From Pseudomonas kribbensis (GTDB lineage Bacteria; Pseudomonadota; Gammaproteobacteria; Pseudomonadales; Pseudomonadaceae): 64,000 nucleotides of DNA. The position numbers were made by a program, and so were the translations under genes. Below the pieces are notes generated by a model, which saw only the letters and a program-made list of their open reading frames with translations, was not told the DNA's origin and searched no databases. This document shows, one piece after another, positions 1 through 64,000 of this stretch (position 1 is its first letter; the number at the start of each line of letters is the position of its first letter). The stretch is from NCBI RefSeq assembly GCF_003352185.1, contig NZ_CP029608.1, forward strand, positions 3,658,001-3,722,000. Reading direction: 5' to 3'.

Positions 1-921
1 TACGTGCTCAAGCATGCGCCGAACGTGATGGGCAGCGCCTATCTGCTGCGCGATGCCTTCACCCGCGCCGGGTTTGCCGATGGCGTGTTTGAAGTGATCA
101 ACGTCACCCCGGAAGGCGTGTCCACCGCCATCGCTGACCCGCGCATTGCTGCCGTAACCCTGACCGGCAGCGTCCGCGCCGGCATGGCCATCGGCGCACA
201 GGCCGGTGCCGCGCTGAAGAAATGCGTGCTGGAACTGGGCGGTTCCGATCCGTTCATCGTGCTCAACGACGCCGACATCGATGAAGCCGTGCAAGCAGCA
301 GTGATCGGCCGTTACCAGAACTCCGGCCAGGTCTGCGCCGCCGCCAAACGCCTGATCATCGAAGAAGGCGTGGTCGAAGAGTTCACCCGCAAATTCGTCG
401 AGGCCACCCGCCAGTTGAAAATGGGCGATCCGTTGTCCGCCGACAACTACATCGGCCCGATGGCTCGTTTCGATCTGCGTGACGAACTGGATCAACAGGT
501 GCGCGACACTCTCGAAGAAGGTGCCACCCTGCTGCTCGGTGGCGGTAAGGTCGAAGGCGCAGGCAACTACTATGAGCCGACCGTGCTGGCCGATGTCACT
601 GACCGCATGACCTCGTTCAAGCAGGAACTGTTCGGCCCGGTGGCATCGATCATCACCGCCCGCGACTGCGCCCATGCCGTGGCCCTGGCCAACGACAGTG
701 AGTTCGGTCTGACTGCAACGATCTACACCGCCAACGTCGCCCTGGCCCATCAACTGACCAGCGAACTGGAAACCGGTGGCGTGTTCATCAACGGCTACTC
801 CGCCAGCGACCCGCGCGTGACCTTCGGTGGCGTGAAGAAAAGCGGTTTCGGCCGTGAGCTGTCGCATTTCGGCGTGCGCGAGTTCTGCAATGCGCAGACC
901 GTGTGGCTGGATCGCCGTTGA
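1..921 (+). CDS. Aldehyde dehydrogenase, succinate-semialdehyde type (5' end outside window)
   Basis: NAD(P)-dependent oxidation of an aldehyde, most likely succinate semialdehyde or a related short semialdehyde, to the acid in the cytosol. The frame is open from base 1, so the start lies upstream; family members are about 460-480 residues and about 305 are visible. The catalytic general base Glu is in LELGG (visible residue ~78) and the nucleophile Cys in SGQVCAA (~112); the C-terminal FGGVKKSGFGREL signature and the ending NAQTVW resemble the Sad/YneI branch of succinate-semialdehyde dehydrogenases. A strong hairpin terminator follows the stop codon. Family assignment is firm; the exact substrate is inferred. 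Confidence 0.9.
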   Translation, partial: YVLKHAPNVMGSAYLLRDAFTRAGFADGVFEVINVTPEGVSTAIADPRIAAVTLTGSVRAGMAIGAQAGAALKKCVLELGGSDPFIVLNDADIDEAVQAAVIGRYQNSGQVCAAAKRLIIEEGVVEEFTRKFVEATRQLKMGDPLSADNYIGPMARFDLRDELDQQVRDTLEEGATLLLGGGKVEGAGNYYEPTVLADVTDRMTSFKQELFGPVASIITARDCAHAVALANDSEFGLTATIYTANVALAHQLTSELETGGVFINGYSASDPRVTFGGVKKSGFGRELSHFGVREFCNAQTVWLDRR

Positions 922-931
922 TCCGATGAAC

Positions 932-966
932 AAAGCCCGGAAGCGTTTTGCGCTTCCGGGCTTTTT
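932..966. terminator. Bidirectional intrinsic terminator
   Basis: Perfect 11-bp stem GCCCGGAAGCG / CGCTTCCGGGC with a 5-base loop, flanked by A and T runs. It can end both the aldehyde dehydrogenase gene on the left and the convergent MFS gene on the right. Confidence 0.85.
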
Positions 967-969
967 CAT

Positions 970-2502
970 TTATGCCGCAGCCTGTTGTGGCTCCGATACC
1001 GTCCCCTCCTTGCTCAACAGCCCCAACACCACGGCTGCCGACGCCAGGGTGATGATCGTCAGGATGTGCAGCAGGTACTGGAACGCCGAAGCGTAGCCTT
1101 GCACCAGACGTTCATTGGCCAACCCTGGAATCGTGTTGATTGCGTGCGCCATGTCGCCTGTCGTCACCCGGTGCGCGGTTTCGGCAATCAATGCAACGTC
1201 GGCGCTGCCGGCCACCGGTTGCAGATCGGTATGCAGCAGCGAGGCAAGCATCGCCGCCACGCTGGCCAGTGCAATCCCCTCACCCGCCACCCGCACCGTG
1301 TTGAAGATCCCGGCTGCCATGCCGGCGCGCGCTTTCGGCACCACGCTGACCGACAGTCCATCCATCAAGCCCCACGGCAAACCTGCGCCGATCCCGATCA
1401 ACACCATCGGCATCACCAACGCGAATTTCAATTCGCCGACGTTGTACAGACTCAGCCAGTGCAGGCCCACGGCGGCAATCAAAAAGCCCACGCCTGACAA
1501 TATACCGGCCGAAAAAAAACGCGTCATCGACGCCGCAAGCATCGGCACCACCAGCATCGGCGCCGACAGCGCCAGCAACAGCAGGCCGGCGTCGATTTCA
1601 CTCAAGCCTTCGACACCGATAAACCGCAGCGGCAACATGACCACCAGCACGATGTAGCAATAGCAGGTGCCGATAGGCAGCATCTGCACCCCGATGAAGC
1701 GCGGAAAACGGAACAGGGTCAGATCGAGCATCGGGCGTTTTACACGCATTTCGATGAAGACGAACAGCGCCAGCAACAACGCCGAAGCGCCCAACAGCCC
1801 CACCACCAACGGACTGCCCCAACCGCTTTCGGGGGCCTGGATAACTCCGAACGTGAACAGCGCGAGCATCGAACTGAAGGTCACGGTGCCTGGCCAGTCG
1901 AGACCGCTAGCGTCGGGGTCGCGGGTTTCACGCATGCGCGGCAGGCCGAAGACCATCGCGATCACACCGATCAGTGCGGTGAAGACAAAGATCGCACGCC
2001 AGTTGAACGCCTCGATCAGAGCCCCGGCCACCAACGGCCCGAACGCCAGGCCGATGCCGAATGTAGTGCCGAGCATGCTGTAGGCACGGGTGCGCGCATG
2101 GCCTTCGAATTCCTGCGCCAGCGCTGCCGAACCACTGGCCAGCGCCGCCGCCCCGGCCACGCCCTGAATCGCCCGAAGCACATCCAGCCAGAACACCGAA
2201 GGCGCCAGGCTCTGGGCAATCGACGCCCCGGTAAACAGCAGCATGCCGCCGGTAAACAAGCGTTTACGTCCATAAACGTCAGCCAACGCCCCCGCCGCCA
2301 TCAGCAGACTGCCGAAAGACAACATGAACGCATTGGTGATCCAGGTCAGCGCCACCGGGCTGCCGCCCAGGTCACGGCCGATGGCCGGCGTCGCCACCGC
2401 GCCACCGGTAAAACTTAACGGAAGGACCAGTGCCGACAGGCAAATGGCTGCGAGGATCGGCAGTTTGTCGCGGGTGCCATGGTATTGGGAGACGGTTTTC
2501 AT
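970..2502 (-). CDS. MFS transporter, DHA2 (EmrB/QacA-like, 14 TM) family
   Basis: Inner-membrane proton-driven major facilitator protein of 510 residues. Hydrophobic segments are spread over the whole length, consistent with 14 helices. The loop after the second helix has the DVYGRKRLF signature and the fifth helix carries an antiporter-type GxxxGPxxxG motif (GIGLAFGPLVAGAL), which points to drug or metabolite export. The ATG at 2502 is chosen because GGAT lies about 8 bases before it; an in-frame ATG twelve bases upstream (2514) has no such spacing. It follows the SDR gene on the same strand with a 73-bp gap, so the two are probably co-transcribed under the divergent LysR gene. Substrate unknown. 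Confidence 0.88.
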   Translation of the reverse strand: MKTVSQYHGTRDKLPILAAICLSALVLPLSFTGGAVATPAIGRDLGGSPVALTWITNAFMLSFGSLLMAAGALADVYGRKRLFTGGMLLFTGASIAQSLAPSVFWLDVLRAIQGVAGAAALASGSAALAQEFEGHARTRAYSMLGTTFGIGLAFGPLVAGALIEAFNWRAIFVFTALIGVIAMVFGLPRMRETRDPDASGLDWPGTVTFSSMLALFTFGVIQAPESGWGSPLVVGLLGASALLLALFVFIEMRVKRPMLDLTLFRFPRFIGVQMLPIGTCYCYIVLVVMLPLRFIGVEGLSEIDAGLLLLALSAPMLVVPMLAASMTRFFSAGILSGVGFLIAAVGLHWLSLYNVGELKFALVMPMVLIGIGAGLPWGLMDGLSVSVVPKARAGMAAGIFNTVRVAGEGIALASVAAMLASLLHTDLQPVAGSADVALIAETAHRVTTGDMAHAINTIPGLANERLVQGYASAFQYLLHILTIITLASAAVVLGLLSKEGTVSEPQQAAA

Positions 2503-2575
2503 GATTTCATCCAATGAAAAAAATCAGGCTGCGATCAACAGAGCGCAGCCTGCGATGGCTTCAACGGGGGTTGTG

Positions 2576-3406
2576 TCAGTCCTTGAAATCCGTGGAAAGT
2601 GCCAGCGCATTCCACTGCGCCAGCTCCTGCGCCACCAGGCGGTTCTTCGCCTCGATTCGCGCAATGGTGTCGCTGCCCAGCGCCAACCGTTGCGGCGGGT
2701 TCGGCGCATTGATCAGCGCCAGCATGGCTTCGGCGAACTTCACCGGATCTCCCGGCTGCGCGTGGTTGGCGGCTTCGGCGAAGGTGCGCATCTTGCCCAC
2801 GGTTTCGTCGTAGTCCGGCAGCACCAGCGCGGTCTTGACCAGCGATTGTTCGTCGAGGAAATCCGTGCGAAAGAAACCCGGTTCGACCACCGTGACCTGA
2901 ATGCCCAGTGGCGCCAGTTCCTGATGCAGCGCTTCGCTGATGCCTTCCACCGCGAACTTGGTCGAGCCGTAGACACCCCAACCCATGTAGGCCTGATAAC
3001 CGCCGATGGACGAGATGTTGATCACCCGTCCGCTACGCTGGGCGCGCATGTGCGGCAGCACGGCGCGAGTGACGTTGAGCAAGCCGAAGACGTTGGTGGC
3101 GAACAGGCGCTCGGTTTCGCTGGCGCTGGTTTCTTCCACCGCGCCCAGCACGCCGAAGCCGGCATTGTTGATCAGCACATCGATGCGGCCGAAACGCTTG
3201 ATCCCCTCTGCCACCGCTTGGTGGGCCTCCTCTTCACGGGTGACATCCAGACGCAGCGCCAGCAGGTTCGGGTGCTCGCCGAGACGATCCGTGATGTCCT
3301 GCGGTTTGCGCGCGGTGGCAATCACCGCGTCGCCAGCACGCAGGGCGCGTTCCGCGATGAGGGTGCCAAAACCACGGGAAGCTCCGGTAATCAGCCAGGT
3401 ACGCAT
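2576..3406 (-). CDS. Short-chain dehydrogenase/reductase (classical SDR)
   Basis: NAD(P)-dependent oxidoreductase of 276 residues. The Rossmann glycine motif TGASRGFG is at residues ~7-14, the structural NNAG motif near 86-89, the catalytic Ser in INISSIGG (~137) and the YGSTK catalytic Tyr/Lys pair near 151-155. The sequence resembles the SDR subgroup that acts on sterol or small ketone substrates, but the substrate cannot be read from sequence. It is transcribed away from a LysR gene starting 130 bp away, the usual arrangement for a LysR regulator and its target, and is followed by the MFS exporter gene. Confidence 0.9.
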   Translation of the reverse strand: MRTWLITGASRGFGTLIAERALRAGDAVIATARKPQDITDRLGEHPNLLALRLDVTREEEAHQAVAEGIKRFGRIDVLINNAGFGVLGAVEETSASETERLFATNVFGLLNVTRAVLPHMRAQRSGRVINISSIGGYQAYMGWGVYGSTKFAVEGISEALHQELAPLGIQVTVVEPGFFRTDFLDEQSLVKTALVLPDYDETVGKMRTFAEAANHAQPGDPVKFAEAMLALINAPNPPQRLALGSDTIARIEAKNRLVAQELAQWNALALSTDFKD

Positions 3407-3536
3407 AACAACTCCTCCTGTCAGTGACCCTGGCGTTATTGCCGGGCCTTCTCGATGAGTTGATGCGACTTTAAAGCCGTGCTACTGATGCGATAATCCC
3501 AACAAAATTACATGACTTTGTGAAAGGTGCTCATCA

Positions 3537-4442
3537 ATGAAAAGTCCGTCCACGGCGGATCTGTCGATCTTTCTGAGCATCGCCCAGCATCTGAACTTCA
3601 GTCGTGCGGCGGTGGATCTGGGCCTGACACCTTCGGCACTGAGTCACTCGTTGCGGGCTCTGGAAAACCGACTTGGCGTGCGCCTGTTCAATCGCACCAC
3701 CCGCAGCGTTGCGCTGACCGAGGCTGGCGAACGGCTTTACGCGCGGCTGAAACCGGCATTTCGCGATATCGAAGATGCGCTTGAAGACCTCAACCATTTT
3801 CGCGACAAACCTTCGGGCAACCTGCGCATCACCTCCGGGCGCCAGGCGTGCGAACTGGTGCTGCTGCCGATTGCCAGCGAGTTCTTGCAGGCCTACCCGG
3901 ACATTCGTCTGGAAGTGGTCGAAAGCGATGCGCTGCTGGATATCGTCGCTGCCGGATTCGATGCGGGCGTACGTTTCGGCAATCGGCTGGAGGCGGACAT
4001 GGTATCGCTACCTATCGGGCCGAACCTGCGTTCAGTGGTGGTCGGTTCGCCGGCGTTTTTCCAGCGACATCCTGCACCTAAGAAACCGGAAGACCTGCAT
4101 GCCCTGCCCTGCATCCGCCATCGGTTCCCGAGCGGTTCGATGTACCGCTGGGAGTTCGAACGCGGAGGCATTGAACAGGAAATCGAAGTCAACGGCCCGC
4201 TGACCCTGGGCGATGTCAGCCTGATGGTCGGCCCGGCGTTGCAAGGCCTGGGACTGGCCTATGTGTTCGAAGACATGGTTAGCGAACACCTCGCGGCCGG
4301 GCGTCTGGTGCAGGTGCTGGCGGACTGGTGCCCGTACTATCCCGGGCTGCACCTGTATTACCCGAGTCGGCGCCATGTACCGGCGCCGCTCAAGGCTTTC
4401 ATCGACTTTGCCCGCAATGTTCGCGACGGCAAAACCGGGTAG
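3537..4442 (+). CDS. LysR-family transcriptional regulator
   Basis: DNA-binding regulator of 301 residues. An N-terminal winged helix-turn-helix (about residues 5-62, with FSRAAVDLGLTPSALSHSL as the recognition region) is followed by a periplasmic-binding-protein-like effector domain. The LysR family usually senses a small inducer and binds the divergent promoter, so the SDR/MFS pair on the opposite strand is the expected target. The start ATG follows GAAAGGTGCTCATCA, with AAAGG as ribosome-binding site. The stop codon abuts the end of the convergent DUF1624 gene, with no room for a separate terminator. Confidence 0.9.
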   Translation: MKSPSTADLSIFLSIAQHLNFSRAAVDLGLTPSALSHSLRALENRLGVRLFNRTTRSVALTEAGERLYARLKPAFRDIEDALEDLNHFRDKPSGNLRITSGRQACELVLLPIASEFLQAYPDIRLEVVESDALLDIVAAGFDAGVRFGNRLEADMVSLPIGPNLRSVVVGSPAFFQRHPAPKKPEDLHALPCIRHRFPSGSMYRWEFERGGIEQEIEVNGPLTLGDVSLMVGPALQGLGLAYVFEDMVSEHLAAGRLVQVLADWCPYYPGLHLYYPSRRHVPAPLKAFIDFARNVRDGKTG

Positions 4443-5612
4443 TTACAGGTACTTCAACCAGGCGATGTCCCGTCGCCGAGCCTTCAATGCCGAGAACCAA
4501 CGCACGGCCGGGAACAACCCGACCGCCAGCACCATCGCCGCCAGCCACACTGCCGCCACCGACGAGAAGCCGAAATAACTGCCCTGATTGAGCCCGACCA
4601 ACGCCACACCGATCAGGTACAGCACCTTCAGCGCATACAGGTGCAGCAGATAGAAAAACATCGGTGCCGAACCGAACACCGTCAGCCAGCGAATCCAGCG
4701 TCGCTCCTGCGAGCGCTCGAACACCAGCAACAGCAGCAGCCCGACGCTCACCGTCAGCGTAATGAACAACAGCGACGGCGGGTATTTGGTGATGTTGAAA
4801 AAGCTCATCAGGGTCTGCAGGCTGCTGTCATTGATCGACCACGGTTTCTCGCCGTAACCGTTGACCAGCCGCAGCGCCACGAAACCCAGCAGCCCGGCGA
4901 AGCCGCCGATCAACAAGCGACGCTGCCGCACACCTGCATCGGCAGCGCGAGCGAACCACGGCCCCAGCGCGTACCCCAGACCGATCACGCCAATCCACGG
5001 CAACAGTGGGTACGAGGTGCGCAGGCGCAAACTCTCGCTGACTTCGATCCAGCCCCGGTCATGCAGGATCGCCCAGGGCACATGCAGCGCCGATCCCGTT
5101 CCGAAATGCACACCATCGAGCAGGTTGTGCCCGGCGATGATTGCCAAGCTCAGCGTCAACAGCAACCAGCGTGGCAGCCAGACCAGCAGCGACAGCGCGA
5201 TCATGCTCAGGCCGATGGCCCAGATCACTTGCAGGTAGATCACGCTCGGCGGCAGCTGGAACGTCCAGGCGAAATTCACCAGGGTGAATTCGAGCGCGAC
5301 CAGGAACAAGCCACGCTTGAACAGAAAGGCACTAACATCAGCCTTGCCGTCGTACTTCTCCCCGAACAGCCACGCCGACAACCCGGTCAGCAGCACGAAC
5401 ACCGGCGCGCAGAGATGCGCCAAGGTACGGCTGAAGAACAGCGCCGGCTCGGTGCTGGCGATGTCCATTGGATCGGACACCTGACGATGCAACAGAAAGG
5501 TCTCGCGCACGTGATCCAGCAACATGAACAGAATCACCAGGCCACGCAGCGCATCAATGGACAGCAGCCGGCCAGTCGCCGGCGGGACATTTCGGGGAAC
5601 AGCAAGGGTCAT
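4443..5612 (-). CDS. DUF1624 / heparan-alpha-glucosaminide N-acetyltransferase-type membrane protein
   Basis: Polytopic inner-membrane protein of 389 residues with about ten hydrophobic helices. The N-terminal signature LLSIDALRGLVILFMLLDHVRE, with an Asp-Ala-Leu-Arg-Gly motif and a His in the first helix, is that of the DUF1624/acyltransferase-3-like group related to YeiB and to lysosomal heparan-alpha-glucosaminide acetyltransferase. Family members move acyl groups across the membrane; the acceptor here is unknown. It lies 105 bp downstream of the ydiJ gene on the same strand and is tail-to-tail with the LysR gene. Confidence 0.82.
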   Translation of the reverse strand: MTLAVPRNVPPATGRLLSIDALRGLVILFMLLDHVRETFLLHRQVSDPMDIASTEPALFFSRTLAHLCAPVFVLLTGLSAWLFGEKYDGKADVSAFLFKRGLFLVALEFTLVNFAWTFQLPPSVIYLQVIWAIGLSMIALSLLVWLPRWLLLTLSLAIIAGHNLLDGVHFGTGSALHVPWAILHDRGWIEVSESLRLRTSYPLLPWIGVIGLGYALGPWFARAADAGVRQRRLLIGGFAGLLGFVALRLVNGYGEKPWSINDSSLQTLMSFFNITKYPPSLLFITLTVSVGLLLLLVFERSQERRWIRWLTVFGSAPMFFYLLHLYALKVLYLIGVALVGLNQGSYFGFSSVAAVWLAAMVLAVGLFPAVRWFSALKARRRDIAWLKYL

Positions 5613-5717
5613 GAAGGGTTCGCAATCGAGTGAAGAGTTCGATCGGGCCGCATGCTGACAGCCCGAATATTTGCGTTACTTTATAACATGAAAAGTCGCT
5701 TCAATTGCCAACGGTTC

Positions 5718-8700
5718 TCAAGCAGAACGCAGCCTTTCAAGCAGCACCTGCAACGGATGACGCACCGCTCGGTCGGCCTGCCTCTTGACCTGGCTGCGGC
5801 ACGAATAGCCGGTCGCCAACGCCTCGCCCCGCTCTGCCGGTGCCTCGATCTGCTTCGCCCAGGACTGCTCGTAAATCACCGCCAAGGTCTCGCGATTGCG
5901 CGCTTCGTGGCCGTACGTGCCGGACATCCCGCAGCAACCGGTGGCCTGGGTCGTCAGCTTCAAACCGACCCGTTCGAACACTTGCTCCCATTGCCGGGTC
6001 GCGGCGGGCGCATTGGTCTTCTCGGTGCAGTGCGCCAGCAGACGGAAGGTTTCCTCGCGGCGCTGATCGACTTGCTCCGGCATGACCTTGAGCAGCCACT
6101 CCTGCACCAGCGCCACCTCCGGGCATTTTTCCATCCCCGGCACTTTCAGATATTCCTGGCGATAAACCAGCGTCATCGCCGGATCGAGCCCTACCAGCGG
6201 CACACCGATCTCGGCCAGCGCGCGCAGTTGCCCGGCATTGCGCAACGCCGCGCGATTGAACGCAGACAGGAAGCCCTGCACATGCAGCGGTTTGCCATTG
6301 GCGCTGAACGGTGCCAGATAAACCTGATAGCCCAGTCGCGAAATCAGCTCGATCAGATCCGCCAGCAATGGCGCCTCGAAATACCGGGTGAACGCATCCT
6401 GCACCAGCACCACGCTGCGCTCGCGTTGTGCTTGAGTCAGCGTCGAAAGCACCTCGACCGACGCCGGCTGAACCTGCCAGCGACGCATGGCCGCGTGGAA
6501 ATCGAAACGGCTGAGCAACGGCACATCGACCATGCCACCGAGTCGCTCGATCAAGCGGCGGCTGAACGAGGCGCCCATCAAACCGTTGTAGAGAAACGGA
6601 ATCCGCGCCATGTACGGAATCGTGTACTCCAGCGAGGCAATCAGATAATCCCGCGCCGGTCGCAGGTAACGGGTGTGGTACAGCTCCAGGAACCGCGAAC
6701 GGAAGTCCGGCACGTTGACCTTCACCGGGCACTGCCCCGCACAGGACTTGCACGCCAGGCACCCGGCCATGGCGTCGTACACCTCGTGGGAGAAGTCCTT
6801 TTCCTGGGCACGGCTGTTGCGCCAGCGCTGCAGCAATGTGCTGAAAAACGGCGGACGGCGACTGGCATCGGCCAACACATCGACACCCGCTTCGCCCTGC
6901 AAACGCAGCCATTCGCGAATCAGCGAGGCGCGGCCCTTGGGCGATTGCGCACGCTGGCGAGTGGCTTTCCACGACGGGCACATCGCATCGTCGGGATCGA
7001 AGTTGTAGCAGGCGCCGTTGCCGTTGCAGTGCATGGCCGCGCCGTAGTCCTGCCAGACTTTCTCGTCGATCTGCCGATCGAGTTCGCCGCGCAGGGTCAC
7101 TTCGTCGATTTTCAGCAATGCCGCGCCGGGAATATTCGGCGTGGCAATCTTGCCGGGATTGAACTGGTTGAACGGATCGAACGCCGCCTTCAACGCTTGC
7201 AGCGCCGGGTATAACTCGCCGAAAAAGGCCGGTGCGTATTCCGAGCGCAGGCCTTTGCCGTGCTCGCCCCACAACAGGCCACCGTAACGCTGGGTCAGCG
7301 CGGCGACGCCGTCCGACACCGGTCGTACCAACGCCGCTTGTTGCGGGTCTTTCATGTCGAGAATCGGCCGCACGTGCAGCACGCCGGCATCGACGTGGCC
7401 GAACATGCCGTATTGCAGATTGTGGCTGTCGAGCAGGTCGCGCAGCTCGGCGATGTATTCGGCCAGGTGTTGCGGCGGCACGGCGGTGTCTTCGACAAAG
7501 GGCTGCGGCCGCGCTTCACCGGCGACGTTGCCGAGCAAACCCACCGCACGCTTGCGCATGCCATAAACGCGGTTCACCGCCGCATGACCGACGGCCAGCG
7601 TGTGGCCCAGCCGCTCGACCGTGGCATCGGTGCCCAAGTGCTGGATGAAAGCCTCGACCCGGCCTTGCAGCTCCTCGGGATCGTCGCCGCAGAACTCCAC
7701 CAGATTGATCCCCAGCGTCGGCCGTTCGGCGCTTTCCGGGAAATACTCGGCAACGCCGTGCCAGACGATGTCCTGCATCGCCAGCAACAGCACTTTGGAG
7801 TCGACGGTTTCAATCGACAGCGGCTTGAGCGCCATCAACGCCCGGGCATCGCGCAACGCGTCCATGAAGCCGGCGTAGCGGATGTTCACCAGCATGGTGT
7901 GCTTGGGGATCGGCAATACGTTGAGCTTGGCCTCGACCACAAACCCCAGCGAACCTTCGGCGCCGCACAGCACGCTGTTGAGGTTGAAACGGTTGTCGGC
8001 CTCGCGCAGGTGCGCCAGGTCGTAGCCGGTCAGGCAACGGTTGAGGTCAGGAAAGGTTTCCCGGATCAACTCGCCCTGCTCATCGATGATCTGCCGCGCG
8101 CAGCGATACACTTCGCCGGCCCGGCCCTCGCGGGAGCACTCCGCTGCCAGTTCGCTTTCTTCCAGTGGACGACCGTGCAAGCGCTCGCCACCGCGCAGGA
8201 CCATGTGCAGTTCCAGCACGTGATCGCGGGTCTTGCCGTAGGTGCAGCTGCCCTGGCCGCTGGCATCGGTGTTGATCATGCCGCCGACGGTGGCGCGGTT
8301 CGAGGTCGACAGTTCCGGGGCAAAAAACAGCCCGGCGGATTTCAGCGCGGCGTTCAGTTGATCCTTCACCACGCCGGCCTGCACCCGCACCCAACGCTGT
8401 TCAACGTTGATTTCAAGGATGCGGTTCATGTGCCGCGACAGGTCCACGACGATGCCGTCGGTCAACGACTGGCCGTTGGTGCCGGTGCCTCCGCCGCGAG
8501 GTGTTATCACCACCTTCTGGTACGCCGGCTCGGCAATCAGGCGTGCCAGCAACGCCACGTCGTCGGCGTCGCGCGGGAATACCGCTGCTTGCGGCAAGCG
8601 CTGATAGATCGAGTTGTCAGTGGCCAGCACCACGCGGCTGGCGTAGTCGGCACTGATTTCGCCGCGAAAACCGCTGGTTTCAAGGGCTTTGAGAAACTGT

Positions 8701-8747
8701 TGGTAGTCGGTGTTCAGCGTGGTGGAAGGCGACAGCTGGGCAATCAT
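5718..8747 (-). CDS. ydiJ: YdiJ-type FAD/Fe-S dehydrogenase (D-2-hydroxyglutarate dehydrogenase family)
   Basis: Large flavin and iron-sulfur enzyme of 1009 residues that oxidises a D-2-hydroxy acid, D-2-hydroxyglutarate in characterised YdiJ proteins, passing electrons to the respiratory chain or a carrier. Order: FAD-binding PCMH domain (residues ~45-270, PRGGGTGTNGQ motif), FAD-linked oxidase C-terminal domain (~270-540), ferredoxin-like cluster site CLACKSCAGQCP (~670), then a CCG-type cysteine domain ending with GCCGMSG. Length matches E. coli YdiJ. The start at 8747 (MIAQLSPST) is chosen because it aligns with the YdiJ N-terminus; an in-frame ATG 72 bases upstream would add an unlikely extension. 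Divergent from a LysR gene. Confidence 0.92.
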   Translation of the reverse strand: MIAQLSPSTTLNTDYQQFLKALETSGFRGEISADYASRVVLATDNSIYQRLPQAAVFPRDADDVALLARLIAEPAYQKVVITPRGGGTGTNGQSLTDGIVVDLSRHMNRILEINVEQRWVRVQAGVVKDQLNAALKSAGLFFAPELSTSNRATVGGMINTDASGQGSCTYGKTRDHVLELHMVLRGGERLHGRPLEESELAAECSREGRAGEVYRCARQIIDEQGELIRETFPDLNRCLTGYDLAHLREADNRFNLNSVLCGAEGSLGFVVEAKLNVLPIPKHTMLVNIRYAGFMDALRDARALMALKPLSIETVDSKVLLLAMQDIVWHGVAEYFPESAERPTLGINLVEFCGDDPEELQGRVEAFIQHLGTDATVERLGHTLAVGHAAVNRVYGMRKRAVGLLGNVAGEARPQPFVEDTAVPPQHLAEYIAELRDLLDSHNLQYGMFGHVDAGVLHVRPILDMKDPQQAALVRPVSDGVAALTQRYGGLLWGEHGKGLRSEYAPAFFGELYPALQALKAAFDPFNQFNPGKIATPNIPGAALLKIDEVTLRGELDRQIDEKVWQDYGAAMHCNGNGACYNFDPDDAMCPSWKATRQRAQSPKGRASLIREWLRLQGEAGVDVLADASRRPPFFSTLLQRWRNSRAQEKDFSHEVYDAMAGCLACKSCAGQCPVKVNVPDFRSRFLELYHTRYLRPARDYLIASLEYTIPYMARIPFLYNGLMGASFSRRLIERLGGMVDVPLLSRFDFHAAMRRWQVQPASVEVLSTLTQAQRERSVVLVQDAFTRYFEAPLLADLIELISRLGYQVYLAPFSANGKPLHVQGFLSAFNRAALRNAGQLRALAEIGVPLVGLDPAMTLVYRQEYLKVPGMEKCPEVALVQEWLLKVMPEQVDQRREETFRLLAHCTEKTNAPAATRQWEQVFERVGLKLTTQATGCCGMSGTYGHEARNRETLAVIYEQSWAKQIEAPAERGEALATGYSCRSQVKRQADRAVRHPLQVLLERLRSA

Positions 8748-8906
8748 CGGGCGTGCAATCTCGGTCAAAAACGGGCCGTGTGGCGGTGAACAGTTGTGCG
8801 CAATGAATGATTGCGTCACGCTCCCGCCATCTCATAGGCCTTATGTTCATTGCAGAGCGATGTCGGGACAACCGTAAAATCGACCCGCAATCCATGACTA
8901 AAACGA

Positions 8907-9791
8907 ATGAATCCGCGAACCCTCACTCCCTCGATGTCGTTGCTGCTGGCCTTTGAAGCCGCCGCACGCCATGAAAGCTACACCCGCGCCGCCCATGAAC
9001 TGTCGCTGACCCAGAGCGCGGTCAGTCGTCAGGTGCAGATTCTGGAAAAGATGCTCGGCATGCGCCTGTTCAGCCGCGAAGGCCGGCGGGTGATCCTTAC
9101 CGACGTCGGGCGCATGTATCAGCGCGAACTGTCCGAAGCCCTCGGCCAGATCCGCAGCGCAACGCTGCAGGCCATGGCGTTTGGCTCGGGAATTCACAGC
9201 CTGCGCCTGGCGACTTTGCCGACCTTCGGCTCGAAATGGCTGCTGCCCCGCCTGAAGGACTTTTACACGGCGCACCCGGGCATGACCGTGCACCTGCATT
9301 CGCGCATCGAAGCCATCGACTTCGACACCAGTGAAATCGACGCGGCGATTTGTGTTGGCGGCGGCGACTGGCCGGGGCTGACCGCCCACCGTCTGCACAC
9401 CGAAGAACTGGTGGTGATCGCCAGTGCGCAATTGTCCGACGCCGAACGTCTTGCGGCCAACAAGGATATCGCCGGGCAGCTTCTTCTCAATGTCAGCAGC
9501 AACGCCCAGGCCTGGTCCGAATGGTTCAGCCATCACGCCCTGCCCCATCGCAGCATGCGCATCGGCCCTAGCTTCGAGATGACGTCGCACCTGATCCAAG
9601 CCGTGCGCGCCAATATCGGCATCGGACTGGTGCCAAGGATTCTGGTGGAGGATGAGCTGCACAGCCGTGAGCTGGTGCAACTGGGGGAACCGATCAGCAG
9701 TCGGCGCAGCTATTACCTGGTGTACCCGGCGCGCAATGAGTCGCTGGCGTCGTTGAAGGCGTTTCGGGATTGGTTGGTGCAGACGCTCTGA
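8907..9791 (+). CDS. LysR-family regulator (GcvA-like)
   Basis: Regulator of 294 residues with the helix-turn-helix SYTRAAHELSLTQSAVSRQV (about residues 25-45) and the substrate-binding domain PTFGSKWLLPRL typical of the GcvA/AmpR branch. It starts 160 bp from the oppositely oriented ydiJ start, so ydiJ is the expected target, perhaps in response to a hydroxy acid. The first codon is ATG in AAACGAATGAATCCGCG, with little Shine-Dalgarno complementarity, so translation may be weak. Confidence 0.88.
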   Translation: MNPRTLTPSMSLLLAFEAAARHESYTRAAHELSLTQSAVSRQVQILEKMLGMRLFSREGRRVILTDVGRMYQRELSEALGQIRSATLQAMAFGSGIHSLRLATLPTFGSKWLLPRLKDFYTAHPGMTVHLHSRIEAIDFDTSEIDAAICVGGGDWPGLTAHRLHTEELVVIASAQLSDAERLAANKDIAGQLLLNVSSNAQAWSEWFSHHALPHRSMRIGPSFEMTSHLIQAVRANIGIGLVPRILVEDELHSRELVQLGEPISSRRSYYLVYPARNESLASLKAFRDWLVQTL

Positions 9792-9850
9792 GTTGGCGAG
9801 CCTGAACCGGGGAGTTGGCAACCGGGGCGAATAATCGCCCCTTGTATCGG

Positions 9851-9976
9851 CTAACGCTTCAGCGGTGGTGGTGCCTTTGGACCCTTGATCAATGGTTGCT
9901 CCAGCAACTTCCCGTCGGGCCCGACGAATAGGCGTTCCAAATGTTTCGGCATTGGTTGCGGTGCTCTGGCAGTCAT
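9851..9976 (-). CDS. Small ORF, 41 aa, unknown
   Basis: A 41-residue basic, proline-rich protein (MTARAPQPMPKHLERLFVGPDG...), too short for routine gene calling. AGAGGA sits 8 bases before the ATG, and the ATGA start overlaps the stop codon of the upstream DUF6338-like remnant, giving the form of translational coupling. No membrane segment or cysteine is seen. I do not recognise a family. It is either a real small protein or a fragment left with the remnant. Confidence 0.5.
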   Translation of the reverse strand: MTARAPQPMPKHLERLFVGPDGKLLEQPLIKGPKAPPPLKR

Positions 9977-10404
9977 GATGATTCCTCTGATGCTGGGCTG
10001 AACTCAACCCATTTAACCTTTGCGGAATCTATCAGCAAAAATTCGGCGCCAATAGGATCCAATTTGCCATCGTCATTGAGCCAGCGTGGAAACTTCATCA
10101 AAAACTGACCGGTGTTCGACTCCGGTGGCCACTCGACTGGCCAGCCTAGAACGCGCCTTTCATCATCCAGATGAAGGGTGATGAATCGATCATATTGAGT
10201 GAAAGCGCAGAACCATTCACTGGGATAGGAAGATTGTTTCGTTACGTTTCTGCTGCGCAACCACCTATGCAATTTGCCATTGGTGGCCAGACAACAAGCC
10301 ATCAACCCCAGCAGCAACGAAGTAGAAAATGCCCAGCACGCTTCAGCCTTGGCATCCCACTTTCCTACGGCAAATCCCTTCTCTCCCGCATCAAAAAACT
10401 AATC
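9973..10404 (-). pseudogene. 5'-truncated DUF6338-like gene remnant
   Basis: An open frame runs from a TAG at about 10402-10404 to a TGA at 9973, but the only start codons are an internal TTG (10317) and ATG (10302), neither with a ribosome-binding site. The readable product has a hydrophobic stretch (TSLLLGLMACCLA) and then RVLGWPVEWPP and FLLIDSAKVKWVEF, which resemble the C-terminal half of DUF6338 membrane proteins. The N-terminal half expected of that family is missing, cut off close to the terminator of the GMC oxidoreductase gene. I read it as a decayed gene; the family match is from memory. Confidence 0.5.
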
Positions 10405-10416
10405 TTCCAGAAACAG

Positions 10417-10446
10417 CAATGCCGGCCCGTAATGGGCCGGCATTCA
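10417..10446 (-). terminator. Intrinsic terminator of the GMC oxidoreductase gene
   Basis: Inverted repeat AATGCCGGCCC / GGGCCGGCATT with a 5-base loop, 50 bp past the stop codon of the GMC oxidoreductase gene on the minus strand. The following T stretch is short and interrupted. Confidence 0.65.
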
Positions 10447-10495
10447 AAGCCTAGTGCACGCAGGAAAGACGCTTGCGATCAACTGTCACCGCGCA

Positions 10496-12109
10496 TTACG
10501 CATCCTGCAGAATCAGATCCGCGCCCTTCTCCGCCACCATCAGCACCGCCGCATGGGTGTTGCCCGACGTGACGTTGGGGAAGATCGACGCATCGACGAT
10601 CCGCAAGCCCTCAAGGCCATGCACCTTGAGGCGCTTGTCGACCACCGAAGTCTGCTCATCCGCACCCATCGCGCAGGAACCGCACAGGTGATAGATCGAG
10701 CCGCAGTTGTCACGGAAGTACTGCAGCATCTGCTCGTCGGTTTCCACCGCCGGCCCCGGCAAGACTTCATCAACCGTGATGCCCTTCAGCGCCGGAGCGC
10801 CCATGATCTTGCGCATCAGTCGACTGCCCTGGATGACCTCGTCGATGTCCTTCTGCGTGCTCAGGTAGTTCGGGTCGATCAACGCGGCATCGCGCGGATT
10901 CTTCGAGGCAATCGTGATGTGACCACGACTGGTCGGGCGGCACGGGTTGAAGCACAGCAGAAAGCCTGAATACGGCTCGGGCTTGAGGCTGGCCTTGTTG
11001 TTTTTCGGAATCTGGTACGACAGCGGGTTGAAATACAGCTGCAGGTTCGGATGGCTCTGCTCCGAGTTGCCTCGAAAGAAACCGCCCGCCTGATTGACGC
11101 TCATCGCCAGCGCGCCCTTGCGGGTCAGCAGGTATTTCACGCCGAGCTTGAACTGGCCGAACAGCGAGCTCAGCTCATCATTCAACGTCGGGATATTGGC
11201 CTTGTAGTAGTAGCTGACGCACAGGTGATCCTGCAGGTTCTGCCCCACTGCCGGCAGGTGTTTGACCAGCGGAATCTGATGCTTGGCCAGCAAGGCACGA
11301 TCCGCCACGCCGGACAGTTGCAGGATCTTCGGCGTGTCGACAGCACCGGCGCACAGGATCACTTCCTTGCGCGCCGTGAAGGTTCGCACCACGCCATGCT
11401 GGGTGATGGATATCCCCGTGGCACGTCGCTGGCTTTCATCGAACAGCACACGGTCGACCAGCGCGTAGTGCTCGACTGTCAGGTTTGGCCGGCTCAGTGC
11501 CGGATGCAGATGGGCGAAGCTGCTGGAGCTGCGCTGACCGTTGCGGGTGTTGACGTCATAGATGCCCGCACCTTCGAATTTCGGACCGTTGAAATCATCG
11601 CTGCGCGGGTAACCGAGTTCGTCGCAGCCCTTGAGGAACACGTCGCAGATCGGGTGGGTCTGGCCGGCCATCGGGGTGATGCTGATCGGGCCGCTGCCAC
11701 CGTGGTATTCGCTGTCGCCCAGCGGATGGTTTTCCAGTTTGCGGAAGTACGGCAGCACATCCTTGAAGCCCCAGCCGTCATTGCCGTTGGCCGCCCAGTC
11801 GTTGAAATCATGGGCCTGACCACGTACGTAGATCATCGCGTTGATCGAGCCCGAACCGCCCTGGACCTTGCCGCGCGGGGCGTAGATTTCGCGATTGCCC
11901 AACTGCTTCTGCGGCTGGCTGTAGTACATCCAGTTGAAGGTCGGGTTGTAATACATTTTGGCGAAGCCGACCGGGATCTTGAACCACAGGGAACTGTCCT
12001 TGCCGCCCGCCTCCAGCAGCAGCACCGTGTGTTGGCCCGAGGCCGAGAGCCGATTGGCCAGCACGCAGCCAGCGGCGCCTGCGCCAGCGATGATGTAGTC
12101 GTATGTCAT
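10496..12109 (-). CDS. GMC-family FAD-dependent alcohol dehydrogenase (choline-dehydrogenase-like)
   Basis: Flavoprotein of 537 residues that oxidises an alcohol group to an aldehyde or ketone. The ADP-binding GAGAAGCVLANRLS motif is at residues ~8-21 with the acidic end of the second strand in LLLEAGG (~33), the GMC signature 1 region GGSGSINAMIYVRG is near 83-96, and the C-terminal part with CGSCAMG and VDASIFP (about 460-510) contains the catalytic-base region. It is the last gene of the group aldA-like / MFS / enolase-superfamily / GMC, separated from the preceding gene by 60 bp. In this setting it probably oxidises the alcohol or sugar that enters the pathway. Substrate not determined. 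Confidence 0.9.
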   Translation of the reverse strand: MTYDYIIAGAGAAGCVLANRLSASGQHTVLLLEAGGKDSSLWFKIPVGFAKMYYNPTFNWMYYSQPQKQLGNREIYAPRGKVQGGSGSINAMIYVRGQAHDFNDWAANGNDGWGFKDVLPYFRKLENHPLGDSEYHGGSGPISITPMAGQTHPICDVFLKGCDELGYPRSDDFNGPKFEGAGIYDVNTRNGQRSSSSFAHLHPALSRPNLTVEHYALVDRVLFDESQRRATGISITQHGVVRTFTARKEVILCAGAVDTPKILQLSGVADRALLAKHQIPLVKHLPAVGQNLQDHLCVSYYYKANIPTLNDELSSLFGQFKLGVKYLLTRKGALAMSVNQAGGFFRGNSEQSHPNLQLYFNPLSYQIPKNNKASLKPEPYSGFLLCFNPCRPTSRGHITIASKNPRDAALIDPNYLSTQKDIDEVIQGSRLMRKIMGAPALKGITVDEVLPGPAVETDEQMLQYFRDNCGSIYHLCGSCAMGADEQTSVVDKRLKVHGLEGLRIVDASIFPNVTSGNTHAAVLMVAEKGADLILQDA

Positions 12110-12169
12110 GCACGGTTACCGCGTAAGTCTTTTTATCGAACCCGCCCGTTGCCGGACGGGGAAATCCCG

Positions 12170-13387
12170 TCAGCCCTTGGCCGGCGATGTGTCTTTGACG
12201 TCGGCCGGGGTCGGGGCCATTTGCAGGTGCAGACGCTCACCGGTGTACGGCGAATGCTTGCGCACCACGTCCATGTTCAGCTCCACGCCCAGGCCCGGTT
12301 CGGTGGACGGGATGATGTAGCCGTCCTCCCACTGCAACGGCTTTTTCAGGACCTCGGCGTGGAAGCCGCCCCAGGTCTCGATGCTTTCCTGAATCAGGAA
12401 GTTCGGTGTGCAGGCCGCGAGCTGGAAACTCGCCGCTGCGCCAATCGGCCCGTTGTACAGATGCGGGGCGATTTGCGCGTAATAGGCCTCGGCCATGCTG
12501 GCGATCTTCTTGCCTTCGAGCAGGCCGCCGCAGCGCGCCACGTTCATCTGCAGAATCGACGCACCGCCGGCCTGCAACAGCTTGAAGAATTCGTACTTGG
12601 TGGTCAGGCGCTCACCGGTGGCAATCGGAATGCTGGTCTTGGCCGCGACTTGCGCCATGGCCTCTTCCTGGCCCGGCGGCACCGGCTCTTCGAACCACAG
12701 CGGGTCGTATTTCTCCAGGCGTTTGGCCAGCCGAATCGCCGAGGACGGAACCATTTGCCCGTGGGTGCCGAACAGCAGATCGCACTTGTTGCCCACCGCT
12801 TCGCGGATCTTGCGGCAGAAGGTTTCGCAGCGCTCCAGCACTTCCAGCGAGATCTGGTGCCCGGAGTACGCGGTGTACGGCCCGGCCGGGTCGAACTTCA
12901 CGGCGGTGAAGCCCTTGTTCATGTTGTCGATGGCGCACTCGGCCGCCAGGTCCGGGTCGTCGTAGTCATACTCGCCACGGCTGTTGACCGGGTACAGGTA
13001 GGTGTAGGAACGCAGGCGTTCGTGAACCTTGCCGCCGAGCAGTTCGTAGACCGGCTTGTTCGCAGCCTTGCCGACGATGTCCCAGCAGGCCATTTCCAGG
13101 CCGCTGACCACGCCCATCATGGTCAGGTCGGGACGCTGGGTGAAACCACTCGAATAGGCCTGACGGAAGAAGCGCTCGATGTGGTGCGGATCCTGATTCA
13201 GCAGGTAGCGCTCAAACACGTCTTCGATGATCGGCAGCATGGCTTTGGGGCCGAAGGTGGCGGCGTAGATCTCGCCGACGCCTTCGATGCCGCAGTCGGT
13301 CTTGAGCTTGACGAACAGCCAGTACATGCCGCCGATATGCGGTGGCGGTACGGCGACGATATGGGTTTCAAGGGCGACGATTTTCAT
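12170..13387 (-). CDS. Enolase-superfamily dehydratase-like protein (mandelate racemase/galactonate dehydratase type)
   Basis: A 405-residue member of the MR/MLE family, which abstracts the proton alpha to a carboxylate in sugar acids. Two metal-binding Glu are visible in FEEPV and ATGERL, and a His in APHLYNGP. Against E. coli DgoD, whose metal Asp183 and base His185 lie in a D-x-H motif 26 residues before the FEEP-type Glu, this protein has Gly-Thr-His at the same spacing: the first metal ligand is Gly. The Asp paired with the barrel-end His is Asn (LQMNVA). The start at 13387 has AGGTG six bases upstream; a GTG nine bases earlier is less likely. The gene lies between the MFS and GMC genes. 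Product unknown. Confidence 0.88.
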   Translation of the reverse strand: MKIVALETHIVAVPPPHIGGMYWLFVKLKTDCGIEGVGEIYAATFGPKAMLPIIEDVFERYLLNQDPHHIERFFRQAYSSGFTQRPDLTMMGVVSGLEMACWDIVGKAANKPVYELLGGKVHERLRSYTYLYPVNSRGEYDYDDPDLAAECAIDNMNKGFTAVKFDPAGPYTAYSGHQISLEVLERCETFCRKIREAVGNKCDLLFGTHGQMVPSSAIRLAKRLEKYDPLWFEEPVPPGQEEAMAQVAAKTSIPIATGERLTTKYEFFKLLQAGGASILQMNVARCGGLLEGKKIASMAEAYYAQIAPHLYNGPIGAAASFQLAACTPNFLIQESIETWGGFHAEVLKKPLQWEDGYIIPSTEPGLGVELNMDVVRKHSPYTGERLHLQMAPTPADVKDTSPAKG

Positions 13388-13388
13388 C

Positions 13389-14723
13389 TCAGGCACCTGT
13401 CTTGTTCAAAGAAGTCTTGTTCAAAGATTTTTTATTGATCCGGGCACGCAGGGTCACGGCAGCCAGAGTGCCGATCAGACCGATGGTGGCGATGTAGCCG
13501 AAATAGAACTTGTAGCCGAGGGCGCCAGGGAAATGTTCAGTGAGGTAGCCGTTGATCAACGGGATGAACGCATCCGGCATGTAACCGACCACCGAGACGA
13601 TGCCGATGGCCAGTCCGGTGATGCGCAGCGGAATGTTGCAGCTGTCGAGGATCGCCCAGTACAGACCGCGAATCGCGTAGGTCATCAGGCCGATGAAAAT
13701 CACTGTCGCGATCAGCAGCCCCATGCTGTTGAGTGCCGGGAACACGATCAGGCCGACGATTGCCAGACTCGCCAGCAACAGCGCAACGATCAGCACCGAG
13801 ATGTTCGAAAACTTGTCCCCCAGCCAGCCGCCGCCGATGCCGCCGATCGGGCGCATCCACAGCTTGATGGTGGTGATGGTGCCGGCCATGACGGCGGTCA
13901 GGCCGCTGCCTTGCAGGTAGTCCGAGAAACTGTAGGTGGCCCAGAAGATGTGATAACCGCAGAACACGATCGCGGTGACCAGCCACAGTTCAGGGATCTT
14001 CACCAGGGTCGCCAGATCAGTGAGCAGGTTGAACTTGCCCTTCTCTACCGGCGGCGTGTCCTCCATCGACTTCGGATCCTTGATCAGCACCAGCACACAG
14101 CCGATGGCGATACAGGTGAAGGCGTAGAGGTAAACCACGTGCTTGAAACCTTCAGCGGTGGACTCGCCACGGGTTTCGGTAGCGAAGGCGAACAACGCCA
14201 GCGCAACCGTCGCCAGCAGCGCTTCGACCAGCCCGCGACCGCCATCGAGAATGCCAAAGAACCGGCCCTGCTCGGTGTGATGGGCAATCATCTTCACGCG
14301 CTTGAGCACCGAGGCCCAGAACGTCAGGCCGGTGGTCAGCCCCCAGCAACCGAAGATGATCATCAACCCGGTCATCGACGGCGCCGTCGAGTACCACAGG
14401 CCCAGCGCGCCGGTTGCCACCAGCGAAAAGAAGATCAGGAAACGCGGCGCGATACGGTCGGCCAGCCAACCGCTCGGCAAGTAGCTGAGCAGGAAAATCG
14501 TCCCAAGCATCGAGTACAGATAACCCAGCTCGCTGTGGTTGATCTGGAACACCTCGAGCATGGTGGTCTGGTAGACCTGGCGCAGGTACAGAATCGGATA
14601 GATCGCACCGGCGGCCAGCACCAGCAACATCAGTTGGAAATAGCGACTTCCCTTGTCGCTGCGGCTTTTCGAAGCCGAATCGGAACCCTGAACAGCGGCA
14701 GCAGAGGATGCATGCTTGGACAT
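13389..14723 (-). CDS. MFS transporter, sugar-acid/organophosphate-type
   Basis: Inner-membrane carrier of 444 residues with about twelve hydrophobic helices, a charged N-terminal tail of about 25 residues, and an SGWLADRIAPR loop after the second helix. The overall pattern is that of MFS importers for sugar acids or organophosphates. It sits between an aldehyde dehydrogenase and an enolase-superfamily enzyme, so import of their shared precursor is the likely role. The C-terminal tail contains a five-residue duplication (KSLN-KTSLN-KTGA) encoded by a 15-bp tandem repeat. Its stop codon lies 2 bp upstream of the next ATG. Confidence 0.88.
   Translation of the reverse strand: MSKHASSAAAVQGSDSASKSRSDKGSRYFQLMLLVLAAGAIYPILYLRQVYQTTMLEVFQINHSELGYLYSMLGTIFLLSYLPSGWLADRIAPRFLIFFSLVATGALGLWYSTAPSMTGLMIIFGCWGLTTGLTFWASVLKRVKMIAHHTEQGRFFGILDGGRGLVEALLATVALALFAFATETRGESTAEGFKHVVYLYAFTCIAIGCVLVLIKDPKSMEDTPPVEKGKFNLLTDLATLVKIPELWLVTAIVFCGYHIFWATYSFSDYLQGSGLTAVMAGTITTIKLWMRPIGGIGGGWLGDKFSNISVLIVALLLASLAIVGLIVFPALNSMGLLIATVIFIGLMTYAIRGLYWAILDSCNIPLRITGLAIGIVSVVGYMPDAFIPLINGYLTEHFPGALGYKFYFGYIATIGLIGTLAAVTLRARINKKSLNKTSLNKTGA
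13399..13428 (-). repeat. 15-bp tandem duplication at MFS gene 3' end
   Basis: GTCTTGTTCAAAGAA is followed directly by GTCTTGTTCAAAGAT, 14 of 15 bases identical. In the MFS reading frame each copy encodes KTSLN-like residues, so the duplication stays in frame and only lengthens the C-terminal tail. Confidence 0.85.
13429..13436 (-). promoter_or_regulatory. A-rich Crc/Hfq-type motif before the enolase-superfamily gene
   Basis: The mRNA-sense strand reads AATAAAAA (pattern AAnAAnAA) about 41 bases before the ATG at 13387, inside the end of the upstream gene. This match is weaker evidence than the intergenic ones. Confidence 0.4.
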
Positions 14724-14766
14724 TGAAGTGACCTCGGGCGACCCGTGCTCCGGGCGCCCCTGATAA

Positions 14767-14776
14767 TTGTTTTTAT
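14767..14776 (-). promoter_or_regulatory. A-rich Crc/Hfq-type motif before the MFS gene
   Basis: ATAAAAACAA on the mRNA-sense strand, containing AAAAACAA (AAnAAnAA), 43 bases before the MFS start. The same 10-mer occurs before the AldA-like and porin genes. Confidence 0.55.
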
Positions 14777-14805
14777 AGGTGTAGCGTGAGGCGTGATGCG
14801 GTGGA

Positions 14806-16236
14806 TCAGTACTTCATGACCACGAGACGGGTCTGGGTGAATTCGAGCATGCCGTGCTTGCCGTCATCGCCGCCCAGGCCCGAGCGTTTCCAGCCGGCGT
14901 GATAGCCCTGGTACGGATCAGCAGGGGTGCGATTGACGTACAACTCGCCGGCTTCGATGGCGTTGGCGACTTTCTGCGCAGTGCGATAATTCTCGGTGTA
15001 CAGCACTGACGACAGACCGAACTGGTGGTCGTTGGCCATGGCCAGCGCTTCGTCGATGTCGCGGTACTTGAGCACCGGCAGCACCGGGCCGAAGATTTCT
15101 TCCTGGACGATTTCCATGTCCTGGCGGCAACCGCTGAGCAGCGTTGGCGGGTAGAAATGCCCCGGACCTTCGGGCAGCACACCGCCGCTTTCGAGGACGC
15201 CGCCGTCGGCAATCGCGCGCTCGACCATGGCGTGGATGTTCTTCTGCGAACTGGCGTTGACCAACGGGCCCATCAGGCTCGCATCTGTGGCGCGGTCGCC
15301 GAACTTCACGGCAGCGATTTTCGCTTTCAGCAGCGCGAGGAAACGGTCGTAGACGCTTTCCTGCACGTAGACCCGCTCCACCGCCGTACACAACTGGCCG
15401 CAATGGGTGGTCTTGGAAGCAATGATTGCGCTCGCGGCCGCTTCAAGATCAGCGTCAGCCTCAATGATTGCCGGGGTCTTGCCGCCCAGTTCCAGCGAAG
15501 GCTTGGCGATGTTGGCCTTGCAATAGTCGAGGACGATGCGCCCGGCGTTGACGCTGCCGGTCAGGGTGATCAGGCCCACGGCTTTATGGGTGCAAACCGC
15601 TGCGGCGGTGGCGTGATCCATGGTCAGGATGTTGATCACACCGGCCGGCATGCCCGATTGCTCCACGGCTTTGGCGATTTCGAACGCCGAGGTTGGGGTG
15701 TTGTTGCTCGGGCGCACCACCACGGTATTGCCGGCAATCAGCGCCGGAGCGATTTTGCGCAGCAAGGTGTAGACCGGGTAGTTGAACGGAATCAGGCACG
15801 CGACGACGCCAATCGGCTCGCGGTGCAGGAACAGGTTTTCGTCGGGGCTGTCGCTGGGAATGATCTCGCCTTCGATGCGGCGCGCCCATTCGGCGTGGTA
15901 ACGGGTGATCTGCGCGGCATAACGGGCTTCGTTGCTTGCGTCGCTCAGGCTTTTGCCGGACTCGGCAGCCAGTGCGGCGCCGATGGCGTCGGCGCGATCT
16001 TCAAGGGCAGCCGCAAACGCTCGCAGGTGTTCGGCGCGCTCGATGCTGGTGAGTTTGGCCCAGACTTTCTGCGCCGCTGCGGCGGCATCGACGGCCGCCG
16101 TGGCTTCTTCGGCAGTGGCAGCCGACACCTGGCCGATCAACGCTTCGGTGGCCGGGTTGTAGACCGCGATCAGCGCCGCGCTGGCCGGCTCGATGAAGTG
16201 GCCGTTAACAAAATTTCGCTCGACTCGCATGTGCAT
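14806..16236 (-). CDS. NAD-dependent aldehyde dehydrogenase, AldA-like (lactaldehyde/glycolaldehyde type)
   Basis: Cytosolic dehydrogenase of 476 residues. Glu of LELGGKTP (~252) and Cys of HCGQLCTAVERV (~286) form the active site. The C-terminal segment, YHAGWKRSGLGGDDGKHGMLEFTQT, closely follows E. coli AldA, which oxidises L-lactaldehyde and glycolaldehyde. It is the first gene of the catabolic run read towards the MFS, enolase-superfamily and GMC genes, and is preceded by the LysR gene on the same strand. It probably converts the aldehyde formed in this pathway to a carboxylate. Two ATGs six bases apart can serve as start; the upstream one is given. Confidence 0.92.
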   Translation of the reverse strand: MHMRVERNFVNGHFIEPASAALIAVYNPATEALIGQVSAATAEEATAAVDAAAAAQKVWAKLTSIERAEHLRAFAAALEDRADAIGAALAAESGKSLSDASNEARYAAQITRYHAEWARRIEGEIIPSDSPDENLFLHREPIGVVACLIPFNYPVYTLLRKIAPALIAGNTVVVRPSNNTPTSAFEIAKAVEQSGMPAGVINILTMDHATAAAVCTHKAVGLITLTGSVNAGRIVLDYCKANIAKPSLELGGKTPAIIEADADLEAAASAIIASKTTHCGQLCTAVERVYVQESVYDRFLALLKAKIAAVKFGDRATDASLMGPLVNASSQKNIHAMVERAIADGGVLESGGVLPEGPGHFYPPTLLSGCRQDMEIVQEEIFGPVLPVLKYRDIDEALAMANDHQFGLSSVLYTENYRTAQKVANAIEAGELYVNRTPADPYQGYHAGWKRSGLGGDDGKHGMLEFTQTRLVVMKY

Positions 16237-16241
16237 CGCCC

Positions 16242-16251
16242 ATCGTTTGTT
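16242..16251 (+). promoter_or_regulatory. Candidate LysR operator copy 1
   Basis: ATCGTTTGTT, exactly repeated at 17384-17393 and inverted at 16291-16300. It lies in the leader just upstream of the AldA-like gene and forms a widely spaced inverted pair with the copy at 16291. Confidence 0.45.
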
Positions 16252-16256
16252 TTTAT
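16247..16256 (-). promoter_or_regulatory. A-rich Crc/Hfq-type motif before the AldA-like gene
   Basis: The mRNA-sense strand reads ATAAAAACAA ending 10 bases before the ATG, in the place where Crc/Hfq binding blocks translation in pseudomonads. It overlaps the candidate operator copy at 16242. Confidence 0.6.
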
Positions 16257-16290
16257 CGATGCCGCCAGTCTTGTCATCGACAGCGGGTTC

Positions 16291-16300
16291 AACAAACGAT
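16291..16300 (-). promoter_or_regulatory. Candidate LysR operator copy 2 (inverted)
   Basis: AACAAACGAT on the plus strand, the exact reverse complement of the copies at 16242 and 17384. It lies between the end of the LysR gene and the AldA-like gene. Confidence 0.45.
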
Positions 16301-16337
16301 TTATCCGGCGATCAAACATTCGAAAAAGGCACGTTAC

Positions 16338-17270
16338 TCAGAAAATCGCCTTCGAAGGCTCAAGTTGGCGCTGCGCCAGCCAGATCTCTTCCTGCAGCCA
16401 CTGACTGAAGGCCTGCAATTGCGGCATCTGCGTCTGTTCCGGGCGGGTCACCAGCCAGTAGGACTGGTGGCCTTCGACATGGACGTTGTGCACCTGGGTC
16501 AACTGCCCGCTGGCCAGTTCCGAGGCGACCATGTGCCAGTCGGCAATGGTGATCCCCAGACCATCGACCGCCGCTTGAATGGCCAGATCCAGCAGGTCGA
16601 ATTCATAGCCGCCCTGGGTATCGACGCCCGTGATGCGCGCCGCGTCGAGCCAGTGTTTCCAGGTCAGGTAGCGCTGATCCTCGCGGGCCAGCACATGCAA
16701 CAGGGTCAGGCGATTGAGGTCGATGCCCTGATCGCCGCCCTCCCGCGCATACAGGGTCGGCGCGCACACGGCGATGTGTCGTTCCTGAATCAGCAGCGAA
16801 CTGTCGAGCCCGTCCCACTCGCCGTCGCCAAAACGGATCGCGCAATCGAGGGTGCTGGTTTCCGCGAGGCTGTCCTGCAAACGGGTGGTGATGCTCAGTT
16901 CCAGCTCCGGATGCTGCTCGCGCAGACGCCCGAGGCGCGGCATCAACCAGCGGCTGGTGAAGGTGGGCGGCGCGTTGATGTGCAGGCGATTGGCGTGGGT
17001 TTTCTGCTGGATGCTGCGCACGGTCAGCTCGATCTTGTCGAACGACTGATGCAGCGCCCGCAGCAGAATCTTGCCGGCACCGGTCAGTTCGAGATGGTGA
17101 TGGCGGCGCTCCAGCAGACTTTCGCCGAGCTGTTCTTCCAGTTGCCGCACCTGACGGCTGACCGCGCTCTGGGTGACGTTGAGCAACTCGGCGGCGCGGG
17201 TGAAGCTGCCGGTGCTGCCGGCCACTTCGAATGCTTTGAGTGCATTCAGGCCGGGCATTTTGCGTTTCAT
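16338..17270 (-). CDS. LysR-family regulator of the AldA/enolase-superfamily locus (GcvA-like)
   Basis: Regulator of 310 residues with helix-turn-helix SFTRAAELLNVTQSAVSRQVR (about residues 20-40) and a GcvA-type effector domain (APPTFTSRWLMPRL, IRFGDGEWDGL). The ATG at 17270 follows GAG at about 11 bases and gives the usual GcvA-like N-terminus; an ATG 48 bases upstream would add an unlikely extension. It is divergent from the porin gene and precedes the AldA-like gene on its own strand, so it stands between the two transcription units it probably controls. The candidate operator 10-mer occurs on both sides of it. Confidence 0.88.
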   Translation of the reverse strand: MKRKMPGLNALKAFEVAGSTGSFTRAAELLNVTQSAVSRQVRQLEEQLGESLLERRHHHLELTGAGKILLRALHQSFDKIELTVRSIQQKTHANRLHINAPPTFTSRWLMPRLGRLREQHPELELSITTRLQDSLAETSTLDCAIRFGDGEWDGLDSSLLIQERHIAVCAPTLYAREGGDQGIDLNRLTLLHVLAREDQRYLTWKHWLDAARITGVDTQGGYEFDLLDLAIQAAVDGLGITIADWHMVASELASGQLTQVHNVHVEGHQSYWLVTRPEQTQMPQLQAFSQWLQEEIWLAQRQLEPSKAIF

Positions 17271-17383
17271 ACAAGGCACTCGAAAACCACTGACAAGGCG
17301 CAAAGCATCCCACGACATTGGCGAATTGTCCTACAGGATTTTCCGAGTAACATGCATTCGATGCAGGTTTCCCTGACGTTTTT

Positions 17384-17393
17384 ATCGTTTGTT
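17384..17393 (+). promoter_or_regulatory. Candidate LysR operator copy 3
   Basis: ATCGTTTGTT in the intergenic region between the LysR gene and the porin gene, identical to the copy at 16242. Both plus-strand copies also have TTTTTATCG next to them. Confidence 0.45.
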
Positions 17394-17430
17394 CTGCGGC
17401 GGGTGGATGGCAAAACTGCGCGGCATCTCT

Positions 17431-17441
17431 AATAAAAACAA
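17431..17441 (+). promoter_or_regulatory. A-rich Crc/Hfq-type motif before the porin gene
   Basis: AATAAAAACAA directly before the GAGAG ribosome-binding site, ending 14 bases before the ATG. It contains two overlapping AAnAAnAA matches. Confidence 0.6.
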
Positions 17442-17455
17442 TCGAGAGCCGCTCC

Positions 17456-18634
17456 ATGCCCTTCCCTGCATCTTTGCGCCTGCGCACCACCTCCATCGCT
17501 CTGTTCTGCAGCATTGCCGCCCCGGCCATGGCGGTCCAGGTCACCGACAATCTCGACCTTGGCGGCGCCATTCGTGCCCGTTGGGACGTGGACCCGGATC
17601 GCGACATCCAGAAGTTCGGCCTCGACACGGTATTCCTCAGCGCCAAGTACAACTCCGACTCGTGGATCGGCGAAGCGCAATATCGCTTTTACGGCCGCTC
17701 CTACCCGTACCAGTACACCAAGAACTACGGCGATATCCGCTTCGCCAAGTTCGCGTGGGTCGGCTACAAGTTCAATCCCGACCAGCAAGTGCAAGTGGGC
17801 CTGAACACCGTGCCGTTCGGCTTGCAGCCGTACTTCGGCAGCACCTTCTACGAAACCCTGGGCAACGTCATCGGCCTGGAAGACGTGCAACAGATCGGCA
17901 CCAAATACATCCAGCAAAGCGGCGACTGGAACATCCAGGCCGGCTACTACCTGCGCCCGGCCTGGCAAGGCAAAGGCACCAGCAAAGGCGTGACGTATTC
18001 AAGCGTGGTGTCCGAAGCCGACAGCTACGTGGTCGACGGCAGCAACAACCAGGAACGCAACACCGTGGTGCTGCGAGTGGCCAAGGCGCTGGATCTGGGA
18101 CCGTGGAAATCCGAGGTCGGGATCTCCGGCCTGACCTCGAGCATCGAGAACAAAGACACCAACAAGGACGGTCGGCGCAACGCCGTGGCCGTGCACTACA
18201 TGGGCAAGAACGGCCCGTGGGGCGTGCAGTTGCAGGCGGCGCGGCAGCAGATGTCGCCGCGCAACCCCGGCAGCGAAGAGGTGGTGACCCTCGGTGGTTA
18301 CGACGGCACTTACAACGTCGCCAGTCGCGGCAATTTGTACGTGGCCGACCTGAGTTACGACGTGGGCGGCAAATACCTGTTTGACCAGATCAGCGGGATC
18401 AAGCTGTACGCCAACTACAGCGCGTTCGACAAGTCCGCCAGCGGGTTCAAGACGTCCGAGCGGATGATCCTCGGCACCTCGTTTTCCGTCAGCAAATTGT
18501 GGGTGGCCACGGAATGGCTGTTCGGCAAAAACGATCCGTATATCGGTGGCAGCAGCTACACTCAGAGCCTTGGTGCGGGTGGGCTGGATCAGTGGGAAAA
18601 CCAGTTATATGTGAACGTCGGTTACTACTTCTGA
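17456..18634 (+). CDS. Outer-membrane porin of the catabolic locus
   Basis: Predicted beta-barrel protein of 392 residues. A signal peptide (hydrophobic core ending APAMA, cleavage near residue 26) is followed by alternating polar/aromatic strands and by a C-terminal VNVGYYF ending in Phe, the usual signal for outer-membrane assembly. No Cys is seen in the mature part. The sequence suggests a substrate-specific porin of the phosphate-selective/OprP-like or carbohydrate group, but I do not recognise the exact family. Divergent from the LysR gene and with its own A-rich leader motif, it probably admits the substrate used by the AldA/enolase-superfamily enzymes. Confidence 0.82.
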   Translation: MPFPASLRLRTTSIALFCSIAAPAMAVQVTDNLDLGGAIRARWDVDPDRDIQKFGLDTVFLSAKYNSDSWIGEAQYRFYGRSYPYQYTKNYGDIRFAKFAWVGYKFNPDQQVQVGLNTVPFGLQPYFGSTFYETLGNVIGLEDVQQIGTKYIQQSGDWNIQAGYYLRPAWQGKGTSKGVTYSSVVSEADSYVVDGSNNQERNTVVLRVAKALDLGPWKSEVGISGLTSSIENKDTNKDGRRNAVAVHYMGKNGPWGVQLQAARQQMSPRNPGSEEVVTLGGYDGTYNVASRGNLYVADLSYDVGGKYLFDQISGIKLYANYSAFDKSASGFKTSERMILGTSFSVSKLWVATEWLFGKNDPYIGGSSYTQSLGAGGLDQWENQLYVNVGYYF

Positions 18635-18664
18635 TCCAGCTTCGTTTTCGCCCTTCAAACTGCT

Positions 18665-18737
18665 ATCGCGAGCAAGCTCGCTCCCACAGTGGATTTGTGT
18701 CGTACACAGAACCTGTGGGAGCGAGCTTGCTCGCGAT
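18665..18737. repeat. REP doublet (REPIN-like inverted pair)
   Basis: Two REP units face each other: ATCGCGAGCAAGCTCGCTCCCACAG at the left and its exact 25-base reverse complement at the right, with a short spacer that itself has a small TGTGT/ACACA palindrome. This is the GTGGGAGCGAGC-type REP common between genes in P. fluorescens-group genomes. It follows the porin gene and may also end its transcript. Confidence 0.92.
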
Positions 18738-18802
18738 GGCGTCTGCTCAAACAACACTTGCATCCGCCCATCACCAATAGTCAGATAGGCCCCTCTCAAA
18801 AA

Positions 18803-18810
18803 AACAATAA
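18803..18810 (+). promoter_or_regulatory. A-rich Crc/Hfq-type motif before the LysR gene
   Basis: AACAATAA (AAnAAnAA) within an A-rich run about 27 bases before the ATG of the LysR gene at 18837. Confidence 0.4.
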
Positions 18811-18836
18811 ACCGCCCGATCCGGAGTCCCGCCTCC

Positions 18837-19712
18837 ATGCGCCAACTGCCCTCGCTCAACACCCTGCGCGTGTTCGAAGAAGTCGCCCGTCATCGCAGTT
18901 TCAGCCAGGCCGCTATCGGGCTGAACGTCACCCAGGGCGCGGTCAGTCGCCAGATCAAACAGCTTGAAGACTACCTCGGCGTGGCGCTGTTCGTGCGCAC
19001 GCCTCAAGGGCTGTCGCTGACCGAAGCCGGCAGCAATCTTTCCCCGCATCTGGCCGAGGCCTTCGACCACATCGAACGCGCCTTGCAAGCGGTGCGTGTG
19101 CCGAATCTGCGCCAACGCTTGAAAGTGCTCGCACCGCCGACCTGGGCCACGCGCTGGCTGTCGCCACACCTGCGCGCGTTCTGCCAGCGCTACCCGGACA
19201 TCAACCTCAGCGTCACCAACCAGATCGGCCACGACAGCCTCACGGAAGTCGATTGCCACATCCGCTTCGGCCTCGCGGCAGCACCCCACTGCGTCAGCCA
19301 GTTGCTGGTAATGGAACGCCACATCGCGGTGGCCAGCCCGGAACTGTTCAACGGTGATCAGCCACCGGACCTGCGGCAGTTTCCGCTGCTGCACATCCTG
19401 CACGACGGCAAGCGTTTGAAGGTCTGGGAAAACTGGCTGGCGGCCATGGGCCGGGATGACATCGATGCCGGGCAAGGGCTGGAATTCAGCACCCTGGACC
19501 AGGTGATCCACACCGCGCTGGCCGGCGGCGGTCTGGCAGTGATCGACCGGCAGATGATCGAAAAGGAACTGGCCAACGGCAGCCTGCTGCCGATCACCCC
19601 GATTGAGGTGATCGGCCCTTATGGCTATTGGCTGGATGTGGCGAATGACAAGCAGGGGTTGTCGAAGGTGAAGCTGTTTACCGAGTGGCTAGGAGTTGTC
19701 AGCAACCCCTGA
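18837..19712 (+). CDS. LysR-family regulator (GcvA-like) next to the fae operon
   Basis: Regulator of 291 residues with helix-turn-helix SFSQAAIGLNVTQGAVSRQIK (about residues 20-40) and a GcvA-like effector domain. It ends 10 bp from the end of the convergent MFS gene, the last gene of the fae operon, rather than next to that operon's promoter. Control of the operon is therefore suggested by neighbourhood only. CGGAG lies 11 bases before the ATG. Confidence 0.88.
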   Translation: MRQLPSLNTLRVFEEVARHRSFSQAAIGLNVTQGAVSRQIKQLEDYLGVALFVRTPQGLSLTEAGSNLSPHLAEAFDHIERALQAVRVPNLRQRLKVLAPPTWATRWLSPHLRAFCQRYPDINLSVTNQIGHDSLTEVDCHIRFGLAAAPHCVSQLLVMERHIAVASPELFNGDQPPDLRQFPLLHILHDGKRLKVWENWLAAMGRDDIDAGQGLEFSTLDQVIHTALAGGGLAVIDRQMIEKELANGSLLPITPIEVIGPYGYWLDVANDKQGLSKVKLFTEWLGVVSNP

Positions 19713-19722
19713 CCTGCAATCG

Positions 19723-21087
19723 TCAGACGGGTGTCGCGACTTTTCCGACCGTCCCTACCGCGACTTCCACCGGACTCTGCGCCTTGCACGCCTGACTCAA
19801 CGTCAACGATTTTGTCTCCGGCGCCCACGCCCAAGACAGCAACGCGCCAATCCCCAGAATCGCCGCAAGAATGCCCATGGTCGGGCTCAAGCCGATCCCC
19901 GCCACGCTCACCGGCAACAGAAACGTACTGACCGCCGACCCCAGTCGGCTGACCGCCGTCGCCAGACCAATCCCGCTGGCCCGTACTTCCGTCGGGAAAC
20001 TCTCCGCCGGGAACACGCCCACCAGGTTGCTCACCGCCGACAGCACAAGCGTGAACACACCGAACACCAGCACCATCAGCCACGCCGCACTGCCCGGCAG
20101 CACTGCCAGCAGAAACAACGCCACCGCCAGAATGATGAACGAGTTGATCAGGAACCCGCGCCGGGTGAATTTGATCGTGCACCAGATGCCGATCAACGCG
20201 CCGAGGATCAGCAGCATGTTGAGCATCAGCTCGGTGCCGAAGCCTTCGGCCAGGCCCATCTTCTGCAGGATCGACGGCAGGAAGGTGTAGATGGCGAAGT
20301 ACGGCATGACGATGCAGACGAAGAACAGGCAGTTGAATGCCGTGCGCTTGCGGTACTCGGGGCTGAACAGCACCGCGTAGCCCGAGCGGGTTTCGCTGGA
20401 GCGGGTTTCATCCAGCTCGACGTTGTCGCCCAGATGCTTTTTGACGATGGCACGGGCTTCGGCCACCCGGCCCTGATTGACCAGCCAGCGCGGTGATTCC
20501 GGCGTACCGATTCGGGCGATCAGAATCAACGCCGCCGGGATCGCCGACGACGCCAGCATCCAGCGCCAGGCATCATCACCGAGGCTGAGCATGGCCGTGC
20601 CGACGAAGGTTGCTGCGACGTAGCCGAAGGTCCAGATCACGCTGAACGAACCCAGCAACACGCCGCGATGTTTCTTCGGTGCGAACTCGGCGAGCATCGC
20701 GTGGCCGACGCTGAAATCCCCGCCCAGGCCGATGCCGATCAGCACCCGGCAGAGGAACAGGCTCATGGCGGTTTCGACGTAGAACTGCATCACCGAAGCG
20801 AGCGTGATCAGCACAAAACTGACCAGGAAGATTTTCTGCCGGCCGACCTTGTCCGAGATCCAGCCGAAAAACAGACTGCCGAGAAACAGGCCGATCAATG
20901 CCGATGCGCCGATCAGGCCTTGCCAGAACGCATCGAGCTGCATCTGCGGGCTGAGCAAAGTGAATGCGATGCCGATCAGGCCAAGAATGTAGCCGTCGGT
21001 GAAATGCGCGCCGAAGGTCAGGCCGGCGATCTTGATATGGAAGCGCCCGATGGGCAGGTCATCGATCTTTACGGGTTGAGCGGACAT
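19723..21087 (-). CDS. MFS transporter, sugar/aromatic-acid porter type
   Basis: Proton-linked inner-membrane importer of 454 residues with about twelve helices. The DKVGRQK loop follows helix 2, the RVLIGIGLGGDFSVGHAMLAEFAPKKHRG region (helices 4-5) is typical of sugar porters and aromatic acid/H+ symporters, and SPRWLVNQGR precedes the central loop as in sugar porters. GGAG seven bases before the ATG at 21087 fixes the start; an in-frame ATG twelve bases upstream is rejected. It is the distal gene after fae, aldo/keto reductase and semialdehyde dehydrogenase, with an 89-bp gap holding a REP-like palindrome. It probably imports the substrate of those enzymes. Confidence 0.88.
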   Translation of the reverse strand: MSAQPVKIDDLPIGRFHIKIAGLTFGAHFTDGYILGLIGIAFTLLSPQMQLDAFWQGLIGASALIGLFLGSLFFGWISDKVGRQKIFLVSFVLITLASVMQFYVETAMSLFLCRVLIGIGLGGDFSVGHAMLAEFAPKKHRGVLLGSFSVIWTFGYVAATFVGTAMLSLGDDAWRWMLASSAIPAALILIARIGTPESPRWLVNQGRVAEARAIVKKHLGDNVELDETRSSETRSGYAVLFSPEYRKRTAFNCLFFVCIVMPYFAIYTFLPSILQKMGLAEGFGTELMLNMLLILGALIGIWCTIKFTRRGFLINSFIILAVALFLLAVLPGSAAWLMVLVFGVFTLVLSAVSNLVGVFPAESFPTEVRASGIGLATAVSRLGSAVSTFLLPVSVAGIGLSPTMGILAAILGIGALLSWAWAPETKSLTLSQACKAQSPVEVAVGTVGKVATPV

Positions 21088-21102
21088 GTTCGTCTCCAAT
21101 TG

Positions 21103-21110
21103 TTGTTATT
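21103..21110 (-). promoter_or_regulatory. A-rich Crc/Hfq-type motif before the MFS gene
   Basis: The mRNA-sense strand reads AATAACAACAATTGGAGAC: the AAnAAnAA match AATAACAA lies only about 9 bases before the GGAG ribosome-binding site of the MFS gene. Confidence 0.55.
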
Positions 21111-21139
21111 GACGGAGAAACGGAAAGCTCTGGGAGAAA

Positions 21140-21163
21140 CCTGCGGGAGCGAACTCCCACAGG
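21140..21163. repeat. Single REP-like palindrome
   Basis: CCTGCGGGAG / CTCCCACAGG around a CGAA loop, one mismatch. It is a single REP unit between the semialdehyde dehydrogenase and MFS genes and may reduce distal expression or stabilise the upstream message. Confidence 0.7.
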
Positions 21164-21176
21164 ATTCGGGGGGGGC

Positions 21177-22610
21177 CTAGAGACCGCCCATCAACAGGTA
21201 TTTGATCTCCAGATAGTCATCCAGACCGTACTTCGAACCTTCACGCCCAAGGCCCGATTCCTTGATGCCACCGAACGGTGCCACCTCCGTGGAGATGATC
21301 CCTTCGTTGATGCCGACCATCCCGGCTTCCAGCCCTTCGGCCATGCGCCAGACCCGGCCGATGTCGCGGCTGTAGAAGTACGCCGACAATCCGAACGGCG
21401 TGTCATTGGCCCGCGCCAGCACTTCGGCTTCGTCCTTGAAGCGGAAGCACGCGGCCACCGGGCCGAAGGTTTCGTCCTGGGCAATCAGCATGTCGCCGCT
21501 GGCTTCGGTGAGGATGGTCGGTTCGTAGAACGTGCCGCCCAGCGCATGCCGACGACCGCCGCACAACAGCGTGGCGCCCTTCTCCAGCGCATCGCTCACA
21601 TGGGCTTCGACCTTGGCGAGCGCAGCCGCGTTGATCAGCGGACCTTGTTCGGTGTCACCGTCCAGCGCACTGCCCACGCGCATCGCCGCCACGGCTTCGG
21701 CGAGTTTGCCGGTGAAGGCTTCGTAGACGCCGTCCTGAATGAAGAAGCGGTTGACGCACACGCAGGTCTGCCCGGTGTTGCGGAATTTCGAGGCCATCGC
21801 GCCTTTCACGGCCGCATCGATGTCGGCATCGTCGAAGACAATGAACGGCGCGTTGCCGCCCAGTTCCAGCGAGACCTTTTTCAGGGTGTCGGCAGCTTGG
21901 CGCATCAGCAGTTTGCCGGTGCGGGTCGAGCCGGTGAACGACAGCTTGCGCACCACGCTGGACGCTTGCAGCGCGCCGCCGATCGCCACCGCGTCGCCGG
22001 AAACGATGTTGAACACACCCGCCGGAATCCCGGCCTGCTCGGCCAGCACCGCCAGGGCGAATGCCGACAGCGGGGTTTCTTCCGACGGTTTGAGAATCAT
22101 CGTGCAACCCGCCGCCAGCGCCGGGCCGACCTTGCGAGTGACCATCGCCAGCGGGAAATTCCACGGGGTGATCGCCGCGACTACGCCAATGGCTTCCTTG
22201 GTCACGATGATCCGCGCGTCAGCCTTGTGGCTCGGAATCACATCGCCGTAGGCACGCTTGGCTTCTTCACCGAACCACTCAAGAAAACTCGCGGCGTAGA
22301 CTACTTCGCCCTTGGCCTCGGCCAGCGGTTTACCCTGCTCGCGGCTGAGCAAGGTCGCCAGTTCCTGCTGGTTGGCGAGCATCAGATCGCTCCAGCGTTT
22401 CAGCCGTTGGCTGCGCTCCTTGGCGGTGAGTTTGCGCCACGCCGGCAAGGCACGATTGGCCGCCTCGATAGCGAGGTTGGTTTCCTCGGCGCCGGCCTTT
22501 TGCACCTCAGTGATCAACTCACCGTTGGCCGGGTTGCGCACCGGATAGGTCGCGCCGCCGCTGCCCCACTGGCCGTCGATGAAGTTGCCGTGACGAATCA
22601 ACCCGCTCAT
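21177..22610 (-). CDS. NAD(P)-dependent succinate-semialdehyde dehydrogenase-like (GabD type)
   Basis: Cytosolic aldehyde dehydrogenase of 477 residues. Glu of LELGGNAPF (~250) and Cys of NTGQTCVCVNR (~284) are the catalytic pair; ITPWNFP and the C-terminal PFGGIKESGLGREGSKYGLDDYLE follow GabD closely. Its ATGA start overlaps the stop codon of the aldo/keto reductase gene, so the two are translationally coupled. Within the fae operon it probably oxidises an aldehyde product rather than serving GABA breakdown, as no gabT or gab genes are nearby. Confidence 0.92.
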   Translation of the reverse strand: MSGLIRHGNFIDGQWGSGGATYPVRNPANGELITEVQKAGAEETNLAIEAANRALPAWRKLTAKERSQRLKRWSDLMLANQQELATLLSREQGKPLAEAKGEVVYAASFLEWFGEEAKRAYGDVIPSHKADARIIVTKEAIGVVAAITPWNFPLAMVTRKVGPALAAGCTMILKPSEETPLSAFALAVLAEQAGIPAGVFNIVSGDAVAIGGALQASSVVRKLSFTGSTRTGKLLMRQAADTLKKVSLELGGNAPFIVFDDADIDAAVKGAMASKFRNTGQTCVCVNRFFIQDGVYEAFTGKLAEAVAAMRVGSALDGDTEQGPLINAAALAKVEAHVSDALEKGATLLCGGRRHALGGTFYEPTILTEASGDMLIAQDETFGPVAACFRFKDEAEVLARANDTPFGLSAYFYSRDIGRVWRMAEGLEAGMVGINEGIISTEVAPFGGIKESGLGREGSKYGLDDYLEIKYLLMGGL

Positions 22611-23641
22611 GCCACCGCTCCCTGCAACGTGAAACGTTCATGCCCCGGACGGGCCGTGCGCAGAATGCGTTTGCCGGCGGTGTAGTCGTTGATCACGTCG
22701 CACGGCGTGTAGTTGCGTTCCAGTTCATGCAGCTCTTCGGCGTCGAGTTTGGTTTCCAATGCCGCCAGTGCGCTGTCGAACTGCGCCGTGGTGTCGGCGC
22801 CGACCAGCATGCAATCCACGCCCGGGTGATTGGCGACCCAGGCCTGGGCGATCTGCGCGTTCGACACGCCACGGGCACGGGCCACGCGCTGCACCGAATG
22901 AGCGATCTCGAACGAGACTTCGTCGCTGTACATCTGCTGGGTGAAGAAGTCGGTCTGGTTGCGGGTCGATTGCACGTCACCGGTCAACAGGCCACGGGCC
23001 AGCGGACTGAACACCGACACGCCGATGCCCTGATCGCGGCAGAACGGAATCATCTCGCGCTCTTCTTCGCGGTACGCACAGTTCAGTTGCAGTTGCATAT
23101 TGATCGGCTTGACCCAGCCGTTGCGCTCGCAGGCCATGAGGATTTTCGCCAGTTGGCCGGTGAGCATGGTCGAGACGCCGATGTAACGTGCCTTGCCGGA
23201 GCGCACGATGTCGTTCAGTGCGCCCATGGTTTCCTCGACCGGGGTGTTCACGTCGAAGTAATGCAGCATGAACACGTCGACGTAATCCATGTCCAGACGC
23301 TTCAGCGAGGCATCGATGCTGTCCATGATGTGCTTGCGCGAATGGCCGCTGGCGTTGATCGCGTTGCGGGTGCCGTAGCCGACCTTGGTGGTGATCACCA
23401 GGTCTTCGCGACGGGCCAGACGCTTGACGATGCGCCCCACCACTTCTTCGCCGACACCGGCGGAATAGAAGTCCGCCAGGTCGATGAAGTTCACACCGTT
23501 GTTCAGCGCGTGAGCGACGATCGGCTCGCTTTGTTTTTCATTGAAGATCCACGGCTTCCAGTCCGGGGTGCCCATGTTCATGGTGCCCAGGCACAGGCGG
23601 GAGACTTGCAGGCCGGAGTTGCCCAAACGGATGTATTGCAT
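22607..23641 (-). CDS. Aldo/keto reductase
   Basis: NAD(P)H-dependent (beta/alpha)8-barrel enzyme of 344 residues. The tetrad is visible: Asp of FIDLADFY (~49), Tyr of the same motif (~54), Lys of VITTKVG (~80) and His of FMLHYFD (~122). The sequence resembles the YajO/Tas-like group rather than aldose reductases. The ATG at 23641 (MQYIRLGNSG) matches the family N-terminus and lies 10 bp after the fae stop. It overlaps the dehydrogenase gene by 4 bp. Substrate unknown; a sugar, hydroxyaldehyde or ketone made or used with the neighbouring dehydrogenase is plausible. Confidence 0.9.
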   Translation of the reverse strand: MQYIRLGNSGLQVSRLCLGTMNMGTPDWKPWIFNEKQSEPIVAHALNNGVNFIDLADFYSAGVGEEVVGRIVKRLARREDLVITTKVGYGTRNAINASGHSRKHIMDSIDASLKRLDMDYVDVFMLHYFDVNTPVEETMGALNDIVRSGKARYIGVSTMLTGQLAKILMACERNGWVKPINMQLQLNCAYREEEREMIPFCRDQGIGVSVFSPLARGLLTGDVQSTRNQTDFFTQQMYSDEVSFEIAHSVQRVARARGVSNAQIAQAWVANHPGVDCMLVGADTTAQFDSALAALETKLDAEELHELERNYTPCDVINDYTAGKRILRTARPGHERFTLQGAVA

Positions 23642-23651
23642 GGCGCGGACC

Positions 23652-24164
23652 TCAGGCTTTTGGCGTGTAGAAAGGGTTGCTGATGTGGTTGACCACATCC
23701 TTGAGCTGCGCGGTTTCCGGCTTGCCGGTCAGGGCGGCGCGGATCGCGGTGCGGCAGGCGTTGTAGTTGTTCAGGTAGACCGCATCCAAGTCATCGCAGG
23801 CCGGGTTGACCCAGTTGGCGGTGACGATCGCCCACTCGTCTTCGGCTTCCGGTGGCAGCGTGCCGTCGAGCAGCGCTTCGAGCACAGCCTTGGCGATACC
23901 GGCCTGGGAAGCGCCCCAGGTTGCGTTGCCGTGCAGGTCGCTGCTGATCGCAGCCTTGTTGACGTACAGGGTCATCGGCTTGACCGGGATGTTCGGCTGG
24001 GCGATCACCATGAACGGGCAATGACCCTGGCTCGGCGACGCCAGACTGTTGGCGAACGCCTGCCCCGCCGGGCCGTTGCGCGGGCCTATCAGGATATTGA
24101 TGTGCGCGGCGTTCACGCCCGGGCCTTCGAAACCTTCACCGATGTACAGGTCGAGTTCTTTCAT
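23652..24164 (-). CDS. fae: Formaldehyde-activating enzyme homologue (Fae)
   Basis: A 170-residue protein of the Fae family, the same length as the Methylorubrum extorquens enzyme, which joins formaldehyde to tetrahydromethanopterin. Shared features are the N-terminal GEGFEGPGVNAAHINILIGPR region with the active-site His at residue 21, a QPNIPVKPMTLYVNK segment matching APNLPCKPNTLMFNK, and the C-terminal NPF. Pseudomonads are not expected to make tetrahydromethanopterin, and no other gene of that pathway is in the window. It is the first gene of an operon with an aldo/keto reductase, an aldehyde dehydrogenase and an MFS importer. The true aldehyde and acceptor may differ from those of methylotrophs. 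Confidence 0.88.
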   Translation of the reverse strand: MKELDLYIGEGFEGPGVNAAHINILIGPRNGPAGQAFANSLASPSQGHCPFMVIAQPNIPVKPMTLYVNKAAISSDLHGNATWGASQAGIAKAVLEALLDGTLPPEAEDEWAIVTANWVNPACDDLDAVYLNNYNACRTAIRAALTGKPETAQLKDVVNHISNPFYTPKA

Positions 24165-24302
24165 CTGTCATTACTCTTTGCGATGCAGAGGGATTTTTTG
24201 GGGTGATCGACAGCTCACGCGGACCGGATGGCCAACGGGATCAATAACGGACACGGGGAGACGCGAAGGGAGAATCGGGACATGGCTGCAAACGCTCTCT
24301 GG

Positions 24303-24310
24303 TTGTTATT
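24303..24310 (-). promoter_or_regulatory. A-rich motif upstream of fae
   Basis: AATAACAA on the mRNA-sense strand, identical to the motif before the MFS gene of the same operon, but about 139 bases upstream of the fae start. It matters only if the transcript starts further upstream. Confidence 0.3.
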
Positions 24311-24411
24311 GATGAGCTGTGTTTGCGATTTTTTAACACCGGGTATCAGGGCACCCGTAACCATTAAAAATCATGGGGCAATGACTTTTAGTCATAGCCT
24401 TTTGTGGTGAC

Positions 24412-24440
24412 GAAAAAAATCCCGCTCGGGAGCGGGACTT
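24412..24440 (-). terminator. Intrinsic terminator of the NADH-dehydrogenase-like gene
   Basis: Stem TCCCGCTC / GAGCGGGA with a 2-base loop, followed on the minus strand by seven T residues, 20 bp past the stop codon. Confidence 0.88.
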
Positions 24441-24456
24441 CTAGGAGTGCGCTTAG

Positions 24457-25662
24457 TTACGCGACAACCGGAATCATCGGATCAGCAGCCGCCAGCGCAA
24501 TGGCACGGTCAGCCGCCGGCGGGTAAATCCACTGGGTGTTGATCTGGGTCTTGAGAGACTTGCCCTCCTCCTTGACCAGTTTCACCTGACGATCCCAACC
24601 CTCGGTGTACACCGCGCCCCAGGCGCCGAGGTCGAGGCAGGTCACGTATTTCGGCTGGCTATACGGGGTCGGATCGACACCGAGAATCTGCGCCGCGACG
24701 TTGTTACCGGCATGCCGGCCGAGGGAGATCGCGTGCTGGCAGGTCATCAAGGCGAAGTTGCCGATATCGTCGGTGGCGGCATAAGCCACGTCGCCGGTGG
24801 CGAAGATATCGTCCTGGCCGATGACTTTCAGGTGCGCATCGACATGCAGACGGCCCTGACGATCGCGCTCGGCCGGAATCTGCTCGGTCAGGGAGCTGGC
24901 ACGCACGCCGGTGGTCCAGACCACGGTTTTTGCCTCGATGCGCTGGCCGTCCGACAGGGTCACGCCGTTTTCATCGACTGACAGCACCGACACACCCAGT
25001 CGCCATTCGACGCCCAGTGCTTCGCTCGCTTCGGCAATCGACACGCTGATGGCTTCGCCCATGGCCGCGCCGACTTTTTGCCCGCGGTCGACGATGATCA
25101 CTTGAACGTCAGCCTGCTCGCCCAGCACTTCTCGCAGACGTGCCGGCATCTCGGTTGCGGTTTCGATCCCGGTGAAGCCGCCGCCGGCGACCACTACAGT
25201 GTTGCGCGCCTGGCTCGCAGGCTGATCGGCCAGTGATTTCAGGTGGTTTTCCAGGCGAATCGCGGCTTCGATCTGGTCAACGTCAAAGGCGTGTTGTGCG
25301 ACGCCCGGGGTATCCGGCAGCGCCAGGCCACTGCCCGACGCAAGCACCAGTTTGTCGTAGTGGAAAACCTGAGCGGCGCCGTTGGCGTCGGTGTAACCCA
25401 CGGTTTTGGCGTTCACGTCGATGGTGTTCGCGGCGCCCTTGATGAAGTTGACACCTACCGCGTCGAACAGGTCGCCCAGCGGCGCAGCCAGCGTGTGGGC
25501 ATTCGGCTCGTAGAAACGCGGACGCACACGCAGCTCAGCCTGCGGCGCCAGCACTGTCACATCGATGTTATCGCGGTTGTGAATGTCGACCAGACGGGTC
25601 GCACTCAGCGCCGTCCACATGCCACCGAAACCTGCGCCGATTACCAGAATGTGCTGTTTCAT
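24457..25662 (-). CDS. NAD(P)/FAD-dependent oxidoreductase, type II NADH dehydrogenase-like
   Basis: Two-dinucleotide-binding flavoprotein of 401 residues. The FAD-binding GAGFGGMWTA motif is at residues 7-16, the NAD-binding VVVAGGGFTGIETATEMPA motif near 158-176 and the second FAD motif ATGDVAYAA near 290. This is the layout of type II NADH dehydrogenases and related quinone reductases acting at the inner membrane; a C-terminal amphipathic anchor is not clear. GGAG seven bases before the ATG at 25662 fixes the start. It diverges from an Rrf2 regulator with possible Fe-S ligands, so redox or iron stress control is likely. Confidence 0.88.
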   Translation of the reverse strand: MKQHILVIGAGFGGMWTALSATRLVDIHNRDNIDVTVLAPQAELRVRPRFYEPNAHTLAAPLGDLFDAVGVNFIKGAANTIDVNAKTVGYTDANGAAQVFHYDKLVLASGSGLALPDTPGVAQHAFDVDQIEAAIRLENHLKSLADQPASQARNTVVVAGGGFTGIETATEMPARLREVLGEQADVQVIIVDRGQKVGAAMGEAISVSIAEASEALGVEWRLGVSVLSVDENGVTLSDGQRIEAKTVVWTTGVRASSLTEQIPAERDRQGRLHVDAHLKVIGQDDIFATGDVAYAATDDIGNFALMTCQHAISLGRHAGNNVAAQILGVDPTPYSQPKYVTCLDLGAWGAVYTEGWDRQVKLVKEEGKSLKTQINTQWIYPPAADRAIALAAADPMIPVVA

Positions 25663-25999
25663 TGTTGTCTCCAGGCCCGAAGCCAAGTCTTAGAAAGAGG
25701 TTCAAGAATTCACGTTTATCGGGAGTCGGCACGCTGGGAGTTTCTGAAAGCGTTGAACACTGCTCACCGGATAACGGCGACTGTATTGGTCGCCGTTATA
25801 TCCAACAAGTCAGATTATCCGATCATTCGAATCGAAATATTCGATAGCTGACCTGACCCCTTCTGAGGTTTTCGAAACCATAGAAATCGCTGCATACCGA
25901 GCAAATACGGGTTTCAAGGCAAAGATTCAGGCACTTATCAGATTTGTCCGCCACGCATTACCCTGCTAACATCTGCGACAACTACAGTCGGAGATAGCT
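25663..25999. other. Intergenic region between NADH-dehydrogenase-like and Rrf2 genes
   Basis: 337 bases, more AT-rich than its surroundings, between two divergent start codons. It contains GAATCGAAATATTCGATAGC, an imperfect ATCGAAATATTCGAT palindrome at about 25832-25846 that could bind a dimeric regulator such as the neighbouring Rrf2 protein. No RNA gene or convincing ORF is seen. Confidence 0.5.
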
Positions 26000-26548
26000 A
26001 TGTCGCTTTACAGTGCGGGCGTCGAGTACGGCATCCATTGCCTGGCGTTTCTGGTGGGCAGCGGCGGTGACAGTCGCGAAGCGAGCGTTCGCGACCTGGC
26101 GGATCTGCAGGGGGTGCCGCTGGATTACCTGGCGAAGATCTTCACCAAACTGGCCAAGGGTAAACTGGTGGTGGCCACCGGCGGTGTACGTGGCGGTTTT
26201 ACGTTGGCGCGCCCGGCGGACGAGATCACCCTGCTCGATATCGTCAACGCCATCGACGGCCCGAAAAACATTTTCGAATGCAGGGACATCCGTGGCCGCT
26301 GCGCGCTGTTTGACGGCTCGCCGCCGGACTGGGCCGTGGACGGAACCTGTTCGATCCACGGGGCGATGATGGTTGCGCAGAAGCGCATGGAAGAAGCCCT
26401 CGCCCAGCAGACCATTCTCGACATCGCCAGAAAGGTCGGACGCAAGGCGCCGGCGGAGTTCAACAGCCAGGTGGAAAACTGGATTCAGGACCGTCGCGAC
26501 AAGAAGACCGCCGGCTCGGGCATCCCGCTCACCGACATCACCGACTGA
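26000..26548 (+). CDS. Rrf2-family transcriptional regulator with three cysteines
   Basis: Winged-helix regulator of 182 residues. The N-terminal part (about residues 1-80) has the Rrf2 pattern: VEYGIHCLAFL, YLAKIFTKLAKGKLV and GVRGGFTLARPADEITLLDIV. Three Cys follow in the cluster region (FECRDI, GRCALF, GTCSIH), as in Fe-S-sensing relatives such as NsrR and IscR, with a C-terminal extension of about 50 residues beyond the last. It is divergent from the NADH-dehydrogenase-like gene, which it probably represses until its cluster is damaged by nitric oxide or oxidants. Cluster binding is inferred from Cys placement only. Confidence 0.9.
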   Translation: MSLYSAGVEYGIHCLAFLVGSGGDSREASVRDLADLQGVPLDYLAKIFTKLAKGKLVVATGGVRGGFTLARPADEITLLDIVNAIDGPKNIFECRDIRGRCALFDGSPPDWAVDGTCSIHGAMMVAQKRMEEALAQQTILDIARKVGRKAPAEFNSQVENWIQDRRDKKTAGSGIPLTDITD

Positions 26549-26553
26549 CAGGC

Positions 26554-26592
26554 AAAAAAAAGCAGAAACCGATCACACGGTTTCTGCTTTTT
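26554..26592. terminator. Bidirectional intrinsic terminator
   Basis: Perfect AAAAGCAGAAACC / GGTTTCTGCTTTT stem with an 8-base loop, A-run on one side and T-run on the other, serving the convergent Rrf2 and lipoprotein genes. Confidence 0.9.
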
Positions 26593-26610
26593 CATTTCGG
26601 CCGTTCTGCC

Positions 26611-26946
26611 TCAGAGGCAATCGCGTACCGATTTGCGCAGCGAGCCGGACTTGGCCCACGGCGGCCCCTGGTACAGCGACACGCGACTGCCATCCTTGTA
26701 TTTCACGATATCGAGAATCTCGTCGGCCGTGACGATGCTCGGCGCCGTGATCCGGTAACCGTTGGAAATCGCGACCTGCGAAGTCTTGGGAATATCCTGC
26801 TGCCACAACGGCAACACGCATGCGGCGTAGTCCTTGGGAGCCTTGCCACTGACCTTGCTGAGATTCGGCTCGCCCGGGACCAGCGATGCCGGCAGCGAAC
26901 ACCCGGCCAACGCGGCCATCAGCAGGCCTCCGATCAACATCCGCAT
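26611..26946 (-). CDS. Small lipoprotein, unknown function
   Basis: A 111-residue protein with a signal peptide and lipobox LAGC (Cys at residue 16), so lipidated and held in the outer or inner membrane facing the periplasm. Two further Cys (in AACVLP and at the C-terminal VRDCL) could form a disulfide. The rest is a compact domain with no family I recognise. It is convergent with the Rrf2 gene and shares its terminator. Confidence 0.75.
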   Translation of the reverse strand: MRMLIGGLLMAALAGCSLPASLVPGEPNLSKVSGKAPKDYAACVLPLWQQDIPKTSQVAISNGYRITAPSIVTADEILDIVKYKDGSRVSLYQGPPWAKSGSLRKSVRDCL

Positions 26947-27174
26947 ATTGAATCCTTCATCTGAAAAAGCGCGAATTTACCCTGTTACTGGTTGAACATC
27001 CATCGTGGCGCAATGCTTTGACCCCGAAAACCGGGCTCTCTGGCGTCACGGCAAACCATTGCTCCGACCAACGGCAGCTTGTTCACGCCCGTTCAGCTCG
27101 TTGACCAGAACCACTTGCCCCGCTCCCGGAAAATGCGGCTACTATTTTCTACCGAGAATGTTCCGGAGGTGATC

Positions 27175-27414
27175 ATGCGGCTCAATGAATACGAACACGA
27201 ACTTCAACGTGACCTGCAAAGCGTGGCATCGGACCTGAGATGGTCGGCGGTCGACCTCAAGCGTATTGCCGAGCAGTTGCGCAAGTCCGGCAACGAGGCG
27301 GATGCGCAAAGCGTGCTCAGGTCCTGCGAGGTGCTGCAAAGCGATGAAGAACGTTTGCAACTTTATGCCAGGGAAGTGAAGGCCCGCGCCATCAGCCGAA
27401 CCAAAATCCACTGA
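27175..27414 (+). CDS. Small helical protein, 79 aa, unknown
   Basis: A highly charged, alpha-helical protein with no membrane segment; heptad-like spacing (EYEHELQRDLQSVASDLRW, VDLKRIAEQLRK) suggests a coiled coil. The ATG at 27175 is chosen because GGAGGTGATC directly precedes it, an excellent ribosome-binding site; an in-frame ATG 96 bases upstream lacks one. It is followed by a strong terminator. Function unknown. Confidence 0.75.
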   Translation: MRLNEYEHELQRDLQSVASDLRWSAVDLKRIAEQLRKSGNEADAQSVLRSCEVLQSDEERLQLYAREVKARAISRTKIH

Positions 27415-27429
27415 CACCTTCCCCAAAAC

Positions 27430-27458
27430 AAAAAGCCCCGGACAATCCGGGGCTTTTT
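27430..27458. terminator. Bidirectional intrinsic terminator
   Basis: AAAAAGCCCCGGA / TCCGGGGCTTTTT perfect stem with a 3-base loop between the convergent 79-aa and 62-aa genes. Confidence 0.9.
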
Positions 27459-27470
27459 CATTGCAGGCCT

Positions 27471-27659
27471 TCAGCCTGTCTTGCGGCCGTGGGTGCGGCT
27501 TTTGTAACCCGGAAGTGCAGCGGCATACGCCAGTGCTTCCTCCCGGCTGGCGAAAGACGCCAGTCGATCACCCTGCGTGCAGACCCGCCACGGGCCGTTG
27601 TTCACGCTGAGTACGTCGTAGCCATTCATGTGCATTTTGTTCAGCATCGCCATGCTCAT
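27471..27659 (-). CDS. Small protein, 62 aa, unknown
   Basis: Starts at the ATG at 27659, directly after AGGAGGTGCCT, a near-perfect ribosome-binding site; a longer frame upstream has none. The sequence has the YDVLSVNNGPWRV...ASFASREEALAYAAAL pattern of short single-domain proteins with a strand-strand-helix look, similar in layout to the 67-aa protein encoded at 55669-55872. The C-terminus is basic. Function unknown. Confidence 0.72.
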   Translation of the reverse strand: MSMAMLNKMHMNGYDVLSVNNGPWRVCTQGDRLASFASREEALAYAAALPGYKSRTHGRKTG

Positions 27660-27875
27660 AGGCACCTCCTGTCGACTATCGATCAACTGCACTTTTGCAC
27701 CTTACACCGGGTGCGACAGGGTGTGCCGACCAGACGTCGCCCCACAGCGGCGTCAAGCGTCTGGCACTTTTGCGCTTTTCGACCACTCTGACATCACAAG
27801 CGCCTCTAAACCAAGGCACGGCTTGAATATTGCATTTTCATGACCGATTCATGACAACCGGCAATCGGGTAACAA

Positions 27876-28238
27876 ATGAAAGTACGTGCAACCATCATCT
27901 GCGAACAGGATCGACACATTCTCCTGGTGCGCAAACCCCGATGCCGCTGGAACTTGCCGGGCGGCAAGGTCGAGCCCGGCGAGACCAGGGCCGACGCCGC
28001 GACGCGTGAACTTGAGGAAGAAACCGGCCTGCTCGCCGATGGCATGCTGTATCTGATGGAGCTGGAGGCTGGCGGCACGCGCCACCATGTCTACGAGGCG
28101 TCGGTACTGAATATTGATGAAGTACGGCCACAGAACGAGATCATCGATTGCATCTGGCATCCGTTGAATGCGGTGCAGAACCTGAGTGTCAGTGAAGCAA
28201 CCCTGCAGATCGTCCGCGCCTTTCAGCGCCGACTGTGA
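27876..28238 (+). CDS. Nudix hydrolase
   Basis: A 120-residue pyrophosphohydrolase, cytosolic and Mg-dependent. The complete Nudix box, [23 protein letters not shown], spans residues ~29-51 with the catalytic Glu residues in REL-EEET. The small single-domain size fits house-cleaning of oxidised or unusual nucleotides or sugar nucleotides. No second domain reveals the substrate. The upstream region is short and no operon partner is evident; the DUF1652 gene is convergent, with its stop 1 bp past the Nudix stop. Confidence 0.92.
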
Positions 28239-28239
28239 G

Positions 28240-28482
28240 TCAACCGGCGAACGCCCGACGCCCGGCACTCATTTCAGTGCGCAACTCACCGATGAAGTTG
28301 GAGATGTCACGAATGGTGACCAGATGCTCCGGTGATACACCGTTGAGCAGCAGATCGACCCGCCCGCTGTCCGGCTCGTAAACCTTGATCTGCAACAGCC
28401 CCTGCCCCGTTTCCGTGCAGTCACAGTAAAGGGGCGAAAAGCCGGACTCGACGATGCGGCAAATGTCGGCAATGGCAAGCAT
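28240..28482 (-). CDS. DUF1652 protein
   Basis: An 80-residue protein of a family found mainly in pseudomonads: MLAIADICRIVESGFSPLYCDCTETGQG...VKVYEPDSGRVDLLLNGV with two close Cys in YCDC. GAGGCG lies 7 bases before the ATG at 28482; an in-frame ATG 45 bases upstream is less good. Function of the family is not known to me. It is convergent with the Nudix gene. Confidence 0.82.
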   Translation of the reverse strand: MLAIADICRIVESGFSPLYCDCTETGQGLLQIKVYEPDSGRVDLLLNGVSPEHLVTIRDISNFIGELRTEMSAGRRAFAG

Positions 28483-28604
28483 GGGCGGACGCCTCGCGGG
28501 CGAAGGATCGGTCGATCGATTGAGCATAGATGAGCTTTTTCGACCTTGCGCGAGCGCTCGATCGCAGAAAATGCCAACCGCTTCACATCCTTGCGCAACA
28601 CCGA

Positions 28605-29504
28605 TCAGTTGGCGTCGCGCCCCCAGATCCAGTTCCAGATTCCCGGCAATTGCACCGGATCCGAGCTTTTCTGCACCGTACGCGCCAGTGCTGCTTTCTC
28701 CAGCAGTGCATGATCGTCGTAGAAGGGTTTATCGGCCAGGTGCACGCCTGTGGCAGCAGCGCTGTCGAGCAGAATTTGCAGATACTCGCGGGCATGTCGC
28801 GCGGTATAGCGGTTGAGGTCATGGAAGGTCACCACCACCGGAATCACTCCGTCCACCGTCGGCAATTCACCGAGGGCGATCCGCTCTCGCACTTCCGACA
28901 GCTGACGCAACATATTGGCCCGGCGTCTGGGACTGCCGTTGAAGCCCCAGATCTTGCCGTCGTTGGCGCTCAGGTCCGTGAGCAATACATGCAGACCATG
29001 TCGCTGATAGGCCGCGAACGTACGCTTGTCGTAGTTCCAGAAAGGTGGGCGCAACAAAATCGGTGGTGCACCGGTGATCGCCGCGATGTCCGCCATGCCG
29101 TTGGTCAGTGAGGTTTCAAGCTCCTGCGGATCGAGCGAACGGTGATTGGTGTGCCAATGCGTGGCGGTGTGAAATCCGAGAATGTGCCCTTCATCGTGCT
29201 CGCGATGCATGATCCGCCGGCCGATTTCGCTGTTGCCGGCCCTTGGCGCACGGGTCTGGACGAAAAACACCGCTTTGATGTTCGGTTGCAGCGGGTTGTC
29301 TTTCAGGCTGTCGAGCACGGTTTCGGTGGGGTTGTAGAAACTCGAAGCGCTGGGGCCGTCATCGAAGGTCAGCAGAAACTTCACCGGCGCCTGCGCATCC
29401 AGCCGCGAACGGGTTTGCTCGGTCAGTTCGATGGGAGCGGCAATGCAACCGGCCAGCCCGGTGATGATGGACGCAGCGCAGAAAAGCTTGAACCAGAGTT
29501 TCAT
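28605..29504 (-). CDS. Polysaccharide deacetylase-family lipoprotein
   Basis: Metal-dependent carbohydrate esterase-4 (NodB) fold protein of 299 residues that removes acyl groups from a glycan or related substrate. The signal peptide ends in lipobox LAGC (Cys 20), so it is membrane-anchored and periplasm-facing. Family motifs are visible: TFDDGPS (~49-55) with catalytic and metal Asp, FHTATHWHTNH (~111-121) with metal His, and RPPFWNYD (~153). It stands alone between the DUF1652 gene and a binding-protein gene, so the glycan target is not indicated by context. Confidence 0.88.
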   Translation of the reverse strand: MKLWFKLFCAASIITGLAGCIAAPIELTEQTRSRLDAQAPVKFLLTFDDGPSASSFYNPTETVLDSLKDNPLQPNIKAVFFVQTRAPRAGNSEIGRRIMHREHDEGHILGFHTATHWHTNHRSLDPQELETSLTNGMADIAAITGAPPILLRPPFWNYDKRTFAAYQRHGLHVLLTDLSANDGKIWGFNGSPRRRANMLRQLSEVRERIALGELPTVDGVIPVVVTFHDLNRYTARHAREYLQILLDSAAATGVHLADKPFYDDHALLEKAALARTVQKSSDPVQLPGIWNWIWGRDAN

Positions 29505-29637
29505 GTTTTGCCTTGAGCCCGACCGTTGCGGTCACGTTGTCGATTGGCAAAACTCCCTCGCCGCTGCTGCCTCCCTGCGACCCACCGAAATGGGCCGAGG
29601 TTGGATAAAGATAACAGGGTTTTGTTCCGGTGCTCAC

Positions 29638-30585
29638 TCAGTGTGCCAATGCCTGCTGGAACGAGGTGTCGATAATCCCCGCAGTGCTCAGTGGAGCCGG
29701 CAACGCCTTGACCTTGAACAGGAAATCCGCGGTGCCTTGCAGGTCGGCAGCGGCTTGCTGATCCACCGGGCCGACCGTCATGTGCGCCTGGCGCAACCAG
29801 TGCCGCGAGACCTCTTGATCGAGATTGGCTTTCTTCGCCCACAGATCCGCGTATTCATCGGTGTGACTGTCGACCCAGGCCCGGGCCTGTTTCAGGCGAC
29901 CGAGGAAGTCGGCAATCGCCTCACGCTTGCTGTCGATGGACGGCGCGGAAGCGGCGATGGCGCTCAACCCAGGCATCAGGTTTTTTGCAGTCAGAATCGG
30001 TCGCGCACCGGAGAACACGATCTGCTGAGAAATGTACGGTTCCCACACCGGGAAGGCATCGATGCTGCCCTGAGGCAATGCCGCTGCCGCGTCAATCGGC
30101 ATCAGTTTGACGAAGTCGACGTAATTCTCCGGCAACCCATTCTGCTCCAGTGCCCGCAGGGTCAACTGCTGGCTCCAGGCACCCGGCCAGTAAGCGATTT
30201 TCTTGCCTTTCAGATCCTCGATGGTTTTCACCGGCGAATCCTTGGGCACCAACAAAGCGATGGTGTCCGGGTTTTGCCTCGACACGCCGATCAGTTTCAC
30301 CGGTGCCTGTTTCGCGGCGAGGAACAGAAAACCCGAATCGCCGAGAAAGCCCAGATCCAGCGAACCGGTCTGTAATGCTTCGGCCAAGGGCGCGGCGGCC
30401 TGGAAGTGTTTCCAGTCGACCGTGTAAGGCGCGTCCTTCAATACCCCGGAAGCTTCTACCGAGGCACGGATGTTGTAGTAATTCTGGTCACCGACGTGCA
30501 GCACCACAGGTTCGGCAGCGTAAGTCAGAGGCGAGGCAATCAAGGCGCTGGTCAACGCAGCACGTAGGAAACGGGAGAGCTTCAT
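29638..30585 (-). CDS. ABC transporter substrate-binding protein, SsuA/TauA-like
   Basis: Periplasmic protein of 315 residues with a Sec signal peptide (cleavage after TYAA, about residue 24). The mature part has the sulfonate/taurine/nitrate binding-protein fold: HVGDQNYYNIRASVEASG, DLGFLGDSGFLFLAAK and a conserved DLKGKKIAYWPGAWSQ segment. It lies alone and divergent from the second binding-protein/permease pair, with about 294 bp between. It probably delivers an alkylsulfonate to a permease encoded next door or elsewhere. Confidence 0.88.
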   Translation of the reverse strand: MKLSRFLRAALTSALIASPLTYAAEPVVLHVGDQNYYNIRASVEASGVLKDAPYTVDWKHFQAAAPLAEALQTGSLDLGFLGDSGFLFLAAKQAPVKLIGVSRQNPDTIALLVPKDSPVKTIEDLKGKKIAYWPGAWSQQLTLRALEQNGLPENYVDFVKLMPIDAAAALPQGSIDAFPVWEPYISQQIVFSGARPILTAKNLMPGLSAIAASAPSIDSKREAIADFLGRLKQARAWVDSHTDEYADLWAKKANLDQEVSRHWLRQAHMTVGPVDQQAAADLQGTADFLFKVKALPAPLSTAGIIDTSFQQALAH

Positions 30586-30879
30586 GGCAAGTCCTGCAAA
30601 GGGGATTTTCTATAGACCATAACGCTCTTACAAATCGCATTTGAAATTCGATTAATGAATAAGCTCAGCACCGCCGACAAGCGCTGTTGGTCTGGCAACA
30701 GTGGCGCGGCACAGTGTTTTCCCGGCAACAGTTCAAAGCGCACAAATCGCATCAAAACCCCGTAAACACGGGACTCGGGGCATATGGCACAGAGCCTGCA
30801 ATATTCCATTCATGCAGGAAGCATTCGATAAAAATATCTTTCTGGACATAAGAAACTGTTGCCTTGCCGGAGCGTGCCC

Positions 30880-31863
30880 ATGAAATCCCGCTTACCCTTT
30901 TCCCGCGTCAAAACGCTGCTCGCGGCCTGCGCTGTGGCCCTGAGCCTGCAACCTCTCACCCACGCAGCGGAAACCCCGCCCGCCGAAGTGCATCTGGACT
31001 ATGCCTATTACTCCCCCGTAAGCCTGGCGCTGAAACATTTGGGTTATCTGGAAAAGGCCCTGCCCCAGAGCAAGGTCAGTTGGGTGCTGAGCCAGGGCAG
31101 CAACCGTTCGCTGGAATACCTCAATAGCGGCGGCGTGGATTTCGCCTCATCGGCCAGCCTCGCTGCGGTGCTGAGCCGCGCCAACGGCAGCCCGATCAAA
31201 TCGGTGTACGTTTACAGCCGCGCCGAGTGGACCGCACTGGTGGTGCGCAAAGACTCGCCGTACCAGACCGTCACCGACCTCAAGGGCAAAAAAATCGCCG
31301 CCACCAAAGGCACCGACCCGTACCTGTTCACTCTGCGCAGCCTGCAACAGGCCGGGCTGAAAAAGGACGACGTCGAACTGGTACACCTGCAACACCCGGA
31401 CGGCCGCACCGCGCTGGAAAAAGGTGACGTCGACGCCTGGGCCGGCCTCGATCCGCACATGGCCGCCAGCCAGGTGCAGGCCGGTTCGCGCCTGCTGTAC
31501 CGCAACCGCGACTTCAACAGCTACGGCGTTGTCAGCGTCACCGAGCAGTACGCCAAGGAACACCCGCAAACCATCGACACCGTGATCAAGGCCTATGAGC
31601 AAGCCCGCGAGTGGTCGGTAAAAAATCCCGATGAACTGGCCAAACTGCTCGCCAACGAATCCGGCCTGCCACTGGACGTGGCCAAACTGCAACTGTCGCG
31701 CACCGACCTGAGCAGCCCGCAACTCACCTCCGCCGACGTACTGGCGTCGAAAGCCGCCGCGCCGATTCTGGTCTCCGAAGAGCTGGTGCGCCGTGGGGTG
31801 AATGTCGATCAGGTCATCGATCAATTGATCGACACCGGTTTCCAGCAAGTCGCCGCCCAGTAA
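30880..31863 (+). CDS. Aliphatic-sulfonate-type ABC substrate-binding protein
   Basis: Periplasmic protein of 327 residues with signal peptide ending in HAAE (about residue 30) and the SsuA fold (DYAYYSPVSLALKHLGYLEKALP; TDLKGKKIAATKGTDPYLFTLRSL). GGAG eight bases before the ATG at 30880 supports this start over one 21 bases upstream. The permease gene follows after 61 bp. Sulfonate binding proteins of this type are normally expressed under sulfur limitation. Substrate unknown. Confidence 0.9.
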   Translation: MKSRLPFSRVKTLLAACAVALSLQPLTHAAETPPAEVHLDYAYYSPVSLALKHLGYLEKALPQSKVSWVLSQGSNRSLEYLNSGGVDFASSASLAAVLSRANGSPIKSVYVYSRAEWTALVVRKDSPYQTVTDLKGKKIAATKGTDPYLFTLRSLQQAGLKKDDVELVHLQHPDGRTALEKGDVDAWAGLDPHMAASQVQAGSRLLYRNRDFNSYGVVSVTEQYAKEHPQTIDTVIKAYEQAREWSVKNPDELAKLLANESGLPLDVAKLQLSRTDLSSPQLTSADVLASKAAAPILVSEELVRRGVNVDQVIDQLIDTGFQQVAAQ

Positions 31864-31924
31864 CCGATCAGGCTTACAACGAATCCGCGTCCGTCGCGGA
31901 TTTGTCGTGAGCGGAGACCCTTCC

Positions 31925-32764
31925 ATGAGCAATGACCTGCCCGCCCGTATCGCCCTGCCGCTGCCCCGCCGACAAAACCGGCCGTTAAATCCGCTCTGGC
32001 GGCGGCGCCTTAAAGGGCTGGCCCTGCCGCTGCTGATCGTGATCGCCCTGGAAATCATCGTGCGCGTCGGCTGGCTGCCGTCCTATCAGATGCCCGCGCC
32101 GAGCGAGGTCTTTGTGACCCTAACCGAACAGGCCGAAGGCGCACTGTGGAAACACATCGGTGCCAGCCTGATTCGCGTGCTGATCGGGTTTGCCATCGGC
32201 GCGAGTCTGGCGCTGGTGTTTGCCGCGTGGGTCGGCCTGAGCCGCGAGGCCGAGGCGTACCTGGAGCCGACGTTCGCCGCGCTGCGCTCGATTCCCAGTC
32301 TGGCCTGGGTGCCGCTGTTGCTGCTGTGGCTGGGCATCGACGAGACTTCAAAAATCGTCCTGATCGCCATCGGCGCGTTCTTCCCGGTGTACGTCAACGT
32401 GGTCGCGGCGATTCGCAACATCGACCGCAAACTGGTGGAGGTCGGCCACATCTATGGTTTCAGCCGCCTGCAACTGGTACGGCGGATTCTGCTGCCCGCC
32501 GCCCTGCCCGGCCTGTTCACCGGTCTGCGCAGCGGCATGAGTCTGGCGTGGATGTTTCTGGTGGCGGCCGAACTGATCGCGGCGACCAAAGGCCTGGGCT
32601 ATCTGCTGAGTGACGGGCGCGAAACCTCGCGTCCGGACATCGTGCTGGCGGCGATCATCGTTCTGGCGCTGCTGGGCAAACTCAGCGACGGCCTGCTCGC
32701 CACACTCGAACGCCGCTGGCTGGCCTGGCGCGACACCTTCGCTGGCCAGGGCAGCAAGGACTGA
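31925..32764 (+). CDS. ABC transporter permease, SsuC-like
   Basis: Integral membrane permease of 279 residues with about six helices. The cytoplasmic EAA loop that contacts the ATPase is visible as EVGHIYGFSRLQLVRRILLPAALPGLFTGLRSG (about residues 172-204). GGAG precedes the ATG at 31925; an in-frame ATG 18 bases upstream is less supported. No ATP-binding-protein gene follows: the next gene is the unrelated SRAP peptidase gene, so this transporter must use an ATPase encoded outside the window. Confidence 0.9.
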   Translation: MSNDLPARIALPLPRRQNRPLNPLWRRRLKGLALPLLIVIALEIIVRVGWLPSYQMPAPSEVFVTLTEQAEGALWKHIGASLIRVLIGFAIGASLALVFAAWVGLSREAEAYLEPTFAALRSIPSLAWVPLLLLWLGIDETSKIVLIAIGAFFPVYVNVVAAIRNIDRKLVEVGHIYGFSRLQLVRRILLPAALPGLFTGLRSGMSLAWMFLVAAELIAATKGLGYLLSDGRETSRPDIVLAAIIVLALLGKLSDGLLATLERRWLAWRDTFAGQGSKD

Positions 32765-32815
32765 CTCGCACAACTAAGCTGAACCTTCAGGCAGTGTTCG
32801 CCGGAGGTTCGGCCA

Positions 32816-33496
32816 ATGTGCGGAAGACTTTCGCAATACCGGGGCATCCACGATTTCGTCGCGGTGCTGAACATTCCCGATGCGCTGATCAATCATGTCG
32901 GCGATACACCGCTGGCACGCTACAACGCGGCGCCCACCACCGCGCTGGCCATTCTTCATCAACACGAACAACGCCTGTACGCCGACAACCTGCGCTGGGG
33001 CTGGCGCCCGCACTGGGCCAGGGATCGCGCGGCACCGATCAATGCGCGGGTCGAAAAGGTCGTTCACGGCCCGTTCTTTCGGGCGATCTGGCGTCATCGC
33101 CTGATCGTGCCGGTCGACAACTGGTTCGAGTGGGTCGACGGGCCGGACAAGAGCCGCCAACCCTGGCTGATCCATCGACTCGATCATCAACCGGTTTTCT
33201 GCGCCGCCATCGGCCAGTTTCCGACACCCGGATCAGAACCACGGGAAGACGACGGCTTTGTGATCATCACCGCCGACAGCGAGGGTGGCTTGCTCGATCT
33301 GCATGATCGCCGACCCATCGTGTTGTCTGCCGAGGGCGCGCGGGAATGGCTCGACCCGGCCACGCCCCTGGAGCGTGCCGAGCAAATGCTCCTGTTCGAA
33401 GGGTTGGGCAGCGAAGCGTTCGAATGGCACAAAGTCGGCAAAGCTGTCGGCAACTCACGCAATCAGGGTGCGGAGTTGATTGAAGTAGTGGGTTAA
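32816..33496 (+). CDS. yedK: SOS-response-associated peptidase (SRAP, YedK/HMCES)
   Basis: A 226-residue single-domain SRAP protein. Members protect abasic sites in single-stranded DNA by forming a covalent link through the N-terminal Cys exposed after removal of Met. Here Cys 2 (MCGR) is present, along with the active-site Asn in ARYNAAPT (~38), Glu of NWFEWVD (~105) and His of LHDRRPIVL (~163). GGAGG precedes the start. No LexA box is obvious in the 51 bp upstream. Role is known from the family, not from context. Confidence 0.92.
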   Translation: MCGRLSQYRGIHDFVAVLNIPDALINHVGDTPLARYNAAPTTALAILHQHEQRLYADNLRWGWRPHWARDRAAPINARVEKVVHGPFFRAIWRHRLIVPVDNWFEWVDGPDKSRQPWLIHRLDHQPVFCAAIGQFPTPGSEPREDDGFVIITADSEGGLLDLHDRRPIVLSAEGAREWLDPATPLERAEQMLLFEGLGSEAFEWHKVGKAVGNSRNQGAELIEVVG

Positions 33497-33711
33497 ATAT
33501 TTTGTGGGCCAGCACGTCTATCGAATAGTCGGAAGACGTGAGTCAAATTGATATCACGCAGCATGTGAGAACCGTTCATTACAGTGAGTGTTTCAAACTC
33601 GAAACAATCATTGAATCAGTCGTTTGATTAAAACCAACCGCCTGTCTGACATTTCAATCGTCATACATACATTTAGTAACACTACAGATAGCATGCGCGC
33701 CGCATTTCCTA

Positions 33712-34059
33712 TTGGCATACCAGTTGACCAAAGAGTCAACAAACCGGGAATACCCTACAAACTTACAAGCCTTGCAGAGAACTAAGTTGCGCGACGATTT
33801 TGCAATCAAACAGGCCAACGGCCTGGAGTGTATTTATCTGTCCATGACAGAACGCTTTCAACTCGACTGTTTTATCGCCCACTACATAAAGACTCGAAAC
33901 CTGCGTGACGTACCCGAGATCGACCGCCTCCTGCGCACCACTCTCCAAAACTATCCCTGCCACCCGCCGGTGATGGTCAACGAGCTGAATGCCTGGATCG
34001 ACAAGACCTTGGGTTATCGGGCGTCACACCCCGATTTCACACAGCTGGACGATCTTTGA
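33712..34059 (+). CDS. Hypothetical protein, about 115 aa
   Basis: The frame runs to a stop directly before a strong terminator and has plausible protein character (LECIYLSMTERFQLDCFIAHYIKTRNL...), but no clear start: TTG at 33712 has no ribosome-binding site, and the first ATG (33844) would leave only 71 residues. The upstream 215 bases are AT-rich relative to the window. I recognise no family. The composition suggests a more recently acquired gene. Confidence 0.55.
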   Translation: MAYQLTKESTNREYPTNLQALQRTKLRDDFAIKQANGLECIYLSMTERFQLDCFIAHYIKTRNLRDVPEIDRLLRTTLQNYPCHPPVMVNELNAWIDKTLGYRASHPDFTQLDDL

Positions 34060-34064
34060 TGAAA

Positions 34065-34096
34065 CGAAAAAGCCCCGCAACCGCGGGGCTTTTTCG
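34065..34096. terminator. Bidirectional intrinsic terminator
   Basis: CGAAAAAGCCCCGC / GCGGGGCTTTTTCG perfect stem with an AACC loop, between the hypothetical gene on the plus strand and the 48-aa gene on the minus strand. Confidence 0.92.
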
Positions 34097-34105
34097 TTGT
34101 GGCGT

Positions 34106-34252
34106 TCAGGGTTTCAGCGGGCGTTCCTGGTCGCGATCGGACAATTCGCGGCTGTCGTCGTGTTTCCAGGTCTGCTCCTTGTGTTTCTCCCGCTCGATCT
34201 CTTCTTCGCTCGGTTCTTCATCTTCTTCGGGACGATTCTGCTCGGTTGCCAT
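34106..34252 (-). CDS. Small highly charged protein, 48 aa
   Basis: A 48-residue protein, MATEQNRPEEDEEPSEEEIE followed by REKHKEQTWKHDDSRELSDR and DQERPLKP. About half of the residues are Glu, Asp, Lys or Arg and no hydrophobic core is seen, so it is probably disordered. GAGGTGAAC directly precedes the ATG and a strong terminator follows the stop, both signs of a real gene. Function unknown. Confidence 0.68.
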   Translation of the reverse strand: MATEQNRPEEDEEPSEEEIEREKHKEQTWKHDDSRELSDRDQERPLKP

Positions 34253-34316
34253 GTTCACCTCGCTGTCATAAGTCATCAGTCATCCTTACAGCGTAGAACA
34301 GATTCAGACAGGCAAC

Positions 34317-34631
34317 TTACAACCACCAGCGCAACAGAAAGAAGAACGCCATGCTCAACAGCATGCTAAGCAACGTATTACGCGTGTAGATCACGAGTCC
34401 GATGGCGACTAACGAACTCAGCAAATAGGGATTGTCCCACTGCAAATTCAGCTGTTTGTCCGGCATGAACACAATCGGCCCGCAAATCGCGGTCAACATG
34501 CCCGGCACGGCGAAACCGAGAAACTGCCGCGCATTGCTGCTCAAACGCACCGGCAGGCGCGGTTCGAGAAACACATAGCGGTTGAGGAACACCAGAATCC
34601 CCATACCGAAAATCACTGCCCAGATCATCAT
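34317..34631 (-). CDS. azlD: AzlD-type branched-chain amino acid exporter subunit
   Basis: Small inner-membrane protein of 104 residues with three or four hydrophobic helices, partner of AzlC in export of branched-chain amino acids and analogues. Its ATGA start overlaps the azlC stop codon, as is usual for this pair. The PRLPVRLSSNARQFLGFAVPGMLTA region is typical of the family. A longer frame running back into azlC is a shadow. Confidence 0.88.
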   Translation of the reverse strand: MMIWAVIFGMGILVFLNRYVFLEPRLPVRLSSNARQFLGFAVPGMLTAICGPIVFMPDKQLNLQWDNPYLLSSLVAIGLVIYTRNTLLSMLLSMAFFFLLRWWL

Positions 34632-35326
34632 GTGCGCTCCCGATACAGCTTGTTGCAGATAAACCCGGCCATCATTCCCGCCAGCCCCGACAGCACCAGC
34701 GCCGAACCCCACTGCCAGTAACTGAACAACACCGAGCAGAACAGCGACACCGCCACGCAAACCACCGTCGGCACATTGCGCACCACCGGGGTGATCAGGG
34801 CGATGAAGGTCGCGGCAATCGAGAAATCCAGCCCCAGGTGTTCAAGCCCCGGAATGCTGCTGCCGAGCACAATGCCGGCCAGGGTGAAGAGGTTCCAGGC
34901 GATGTAGAACGTCAGGCCGACGCCCAAGGCATACCAGCGATTGAATTGCTGACGGTCGTGCTGGCTGGTCAGGGCGAACAGTTCATCGGTGAGCAAAAAA
35001 CCCAGGCCGATGCGCCAGCGCCCCGGCAACGGCGAAATCACGTGGCGCATGCTCATGCCGTAAAGCAAATGCTGCGAAGTCAGCAGCAGCGTGGTCAGCA
35101 GAATCGAGAAAACCCCGGCACCGCCCTTGAGCATGCCGATCGCCACCAGCTGCGCAGCGCCGGCAAACACGATGGTGGACAAGCCCTGCCCTTGCAGTGG
35201 CGTGAGATTGGCTTCGATCGCCATGGAGCCGGCCAGCAGCCCCCACGGCGCGGTCGCCAGGGATAACGGCATGATCGCCGCGGCTCCGCGAAGAAAGGCA
35301 CTGCGCGGCATTAATGAGTCAGACAT
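34628..35326 (-). CDS. azlC: AzlC-type branched-chain amino acid exporter subunit
   Basis: Inner-membrane protein of 232 residues with about seven helices. The N-terminal RGAAAIMPLSLATAPWGLLAGSMAIEANLTPLQGQGLSTIVFAGAAQLVA pattern is the AzlC family hallmark. With AzlD it exports branched-chain amino acids or toxic analogues. The ATG at 35326 has AAGAG close by; one twelve bases upstream is possible. Translationally coupled to azlD. No dedicated regulator is adjacent. Confidence 0.9.
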   Translation of the reverse strand: MSDSLMPRSAFLRGAAAIMPLSLATAPWGLLAGSMAIEANLTPLQGQGLSTIVFAGAAQLVAIGMLKGGAGVFSILLTTLLLTSQHLLYGMSMRHVISPLPGRWRIGLGFLLTDELFALTSQHDRQQFNRWYALGVGLTFYIAWNLFTLAGIVLGSSIPGLEHLGLDFSIAATFIALITPVVRNVPTVVCVAVSLFCSVLFSYWQWGSALVLSGLAGMMAGFICNKLYRERT

Positions 35327-35479
35327 AACGCTCTTCAACCGTGAGACAAGACCCGGACTCTGCCAGTAAATGCCTTTTCATGGCTTGAACAATCTTGCGC
35401 AGTTGCCGCAAATCGCCCAGCTGCAAACCGGTTAGCGGCGTACCATGACAGCCATTCACATCTGCGTCAGGGAGACGAC

Positions 35480-35866
35480 ATGCTGTATCGAATTGCCGCC
35501 GACGGGCTGGTGCTGTTTCACCTTTCCTTCATTCTGTTCGTGCTGTTTGGCGGGCTATTGGTGCTCAAGTGGCACCGAGTGGCCTGGCTGCATTTGCCGG
35601 CCGCCACCTGGGGCGTGATGGTCGAGGTGTTGCACCTGACCTGCCCGCTGACCTACTGGGAAAACCTGATGCGCCACGCCGCCGGGCAAACCGAGTATGC
35701 CGGCGGTTTCATCGAGCATTACGTCTGGCCGATCATCTACCCGGCGGGGCTGACCCCGCAGATTCAACTAGCGCTGGGCAGCGTGGTGCTGGTGATCAAC
35801 CTGCTGGTGTACGGGCGTCTGATCCGCCAGTGGCAACTGCGCCGCGCTGCACGCATTCCGTTTTAA
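35480..35866 (+). CDS. DUF2784 membrane protein
   Basis: A 128-residue inner-membrane protein with three or four helices (IAADGLVLFHLSFILFVLFGGLLVL; LPAATWGVMVEVLHLTCPLTYWENL; the last near residues 95-112). The conserved CPLTYWEN segment is the DUF2784 hallmark. GGGAGACGAC precedes the ATG. The stop codon overlaps the end of the convergent DUF3087 gene by four bases. Function unknown. Confidence 0.85.
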   Translation: MLYRIAADGLVLFHLSFILFVLFGGLLVLKWHRVAWLHLPAATWGVMVEVLHLTCPLTYWENLMRHAAGQTEYAGGFIEHYVWPIIYPAGLTPQIQLALGSVVLVINLLVYGRLIRQWQLRRAARIPF

Positions 35867-36384
35867 CGCGACTTCAAGGTTTCCAGCCAGGCCGGATCGA
35901 GGCGCGTCTGATCGGTGTCCAGACCGAGCGCTTCCATCCGAGCCTTGTGCGCTTCGACTTCCCGGTGCAATTGCCCATGATCGCTGGAGTTGCCGTCCAG
36001 TTCGTGCATCTGCGTCAGGCCCTGGTGATAGAAACGCAGCACCTTCATCGCCGTCGGATCGTCCTTCTCGACCGCAGCCGTCACCTGATGCATGACATTG
36101 GTGACACTCATCAGGCTGCGCTTGAGCCGCCAGCCATACACCGCCGGGGCCATCCATGTCTGATTCCAGAATCGCCCGCGCAACAACGCCGCCGTCAGCA
36201 GGAATGCGCCGAACACCCCGCCGACATTGAACCGCAGGTTATCCCCGCCCGGTTCGCCGAACAGCGCCACCGCCACGGTCGAAAACGCCATCGCCAACAC
36301 CAGGAACAGCACCGCGATAATCAGCGTGCTGCGCCGGGTCTGCTGGCGATAGGTGATGGCATCGATCGGTTGAATCTCGAACAT
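35863..36384 (-). CDS. DUF3087 membrane protein
   Basis: A 173-residue protein with two N-terminal membrane helices (about residues 21-43 and 54-70) and a cytosolic, mostly helical tail; matches my memory of DUF3087 proteins of gamma-proteobacteria (MFEIQPIDAITYRQQTRRS start, YHQGLTQMHELD). Function unknown. Overlaps the end of the DUF2784 gene tail-to-tail. Confidence 0.82.
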   Translation of the reverse strand: MFEIQPIDAITYRQQTRRSTLIIAVLFLVLAMAFSTVAVALFGEPGGDNLRFNVGGVFGAFLLTAALLRGRFWNQTWMAPAVYGWRLKRSLMSVTNVMHQVTAAVEKDDPTAMKVLRFYHQGLTQMHELDGNSSDHGQLHREVEAHKARMEALGLDTDQTRLDPAWLETLKSR

Positions 36385-36596
36385 CGCGACAGGCTTCCAT
36401 GGCTTGAAATAAAAAGAGGCCGGCGCATTATCGCCTCTGAGGCGGATTTAGCTATGCTGGAGCTCCTTTTCATCTTTTCATCGTCCAGCGGGGGACATGG
36501 CGATACCACGCAGATCGTGCCATCTTCATTCATGGATACACTCTATTCGGATGCCATTGGCCAGGCCGGCAATGACATCGTTTTAAGGATCACTGC

Positions 36597-37970
36597 ATGA
36601 CCCAACGACACGTAATCAATGCCTCGGTCAGCCCAAAAGGCAGCCTCGAAACCCTTTCCCAACGTGAAGTTCAGCAACTGAGCCAGGCCGGAACCGGCAG
36701 CACCTACACCCTCTTCCGCCAGTGCGCCCTGGCCATCCTCAACACCGGCGCTCATGTCGACAACGCAAAAACTATTCTGGAAGCCTACAAAGACTTCGAA
36801 ATCCGCATCCACCAGCAAGATCGTGGCGTGCGCCTGGAACTGCTGAACGCCCCGGCCGACGCCTTCGTCGACGGCGAAATGATCGCCAGCACCCGGGAAA
36901 TGCTGTTCAGCGCCCTGCGTGACATCGTCTACACCGAAAACGAGCTCGACGCCCTGAGCATCGACCTCAGCACCTCCCAGGGCATCAGCGACTACGTCTT
37001 CCACCTGCTGCGCAACGCACGCACCCTGCGTCCGGGCGTCGAGCCGAAAATCGTCGTGTGCTGGGGCGGCCACTCGATCAATACCGAAGAATACAAATAC
37101 ACCAAGAAAGTCGGCCACGAACTGGGCCTGCGCAGCCTCGACATCTGCACCGGCTGCGGCCCGGGCGTGATGAAAGGCCCGATGAAAGGCGCGACCATCG
37201 CCCACGCCAAACAGCGTATCCACGGCGGTCGCTACCTGGGCCTGACCGAGCCGGGCATCATTGCCGCCGAAGCGCCGAACCCGATCGTCAATGAGCTGGT
37301 GATCCTGCCGGACATCGAAAAGCGCCTGGAAGCCTTCGTCCGCGTCGGCCACGGCATCATCATCTTCCCGGGCGGCGCCGGTACTGCCGAAGAATTCCTG
37401 TACCTGCTGGGCATCCTGATGCACCCGGACAACGCCGGCCTGCCGTTCCCGGTAATTCTCACCGGGCCGAAACATGCCGCGCCGTACCTGGAACAACTGG
37501 ACGCCTTCGTCACCGCCACCCTCGGCGAGGCGGCAAAGCAGCACTACGAAATCATCATCGACGACCCGGCCGAAGTGGCGCGCCAAATGACTGCAGGTCT
37601 CAAAGCCGTGAAGCAGTTCCGCCGCGAACGCAACGACGCGTTCCACTTCAACTGGCTGCTGAAGATCGACGAAGGCTTCCAGCGCCCGTTCGATCCGACC
37701 CACGAAAACATGGCCAACCTCAAGCTGCACCGCGATCAGCCGGCCCATGAACTGGCGGCCAACCTGCGCCGCGCCTTCTCCGGGATCGTTGCCGGCAACG
37801 TCAAGGACAAGGGCATTCGCCTGATCGAAGAGCACGGGCCGTATCAGATCCGGGGCGACGCCGCGATCATGCAACCGCTTGATCTGCTGCTCAAAGCCTT
37901 CGTCGCCCAGCACCGGATGAAACTGCCGGGGGGCGCGGCGTATGTGCCGTGCTATCGCGTGGTGTCCTGA
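36597..37970 (+). CDS. ppnN: Pyrimidine/purine nucleotide 5'-monophosphate nucleosidase PpnN (YgdH)
   Basis: A 457-residue cytosolic enzyme that splits nucleoside monophosphates into base and ribose 5-phosphate, feeding purine salvage; the E. coli enzyme is activated by (p)ppGpp. An N-terminal DUF4478 region (about residues 1-140) precedes the LOG/lysine-decarboxylase-like core with TGCGPGVMKGPMKGA (~182-196) and PGGAGTAEEFLYLLG (~257-271), the substrate-binding and catalytic motif, then a C-terminal DUF3412 region. Length matches E. coli PpnN. It is a lone gene, followed by a REP palindrome. Confidence 0.95.
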   Translation: MTQRHVINASVSPKGSLETLSQREVQQLSQAGTGSTYTLFRQCALAILNTGAHVDNAKTILEAYKDFEIRIHQQDRGVRLELLNAPADAFVDGEMIASTREMLFSALRDIVYTENELDALSIDLSTSQGISDYVFHLLRNARTLRPGVEPKIVVCWGGHSINTEEYKYTKKVGHELGLRSLDICTGCGPGVMKGPMKGATIAHAKQRIHGGRYLGLTEPGIIAAEAPNPIVNELVILPDIEKRLEAFVRVGHGIIIFPGGAGTAEEFLYLLGILMHPDNAGLPFPVILTGPKHAAPYLEQLDAFVTATLGEAAKQHYEIIIDDPAEVARQMTAGLKAVKQFRRERNDAFHFNWLLKIDEGFQRPFDPTHENMANLKLHRDQPAHELAANLRRAFSGIVAGNVKDKGIRLIEEHGPYQIRGDAAIMQPLDLLLKAFVAQHRMKLPGGAAYVPCYRVVS

Positions 37971-37989
37971 CCCTTAGTGATGGATGCAG

Positions 37990-38019
37990 CCTTGTGGGAG
38001 CACACGCGCTCCCACAAGG
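37990..38019. repeat. REP-like palindrome
   Basis: CCTTGTGGGAGC / GCTCCCACAAGG with a 6-base spacer, just after ppnN. The GTGGGAGC core is that of the Pseudomonas REP family. Confidence 0.8.
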
Positions 38020-38133
38020 CGCATCGCCACTACCAAACCGCCCTGTTCTCTGACACAAAAGCCCCGCTGATTCCCCACGACAGCCACCGCGCGCGCGTAC
38101 TAAGCTGGGCGATTGAATTTTCAGGGACGATCC

Positions 38134-38868
38134 ATGAAACGTTTTGCCGCCTGCCTGTTGTCTCTTCTGGCCCTGACAGCCAATGCGGCAGATCTGCAAC
38201 TGCTCACCGACAACCATCCTCCGCTGCATTTCCTGCAGGGCGATCAACTGGTGGGCTTCGGCGTGGATGTGGTGCAGGCCCTGGCAGCGCAGACCGGCGA
38301 TCACATTCACCTGCAGCAAGTGCCATTGCTGCGTGCCCTGCGCATGGCCAGCGAGACGCCGAACACCGGCGTATTTACCGTGCTGCGCACCGACGCACGG
38401 GATGACCGCTATCAATGGGTCGGGCCACTGATCGAAGTGGAAACTGCGCTGTATGCCCACGACAACTTCCAGCCACCGGTCCGCAGCCTGCGCGAGGCTG
38501 ATCACCTGGGGCGGATCACCGTGCCGCGCAAATGGCTGGTCTACAGCTATCTGCAGGAACAGGATCTGAGCAACCTCTATGGCGTGGAAACCCCGGAGCA
38601 GATGATGCGTCTGTTCAGTCTCGGGCGAACCGACTTCGTGGTGTCCGACACACTGTCCAGTGCGGCCCTCGCCCGCGAGCAAGGCATGGAGCCGGGGCGT
38701 TTGCAGTATCAGATACCGCTGATGAAGCGCGACACTTATATCGCGTTCTCCCGCCAGACCGATCCCAAACAGGTGGCACGCTGGCAACAGGCGCTGGACA
38801 CGCTGCGCGCCGACGGCCGTCTGGAGAAAATTCGCCAGCGCTGGCTGAGCAATACCCTGCCGCGCTGA
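38134..38868 (+). CDS. Transporter-type periplasmic substrate-binding protein (family 3)
   Basis: A 244-residue protein with a signal peptide (cleavage after TANAA, about residue 18) and the type-II amino-acid-binding-protein fold: LQLLTDNHPPLHFLQGDQLVGFGVDVVQALAAQTG, then LRMASETPNTGVFTVLRTDAR. AGGGA six bases before the ATG at 38134 fixes the start. No permease or ATPase is adjacent, so it may be an orphan receptor, a chemotaxis or sensor partner, or serve a distant transporter. Confidence 0.85.
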   Translation: MKRFAACLLSLLALTANAADLQLLTDNHPPLHFLQGDQLVGFGVDVVQALAAQTGDHIHLQQVPLLRALRMASETPNTGVFTVLRTDARDDRYQWVGPLIEVETALYAHDNFQPPVRSLREADHLGRITVPRKWLVYSYLQEQDLSNLYGVETPEQMMRLFSLGRTDFVVSDTLSSAALAREQGMEPGRLQYQIPLMKRDTYIAFSRQTDPKQVARWQQALDTLRADGRLEKIRQRWLSNTLPR

Positions 38869-38976
38869 TCACGCATCAACGTCTTTGATAACAACTATCT
38901 GAAAAGGTGTTTTTTCTTCTGGCGTCTGTAGCCCTAAAGTGGCAGTCATCTTCCTCCCACTTTCTGGTACAGACCC

Positions 38977-39186
38977 ATGAAAGACTTCATTGCCCTTGGG
39001 TTTATCGTCGCCCTGATCGGTGCCACTTCCGCCGCAATCGCCAGCGCACATGGCCACGGGCCGGCTGTCGCCATGACCGGCACCCTGAATGTCGATACCG
39101 TTGGCATTGACCGTGAGGCCAGGGGCAGTGTGGAGCAGAATCTTTACGTCGCGCAAAACGACTCCGGATTCGCCTACGACTATTGA
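38977..39186 (+). CDS. Small exported protein, 69 aa, unknown
   Basis: Begins with a hydrophobic signal or anchor (residues 5-23, ending SAAIASAHG) and has a polar tail of about 45 residues ending in YDY, with no Cys. The last 7 bases overlap the end of the convergent FAD-protein gene. No family recognised. The ribosome-binding site is weak. Confidence 0.6.
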   Translation: MKDFIALGFIVALIGATSAAIASAHGHGPAVAMTGTLNVDTVGIDREARGSVEQNLYVAQNDSGFAYDY

Positions 39187-40598
39187 GCCACCAGCCGCGC
39201 GGCCAACGCCTTGGCCTGCGACGCAACATCGGTCACTGCCGTACTTTCCCACCACATCCCTCTCAGTGGCGGGCCCATCGCGAACAGTCGTTGTGACACC
39301 TTTCCCTGCGCATCCAGCACCGCACCGTCCACTGCCGCCGCAATTCCCAGCGCCAACGGCCCCGGCTGCACCAGACCACGGGCCAGCAACTGCTGCGGCA
39401 AAGGCCGGTCCACCCGGCGCCAATCGTATTCGATACCACTGGAATTGATCAGCGCCGCGCCTTGCACCACGTGCGTTTCACTCTCGCCCCGACTGCGGAC
39501 GCGAATGCCGACGCCACCGCCAGACGCCGGTTCAAGGCCTTTATAGGACGCGGCGTGAATCCGCAGACGCCCTTCGCGATGCAGGCGCTCGACCAGCTCT
39601 GCACTCAGCGGCGGCGAGCGATGGTGATGGCTTTCCCACCACGGCCGCACATGCCGCACGAACTGCCGGCGCTGCACGTCGCTCGCCTGGCTCCACAACC
39701 GACCGATATGCGCGCGCACCGTATCCAGCGGCGCCTGCCAGTCGATGCCTTGTTCGATGGCATCCCGGCAATGCCGACGCAATTCACGCAGTAACTGGCG
39801 TGGCGTGCGGATGCTGTGATCCTCGGCGAGGAAATCCACCCACGCCGGCGGTTGCCGACGCACATGGGGCAGCAGCCCATGCCGGGAATACACCTCGATC
39901 GGCCCACGATGACCAGCCTGCTCCAGCGAAACCACGGCATCGACCATGGTCAGGCCGGAGCCGATGATCAGTACCGTCGATTGCGGATCGAGCTGGCGCA
40001 TGGCGCTTACATCCCACGGATCGAGCCCCGCAGCGTTGAGGCCGCTGGATTGCTTTTGCGGCGTACGGGCAGCCGGGAACATCCCGGTCGCCAATACCGC
40101 AAAAGCGCCTTGCAGTCGCTGGCCATCGCTCAAGGTGAGCTGCACCGAATCGGCCGAAGTCTGCACATCAACCACTTCGGCGCGAACATGTTCGACCGTC
40201 GAACCATGCTCCGCGCCCACCTGCTGCGCCTCGGCCAGTCGCTGCTGCACGTAGACACCGAACAGCCCCCGTGGCGGAAACAGTTCACTGACCGGCACAT
40301 GCTGCTGATCCGACTCCGGCCAGCCGCCGCCGGCAATGTGTTCGGTCAGCCATTGAGTCAGGTCGTCGGCATTGTCCGGGTCGACGCTCATCCGCGCCGC
40401 GTTACCGTTGAGCGTGTGGCCCAGCTCCACAGCACTGTACGCTTCACCCCGGCCCAGTTCGGCCCGGGGCTCGATCACCAGAATCTGACGCCGGCCCGGC
40501 AGGCGCAGCAGTTGCACCGCCAGCATTGCGCCGCTGAGACCGCCGCCGACAATCAGGATGTCGGCGTGACGGATCGCGGTCGTATCGGTTTGAGTCAT
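39180..40598 (-). CDS. FAD/NAD(P)-binding protein (HcpB/MSMEG-type)
   Basis: A 472-residue flavoprotein with an N-terminal dinucleotide-binding motif ILIVGGGLSGAMLAVQLLRLP (about residues 14-34), GEAYSAVELGHTLNG, a second motif VLIIGSGLTMVDAVVSL (~208) and a C-terminal INSSGIEYDW. This is the architecture of the NAD_binding_9 group of putative amine or hydroxylating flavoproteins; no characterised substrate is implied. It starts 59 bp after the flavin monooxygenase gene on the same strand, so the two may form an operon for sulfur or amine use. Confidence 0.82.
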   Translation of the reverse strand: MTQTDTTAIRHADILIVGGGLSGAMLAVQLLRLPGRRQILVIEPRAELGRGEAYSAVELGHTLNGNAARMSVDPDNADDLTQWLTEHIAGGGWPESDQQHVPVSELFPPRGLFGVYVQQRLAEAQQVGAEHGSTVEHVRAEVVDVQTSADSVQLTLSDGQRLQGAFAVLATGMFPAARTPQKQSSGLNAAGLDPWDVSAMRQLDPQSTVLIIGSGLTMVDAVVSLEQAGHRGPIEVYSRHGLLPHVRRQPPAWVDFLAEDHSIRTPRQLLRELRRHCRDAIEQGIDWQAPLDTVRAHIGRLWSQASDVQRRQFVRHVRPWWESHHHRSPPLSAELVERLHREGRLRIHAASYKGLEPASGGGVGIRVRSRGESETHVVQGAALINSSGIEYDWRRVDRPLPQQLLARGLVQPGPLALGIAAAVDGAVLDAQGKVSQRLFAMGPPLRGMWWESTAVTDVASQAKALAARLVAQ

Positions 40599-40657
40599 GC
40601 CGTTCTCGCTGCCAAGGGTTTGCTCAAGTCAGTGTCGTGCAGACGCTGCGAGCGAGT

Positions 40658-42061
40658 CTAGACAGACGCGACCTTTTTCTCCTGCCGATGCAGCTCGCCC
40701 AGATTTCGATATCCGCTGCCCGGATGAATCTCCGGCAACCTCGCTCCTTCGCCAAACAGCTTTTCGCGCAACGTCCCCGGCGCGTAATCGGTCTTGTAGA
40801 CGCCACGCTTCTGCAACTCAGGCACCAGCAATTCCACGGCGTCGATGAAGGTTTCATGGGTCAGTGCGTAGGCCAGGTTGAAGCCGTCGACGTCTGTTTC
40901 TTCGACCCATTCCTGTAGCAGATCCGCCACCGTTTCCGGACTGCCGACGAACAACGGTCCGAAACCGCCGATGCCGGCCCAGTCGGCCAGTTCATTCGGA
41001 GTCCAGACCTTGTTCGGATCCGCTGTCGAAAACGCTTCGACCGCCGATTGAATCGCGTTGGTGTGCACGTGCTTGAGCGGTTCGTCCGGTTTGAAGCGGC
41101 TGAAGTCGATACCGGTCCAGCCCGAGATCAACGCCATCGCGCCCTCGTAACTGACCCAGGATTTGTATTCTTCGAACTTGGCTTTGGCCTTGGCATCGGT
41201 CTCGCCGAGGATCACGGTTTGCAGGTTGAAGATCAGGATCTTCGACGGATCGCGCCCGGCCTCGGCGGCGCGGCGGCGGATGTCGGCCACAGTCTTTTTC
41301 AGCAGCACCTTGGACGGTGCCGCGACAAACACGCATTCGGCATGCTCGGCTGCGAACTGCTTGCCCCGACTGGATGCGCCTGCCTGATAGAGAACCGGCG
41401 TGCGCTGCGGCGACGGTTCGCAAAGGTGAATGCCCGGCACCTGGAAGTGTTTACCGTGGTGGCGGATCTCGTGGATCTTGCTCGGCTCACTGAAAATTCG
41501 CCGCTCGCGATCCCGCAAAATCGCACCCTCTTCCCAACTGCCTTCCCAGAGCTTGTAGCAGACCTCCAGGTATTCCTCGGCGAAGTCGTAACGCGCGTCG
41601 TGCTCGGTCTGGGCTTGCTGGCCGATGTTCTTCGCGCCGCTCTCCAGATAAGAGGTCACAATGTTCCAGCCGGCACGGCCCTTGGTCAGGTGATCAAGGG
41701 TCGACAGGCGTCGGGCGAAGGGATACGGATGCTCGAAGGACAACGAAGCGGTCAGACCGAACCCCAGGTGCTCGGTCACCAGCGCCATCGGCGGGATCAA
41801 TTGCAGCGGATCGTTGACCGGCACCTGCGCCGCCTGCCGGATCGCCGCTTCGCCGTTGCCGTTGTACACGTCGTAGATGCCGAGCACGTCGGCGATGAAC
41901 AATCCATCAAACTTGCCGCGCTCGAGTATTTTCGCCAGATCGGTCCAGTACTCCAGATCCTTGTACTGCCAGGAGCGGTCACGCGGATGCGCCCACAGAC
42001 CCGGCGACTGGTGACCGACGCAGTTCATGTCGAAGGCGTTGAGGCGAATTTCGCGGGGCAT
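40658..42061 (-). CDS. FMNH2-dependent monooxygenase (LLM class, NtaA/SnaA/DszA family)
   Basis: A 467-residue luciferase-like enzyme. Family traits are ILERGKFDGLFIADVLGIYD (~45-65), the TASLSFEHPYPFARRLSTLDHLTKGRAGWNIVTSY core (~110-145) and FQTP-like VPGIHLCEPSPQRTPVLYQAG (~220). Such enzymes use reduced FMN from a partner reductase to cleave C-S or C-N bonds, for example dibenzothiophene sulfone or nitrilotriacetate. No reductase is adjacent; the downstream FAD protein could cooperate. The ATG at 42061 has GGAG at 9 bases. Confidence 0.9.
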   Translation of the reverse strand: MPREIRLNAFDMNCVGHQSPGLWAHPRDRSWQYKDLEYWTDLAKILERGKFDGLFIADVLGIYDVYNGNGEAAIRQAAQVPVNDPLQLIPPMALVTEHLGFGLTASLSFEHPYPFARRLSTLDHLTKGRAGWNIVTSYLESGAKNIGQQAQTEHDARYDFAEEYLEVCYKLWEGSWEEGAILRDRERRIFSEPSKIHEIRHHGKHFQVPGIHLCEPSPQRTPVLYQAGASSRGKQFAAEHAECVFVAAPSKVLLKKTVADIRRRAAEAGRDPSKILIFNLQTVILGETDAKAKAKFEEYKSWVSYEGAMALISGWTGIDFSRFKPDEPLKHVHTNAIQSAVEAFSTADPNKVWTPNELADWAGIGGFGPLFVGSPETVADLLQEWVEETDVDGFNLAYALTHETFIDAVELLVPELQKRGVYKTDYAPGTLREKLFGEGARLPEIHPGSGYRNLGELHRQEKKVASV

Positions 42062-42277
42062 CAAGCGGCACTCCCGATGTTGAGGAGGCGTTTAGCGGTT
42101 TGATTTGAAGCGGTCATGTGAGGCGACTCCGTGGTTTCCGGATGAGGATCCAGAACCCATAGCAGGAGTCGTGCCTGAATATATTTTCGTTATTTATCAA
42201 TAAATTGAGGAATAAACCTAAAGCAATCTGCACATAAGAAAGAACAAACTGTTTATCCGCTGTCGGCCCCGCAACAG

Positions 42278-42853
42278 TCAGATCACCACATTACGCACAA
42301 AGCGCGCCGCGACTTCCCCATCGTTGCGATAGGTGTGAGGCTGGTTGCTGGCGAACATGAAAAACTCCCCGGCGGCGATGTACTGCGGCTGGTCGCCGAG
42401 CATCAGGGTCAGGCAGCCCTCGAACACGAAAATCTGCTCGCTCCAGCCTTCGGCATCGGCTTGCGAGGGGTAGACCTCCCCTGGTTGCAAACACCATTCC
42501 CACTGTTCCACTTCCCGGGTGGCGGCTGCCTTGGACAACAGCACCGCTTTGCTGCCTGGAATGCTGCCGGCCCAGGCCAGTTCGTTGATCCGGCTCGGGT
42601 CGCGATTGTCCGGGGCCTGGATCAGATCGCTGAACGCTACTTCGAGGGCTTCGGCCACGCGGTCGAGGGTGGTCAGGCTGACGTTTTTCTCGCCGGCTTC
42701 TATCGCCACCAACATGCGTCGACTGACCCCGGACTTTTCCGCGAGAGTCGTCTGGCTCATGTCGGCGGCGTGACGCAGGCGCCGGACGTTCTGGCTGACG
42801 TGTTGCAGGACCGAAGCCCGCTGAACAGAATCTTTGTGCACTATATTGCTCAC
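42278..42853 (-). CDS. XRE-family regulator with C-terminal cupin sensor domain
   Basis: A 191-residue two-domain regulator: helix-turn-helix LRHAADMSQTTLAEKSGVSRRMLVAIEAGEKNVSLTTLDRVA (about residues 23-64), then a cupin barrel (YPSQADAEGWSEQIFVFEGCLTLMLGDQPQYIAAGEFFMFASNQPHTYRN) that binds a small ligand or metal. The N-terminus is uncertain: GTG at 42853 or at 42841 fits best, and longer upstream frames overlap the promoter of the divergent EamA gene. It probably controls that exporter gene and itself. Confidence 0.85.
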   Translation of the reverse strand: MSNIVHKDSVQRASVLQHVSQNVRRLRHAADMSQTTLAEKSGVSRRMLVAIEAGEKNVSLTTLDRVAEALEVAFSDLIQAPDNRDPSRINELAWAGSIPGSKAVLLSKAAATREVEQWEWCLQPGEVYPSQADAEGWSEQIFVFEGCLTLMLGDQPQYIAAGEFFMFASNQPHTYRNDGEVAARFVRNVVI

Positions 42854-42870
42854 TGGCTGGGGTTGGGCAG

Positions 42871-42922
42871 TATACTGCGCAACATTTGGCGCATTGTGCG
42901 TCCCCTCTTCAAAAGTGCGCAA
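42871..42922. promoter_or_regulatory. Divergent control region, XRE-cupin and EamA genes
   Basis: The 73-bp gap holds TATACT, a possible -10 element for the EamA gene, and two direct copies of TGCGCAA (42876-42882 and 42916-42922) plus TTGGCGCATTGTGCG between them. These repeated half-sites are a candidate operator for the XRE-cupin protein. Confidence 0.45.
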
Positions 42923-42926
42923 GATC

Positions 42927-43865
42927 ATGACGTCAGCCAACTCCCCCCAAACTCCCCTGCGGTTTTCCCGTTTCAGCAAAGCCGAGTGCGTGCTCGTGCT
43001 GATCACCATGCTGTGGGGCGGCACCTTTCTGCTGGTGCAGCACGCGATGACCGTCAGCGGCCCGATGTTTTTCGTCGGCCTGCGCTTTGCCGCAGCGGCG
43101 AGCATCGTGGCGCTGTTTTCGTGGAAGCACCTGCGTGAGCTGACCCTGTTCGAACTCAAGGCCGGCGCCTTCATCGGCGTGGCAATCCTGCTCGGTTATG
43201 GTTTGCAGACCGTTGGCTTGCAGAGCATTCCGAGCAGCCAGTCGGCGTTCATCACTGCGCTGTACGTGCCGTTTGTGCCTTTGCTGCAATGGCTGGTGCT
43301 GGGCCGGCGTCCGGGCTTGATGCCGAGCATCGGCATCATGCTGGCGTTTACCGGGTTGATGCTGCTGTCGGGGCCGTCCGGCGCTTCCTTGAATTTCAGT
43401 CCCGGTGAAATCGCCACGCTGATCAGTGCCATCGCCATAGCGGCCGAGATCATCCTGATCAGCACCTATGCGGGCCAGGTCGATGTGCGCCGGGTGACGG
43501 TGGTGCAACTGGCGACGACTTCGGCATTGTCGTTTCTGATGGTGGTGCCGACCGGTGAGGCGATTCCCGATTTTTCCTGGCTGCTACTGAGCACAGCCCT
43601 GGGGTTGGGCGCGATGAGTGCGGCAATCCAGGTGGCCATGAACTGGGCGCAGAAAAGTGTTTCGCCAACCCGCGCAACCCTGATCTACGCCGGTGAACCT
43701 GTATGGGCCGGGATCGCCGGGCGGATTGCCGGCGAGCGTCTGCCAGCGATTGCGCTGGTGGGCGCAGGACTGATTGTGGCAGCGGTGATTGTCAGTGAGC
43801 TGAAGACCAAGGGCAAAGCGACACAAGCGGTCACAGAAGAGTTCGAGCGCAAGACAGAAGGCTAA
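42927..43865 (+). CDS. EamA/DMT-family transporter
   Basis: Inner-membrane protein of 312 residues with ten hydrophobic helices in two EamA repeats; LVLITMLWGGTFLLVQHAM begins the first. Members export amino acids, polyamines or other metabolites. The ATG at 42927 gives the usual short cytoplasmic N-terminus; a longer frame crosses the divergent promoter. Its divergent XRE-cupin neighbour is the likely regulator, a common pairing for amino acid or amine exporters. Substrate unknown. Confidence 0.88.
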   Translation: MTSANSPQTPLRFSRFSKAECVLVLITMLWGGTFLLVQHAMTVSGPMFFVGLRFAAAASIVALFSWKHLRELTLFELKAGAFIGVAILLGYGLQTVGLQSIPSSQSAFITALYVPFVPLLQWLVLGRRPGLMPSIGIMLAFTGLMLLSGPSGASLNFSPGEIATLISAIAIAAEIILISTYAGQVDVRRVTVVQLATTSALSFLMVVPTGEAIPDFSWLLLSTALGLGAMSAAIQVAMNWAQKSVSPTRATLIYAGEPVWAGIAGRIAGERLPAIALVGAGLIVAAVIVSELKTKGKATQAVTEEFERKTEG

Positions 43866-43912
43866 GCGGGGTTTTTACGACTACCTTGTAGGATTCAGAG
43901 ACATCCTCGCGT

Positions 43913-43941
43913 TTGGCGATCCGGGAGCTGGCACGTATGAT
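43913..43941 (+). promoter_or_regulatory. Putative sigma-70 promoter of the mrp operon
   Basis: TTGGCG and TATGAT separated by exactly 17 bases, about 30 bases before the mrpA ATG. The fit to the -35/-10 consensus is good (4/6 and 5/6). Confidence 0.6.
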
Positions 43942-43971
43942 GCTTCACAAACTTCCGCAGATTAGAAGCCT

Positions 43972-46872
43972 ATGTCCCTGATAGTTCTACTGCTTCTGCC
44001 TTTTGTGGGCAGCTGTCTGGCAGCCGTGCTGCCGCACAACGCACGTAACGCCGAATCCCTGCTGGCGGGCCTGGTCGCTTTGATCGGGACTGTCTCGGTC
44101 GCCATGCTGTACCCGCAAATTGCCCACGGCGGCGTGATCCGCGAAGAGTTTACGTGGCTGCCCAGCCTGGGCCTGAACTTCGTCCTGCGCATGGACGGCT
44201 TCGCCTGGCTGTTCTCGATGCTGGTGCTGGGCATCGGCACCCTCGTTTCCTTATATGCCCGTTATTACATGTCGCCGGATGATCCGGTGCCGCGTTTCTT
44301 CGCGTTCTTCCTGGCCTTCATGGGCGCCATGCTCGGGCTGGTGATTTCCGGCAACCTGATCCAGATCGTGTTTTTCTGGGAGCTGACCAGCCTCTTCTCG
44401 TTCCTGTTGATCGGCTACTGGCACCATCGTCACGACGCCCGGCGCGGCGCCTACATGGCGCTGATGGTCACCGGTGCGGGAGGATTGTGCCTGCTGGCGG
44501 GGGTCATGATCCTCGGCCATGTGGTCGGCAGCTATGACCTGGACAAGGTCCTGGCCGCCGGCGATCTGATTCGTGCACATGCCCTCTACCCCATCCTGCT
44601 TCCCCTCATTCTCATCGGCGCCCTCAGCAAAAGCGCCCAGTTCCCCTTCCACTTCTGGCTGCCCCACGCGATGGCGGCGCCGACACCGGTTTCGGCCTAT
44701 CTGCACTCGGCGACCATGGTCAAGGCCGGGGTCTTCCTGCTTGCACGGTTGTGGCCGTCGCTGTCCGGCAGCGAAGAATGGTTCTACATCGTCAGCGGCG
44801 CTGGTGCCGCCACTCTGTTGCTCGGCGCGTACTGCGCGATGTTCCAGAACGACCTCAAGGGTCTGCTGGCATACTCGACCATCAGCCACCTCGGCCTGAT
44901 CACGTTGCTGCTGGGCCTGAACAGTCCGCTGGCAGCGGTCGCCGCGGTATTCCACATTCTCAACCACGCGACCTTCAAGGCTTCGCTGTTCATGGCCGCC
45001 GGGATCATCGACCACGAAAGTGGCACCCGCGATATCCGCAAACTCAACGGCCTGTTCAAACTGATTCCGTTCACCGCCACGCTGGCGATGGTGGCCAGTG
45101 CCTCCATGGCCGGCGTGCCGCTGCTCAACGGTTTCCTGTCGAAAGAGATGTTCTTCGCCGAAACCGTGTTCATCAACGCCACCGCGTGGGTTGAAGCGAC
45201 ACTGCCAATCGTCGCGACCATCGCCGGCACGTTCAGCGTTGCCTACTCGCTGCGTTTCACCGTCGACGTGTTCTTCGGCCCCACCGCCACCGACCTGCCC
45301 CACACCCCGCACGAACCGCCACGCTGGATGCGTGCACCGGTTGAACTGCTGGTGTTCACCTGCCTGCTGGTAGGGATTTTCCCGGCCCAGATCGTCGGCC
45401 CGTTGCTGGCGGCGGCTGCACTGCCGGTAGTCGGCGGCGTACTTCCGGAGTACAGCCTGGCGATCTGGCACGGTCTCAACGCACCGATGATCATGAGCCT
45501 GATCGCCATGTCCGGCGGCATCGTGGTCTATCTGCTGCTGCGCAACCAGCTCAAGCGCGGCCGCTTCAAGTTCCCGCCGCTGGTGGGCCGCTTCAACGGC
45601 AAGCGCCTGTTCGAGCGCAGCCTGGTGGCGATGATGCGTCTGGCTCGCCGACTGGAACGGCGGATCGGCACCAAACGCCTGCAAACCCAGCTGTTCCTGA
45701 TGGTGCTGGCGGCGGTGCTCGCCGGGCTGATCCCGATGCTGCACAGCAGCCTGAGCTGGGGCGACCGGCCGAAAATTCCCGGCTCCATCGTGTTCGTGAC
45801 CCTGTGGCTGCTGGCAATCGCCTGCGCCCTCGGCGCCGCGTGGCAGGCCAAGTATCACCGTCTCGCCGCCCTGACCATGGTCAGCGTCTGCGGGCTGATG
45901 ACCTGCGTGACCTTCGTCTGGTTCTCGGCACCGGATCTGGCCCTGACGCAACTGGTGGTCGAAGTGGTGACCACGGTGCTGATCCTGCTCGGCCTGCGCT
46001 GGCTGCCACGGCGGATCGAAGAGGTTTCGCCGTTGCCAAGCAGCCTGCGCAAGGCGCGAGTACGGCGTTTGCGCGACTTGCTGCTGTCGATTGCCGTCGG
46101 CGGTGGCATGGCGCTGCTGTCCTACGCGATGCTGACCCGGCAGACGCCGAACGACATTTCCTCGTTCTATCTGAGCCGCGCCTTGCCTGAAGGTGGCGGC
46201 AGCAACGTGGTCAACGTGATGCTGGTGGACTTCCGTGGTTTCGACACCCTCGGGGAAATCACCGTACTGGTAGCCGTGGCGCTGACCGTGTTCGCCCTGC
46301 TGCGCCGCTTCCGCCCACCGAAAGAAAGCCTGCAACTGCCAGCCCAGCAACGCCTGCTGGCGCCGGACGTGGTCACCGATCTGGTCAACCCGCGTTCGGC
46401 CAGCGACACCGCGCTCGGCTTCATGATGGTGCCGGCGGTGCTGGTGCGCCTGCTGCTGCCCATTGCACTGGTGGTGTCGTTCTATCTGTTCATGCGTGGA
46501 CACAACCAGCCGGGTGGCGGCTTCGTCGCCGGTCTGGTGATGTCGGTGGCGTTCATCCTGCAATACATGGTCGCCGGCACCCAATGGGTGGAGGCGCAAA
46601 TGAGCCTGCGACCGTTGCGCTGGATGGGTACCGGACTGCTGTTCGCCACGGTCACCGGTCTCGGCGCAATGCTGGTGGGCTATCCGTTCCTCACCACGCA
46701 TACCTGGCACTTCAGTCTGCCGGTGCTGGGCGATATCCATATCGCCAGTGCATTGTTCTTCGACATCGGCGTGTATGCAGTGGTGGTCGGTTCAACACTG
46801 TTGATCCTCACCGCCCTCGCCCACCAGTCGGTCCGGGGTCACAAAACCGCTGCCATCAAAGGAGCCGTCTGA
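43972..46872 (+). CDS. mrpA: Mrp/Sha cation:proton antiporter subunit A (fused A+B)
   Basis: Inner-membrane subunit of 966 residues. An N-terminal NuoL/ND5-like proton-conducting domain has the key FWELTSLFSFLLIGYW (~133), the conserved Lys regions SKSAQFPFHFWLPHAM (~219) and TFKASLFMAAGIIDHE (~333). The C-terminal 250 residues carry an MrpB-like domain, so the usual B subunit is fused, as in gamma-proteobacterial Sha systems. The complex exchanges Na+ or K+ for protons and supports pH and salt tolerance. The TGATG junction couples it to mrpC. Confidence 0.94.
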   Translation: MSLIVLLLLPFVGSCLAAVLPHNARNAESLLAGLVALIGTVSVAMLYPQIAHGGVIREEFTWLPSLGLNFVLRMDGFAWLFSMLVLGIGTLVSLYARYYMSPDDPVPRFFAFFLAFMGAMLGLVISGNLIQIVFFWELTSLFSFLLIGYWHHRHDARRGAYMALMVTGAGGLCLLAGVMILGHVVGSYDLDKVLAAGDLIRAHALYPILLPLILIGALSKSAQFPFHFWLPHAMAAPTPVSAYLHSATMVKAGVFLLARLWPSLSGSEEWFYIVSGAGAATLLLGAYCAMFQNDLKGLLAYSTISHLGLITLLLGLNSPLAAVAAVFHILNHATFKASLFMAAGIIDHESGTRDIRKLNGLFKLIPFTATLAMVASASMAGVPLLNGFLSKEMFFAETVFINATAWVEATLPIVATIAGTFSVAYSLRFTVDVFFGPTATDLPHTPHEPPRWMRAPVELLVFTCLLVGIFPAQIVGPLLAAAALPVVGGVLPEYSLAIWHGLNAPMIMSLIAMSGGIVVYLLLRNQLKRGRFKFPPLVGRFNGKRLFERSLVAMMRLARRLERRIGTKRLQTQLFLMVLAAVLAGLIPMLHSSLSWGDRPKIPGSIVFVTLWLLAIACALGAAWQAKYHRLAALTMVSVCGLMTCVTFVWFSAPDLALTQLVVEVVTTVLILLGLRWLPRRIEEVSPLPSSLRKARVRRLRDLLLSIAVGGGMALLSYAMLTRQTPNDISSFYLSRALPEGGGSNVVNVMLVDFRGFDTLGEITVLVAVALTVFALLRRFRPPKESLQLPAQQRLLAPDVVTDLVNPRSASDTALGFMMVPAVLVRLLLPIALVVSFYLFMRGHNQPGGGFVAGLVMSVAFILQYMVAGTQWVEAQMSLRPLRWMGTGLLFATVTGLGAMLVGYPFLTTHTWHFSLPVLGDIHIASALFFDIGVYAVVVGSTLLILTALAHQSVRGHKTAAIKGAV

Positions 46873-47216
46873 TGGAAGAAGTCATCGCAATCGCCATCGG
46901 CGTGCTCGCCGCGTCCGGGGTCTGGCTGATCCTGCGTCCGCGGACATTCCAGGTGGTCATGGGCCTGTGCCTGCTGTCCTACGGCGTCAACCTGTTCATC
47001 TTCAGCATGGGCAGCCTGTTCATCGGCAAAGAACCGATCATCAAGGACGGAGTACCTCAGGACCTGCTCAACTACACCGACCCGTTGCCTCAGGCGCTGG
47101 TACTGACGGCCATTGTCATCAGTTTCGCCATGACCGCGCTGTTCCTCGTGGTGCTGCTCGCATCGCGGGGCCTGACCGGCACCGACCACGTTGACGGAAG
47201 GGAGCCCAAGGAATGA
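46872..47216 (+). CDS. mrpC: Mrp/Sha antiporter subunit C
   Basis: NuoK-like subunit of 114 residues with three helices (about residues 3-20, 27-49 and 75-97). VMGLCLLSYGVNLFIFSMGS is the typical second segment. The ATG shares a base with the mrpA stop, so an apparently longer frame starting inside mrpA is a shadow. Its stop overlaps the mrpD start by four bases. Confidence 0.93.
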   Translation: MEEVIAIAIGVLAASGVWLILRPRTFQVVMGLCLLSYGVNLFIFSMGSLFIGKEPIIKDGVPQDLLNYTDPLPQALVLTAIVISFAMTALFLVVLLASRGLTGTDHVDGREPKE

Positions 47217-48892
47217 CGGCGATGACACACCTGATCGCCGCACCGATTCTGCTGCCGCTGCTGACCGCCGCCATCATGCTGATGCTTGGCGAAAAGCACC
47301 GGCCGCTGAAGGCGAAGATCAACCTGTTCTCCACCATGCTGGGCCTTGTGGTTTCCCTGCTGTTGCTGCAATGGACCCAGACCACCGGCGTGCCCGGTTC
47401 CATCGGTGTCTACCTGCCGGGCAACTGGCAGGTGCCGTTCGGCATCGTGCTGGTGGTCGATCGGCTATCGGCGTTGATGTTGGTACTGACCGGGATCATC
47501 GGCGTCAGCGCCCTGCTGTTCGCCATGGCCCGCTGGGACGGCGCAGGTTCGAGTTTCCACGCATTGTTCCAGATTCAGTTGATGGGCCTGTACGGCGCGT
47601 TCCTGACGGCGGACTTGTTCAACCTGTTCGTGTTCTTCGAGGTGCTGCTCGCGGCGTCCTACGGTTTGCTGCTCCACGGCTCGGGCCGGGCGCGGGTGTC
47701 GTCGGGGCTGCATTACATTTCGATCAACCTGCTGGCCTCGTCACTGTTCCTGATTGGCGCGGCGCTGATCTACGGCGTCACCGGCACATTGAACATGGCC
47801 GACCTCGCCATGAAGATTCCGCTGGTGCCGGAAGCCGACCGCGGCTTGCTGCATGCCGGCGCGGCGATTCTGGCGGTGGCGTTCCTGGCCAAGGCCGGGA
47901 TGTGGCCGCTGAACTTCTGGCTGGTACCGGCCTATTCCTCGGCCAGTGCACCGGTGGCGGCGATGTTCGCGATCATGACCAAAGTCGGCGTCTACACCTT
48001 GCTGCGCCTGTGGACGCTGCTGTTCTCCGGTCAGGCCGGCGCTTCGGCCTACTTCGGCGGTGACTGGCTGATCTACGGCGGCATGGCGACCATGCTCTGC
48101 GCCGGCGTGGCGATCATCGCCGCACAACGCCTGGAACGCATGGCCAGCCTGAGCATTCTGGTGTCGGCGGGCATTCTGCTTTCGGCCGTGGGTTTCGCCC
48201 AGCCGAACCTGATCGGCGCGGCGCTGTTCTATCTGGTCAGCTCGACCCTGGCGCTGAGCGCGCTGTTCCTGCTGGCGGAACTCATCGAACGTTCACGCAC
48301 CGCCGTCGAAGTGCCGCTGGAAGACGAAAACGAGCTGCTGCCGCGTCCGCAGCAATGGCAGCCGCCAGTCAAGGGCATCAACCTCGACGATGACCAGAAA
48401 GCCGTGGTCGGCCAGGTGATTCCGTGGACCATGGCCTTCCTCGGCCTGAGCTTCATTGCCTGCGCACTGCTGATCATCGGCATGCCGCCGCTGTCGGGGT
48501 TCATCGGCAAGCTGAGCCTGATCGGCGCCCTGCTCAATCCGTTGGGGCTCGGCACTGGCGAACCGATCTCGAATGCTGCCTGGGCGTTGCTGGCACTGTT
48601 GATCCTGACCGGACTCGGCTCGCTGATGGCGTTCTCGCGCTTGGGCATCCAGCGCTTCTGGTCGCCGGAGGAACGCCCGTCGCCCGTGTTGCGCAAACTG
48701 GAATGCACGCCGATTTTCCTGCTGCTCGGCCTGAGCATCGCCCTGACCTTCAAGGCTGAACCGCTGCTGCGTTACACCCAGGCCGCCGCAGATGCGTTGA
48801 ACAACCCGCAGCAATACGTGATGGCGGTGCTTGGCACTCGCGCCGTACCGAGCCCGGAAGCCAAGGCTGCGCTGCTGGAGGTGCAACCATGA
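47213..48892 (+). CDS. mrpD: Mrp/Sha antiporter subunit D
   Basis: Second large NuoL/M/N-like subunit, 559 residues, about 14 helices. Conserved proton-path sites are visible: the Glu in FNLFVFFEVLLAASYGLLLHG (~141) and the Lys in FLAKAGMWPLNFWLVPAYSSASAPVAAMFAIMTKVGVYTLLRL (~223-250). A charged loop (residues ~365-400) is family-typical. Translationally coupled to mrpC and mrpE by ATGA overlaps. Confidence 0.94.
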   Translation: MTAMTHLIAAPILLPLLTAAIMLMLGEKHRPLKAKINLFSTMLGLVVSLLLLQWTQTTGVPGSIGVYLPGNWQVPFGIVLVVDRLSALMLVLTGIIGVSALLFAMARWDGAGSSFHALFQIQLMGLYGAFLTADLFNLFVFFEVLLAASYGLLLHGSGRARVSSGLHYISINLLASSLFLIGAALIYGVTGTLNMADLAMKIPLVPEADRGLLHAGAAILAVAFLAKAGMWPLNFWLVPAYSSASAPVAAMFAIMTKVGVYTLLRLWTLLFSGQAGASAYFGGDWLIYGGMATMLCAGVAIIAAQRLERMASLSILVSAGILLSAVGFAQPNLIGAALFYLVSSTLALSALFLLAELIERSRTAVEVPLEDENELLPRPQQWQPPVKGINLDDDQKAVVGQVIPWTMAFLGLSFIACALLIIGMPPLSGFIGKLSLIGALLNPLGLGTGEPISNAAWALLALLILTGLGSLMAFSRLGIQRFWSPEERPSPVLRKLECTPIFLLLGLSIALTFKAEPLLRYTQAAADALNNPQQYVMAVLGTRAVPSPEAKAALLEVQP

Positions 48893-49377
48893 AGCGCCTG
48901 TTCCCTGCTCCGTGGCTGTCGCTTGCATTGTGGTTGCTGTGGCTGGTGCTGAACCTGTCGATCAGCCCCGGCAACCTGCTGCTGGGGGCGGCACTGGGTT
49001 TCTGCGCGCCGCTGATGATGCGCAAGTTGCGCCCGCAACAGATCCATATCCGCCGCCCCGGCACAATCCTGCGATTGTTTCTGCTGGTCGGGCGCGACGT
49101 GATCGTCTCCAACCTGCAAGTGGCCTGGGGCGTTCTCAACGCCGGTCGCCGGCCACCCCGCTCACGATTCGTCAAGGTGCCGCTGGACCTTCGCGATGCC
49201 AACGGTCTGGCGGCGCTGTCGATGATCTGTACGGTCGTGCCCGGCACGGTGTGGTCGGAACTGGCGCTGGATCGCAGCATTCTGTTGCTGCACGTCTGGG
49301 ATCTGGATGACGAGGCGCAATTCATCGAGCACTTCAAGGTCACTTACGAGCAGCCGTTGATGGAGATTTTCGAATGA
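48889..49377 (+). CDS. mrpE: Mrp/Sha antiporter subunit E
   Basis: Small membrane-attached subunit of 162 residues: two N-terminal helices, then VSNLQVAWGVLNAGRRPPRSRFVKVPLDLRDANGLAALSMICTVVPGTVWSELA, the signature of MrpE. It is needed for activity of the other subunits. It starts in an ATGA overlap with mrpD and ends in one with mrpF. Confidence 0.93.
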   Translation: MKRLFPAPWLSLALWLLWLVLNLSISPGNLLLGAALGFCAPLMMRKLRPQQIHIRRPGTILRLFLLVGRDVIVSNLQVAWGVLNAGRRPPRSRFVKVPLDLRDANGLAALSMICTVVPGTVWSELALDRSILLLHVWDLDDEAQFIEHFKVTYEQPLMEIFE

Positions 49378-49652
49378 GCCCGCTGCTGTCGAATGCGATT
49401 CTGCTGACGCTGTTCCTGTTCTCGCTGGCGATGGTGCTGACACTGATCCGCCTGTTCAAAGGGCCATCGGCACAGGACCGGGTACTGGCGCTGGACTACC
49501 TGTACATCGTCGCCATGCTGATGATGCTGACCCTGGGGATTCGTTACTCCAGCGACACCTATTTCGAAGCGGCGCTGCTGATCGCGCTGTTCGGTTTCGT
49601 CGGCTCGTTTGCCCTGGCGAAATTCCTGCTGCGTGGCGAGGTGATCGAATGA
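49374..49652 (+). CDS. mrpF: Mrp/Sha antiporter subunit F
   Basis: A 92-residue subunit with three helices. The GPSAQDRVLALDYLYIVAML segment with its conserved Asp is the MrpF hallmark. In some systems this subunit also moves bile salts or cations by itself. Overlaps mrpE and mrpG by four bases each. Confidence 0.92.
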   Translation: MSPLLSNAILLTLFLFSLAMVLTLIRLFKGPSAQDRVLALDYLYIVAMLMMLTLGIRYSSDTYFEAALLIALFGFVGSFALAKFLLRGEVIE

Positions 49653-50011
49653 ACGCTGAATTGTCTCTGTGGGTGGAAATCCCGGTGGCGATCCTGCTGG
49701 TACTCAGCGGCGTGTTTGCCCTGATCGGCGCGACCGGCCTGCTGCGGATGAAGGACTACTTCCAGCGCATGCACCCGCCGGCGCTGGCCTCGACCCTGGG
49801 CGCGTGGTGCGTGGCGTTGGCGTCGATCATCTGTTTTTCCGCGCTCAAGTCCGGGCCGGTGCTGCACGCGTGGCTGATCCCGATCCTGCTGGCGATTACC
49901 GTGCCGGTGACCACCCTGCTGCTGGCGCGGGCGGCGTTGTTCCGCAAGCGCATGGCCGGGGACGATGTGCCGGCTGAAGTGAGCAGCCGACGCACCGAGA
50001 GCGGCAGCTAG
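49649..50011 (+). CDS. mrpG: Mrp/Sha antiporter subunit G
   Basis: A 120-residue subunit with three helices. GATGLLRMKDYFQRMHPPALASTLGAWCVALAS is the conserved centre. It closes the six-gene operon mrpA-C-D-E-F-G. The C-terminal tail is charged, and its stop overlaps the end of the convergent DUF3995 gene by four bases. Confidence 0.92.
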   Translation: MNAELSLWVEIPVAILLVLSGVFALIGATGLLRMKDYFQRMHPPALASTLGAWCVALASIICFSALKSGPVLHAWLIPILLAITVPVTTLLLARAALFRKRMAGDDVPAEVSSRRTESGS

Positions 50012-50448
50012 ATCCAGGCAACGGCCAACAGCCCGGCTCCCAATATCAGACACAGCGGCGAGTAGACCCAAGTGTCGAGCCGGGCAAACCGCGATCCCTT
50101 CACTTCCTTGAAGAAACCCACCAGTTCCGAATCGCCGATCGCCCTCGCAAACATCAGCAGCGCAATCGCACTGATCACCCATTGCAACGCCCAGTGATGC
50201 ACCGGGGAAAACCACCAGCCCACCCTCATGCAAACCAGTGCGGCAATCAGTAGCAGGGCCGCCGCCACCACCAGCGTGATCCAGCCTGACGCCTTGAACG
50301 CCGGCCTGAGGGTCAGCCCGCCGTTATCCACCGGGACCTGCGGTATCACCGCCACGGCCGCCCATTGCCCACCCATCGCCCAATACACATGCATCAGGCT
50401 GATCGCCGCAAATATCGTCACCAGCCATTGAGCCAACACAAAGGTCAT
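50008..50448 (-). CDS. DUF3995 membrane protein
   Basis: A 146-residue inner-membrane protein with four helices; the LMHVYWAMGGQW and IPQVP motifs are those of DUF3995. The ATG at 50448 has AGGA about 9 bases upstream; a longer frame upstream crosses the next promoter. Function unknown. It is convergent with mrpG and divergent from the DUF2946 gene. Confidence 0.85.
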   Translation of the reverse strand: MTFVLAQWLVTIFAAISLMHVYWAMGGQWAAVAVIPQVPVDNGGLTLRPAFKASGWITLVVAAALLLIAALVCMRVGWWFSPVHHWALQWVISAIALLMFARAIGDSELVGFFKEVKGSRFARLDTWVYSPLCLILGAGLLAVAWI

Positions 50449-50542
50449 GGTCGAGAATCCTTTCAAGAGGCTTGAACAAAACATCCTAGCCGGCATTTTT
50501 CCATGTGCACGACCGGTCGGCGGTGCGGTAAAGTGCCGCCCC

Positions 50543-50929
50543 ATGAAATTTACCCGTTCCGATCGCTCACTGCTGGCCTGGATGCTCTATTGCTGCGTCC
50601 TGTTCAACGTGTTCGCCTGCAGCATCGGTCACGGGCAAATGGTCGGGATGCAGCTCAACGGAATCGGTGGCCAGTTCTGCGCCGTCGACCCGAGCACCCA
50701 GGCGCCACTCGCGTCCAATCCTTCCGAAGAAAAACTGCCAACCCTGGCCAAGGCTTTCGGTTGTCCGCTGTGCTCCACTGGCGGCATGGGCCCGGCGTTC
50801 AACTCCAGCCTGACCCTGGCGATCCTGCCGGAACAACACAGTCCGCCGCTGCCAGTCATCGTCAGCGCCGACCTCCCTGCCCGCTTCACCTGGCCTTCGG
50901 CCAACCCCCGCGCCCCGCCGCTCGCCTGA
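50543..50929 (+). CDS. DUF2946 protein (metal-associated)
   Basis: A 128-residue protein with an N-terminal membrane anchor or signal (SLLAWMLYCCVLFNVFACSI) and a central FGCPLCSTGGMG motif with two Cys spaced C-x2-C. DUF2946 proteins are often encoded beside TonB receptors and copper or PepSY genes, and the CPLC motif may bind a metal. The ATG at 50543 is chosen because the longer frame crosses the promoter region. A TonB receptor gene follows after 93 bp. Confidence 0.8.
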   Translation: MKFTRSDRSLLAWMLYCCVLFNVFACSIGHGQMVGMQLNGIGGQFCAVDPSTQAPLASNPSEEKLPTLAKAFGCPLCSTGGMGPAFNSSLTLAILPEQHSPPLPVIVSADLPARFTWPSANPRAPPLA

Positions 50930-51022
50930 GTGACTTTGCCATTTTGATTTGTCAGCCCACTACGCCAACGCGTTGCGCTCGCCTGTGCGCTGACTCCTAG
51001 ACAAGCATTCAGGATTCAAACG

Positions 51023-53155
51023 ATGAAACAACTTACCTTGCTGGCGAGCCTGTGCGGCTGCCTGTCCGTAAACGTATGGGCGCAATCCACCGTGGATCTA
51101 GCGCCGATCACCATCGACGGCGAATCCGCCGCCGAACCTGGACTAAGCCTCGACCAGTCCAGCGGCATGGCTTCACGCCTCGGTTTGAGCGTGCGCGACA
51201 CCCCGGCCTCGGTGGCCATCGCCAATCGCAATGACATCGAGCGCCATGGCTCGCAAAACTTTCAGGACGCGGCCAACACTCTGCCGGGCGTGAACGCCAG
51301 TGCGCCGCCTGGCTTTGGCGGATTCGTCTCCTATCGCGGCTTTACCAGCAGCCAGATCACCCAGATGTTCAACGGCATCAATGTCTCTGGCGGATTGGCA
51401 CGGCCGGTGGACTCGTGGATCTATGACCGGGTGGAACTGGTTGGCGGCCCGTCGTCGCTGATCAACGGTGCAGGCTCGGTCGGCGGTTCGCTGAACTACG
51501 TGACCAAACTGGCCACTCGCGACGAGCAAGCCGCCGAAGGCCGGGTCAGCTACGGCACCTACGACACTACCGAAACCGCGTTCGGCCTCAACCACGCCCT
51601 GAGCCAGCCCGGCGCCGACGTGCAGCATTACGCGCGCCTCGACGTCAGCCACAACACCAGCAACGGCTACATCGACCGTCAGGAGCGCGATGCCTGGAGC
51701 ATGGCGTTCTCGCTGCTCAGCGACCTGACGCCGAACCTGTCGCACACCCTGGCCCTGGAATATCAGGACGAACACGAAGACAGCCCTTACTGGGGCACCC
51801 CGGTGCTCAACCCCAAGGCTGGCGAGTTGAAAATTGACCGGCACAACCGCTTCAACAATTACAACGTCGAGGACGGTCGCTACGAACAGCGGACGATCTG
51901 GGTGCGCTCGATCATCGACTACCGGATCAACGACAGCACGACCCTGCGCAACACGCTCTATCACCTCGACAGCCAGCGTGATTACCGCAACCTCGAAACC
52001 TATCAATACAACGCCGACAACAGCGCCGTGAACCGCTCCACTGCGTATCAGGTCCGGCATCAGGGTGAGCAGGACGGCAACCAGTTCGAACTGCGCCATG
52101 ACAACATCCTGTTCGGCCTCGCCACCACCTGGTCCGGCGGCTTCGAATACAAGGTCAACCAGACCACCAATTCGCCGCTCAACGTCAAAGGCGCCAGCAC
52201 CGTGGACCCGAACAATTATCGTCCGGGGCATTTCTATGACATTCCGGGCACGAAGCCCGGTTTTGTCAGTGACAAGACCAACGAGGTCACCACCAAAGCT
52301 TTGTTCGCTGAAAACCGTCTGGCACTGACCGACAAGCTTTCGTTGCTCACGGGTTTGCGCTATGACGACATAGACCTGGACGTGACCAACCATCGTGTGG
52401 TGACAGCGAGCAACCCGCGCCATCTCAAGCGCAGCTGGGAACCGGTCACCGGCCGCGTCGGCCTGACCTACCAGTTCATTCCGTCAGCCAATGTCTATGT
52501 GCAATACAGCACGGCCGCCGAACAACCCAATGGCACTCAGGACTTCGATGTTTCAACGGGCAAGCAATGGGAAATCGGCAGCAAGTTCGACTACCTGAAC
52601 GGGCGCGGTTCGGCGACGGTCGCGGCTTACACCATCGAGCGCAAGGACTTTGCCGTCACCGATCCTCTGGACCCGACCAACAGCATTCCAGTCGGCCAGC
52701 AGACGTCCAAAGGCGTCGAGATTGCCAGCTCCCTGCGGATCACCGACAAGCTGCTGGCCGAGGGCAACTTCGCCTGGGTCGATGCGCAGTACGATGAGTT
52801 CAACGAGAAGAACGCCGCCGGCGTGGTGGTTTCACGCAAGGGCAACACGCCGACCAATGTGCCGGACCGGGTCGGTAATCTATGGCTGACCTATGACTTT
52901 TCCCCACAGTGGCAAGGCGGGGTTGATGCGCGGTACGTGGCCTCGGTGTATGCAGACAATGCCAACACCATGACCGTGCCGTCGTACACGTTGTTCGGGA
53001 GTTTCCTCAGCTACAAGGTCGATTCGCAAACCACCGTCACCGGCCGGGTGCGCAACCTGACCAACGAGGTGTATGCCGAATTCGCCCATGTGTCGCCGGC
53101 GTATTACCTGGGCACGCCGCGCACCTTTGAACTGGCGGTACAAACCCGCTTCTGA
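51023..53155 (+). CDS. TonB-dependent outer-membrane receptor
   Basis: A 710-residue receptor for a siderophore or metal complex. Signal peptide (cleavage after VWAQ, about residue 21), then a plug domain with RDTPASVAIANRNDIERHG, DAANTLPGVNAS, YRGF and VELVGGPSSLINGAGSVGGSLNYVTK (about residues 55-170), and a 22-strand barrel ending in LAVQTRF with C-terminal Phe. No N-terminal STN signalling domain is present, so it probably does not regulate its own expression through an anti-sigma factor. No Fur-box-like 19-mer is seen upstream. Together with the DUF2946 gene it suggests copper or another metal rather than plain iron uptake. Confidence 0.9.
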   Translation: MKQLTLLASLCGCLSVNVWAQSTVDLAPITIDGESAAEPGLSLDQSSGMASRLGLSVRDTPASVAIANRNDIERHGSQNFQDAANTLPGVNASAPPGFGGFVSYRGFTSSQITQMFNGINVSGGLARPVDSWIYDRVELVGGPSSLINGAGSVGGSLNYVTKLATRDEQAAEGRVSYGTYDTTETAFGLNHALSQPGADVQHYARLDVSHNTSNGYIDRQERDAWSMAFSLLSDLTPNLSHTLALEYQDEHEDSPYWGTPVLNPKAGELKIDRHNRFNNYNVEDGRYEQRTIWVRSIIDYRINDSTTLRNTLYHLDSQRDYRNLETYQYNADNSAVNRSTAYQVRHQGEQDGNQFELRHDNILFGLATTWSGGFEYKVNQTTNSPLNVKGASTVDPNNYRPGHFYDIPGTKPGFVSDKTNEVTTKALFAENRLALTDKLSLLTGLRYDDIDLDVTNHRVVTASNPRHLKRSWEPVTGRVGLTYQFIPSANVYVQYSTAAEQPNGTQDFDVSTGKQWEIGSKFDYLNGRGSATVAAYTIERKDFAVTDPLDPTNSIPVGQQTSKGVEIASSLRITDKLLAEGNFAWVDAQYDEFNEKNAAGVVVSRKGNTPTNVPDRVGNLWLTYDFSPQWQGGVDARYVASVYADNANTMTVPSYTLFGSFLSYKVDSQTTVTGRVRNLTNEVYAEFAHVSPAYYLGTPRTFELAVQTRF

Positions 53156-53161
53156 AACACA

Positions 53162-53188
53162 GCGGCGAGGGAGAAACTCCCTCGCCGC
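53162..53188. terminator. Hairpin terminator after the TonB receptor gene
   Basis: GCGGCGAGGGAG / CTCCCTCGCCGC perfect 12-bp stem around AAA, between the convergent receptor and ProX-like genes. It has no T-run, so termination efficiency is uncertain. Confidence 0.65.
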
Positions 53189-53192
53189 GCTG

Positions 53193-54206
53193 CTATAAAC
53201 CTGCCTGAACCTTGTCCGCCACATCCTTCGGCAGCCACGCCTGCCACACATCCGGATGAGCCTTCATGAACGCCTCCGCCGCTTCCCGTGGCGGAGTGTG
53301 TTTCTCGCTCATATCAGCCAGTGCCTTGTTCAGATCCTCAATCGGAAAATCGACTTTGCTGAAGAACGCCGCGATCTGTGGGTATTGCTTCTGGAATGGC
53401 GCAGACACCCCGATCGACAGTTTCGAGGCCAGTGAACGGGTCGGTTTCGGGTTGGGGTTGTCGGCGTCCGTCAAGGTCTTCCAGGCATCGGCGTCGAACG
53501 GCGGCTCTTCCAGTTGCACCAGTTTGAACTTGCCGAGCAACGGCGTCGGCGACCAGTAATAGAACAGCACCGGTTTGCCCCGGCGGATCGACGAACTGAT
53601 TTCGGCATCCAGCGCCGCGCCGGAACCGCTGCGGAAATTGGTGAAGTCATCCTGCAGCCCGTACGCCGTGAGTTTCTGCTTGTTCACCACTTCCGAGGTC
53701 CAGCCGATGGGGCTGTTGAGGAACCGACCCTTGCTCGGAGTTTCCGGGTCCTTGAACACGTCCTTGTACTTCTTCAGATCACTGACACTGCGCAAGTCCG
53801 GCGCCAGCGGCTTGATGCCTTTGGCGGCATCGCCCTTGATCACATATTCCGGCACCCACCAGCCTTCGGTGGCGCCCTTGACCGTATCGCCCAGGCTGGC
53901 GACCTTGCCTTCGGCCTCGGCCTTGACCCACACCGGACTGCGCCCGGCCCATTCCTCGCCGATCACCTGAATGTCATTGTTGGCGAGCGCGGTTTCCAGG
54001 GTAATGGTGGTGCCCGGCAGCGTATCCGTCGGCAGACCATAACCCTTCTCGACGATGATCCGCAGGACATCGGTGATCAGGCTGCCGCTTTCCCAGTTCA
54101 GGTCGGCGAAGTGGATCGGGGTCTGTGCCGCATTGGCCGCTGGCATCGCAGCCATCAAGCCCATTGTGACCAGCCCAGCGGCCAGCCACCGTCGAAATCC
54201 GTTCAT
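53193..54206 (-). CDS. Glycine betaine/proline-type ABC substrate-binding protein
   Basis: Periplasmic protein of 337 residues with a signal peptide (cleavage after PAANA, about residue 26) and the OpuAC/ProX fold: IHFADLNWESGSLITDVLRIIVEKGYG at the start and the aromatic-rich GKPVLFYYWSPTPLL segment near residue 215 that usually cages the quaternary amine. GAGGTG before the ATG at 54206 fixes the start. No permease or ATPase gene is adjacent; the ligand is likely a betaine, choline or carnitine-like compound. Confidence 0.88.
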   Translation of the reverse strand: MNGFRRWLAAGLVTMGLMAAMPAANAAQTPIHFADLNWESGSLITDVLRIIVEKGYGLPTDTLPGTTITLETALANNDIQVIGEEWAGRSPVWVKAEAEGKVASLGDTVKGATEGWWVPEYVIKGDAAKGIKPLAPDLRSVSDLKKYKDVFKDPETPSKGRFLNSPIGWTSEVVNKQKLTAYGLQDDFTNFRSGSGAALDAEISSSIRRGKPVLFYYWSPTPLLGKFKLVQLEEPPFDADAWKTLTDADNPNPKPTRSLASKLSIGVSAPFQKQYPQIAAFFSKVDFPIEDLNKALADMSEKHTPPREAAEAFMKAHPDVWQAWLPKDVADKVQAGL

Positions 54207-54333
54207 GCTTTGCACCTCGTGCTGTTCACAGCAATAGCAGGATGGCCTGACAGAAGACCACAAGCCTCTGAATACTCAGTCAACTGACTGTAGACGAGGT
54301 TCCTGCTTTTTCAGGGGCATGCCACGGGCGAGG

Positions 54334-54540
54334 CTACTTTTCAGACATTTCCTGCAAGCGTTGAAGCTCGCGTCTGACCATGCTGGCGTATTCCGCAGGC
54401 TGCAAAGCGTAGATCTGCGAGGCGACCCAACCGAGCCAGGCGCTCTTCAATTCGGCTTTTGCATCAATCAGGCGCCTGGCTTCATCACGGGCGCTGTCGA
54501 GGTTCTGCAGATGGAAATCGGCGCGACTCACAGCCGTCAC
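54334..54540 (-). CDS. Small protein, 68 aa, coupled to the next gene upstream
   Basis: Start GTG at 54540, in a GTGA overlap with the stop codon of the preceding gene, the usual sign of coupled translation. The product is helical and charged with several Trp, Arg and Gln residues (ARRLIDAKAELKSAWLGWVASQIYAL); no membrane segment. I recognise no family. Confidence 0.6.
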   Translation of the reverse strand: MTAVSRADFHLQNLDSARDEARRLIDAKAELKSAWLGWVASQIYALQPAEYASMVRRELQRLQEMSEK

Positions 54541-55007
54541 TCGCTGGCCTTGAAGGTCACCAGCTCGCCCTTGCGCCATTTGGCGGCTTTGGCGGTGACG
54601 GCTTTCAGGGTTTTGGTCAGGCCTTCCTGCAATTGCTCATTGGCAGCGAACACGGTGACCGCGCTGTGACCTTCCTTGAACACGATGGCATGGCCGTCGG
54701 CGGTGCTGACGAAGGCATAGTCGCCCAGTCCGTACACGGTCATCTTGATCTCGCGAAAACGGATATCCATCTTGCCGCCTTCACGGCTGGGCAATACCGA
54801 AGCGCTGAAGTGATCGCCGACCTTGAGCTTGAGGCCGGGCTTGTCATCGACCACCAATGCGCTTTCGGTGTCGATTTCGGCAACGTAAATGCCTTCAGCG
54901 TTTTGCTCGGTGATGTAAACAAAACGCGACTGAAACTGCTTGACCAGCTTTGCCCGCAAATCACCCAGCACGAACAAAGCATGCATATCGAGGTTACTGA
55001 CTGCCAA
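54537..55007 (-). CDS. Conserved hypothetical protein, about 156 aa
   Basis: A soluble alpha/beta protein: MHALFVLGDLRAKLVKQFQSRFVYITEQNAEGIYVAEIDTESALVV, then KVGDHFSASVLPSREGGKMDIRFREIKMTVYG. The best start is TTG at 55007, seven bases after GGGGA; the first ATG (54986) lacks a ribosome-binding site. I have no family name; related proteins occur in other pseudomonads as far as I recall. It forms a two-gene unit with the 68-aa gene. Confidence 0.65.
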   Translation of the reverse strand: MAVSNLDMHALFVLGDLRAKLVKQFQSRFVYITEQNAEGIYVAEIDTESALVVDDKPGLKLKVGDHFSASVLPSREGGKMDIRFREIKMTVYGLGDYAFVSTADGHAIVFKEGHSAVTVFAANEQLQEGLTKTLKAVTAKAAKWRKGELVTFKASE

Positions 55008-55413
55008 AGAAACATCCCCACACTTGAAAGAGTGCCACGCGCGAAAAACGCGCACGACGTTAAAAACGGCCAGGCCGATGGTATTGCGCAATGACTCGAA
55101 TAAAAGCCTGAACGGGCAAAGTGCTTGTTCAGCGCGAGGTTCACAAGACTACTGGAATGGCGCTCGCGAAACCTGCAAAGACGTTCTCCAAATGTTGAAG
55201 GAAAAAGCTTCACGGTCGGCCAGAGAAAACTGACTACAAACTTTAGGGAAAATACTCACCAAGAAAAGCACTTTTCCGACATATCGCACGCAAAAAATTG
55301 CTTTAGATAACGCCATGCCGTCAACAGGTGTTGGCGATTCTAGAGCAGCGACGCTGCTTGCGACTACCCGCAACCGTCTGTAAATGCGGGTCAATCCATG
55401 AAAAGGACTTCAT
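55008..55413. other. Intergenic region, 406 bases
   Basis: Lies between two divergent starts (55007 and 55414). It is AT-richer than the window average and holds an AGGCTTTTATTCGAGTC segment and a possible -35 TTGACGGC on the minus strand near 55318-55331. No RNA gene or repeat recognised. Confidence 0.4.
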
Positions 55414-55662
55414 ATGTGCACTTTGACGCATTTTGCCGTGGCTTACGAACAACCCTTTGTCTTGAATGCCCCAGGCCTTGGCACTGACAACGCATCAGAG
55501 TCATTTGGTCGGGAACCGCGGTTTCAAGTGATTCCGGCCGGTAACGCCTTTTTCCATATCAGAGAAAAGTCGACCGGCCGTGTAAGAGGTTTCCGTGAGG
55601 ATCACAACGCCGCCTGTGCCCTCGCCCGCTCGCTGGAATCACGGGTGGCCCACGATCATTAA
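55414..55662 (+). CDS. Small protein, 82 aa, unknown
   Basis: AAGGACTTCAT precedes the ATG, a fair ribosome-binding site. The central part, FQVIPAGNAFFHIREKSTGRVRGFREDHNAACALARSLES, suggests a compact fold with strand-turn-strand and a helix, similar in layout to other short Pseudomonas proteins near 27.5 and 55.7 kb. Function unknown. Convergent with the 67-aa gene 6 bp away. Confidence 0.65.
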   Translation: MCTLTHFAVAYEQPFVLNAPGLGTDNASESFGREPRFQVIPAGNAFFHIREKSTGRVRGFREDHNAACALARSLESRVAHDH

Positions 55663-55668
55663 ACGCAA

Positions 55669-55872
55669 TCAGTGCAGGCTGCTACCGGGCTCGTCTTTCA
55701 ACTGCGCGAGCCACGCAGCCCTGCACTCTTCGGCCTCGTCACGGCTGGCGAACGCCGTGCCCCGCCGCTCACCGTTGAGCAACACCACCCAGCAGACGCT
55801 TTGCCCCATCGCACGCAGCCCGGCCGGAACACCGCTGCCGATCATCACCGCGACATCGACTCTGCATTGCAT
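55669..55872 (-). CDS. Small protein, 67 aa, unknown
   Basis: GGGAGG six bases before the ATG strongly supports the start. Sequence MQCRVDVAVMIGSGVPAGLR then WVVLLNGERRGTAFASRDEAEECRAAWLAQLKDEPG: a strand-strand-helix domain like that of the 62-aa protein at 27.5 kb (both have ASR-EA at the helix start). Function unknown. Confidence 0.68.
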   Translation of the reverse strand: MQCRVDVAVMIGSGVPAGLRAMGQSVCWVVLLNGERRGTAFASRDEAEECRAAWLAQLKDEPGSSLH

Positions 55873-55985
55873 GCTGACCTCCCAACTTCATTAGCTACCT
55901 AACTATGCAGGCATGTTAATGATTTGGATCAAGCGGAAACAGCAACGCGGGTGCACAGCTTCATTGCAATTCCGGCAACAATGCC

Positions 55986-57593
55986 TCAGCGCGGATTCTC
56001 GGGTTTGTACCCCAGACGCAGCCCGCCCCAGTGCCGTCCCTTGACCATGATCGGTACCGACAGGTCGTGCATCAGCTCGCCGGTATCGCGAGTGTAGGTC
56101 TGCAACAGCACCGGTTGCTGATGACTGCCGCAACGTATGCCTGTGCGGTCGGCGAACTTGCGCTTGGTGCGGTTATGCACGGTATCGGTCTGCATATCGC
56201 CGGTCAGCGGCTGGCTGAATGCCTGATTGTGGGTCGGCACATAACCCTGCTGCGTACATGCAATGGCGAACACCAGACCTTCGTGGCGCGGCAGCAGGGG
56301 CTCCTGAATCGCCGGCAGCACCTGATCGGTGTAGCGGTCGAAACGGGTCTGGAACTTGGCTGGCTGAGTGTTCGGGATCGGCTGATACTGGCGATCGAAC
56401 AAGTCCTCAAGACTGATCCGCCCTTGCTCGACATCGGCCTCGAAACGCGCACCAATCTGACTCGCACCTTCGCGGGCCAGGTCGTAGATGCGCTGGTGAT
56501 AGTCATCCAGCCCGACTTCGGCCAGACGCTCGCTGATGGTTTCCGCCTGCCCTTCCATCTGCACCGCTGCTTCGGCCAGGCGCCGGGTCTGTTGGTCGCT
56601 GATTGCCAGATCGCTGCGCATTTGCTCGATGGCGGTGAACAAACTGTCGAGTTGTTCGCGATTGGTTTCGGCGCCCCGGGCGATTTCACCGACCTGGCTT
56701 TCAACCCCGGCCGCCAGTCGCGCGATGTTTTCCAGGTGCTGACCAGTGTGTTCGACCTGCTCGACACCGGTGTGCAAATCGTCGGAGAGCTGGCGGATCT
56801 GCTCCACCACCTGCGCGGTGCGCTGCTGAATGTCGGCGACCATCTCGCCCACCTCACCGGTGGCCGTTGCCGTCCGAGCAGCCAGACCACGCACCTCATC
56901 TGCCACCACCGCAAAACCGCGACCATGCTCACCGGCCCGGGCCGCTTCAATCGCTGCGTTCAACGCCAGAAGATTGGTCTGGCTGGCAATCGACTGAATC
57001 ACCAGGGTCACGCGCTGAATGTCGTCGCTGCGCTCGCTCAAGGCTTCGATCAGTTCACGACTGGCATTGGCGCGTTGACTGAGTTGATGCATGCGGGAAA
57101 TGGAGTCGACCAGCTCGGTGCGCCCCGCTGCACTGCTGTGATGGGCTTCGCTCGCAGCGCCGAGCGCTTCGCGGCTGAGCTGGGATGTGGCTTGCTCGGT
57201 TGCGATCATCACTTCGGCGTTGTTGACGATCTGCGCGGCCGCATCGAGTTGCGATTGCAGCTTGCCGGCCAGCTCCTTGACGGAAAACGCCACGCCGGCG
57301 GCTGACAGCGCGTTATGACTGGTGGTGTAGGAAAGGTCGCGCGTCAGCTCGGACATCGCGTTGCTGCTATCGACCGGCTGCGCATCGGGGACAGCACGGG
57401 AGCGCAGGCGCGGCAGCCAGACAATCAGCACCGCCAGCGGCATGCCCACGTATAACGGCCATTCGCCGAAGGTCATCCCGGCCAGCAACAGCATCAGGGC
57501 GATGCTTTGCAGGGTCGGCGACAGCCAGCGATTATTCTTCGGCAAAACAACTGGTGCAGGCAGAGCCGCAACCAGAGATCCATCTCTCGTCAT
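55986..57593 (-). CDS. Methyl-accepting chemotaxis protein with cytosolic C-terminal sensor-like domain
   Basis: Chemoreceptor of 535 residues. Two closely spaced N-terminal helices (about residues 28-60) leave almost no periplasmic domain. The signalling coiled coil follows, with hairpin tip [37 protein letters not shown] (about residues 200-236). About 150 residues after the coiled coil ([25 protein letters not shown] ... [28 protein letters not shown]) form a C-terminal cytosolic domain, so sensing is probably inside the cell. This inverted order is known from some Pseudomonas receptors. Ligand unknown. Confidence 0.92.
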
Positions 57594-57730
57594 TTTGTTA
57601 CCCCACGCTTGTTCTCATTGTTGTGACTGCATTAAACGCCACTACAAGGCCATTATCCATGGTCCGTTAGTCGTGGGTCTGTGGCAGGTCAATGGAACGG
57701 CGCGGGGATTTCCGGCAGACGAGAAAAAGC

Positions 57731-57785
57731 AAAGATCGCAGCCTTCTGCCGCTTTAAACAAAAGCTGCAGAAGGCTGCGATCTTT
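57731..57785. repeat. Long inverted repeat acting as terminator
   Basis: AAAGATCGCAGCCTTCTGC and its perfect 19-base reverse complement are separated by a 17-base spacer with a T-run after each side. It resembles a dispersed intergenic repeat of P. fluorescens-group genomes and sits downstream of the DksA-like gene on the minus strand. Confidence 0.8.
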
Positions 57786-57821
57786 TCGCGACGACCCGCA
57801 TTGAAGGGGTCGCCTCAGGAA

Positions 57822-58226
57822 TCAGGCCTGACGCTGGTGCTTGTCGATTTGCTCGTGACGCTCTTGAGCTTCGATGCAGTACTTGGTGGTCGGGCTGATC
57901 AGCAGGCGTTTCAGGCCGATAGGCTCGCCGCTGTCGTCGCACCAGCCAAAGCTGTCTTCCTTGATACGCTCAAGGGCTTGTTCCAGCTGAGGCAGCATGC
58001 GCTGGTCGCGATCGATCGCGTTTACCAGCCAGGTGCGCTCTTCTTCCACCGAGGCGGCGTCCGCCGGGTCAGCCGGGGTGTCCAGGCTCTCGATGGCAAT
58101 ACGGTTTTGCTCAATGCGCTCGTGGGTTTCGACTTTCATGTTCTGCAACAGCTCGCTGAAGAAAGCGTGTTGCTCGGCATTCATGTAGTCATCTGCCGGC
58201 ATGGCCAGCAACTTGTCCTTTGTCAT
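57822..58226 (-). CDS. DksA/TraR-family protein with degenerate zinc finger
   Basis: A 134-residue RNA-polymerase-binding-type protein: long coiled-coil N-terminal part with the tip acidic pair retained (PADPADAASVEEE, matching the DPVDRAAQEEE tip of DksA), then a globular part. The canonical four-Cys zinc finger is C-x2-C...C-x2-C; here it reads CDDS...CIEA, so two Cys are lost, as in zinc-independent DksA2 of P. aeruginosa. The ATG at 58226 follows the short leader; a longer frame upstream is not supported. It may stand in for DksA when zinc is scarce. Confidence 0.88.
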   Translation of the reverse strand: MTKDKLLAMPADDYMNAEQHAFFSELLQNMKVETHERIEQNRIAIESLDTPADPADAASVEEERTWLVNAIDRDQRMLPQLEQALERIKEDSFGWCDDSGEPIGLKRLLISPTTKYCIEAQERHEQIDKHQRQA

Positions 58227-58637
58227 TGATATCTCTATAAAAAAACGTGCATTAAGGCGAATTAGGGAGCGTTCCGGCGAACCGCCTGCGGTCATCGGAA
58301 AGGCATCGTTTATTGCAAACGCCACCCGGCACTCAATTTACGAAGGGGCGGCAGTCTAAGGCCCGTTTGAGGCCTCAGCAACTGTAAATACAGGGAATTT
58401 GTCCGACAAAGCCCGGAAAGTGCTCTGACACAGGCCCTACGGCGCTCATCGGAGTGCGTTTATAGCAAGAAATTCAGTCGAGCGGCTGTATATAGAAGAC
58501 AAACGGCGGATGAGCGGCGCTTTGTCGCATTTCTTTACAATCACCGACGGCAAAACCAGCCCGTTCTCGGGACTGACAATCGTCCCAACCTCGGCTACGT
58601 TATGCCCTCCCCCCGGTTTGACTTGAAGGAACGCGTC
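58227..58637. other. Intergenic region, 411 bases
   Basis: Lies between the divergent DksA-like and glutathione transferase genes. Contains a CCGTTCTCGGGACTGACAATCGTCCC segment and several short palindromes but no convincing RNA gene. Candidate promoters for both genes must lie here; I cannot place a zinc (Zur) operator with confidence. Confidence 0.4.
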
Positions 58638-59243
58638 ATGAAACTGATCGGCATGCTGGACTCCCCTTATGTGCGCCGCGTAGCGATCTCTGCCAAGAGC
58701 CTTGGGATCGAACTGGAGCACGACCCGGTGTCGGTGTTCCGCCATTTCGAGCGTTTCCAGCAGATCAACCCGGTGGTCAAGGCGCCGACCCTGGTCCTCG
58801 ACGACGGCGAAGTGCTGATCGACTCGACGCTGATCCTCGACTACCTCGAAGCCCTGTCCGGCAAAACCCTGCTGCCCACCGACCTGTCGCAACGGGTACA
58901 AGCCCTGCGCTTGATCGGCCTTGGCCTCGCCGCCTGCGAAAAAGCCGTGCAGCTGTATTACGAACGCAACCTGCGCCCGGCCGACATTCAATATCAGCCG
59001 TGGGTCGAACGCGTCGAAGGCCAACTCGCCGCCGCTTTCACCGCCCTCGAACACGAACTGCAAAAACATCCGCTGCCTACCGATGGCACCCTCCAGCAGG
59101 ACGGCATCACCCTCGCCGTCGCCTGGAGCTTCACCGGCCTCGTCGTCCCTGACCAGATCGACGCCCAACGCTTCCCGCGCATCGCCCAGTACACCGCGTA
59201 CGCCGAAGGCCTCGAAGCGTTCATCAGCACCCCGATGAACTGA
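58638..59243 (+). CDS. Glutathione S-transferase
   Basis: A 201-residue thioredoxin-fold enzyme that conjugates or reduces with glutathione. N-terminal domain: MKLIGMLDSPYVRRVAISAKSLGIELEHDPVSVFRHFERFQQINPVVKAPTLVLDDG with the Ser of the DSPYVRR motif as the likely glutathione-activating residue, cis-Pro in VKAPTL, and DSTLILDYLE. The C-terminal helical domain starts at about residue 85. GAAGGAACGCGTC precedes the ATG at 58638. The AlkD-like gene begins 2 bp after its stop, so the two are probably co-transcribed, suggesting defence against alkylating agents. Confidence 0.9.
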   Translation: MKLIGMLDSPYVRRVAISAKSLGIELEHDPVSVFRHFERFQQINPVVKAPTLVLDDGEVLIDSTLILDYLEALSGKTLLPTDLSQRVQALRLIGLGLAACEKAVQLYYERNLRPADIQYQPWVERVEGQLAAAFTALEHELQKHPLPTDGTLQQDGITLAVAWSFTGLVVPDQIDAQRFPRIAQYTAYAEGLEAFISTPMN

Positions 59244-59245
59244 TC

Positions 59246-60352
59246 ATGAGCACAACCGAAACCGCCGCCCCGGCCCTGAAAGAAATCTTCAACGCCGAGC
59301 GTCTGCAACACATCGCCAGCGAAATGAGCGCCGTGTACCCGGCGTTCAAGGCCAAGGCCTTTCTCAAGCACGCCAACGACGGCCTCGCCGACCTTTCGGT
59401 CATGCAGCGCATGGCCCGCGTCAGCGCAAGCCTGCACGCCGTGCTGCCACTGGACTACACCGATTCCCTCGCCGTACTGCGCGAACTCGCCCCACGCCTG
59501 AACAGCGGCTTCGTCAGCATGAGCCTGCCGCACTACGTCGCGAGCTACGGTACACACGCATTCGACACCTCGATGGAAGCCCTGAAGTACTTCACCACCT
59601 TCGGCTCCTCCGAATTCGCCATCCGCCACTTCCTGCGCAGCGACCTGGAACGCTCGCTGGAACGGATGCACGACTGGACCCGAGACGAAAACCACCACGT
59701 CCGCCGCCTCGCCAGCGAAGGCAGCCGCCCTCGCCTGCCATGGTCGTTTCGGCTGGAACCGGTGCAGGCAAACCCGCAATTGGCCGCCGGGATTCTTGAC
59801 CGGTTGAAGGCGGATGAAAGTTTGTACGTGCGCAAGTCAGTGGCGAATCATTTGAATGACGTGACCAAAGAGCATCCGGAGTGGGTGCTGAATACGGTTG
59901 AGGGGTGGGCGCTGGAGAACAAGCACACGGCGTGGATTGCCAAACATGCATTGCGGAGCTTGATCAAACAGGGGGATTTGCGGGCACTCACTGTTATTGG
60001 TGCTGGGGCCAAGGCTGAGGTTGAGTTGCTGGATGTGAAGGTCGAACCGGCGGTTGTGCGGCTTGGGGACACGATCACTTTGTCATTCACCGTGCGGTCG
60101 TTGGCGCCGGTGGAACAGCGGTTGGTGATTGATTATGCGATTGACTATGTGAAGGCGAATGGCGGGACTTCGGCCAAGGTTTTCAAGTTGAAGACGTTGG
60201 ATTTGGCTGGGTTTGGGAGCGAGGTGGTGGCCCGCAGGCAAGTAATCAAGGATTTCACCACGCGCAAGCATTATGCGGGGGAGCATGCGGTGCACGTGGT
60301 GGTTAATGGGGAGCGGTTGGCGAGTACTGCCGTTAACATCCTCGTTTCATAA
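59246..60352 (+). CDS. DNA alkylation repair protein (AlkD/HEAT-repeat glycosylase family)
   Basis: A 368-residue all-helical HEAT-like protein; AlkD-type enzymes excise N3- and N7-alkylated purines. Repeats are suggested by HLNDVTKEHPEWVLNTVEGWALENKHTAWIAKHALRSLIKQGD (about residues 198-240). A C-terminal beta-rich segment follows (residues ~255-368). The first half uses C-ending Leu codons almost only, while the part after about 59780 uses mostly TTG and many GGG codons: an intragenic shift. Immediately downstream of the glutathione transferase gene. Confidence 0.88.
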   Translation: MSTTETAAPALKEIFNAERLQHIASEMSAVYPAFKAKAFLKHANDGLADLSVMQRMARVSASLHAVLPLDYTDSLAVLRELAPRLNSGFVSMSLPHYVASYGTHAFDTSMEALKYFTTFGSSEFAIRHFLRSDLERSLERMHDWTRDENHHVRRLASEGSRPRLPWSFRLEPVQANPQLAAGILDRLKADESLYVRKSVANHLNDVTKEHPEWVLNTVEGWALENKHTAWIAKHALRSLIKQGDLRALTVIGAGAKAEVELLDVKVEPAVVRLGDTITLSFTVRSLAPVEQRLVIDYAIDYVKANGGTSAKVFKLKTLDLAGFGSEVVARRQVIKDFTTRKHYAGEHAVHVVVNGERLASTAVNILVS

Positions 60353-60395
60353 ATATAAAAATAGTTTGGTCATCAAGCCCCATAAGGATATCCCC

Positions 60396-60896
60396 TTGCG
60401 AAGATTGTTCCTCAGTAACAAAAAAGTCCGAAACATCCCCCGTCACCTCCGCTCCTTGGAGCACTGGGCCGCGAGTTTTAGCGGCGAGTTCCATCCTCGC
60501 AGCGATGAGCAAGAGCGTTACACACACTGGAAAATCCCGGTACTCAACAACCTCGTTCAAGGTCCGCAAGCACGTATCGAAGTGCAGGCCTTCTGTGTTC
60601 AGCAATTGCTCGAAGCAGCGGCTCATCTTTCCCGCGCAGCGGATCGCAGCCAAGGTTACTACCGCATTGCCTGCCTGGTGGTATGGCCCTGGTTACATCA
60701 GAGCGAAGTGACAGTGTTCTATGACCGTGAGTACTACTTGAGTTTTCTGGGGCAGCATAACTCGCTTACCCCGATACACTTGAGCGAAAGGCTTGCGTTG
60801 AATGTGCCCGAGAACTTCATTGAGCATGGGCATGATGTAACCCAGGACGATGATGAAGTCGAAGTTCAGTGGTGGTGTATCGGGGAGCATGCTTGA
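60396..60896 (+). CDS. DUF3916 protein
   Basis: A 166-residue protein: RRLFLSNKKVRNIPRHLRSLEHWAASFSGEFHP start and VFYDREYYLSFLG with VEVQWWCIGE at the end, matching DUF3916 as I recall it. The best start is TTG at 60396, seven bases after AAGGA; a longer frame overlaps the AlkD gene. The family is frequently near toxin/polymorphic-effector genes but its role is not settled. AT-richer than its left neighbours. Confidence 0.68.
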   Translation: MRRLFLSNKKVRNIPRHLRSLEHWAASFSGEFHPRSDEQERYTHWKIPVLNNLVQGPQARIEVQAFCVQQLLEAAAHLSRAADRSQGYYRIACLVVWPWLHQSEVTVFYDREYYLSFLGQHNSLTPIHLSERLALNVPENFIEHGHDVTQDDDEVEVQWWCIGEHA

Positions 60897-61033
60897 TCAG
60901 TAACGGCCTGTCGTCTGGAATGCTCTTGGCCGAGAGTTTTCCTTTGCCGAGCCTCACTTCAGGAGTTAAGCGATCAGTCGACTGATCAGACTGAGACGGT
61001 TACGCTGACGTTTTTCACCTGAACGGAAAGCGT

Positions 61034-61414
61034 ATGTCAGAGGTGTACCAGGGAAGCTGTTTGTGCGGAGTCGTCGGTTACGAATTAACCACCTCACCAA
61101 AAGCAGTGAGCCATTGCCATTGCAGTCAATGCCGTAAAGGTCACGGGGCCGCATTCGCTTCGTACGGCAGTGTTCCGCAAAGCACACTTCGCATACTCCG
61201 TGGCTCCGCCAGCATTAAATCCTATGTTTCTTCGGAGTCGGTATTACGCGAGTTCTGCTCGGAATGCGGTTCTACTTTGTTCTGGTCACGGTCTCAAGGT
61301 GAGTTTTCCGACTGGGTTTCGATAGCACTGGGCACGCTCGATACGCCGTTCCTGCCTGAAAAGCAGAAGCACGTTCATACCGACTCTGCAGCTCCTTGGT
61401 ATATATCTGTTTAG
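61034..61414 (+). CDS. GFA-family (CENP-V domain) zinc protein
   Basis: A 126-residue protein with the GFA zinc sites: C-x-C in GSCLCGVVGYE (~8-10), HCHCSQCRK (~28-34) and FCSECGSTLFW (~75-78). The family was named after a protein thought to help formaldehyde react with glutathione; the general role is binding of small thiol or aldehyde adducts. GGAAAGCGT precedes the ATG. A lone gene. Confidence 0.88.
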   Translation: MSEVYQGSCLCGVVGYELTTSPKAVSHCHCSQCRKGHGAAFASYGSVPQSTLRILRGSASIKSYVSSESVLREFCSECGSTLFWSRSQGEFSDWVSIALGTLDTPFLPEKQKHVHTDSAAPWYISV

Positions 61415-61462
61415 TCCTCAAAAAGTGGGGATGGATTTTTCCCTACTCCTGACCTTCAAGAA

Positions 61463-62119
61463 TTACCAACTTCCGTACGGAATACCGAATTTATCGATAT
61501 AGCGCTTGGACTTTTCACTGACCGGATACGCATAACGCCCTTCATTCTTGCCCTGACTAGGCCCCAACGGCTCGATCTCGGCTGGGGCTCGGGCTACTTT
61601 CATCGGATGATGGCACGAGTCTCTTACCCAAACCTGCACGACGCCCCCAGGAGCCAACCCCAGATAGATCGACGCCATATACCTTGCCTTTTGATCAGGC
61701 GTCTGCGGACAACGCTGATTGGTAGATGACACCATCAGTTGCCTGGCCTCCTCAGGAATGTCCACCCAAGCCTGCCATGTCTTCTGTTCTACGATGGATT
61801 GCCAGCGAACGTAAATACGAATGGGTAGGTCGGCACCCACTACTTTTCTTCCACTGCCGCCAACGCCCTTCCAGCCCCTAGCAGACTCTGTCCCGTCTTC
61901 AGGCTCACCGCCAGCGGCGGTGCCGCCGCCCGTCCTGAAGAAAACCTTTCCGGTGATGTCTTGTACTGAGCTGTACTCTACCCAGACCTTCATGTAGTCA
62001 GGCTCAATGAAGGCCATCTCCCACCATTCGGGCTTAGGATCATTTTTGGCTGACAACGGATCAATCAAATGACATCCAGCAATTAACAACACAGATAGCA
62101 AACTTATGAATTGCCTCAT
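61463..62119 (-). CDS. DUF2931 lipoprotein, copy 2 (candidate T6SS lipase immunity)
   Basis: A 218-residue periplasmic lipoprotein (signal then lipobox IAGC, Cys 16). It is nearly the same length as, and very similar to, the upstream copy at 62130-62786: both share RTGGGTAAGGEPEDG, SARGW, IYVRWQSIVE, SIYLGLAPGGVVQVWVRDSCHHP and the ending FGIPYGSW. The starts of the genes are 667 bases apart, so this is a tandem duplication. Such lipoproteins often lie beside lipase effectors of the type VI secretion system and block them in the periplasm. Function inferred from context. Confidence 0.8.
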   Translation of the reverse strand: MRQFISLLSVLLIAGCHLIDPLSAKNDPKPEWWEMAFIEPDYMKVWVEYSSVQDITGKVFFRTGGGTAAGGEPEDGTESARGWKGVGGSGRKVVGADLPIRIYVRWQSIVEQKTWQAWVDIPEEARQLMVSSTNQRCPQTPDQKARYMASIYLGLAPGGVVQVWVRDSCHHPMKVARAPAEIEPLGPSQGKNEGRYAYPVSEKSKRYIDKFGIPYGSW

Positions 62120-62129
62120 TTGCTGACAG

Positions 62130-62786
62130 CTACCAACTTCCGTATGGAATGCCAAATTTCTCGATGTAGCGTTGCGACTTCTCACTCACCGGATATGCGT
62201 AACGACCTTGGTTCTTACCCTGACTCGGACCTAGCGTCTCGATCTCGGCTTGGGCCCGTGCTACTTTCACCGGATGGTGACACGAGTCTCTGACCCAGAC
62301 TTGTACAACCCCACCTGGTGCCAGCCCCAGATAGATAGAAGCGGAGTAACTCGCTTGCTCCTTTGGAGTTTCCGGGCAACGCTGATTGACCGAAGTCTGC
62401 ATTAGTTGTCTGGCCTCCTCGGGTACGTCCAACCAGACACGATAGGTCTGAGGTTCGACTATCGATTGCCACCTTACGTAAATGCGCTTGGGGAGATCGG
62501 CACCAATCACTGGCTTTGCAGCAGCACCCACAGCGTGCCAGCCTCGTGCAGACTCTTTACCGTCCTCAGGTTCCCCGCCAGCGGCCGTACCTCCCCCCGT
62601 ACGCTTGAACAGCTTGCCGTTTATATCTTCGACGGCGCTGTCCTCCACCCACACTTTCATGTAGTAAGGCTCCGTAAACGCGAGCTCCCACGACTCGGAC
62701 TTAGGGTCATTTTTGGCAGACAGTGGATCCGCAGACTGGCATCCAGTCGTGAACAAAGCACAAAGCAGGGTTACAAGAACTCTCAT
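62130..62786 (-). CDS. DUF2931 lipoprotein, copy 1 (candidate T6SS lipase immunity)
   Basis: A 218-residue periplasmic lipoprotein with lipobox TTGC (Cys 16). Its ATG shares the A of the TAA stop of the DUF2235 hydrolase gene, so it is translationally coupled to that gene, as expected for an immunity protein made together with its effector. It differs from copy 2 mainly in the middle (residues ~85-140). The two copies may protect against different effector variants. Confidence 0.82.
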   Translation of the reverse strand: MRVLVTLLCALFTTGCQSADPLSAKNDPKSESWELAFTEPYYMKVWVEDSAVEDINGKLFKRTGGGTAAGGEPEDGKESARGWHAVGAAAKPVIGADLPKRIYVRWQSIVEPQTYRVWLDVPEEARQLMQTSVNQRCPETPKEQASYSASIYLGLAPGGVVQVWVRDSCHHPVKVARAQAEIETLGPSQGKNQGRYAYPVSEKSQRYIEKFGIPYGSW

Positions 62787-64000
62787 TACCAAAGCGTCCA
62801 ATCAGGTACGTGGGGATGCAGCACGCGGATGGTGTCGGCTGTCGGGGCGTTGATGTATACCGCATTTATTCCGCTGCCATCTCTGCGGCCGAGTGGATGG
62901 TTCCAGTTTGCGGACATGTGAATGTACTTGAGTTTCAGCAGTTGCTCCTCTTCAGCCGTGGTGCTGTAGTCACCCGCAACGAACCGATCACACAAAGCTT
63001 GAAGTTCTGCTGGAATGGTCAAGTCCGGTGTGTCAGGAATATCGTTGAAGCGAACGCCTTTCTCTTTTGCCAGATGGTGCATCACCTTCAGGTAAACTCT
63101 GGATAGCATGCCACTCACCGGACGCCTGAGCTGTACAGCTGCGTAAACGCGTTTAGCACTTGGACTCAGCCGATCTTGCGGGCTGTTTGGCACCAGAAGA
63201 GCATCTGGAGTCACAACCTCAAGCATGTCTGCCGGCCATCCATTGGATAACCACTGGTTTCTAACGTTAACCGCATCGCTATAGATCGAGGTTGTCACGA
63301 CGTCGGTGTTCAGGGGCACGATGAGTGTTTGCATCGGGCTTACAAGAACACATTCCTGCGCGTCCTCCAGATACCCCCACCGATGTCGGAATGCACTCCA
63401 GGCAGAGTAATCTCCAGATGATCCGGCTTGACGCGACTGAGTGCGAAGTTGGCTCTGTGTTCATCACGAGCAACCAACTGAACGACATCAGTGAAAAAGC
63501 GACGATCAAGGTAAAGTTTGATACCCGTCGCGATTGGGCTTTTGATATCTCCCAAATTTGACCAACCGGCTATCGAGGGTACTGTATCGAATAAGCCGAT
63601 AAACCCCATATTGATATCGCTTTTGTATTGGTCATTGAATTTGGAGCTGAAGGCTCTGGGCAGATTTCGCAACACATGACCGAGAGGACCGCGACTGCCA
63701 CGAACAATTTCGTTAGCAAAATGACGTGCGGCAGCCGCACCACGGCTGAAACCGAACGTATCAAACGTCAGTGAGGTGATTTCACTGTCTGGGTTATCTT
63801 CCAGGACTCGATTGATTGCTTGTTGAATCATGGGAAACGAGGATTCGACTCGCCCGGCAACTCCTGTCTCCCCTCGCCCTGTACCGGCACCGAATGTGCT
63901 GTCTTTTTCCCCGGATCGAGTACCGATACCTTCGACGTAGACAACGCGAGAGGCTCGTCCCGCTTGTGCTACCGGAACTGCGTCGTACAGCTCGCTGAGC
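62786..64000 (-). pseudogene. DUF2235 alpha/beta-hydrolase (Tle-type T6SS phospholipase-like), frameshifted, 5' end outside window
   Basis: The frame enters the window from the right edge (LSELYDAVPVAQAGRASRVV, then YVEGIGTRSGEKDSTFGAG) and has the family landmarks: nucleophile DTFGFSRGAAAARHF (Gly-Phe-Ser-Arg-Gly), GLFDTVPS (Asp) and GVHSDIGGG (His). In the G-run of HSDIGGG (63374-63378) the frame breaks: the present frame stops at 63340, while the other frame continues as YLEDAQECVLVSPMQTLIVPLN and runs to a stop at 62786, giving the usual C-terminal part. One base is missing in the run, so this is a mutated or mis-sequenced gene. The intact protein would be a lipase effector. Confidence 0.8.

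Follow-up and report, generated by a model that had tools for sequence, protein, structure and literature searches.

A formaldehyde-activating enzyme homologue in a conserved catabolic gene set of Pseudomonas kribbensis, with a probable role other than that of canonical Fae

The gene fae is used to mark formaldehyde oxidation and methylotrophy, and its presence at the head of a catabolic operon in a pseudomonad raises the question of what its product does there. The locus lies in a stretch of 64,000 nucleotides of Pseudomonas kribbensis DNA (the window). The initial annotation had described a full-length Fae homologue with the active-site His in an operon with an aldo/keto reductase (AKR), a semialdehyde dehydrogenase and an importer. 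This was confirmed: the homologue heads the operon (module I), with the AKR, a GabD-like succinate-semialdehyde-dehydrogenase-like enzyme (SSADH) and an MFS importer behind it. Module I and two further genes are as follows.

23652..24164 (-), Fae-like protein, 170 aa, first gene of module I
22607..23641 (-), aldo/keto reductase (PF00248, 226.6 bits), with the start inferred at MQYIRLG in an ORF from 23698
21177..22610 (-), SSADH, with a 4-nt overlap with the reductase
19723..21099 (-), MFS importer of module I
18837..19712 (+), LysR1, a GcvA-type regulator, convergent with module I
17456..18634 (+), outer-membrane porin-like protein, named by eye, without a Pfam or NCBIfam match

The Fae-like protein scored 169.3 against PF08714 (cut-off 27) and 138.6 against the TIGR03126 equivalog, above its cut-off of 118.05, and has the fold of 1y5y, with 29% identity in structural alignment. 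It is encoded by a single copy in this single-contig genome. Matches to the gene occur in 68 of 72,556 plasmid records, 8 of them at 60-80% identity, so that it is present on large replicons too; carriage by phage was dropped as a phage match was absent. No RNA families were found in the window. The initial annotation had proposed a pathway that uses Fae in another way, and had named a complete H4MPT pathway elsewhere in the genome as the main point that would count against it. No such pathway was found: Mch, Ftr and RFAP synthase each gave no match in this one genome, with controls detected, and the Mpt_N domain of methylene-H4MPT dehydrogenase gave no match in a search in which the control proteins likewise gave none. 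Because the markers of its usual partner cofactor were not found in the genome, the Fae-like protein probably has a different job from canonical Fae.

The protein belongs to a clade (clade A) distinct from canonical Fae. In a midpoint-rooted FastTree phylogeny of 63 proteins, the alignment of which took in 21 of the best 120 clade A matches and 17 of the best 120 matches from the Streptomyces clavuligerus search, clade A, with Ensifer, fell with clade B, and canonical Fae was separate. A clade profile gave 224-335 bits for the clade of the window protein against at most 123 for other Fae. Clade B, which includes the S. clavuligerus protein (L105) and Gaiellaceae MAG proteins (the 7 named ones of its 18 members are all Actinomycetota), is 41-48% identical to the window Fae. 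Positions 12, 23, 51, 78, 82, 83, 118 and 163 hold one residue in 15/15 canonical Fae and another in 23/23 clade A and 18/18 clade B proteins, the changes including Leu12Phe, Leu51Phe, Phe83Trp and Phe118Trp; for these counts, 7 of 22 other Fae proteins had been set apart beforehand as divergent paralogues. His21, which we take to be the active-site His with a catalytic role in Fae, is kept in canonical Fae (15/15), clade A (23/23) and clade B, and together with Asn69, Lys70 and Gln87 it is almost invariant across clades A and B. It is lost in all seven divergent paralogues of the set, which indicates that the Fae fold can exist without it.

The partners of the Fae-like gene recur with it. AKR and SSADH were found beside Fae in 80/80 loci (one genome-contig scan), and the gene set is also present in Enterobacterales, Burkholderia, Caballeronia and Ensifer. 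The order MFS-Fae-AKR-SSADH, with a LysR1 relative divergent beside it, was found in five loci (L107 and L111-L114), and AKR and SSADH also adjoin Fae in L102, L103, L108-L110, L115 and L136. The order in Ensifer (L104) is AKR-Fae-SSADH; in S. clavuligerus, the one organism in which a clade B context was seen, Fae is accompanied by a beta-hydroxyacid dehydrogenase and SSADH; and the Fae-AKR-MFS group of L137 has no SSADH within it or adjoining it. LysR1 is present in 72 of 73 long loci and the porin-like gene in 57 of them. Profile scans and gene neighbourhoods revealed no recognised formaldehyde-releasing or C1-carrier enzyme in the conserved module. This recurrence in several lineages, with the distinct clade and its fixed changes, favours the earlier proposal of a pathway that uses Fae otherwise, and we infer that module I forms a catabolic route complete in itself. 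A DddP-like gene set was met in two genomes (L139 and L140), and dddP is listed in a Pseudomonas genome in an excerpt of PMC8515041.

Among the partners, the SSADH scored 697.7 against TIGR01780, above the cut-off of 646.35, and 745.4 against the GabD equivalog PRK11241, below the cut-off of 828. An Arg/Arg/Ser site is reported for malic semialdehyde dehydrogenase (excerpt of PMC11353897). When placed on the alignment via the catalytic Cys, these positions, the catalytic Cys and the Glu are kept in 6/6 Fae-linked SSADHs compared, and the second Arg and the Ser are absent from the aldehyde dehydrogenase of a second gene group, module II. The site would suit C4 semialdehyde acids. Module II comprises five genes.

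16338..17318 (-), LysR2 regulator, head of module II
14806..16236 (-), ALDH2, an AldA-like aldehyde dehydrogenase (PRK10090, 525; cut-off 500)
13389..14723 (-), MFS2 transporter, weakly PgtP-like
12170..13396 (-), enolase-superfamily acid-sugar-dehydratase-like protein
10496..12109 (-), GMC-family dehydrogenase, choline-dehydrogenase-like (PRK02106, 577.2, below the cut-off of 605)

The best solved relative of ALDH2 is Aldehyde dehydrogenase A, and relatives were found in L108 (79%) and L136 (66%); copies of LysR2 with 67-75% identity lie near module I in L102, L103 and L108. The enolase-superfamily protein has 4e4u as its closest solved relative (822.9 bits) and galactonate dehydratase as its top model (262.3 bits, below the cut-off of 311). 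Of 283 genomes searched in the genus, 53 encode a relative of it; Fae is full-length in 51 of these and a fragment in one (naive Fisher p 8e-49, with the fragment counted and with six Fae-positive genomes lacking an enolase match counted as searched, five of which may fall outside the 283). Module II occurs without Fae in G130 and with a Fae fragment only in G121, and Fae occurs without an enolase relative in G023.

The importers beside the operon differ between genomes. That of the window has GlcP, a sugar transporter, as its best solved relative, followed by SLC22 organic cation/carnitine transporters. An OpuAC-type ABC importer overlaps fae in S. clavuligerus, a ProXWV-type importer follows SSADH in L136, and in L110 Fae adjoins a permease that was judged GntP-like by eye. 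A peptide-type ABC importer was found in 8/8 long loci without MFS against 24/65 with MFS (p 0.0008, kinship ignored), and these importers are 58-66% identical to those of Ensifer. Because two different betaine-type ABC transporters replace MFS in other genomes, the substrate of module I is most likely a zwitterion, perhaps a betaine. A ProX-like protein encoded at window positions 53193-54263 adjoins a TonB-receptor-like gene, with no tie to the operon seen.

The best explanation, held tentatively and at somewhat less than even probability, is a three-enzyme route in which a non-methanopterin paralogue of Fae helps to turn a hydroxylated zwitterion into a C4 dicarboxylate; the reactions of both modules, their order and the substrate are ones that we infer from sequence. 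The importer would take up a small hydroxylated acid, the AKR (a beta-hydroxyacid dehydrogenase in Streptomyces) would convert the substrate alcohol to a semialdehyde, and the SSADH would yield a C4 dicarboxylate from a C4 semialdehyde acid. What remains is a lyase, hydration or dehydration step, possibly the loss of an amine, and this could be the work of the Fae-like protein, via the Fae fold and the conserved His and without methanopterin. In Pseudomonas, the substrate of module I may come from a larger vicinal-diol precursor by way of module II, through its GMC and aldehyde dehydrogenases and then the enolase-superfamily enzyme. The closeness of the window MFS to GlcP, the passing of the TIGR03126 cut-off, and the peptide-type ABC importers and GntP-like permease, which bear no betaine signature, speak against this explanation, as do module II with a Fae fragment or no Fae (G121 and G130), Fae without the enolase relative in G023, and the lack of an adjacent SSADH at L137.

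A sugar-acid route is possible, though doubtful, in which module II would make a 2-keto-3-deoxy acid from a C4/C5 polyol or aldose, the Fae-like protein would dehydrate or tautomerise this acid, and the reductase and SSADH would finish to oxaloacetate or 2-oxoglutarate. The galactonate dehydratase score of the enolase-superfamily protein, the AldA-like character of ALDH2, GlcP as the top solved match of the MFS and the GntP-like permease adjoining Fae all agree with such a route. However, in L107 and L111-L114 module I occurs on its own beside an importer, and uptake of a 2-keto-3-deoxy acid there would be unusual; the importers of L105 and L136 are betaine-type. The 'sugar-type' label first given to the operon is putative: the linked enolase-superfamily protein would suit either a sugar acid or a glycerol ether, whereas importers in other taxa are betaine- or peptide-type.

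It is unlikely that an intermediate frees formaldehyde, for example by a retro-aldol reaction, which the Fae-like protein would trap on folate or another acceptor. The Fae fold, the retained His21 and the TIGR03126 score are consistent with such handling, but the conserved module has no recognised enzyme for releasing formaldehyde or carrying C1 units, and eight positions fixed in canonical Fae are changed. Nothing pointed to methoxylated aromatics, and this reading was dropped as no such enzyme was recognised in either module.

A rather improbable proposal is that of an amine lyase in a route for the headgroup of the betaine lipid DGTS. In glyceryl-trimethylhomoserine, module II would oxidise the glycerol and so yield a glycerate ether, from which the enolase-superfamily enzyme would expel trimethylhomoserine, leaving pyruvate. 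The reductase would oxidise trimethylhomoserine to the aldehyde, elimination of trimethylamine by the Fae-like protein would leave fumarate semialdehyde, from which SSADH would make fumarate; Leu12Phe, Leu51Phe, Phe83Trp and Phe118Trp would form a putative aromatic cage for the trimethylammonium group. It is quite improbable that the protein serves the pathway without catalysis, as a binding or regulatory subunit or as a sensor: the condensation sped up by Fae is also spontaneous (excerpt of PMC8879981) and the divergent paralogues have lost His21, but the near-invariance of His21, Asn69, Lys70 and Gln87 in clades A and B suits catalysis. An ordinary H4MPT-dependent Fae that uses imported or cryptic methanopterin is highly improbable, since despite the TIGR03126 equivalog score the genome gave no match to Mch, Ftr or RFAP synthase, the clade is separate with fixed changes, and the operon partners are unrelated to C1 transfer.

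Many related proteins, among the matches listed, bear the JGI name 5,6,7,8-tetrahydromethanopterin hydro-lyase, and if the clade does something else, C1 metabolism would be over-called in soil and plant metagenome surveys. This cousin of Fae lies within a conserved nutrient-breakdown cluster of plant and soil bacteria and is not an isolated oddity; since the gene set is small and recurs with interchangeable importers, the question lends itself to direct tests. A function for the operon would also give one to the enolase-superfamily group, the solved member of which, 4e4u, is only generally named. Among the matches listed, searches of titles and abstract openings, covering few subscription journals, found nothing on a Fae-AKR-SSADH operon, and a search on enolase PDB codes found no paper; PMC5209427, in the excerpt available, deals with Gfa, an unrelated glutathione enzyme.

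Compared with known systems, the window protein differs from H4MPT-dependent Fae (1y5y/1y60, M. extorquens; TIGR03126) at the eight fixed positions, in its catabolic operon partners and in the lack of Mch, Ftr and RFAP synthase matches in its genome. Clade B proteins share identical residues with clade A at these positions, and the S. clavuligerus locus resembles the window in that SSADH and an oxidoreductase adjoin Fae, but the oxidoreductase there is of the beta-hydroxyacid dehydrogenase family and the importer is OpuAC-type. The L-carnitine operon of Acinetobacter, as given in an excerpt of PMC11353897, comprises LysR, a BCCT importer, CntA/CntB, malic semialdehyde dehydrogenase and malate dehydrogenase. 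On that account it has in common with the window a LysR and an SSADH-like enzyme with the Arg/Arg/Ser positions that makes a C4 dicarboxylate (predicted here); its onium importer is paralleled in some relatives (L105 and L136), whereas the window importer is an MFS. It has a Rieske oxygenase, whereas the scanned proteins of modules I and II include none, and the Fae-like protein and AKR stand instead.

The blcABC/attKLM gamma-butyrolactone route of Agrobacterium likewise consists of three enzymes, a lactonase for the opening step, an alcohol dehydrogenase and an SSADH, and the first of these, a lactonase there, is a Fae-fold protein here.

A recurring catabolic module that employs a Fae-fold protein is real, and it occurs here in a genome without the tested markers of the tetrahydromethanopterin (H4MPT) pathway. 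Module I comprises the Fae-like protein, an aldo/keto reductase (AKR), an SSADH-like enzyme and an MFS importer, and its fae gene (24164-23652, minus strand) is the only copy on the single contig of the Pseudomonas kribbensis genome (6,324,282 bases). The initial annotation had proposed that this Fae may serve a pathway other than the H4MPT one, a view that a complete H4MPT pathway elsewhere in the genome would have refuted, and no such pathway was found: profile searches of this one genome gave no match anywhere to Mch or Ftr, nor was RFAP synthase matched anywhere in it, with controls matched in all three cases, while Mpt_N had no match in the genome or in its controls. Among the open-access papers listed in the literature searches, none was found to describe module I.

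A scan of genome contigs confirmed 294 stretches, of which the best 80, all of 94-99% identity, were analysed; 79 have Pseudomonas in their title and one, a MAG, has Paucimonas. AKR and SSADH adjoin Fae in all of these best 80 loci. Downstream genes were counted in the 73 of the 80 loci with at least 7 kb downstream, later genes being under-counted where flanks end, and include MFS (65/73), LysR1 (72/73), porin (57/73), LysR2 (22/73), ALDH2 (19/73) and a peptide-type ABC ATPase (32/73). The peptide-type ABC is present in 8/8 loci without MFS compared with 24/65 with MFS, in counts that ignore kinship. At another locus, L141 (G121:C1:2762000-2778000), no more than a fragment of Fae was matched, close to porin and LysR2, with module II elsewhere in the genome (L142); the remaining module I genes were not seen around the fragment, and module I of this genome looks decayed.

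Five loci taken as Enterobacterales (L107 and L111-L114), all drawn from one family search, have a divergent LysR and the order MFS-Fae-AKR-SSADH. In two of them (L112 and L113), about 2-6 kb before Fae, lie genes that look by eye like those for an FGGY kinase, an MFS and a GlpP antiterminator. The order Fae-AKR-SSADH is found in Burkholderia (L102), Caballeronia (L103 and L115), L108, L109 and L110, with MFS in five of these six loci, and L137 is an exception in which no SSADH lies beside Fae-AKR-MFS. In Ensifer the genes run AKR-Fae-SSADH, and its peptide-type ABC shares 58-66% identity with the one at Pseudomonas locus L139. S. clavuligerus encodes an OpuAC-type ABC, the last gene of which overlaps fae by 4 nt, and after fae a beta-hydroxyacid-dehydrogenase-family enzyme followed by SSADH.

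Downstream of module I in the window are the genes of module II, which encode LysR2, ALDH2, MFS2, an enolase-superfamily protein (nearest solved relative 4e4u, 822.9 bits) and a choline-dehydrogenase-like GMC enzyme. Parts of module II adjoin module I in Burkholderia L102, Caballeronia L103, G963 (L108 and L138) and G1487 (L136). Relatives of the enolase-superfamily protein (E 1e-100 or better) were present in 53 of 283 Pseudomonas genomes, comprising 51 with full-length Fae, G121 with its fragment and G130 with none; six of 58 Fae-positive genomes are absent from the 53, with G023 a clear negative and the others maybe outside the 283 searched. Where a single contig carries both Fae and the enolase relative (40 genomes, counting G121 with its fragment), the two lie at most 37.3 kb apart in 38 cases. 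The Fisher value for their co-occurrence, 8e-49, is descriptive only, because the sampled genomes are of related species. The enlarged clusters of L139:9263-19407 (G100) and L140 (G044) have extra genes between porin and LysR2, encoding a peptide-type ABC transporter, a DddP-like M24 protein, a HalD/PhyH-type protein, an MFS and a LysR. Also near module II in the window are a LysR gene and D-2-hydroxyglutarate dehydrogenase YdiJ (5718-8819; 1589.6 bits, cut-off 1350). Elsewhere in the window, at 61463-62801, two neighbouring, alike small lipoprotein-like genes, noted by eye, are perhaps a tandem duplication.

The SSADH-like enzyme is accompanied by an alcohol/aldehyde oxidoreductase belonging to either of two families. 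Two Arg and one Ser are reported for malic semialdehyde dehydrogenase (PMC11353897), and they were located on the SSADH alignment by distance to the catalytic Cys. All three are kept in the SSADH-like enzymes encoded in the window and in Ensifer, S. clavuligerus, G1487, G812 and Caballeronia, whereas in ALDH2 the second Arg and the Ser are missing. This pattern makes a C4 semialdehyde acid the probable substrate of the SSADH-like enzyme. Importers adjoining the operon are of OpuAC type in L105 (S. clavuligerus) and ProXWV type in L136, both families serving quaternary amines and related solutes, and G963 likewise has a ProXWV-type set close to module II. The best solved relatives of the window MFS are GlcP, then SLC22 cation and carnitine transporters among the best, and the DddP-like protein between the modules in the two enlarged-cluster genomes scores 334.9 bits, below the cut-off of 600. 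Taken together, these features lead us to lean towards a zwitterion or onium compound as the substrate of module I, with moderate confidence in the zwitterion, although a sugar-acid route may apply instead. A betaine-lipid headgroup as the source of such a zwitterion is a bold guess. Elsewhere in the window, a gene for a ProX-like substrate-binding protein (53193-54263; 49% identical to that of the G1487 cluster) neighbours a TonB-receptor-like one (51023-53155, identified by eye), and no permease gene was recognised beside it.

The Fae clade is patchy, yet spread across classes, with a sharp gap to other Fae, as match counts and bit scores in the genus, phylum, family and order samples indicate. 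PF08714 is present in 58 of 298 Pseudomonas genomes, one (G121) having a fragment. The clade profile A1 matched 22 of 398 genomes in the phylum sample, six, counting the window's, at 301-335 bits and the rest at no more than 117.1; 5 of 149 genomes of the G812 family; and 2 of 244 and 31 of 250 genomes in two order samples, the latter with four at 224-324 bits, two of them already in the phylum sample. G1487, at 224 bits, is intermediate between the clade and other Fae.

The Fae-fold protein of module I is likely not an H4MPT enzyme. In the topology of a midpoint-rooted FastTree phylogeny of 63 proteins, the window's group (clade A), with Ensifer, joins a second Fae-like group (clade B), apart from canonical Fae; the actinobacterial label of clade B comes from the 7 named among its 18 members. 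Residues were counted on the tree alignment, which holds 15 canonical, 23 clade A (window and Ensifer included) and 18 clade B proteins and seven divergent paralogues. The divergent paralogues (L121, L124, L125, L127, L133, L134 and L135), mostly from genomes also carrying canonical Fae, replace the active-site His with Met or Glu, and PF08714 therefore spans at least three groups. His21 is kept in every canonical, clade A and clade B member and in 0/7 divergent paralogues. At positions 12, 23, 51, 78, 82, 83, 118 and 163, the 15 canonical Fae are fixed for Leu, Asp, Leu, Gln, Met, Phe, Phe and His, and clades A and B for Phe, Asn, Phe, His, Thr, Trp, Trp and Asn.
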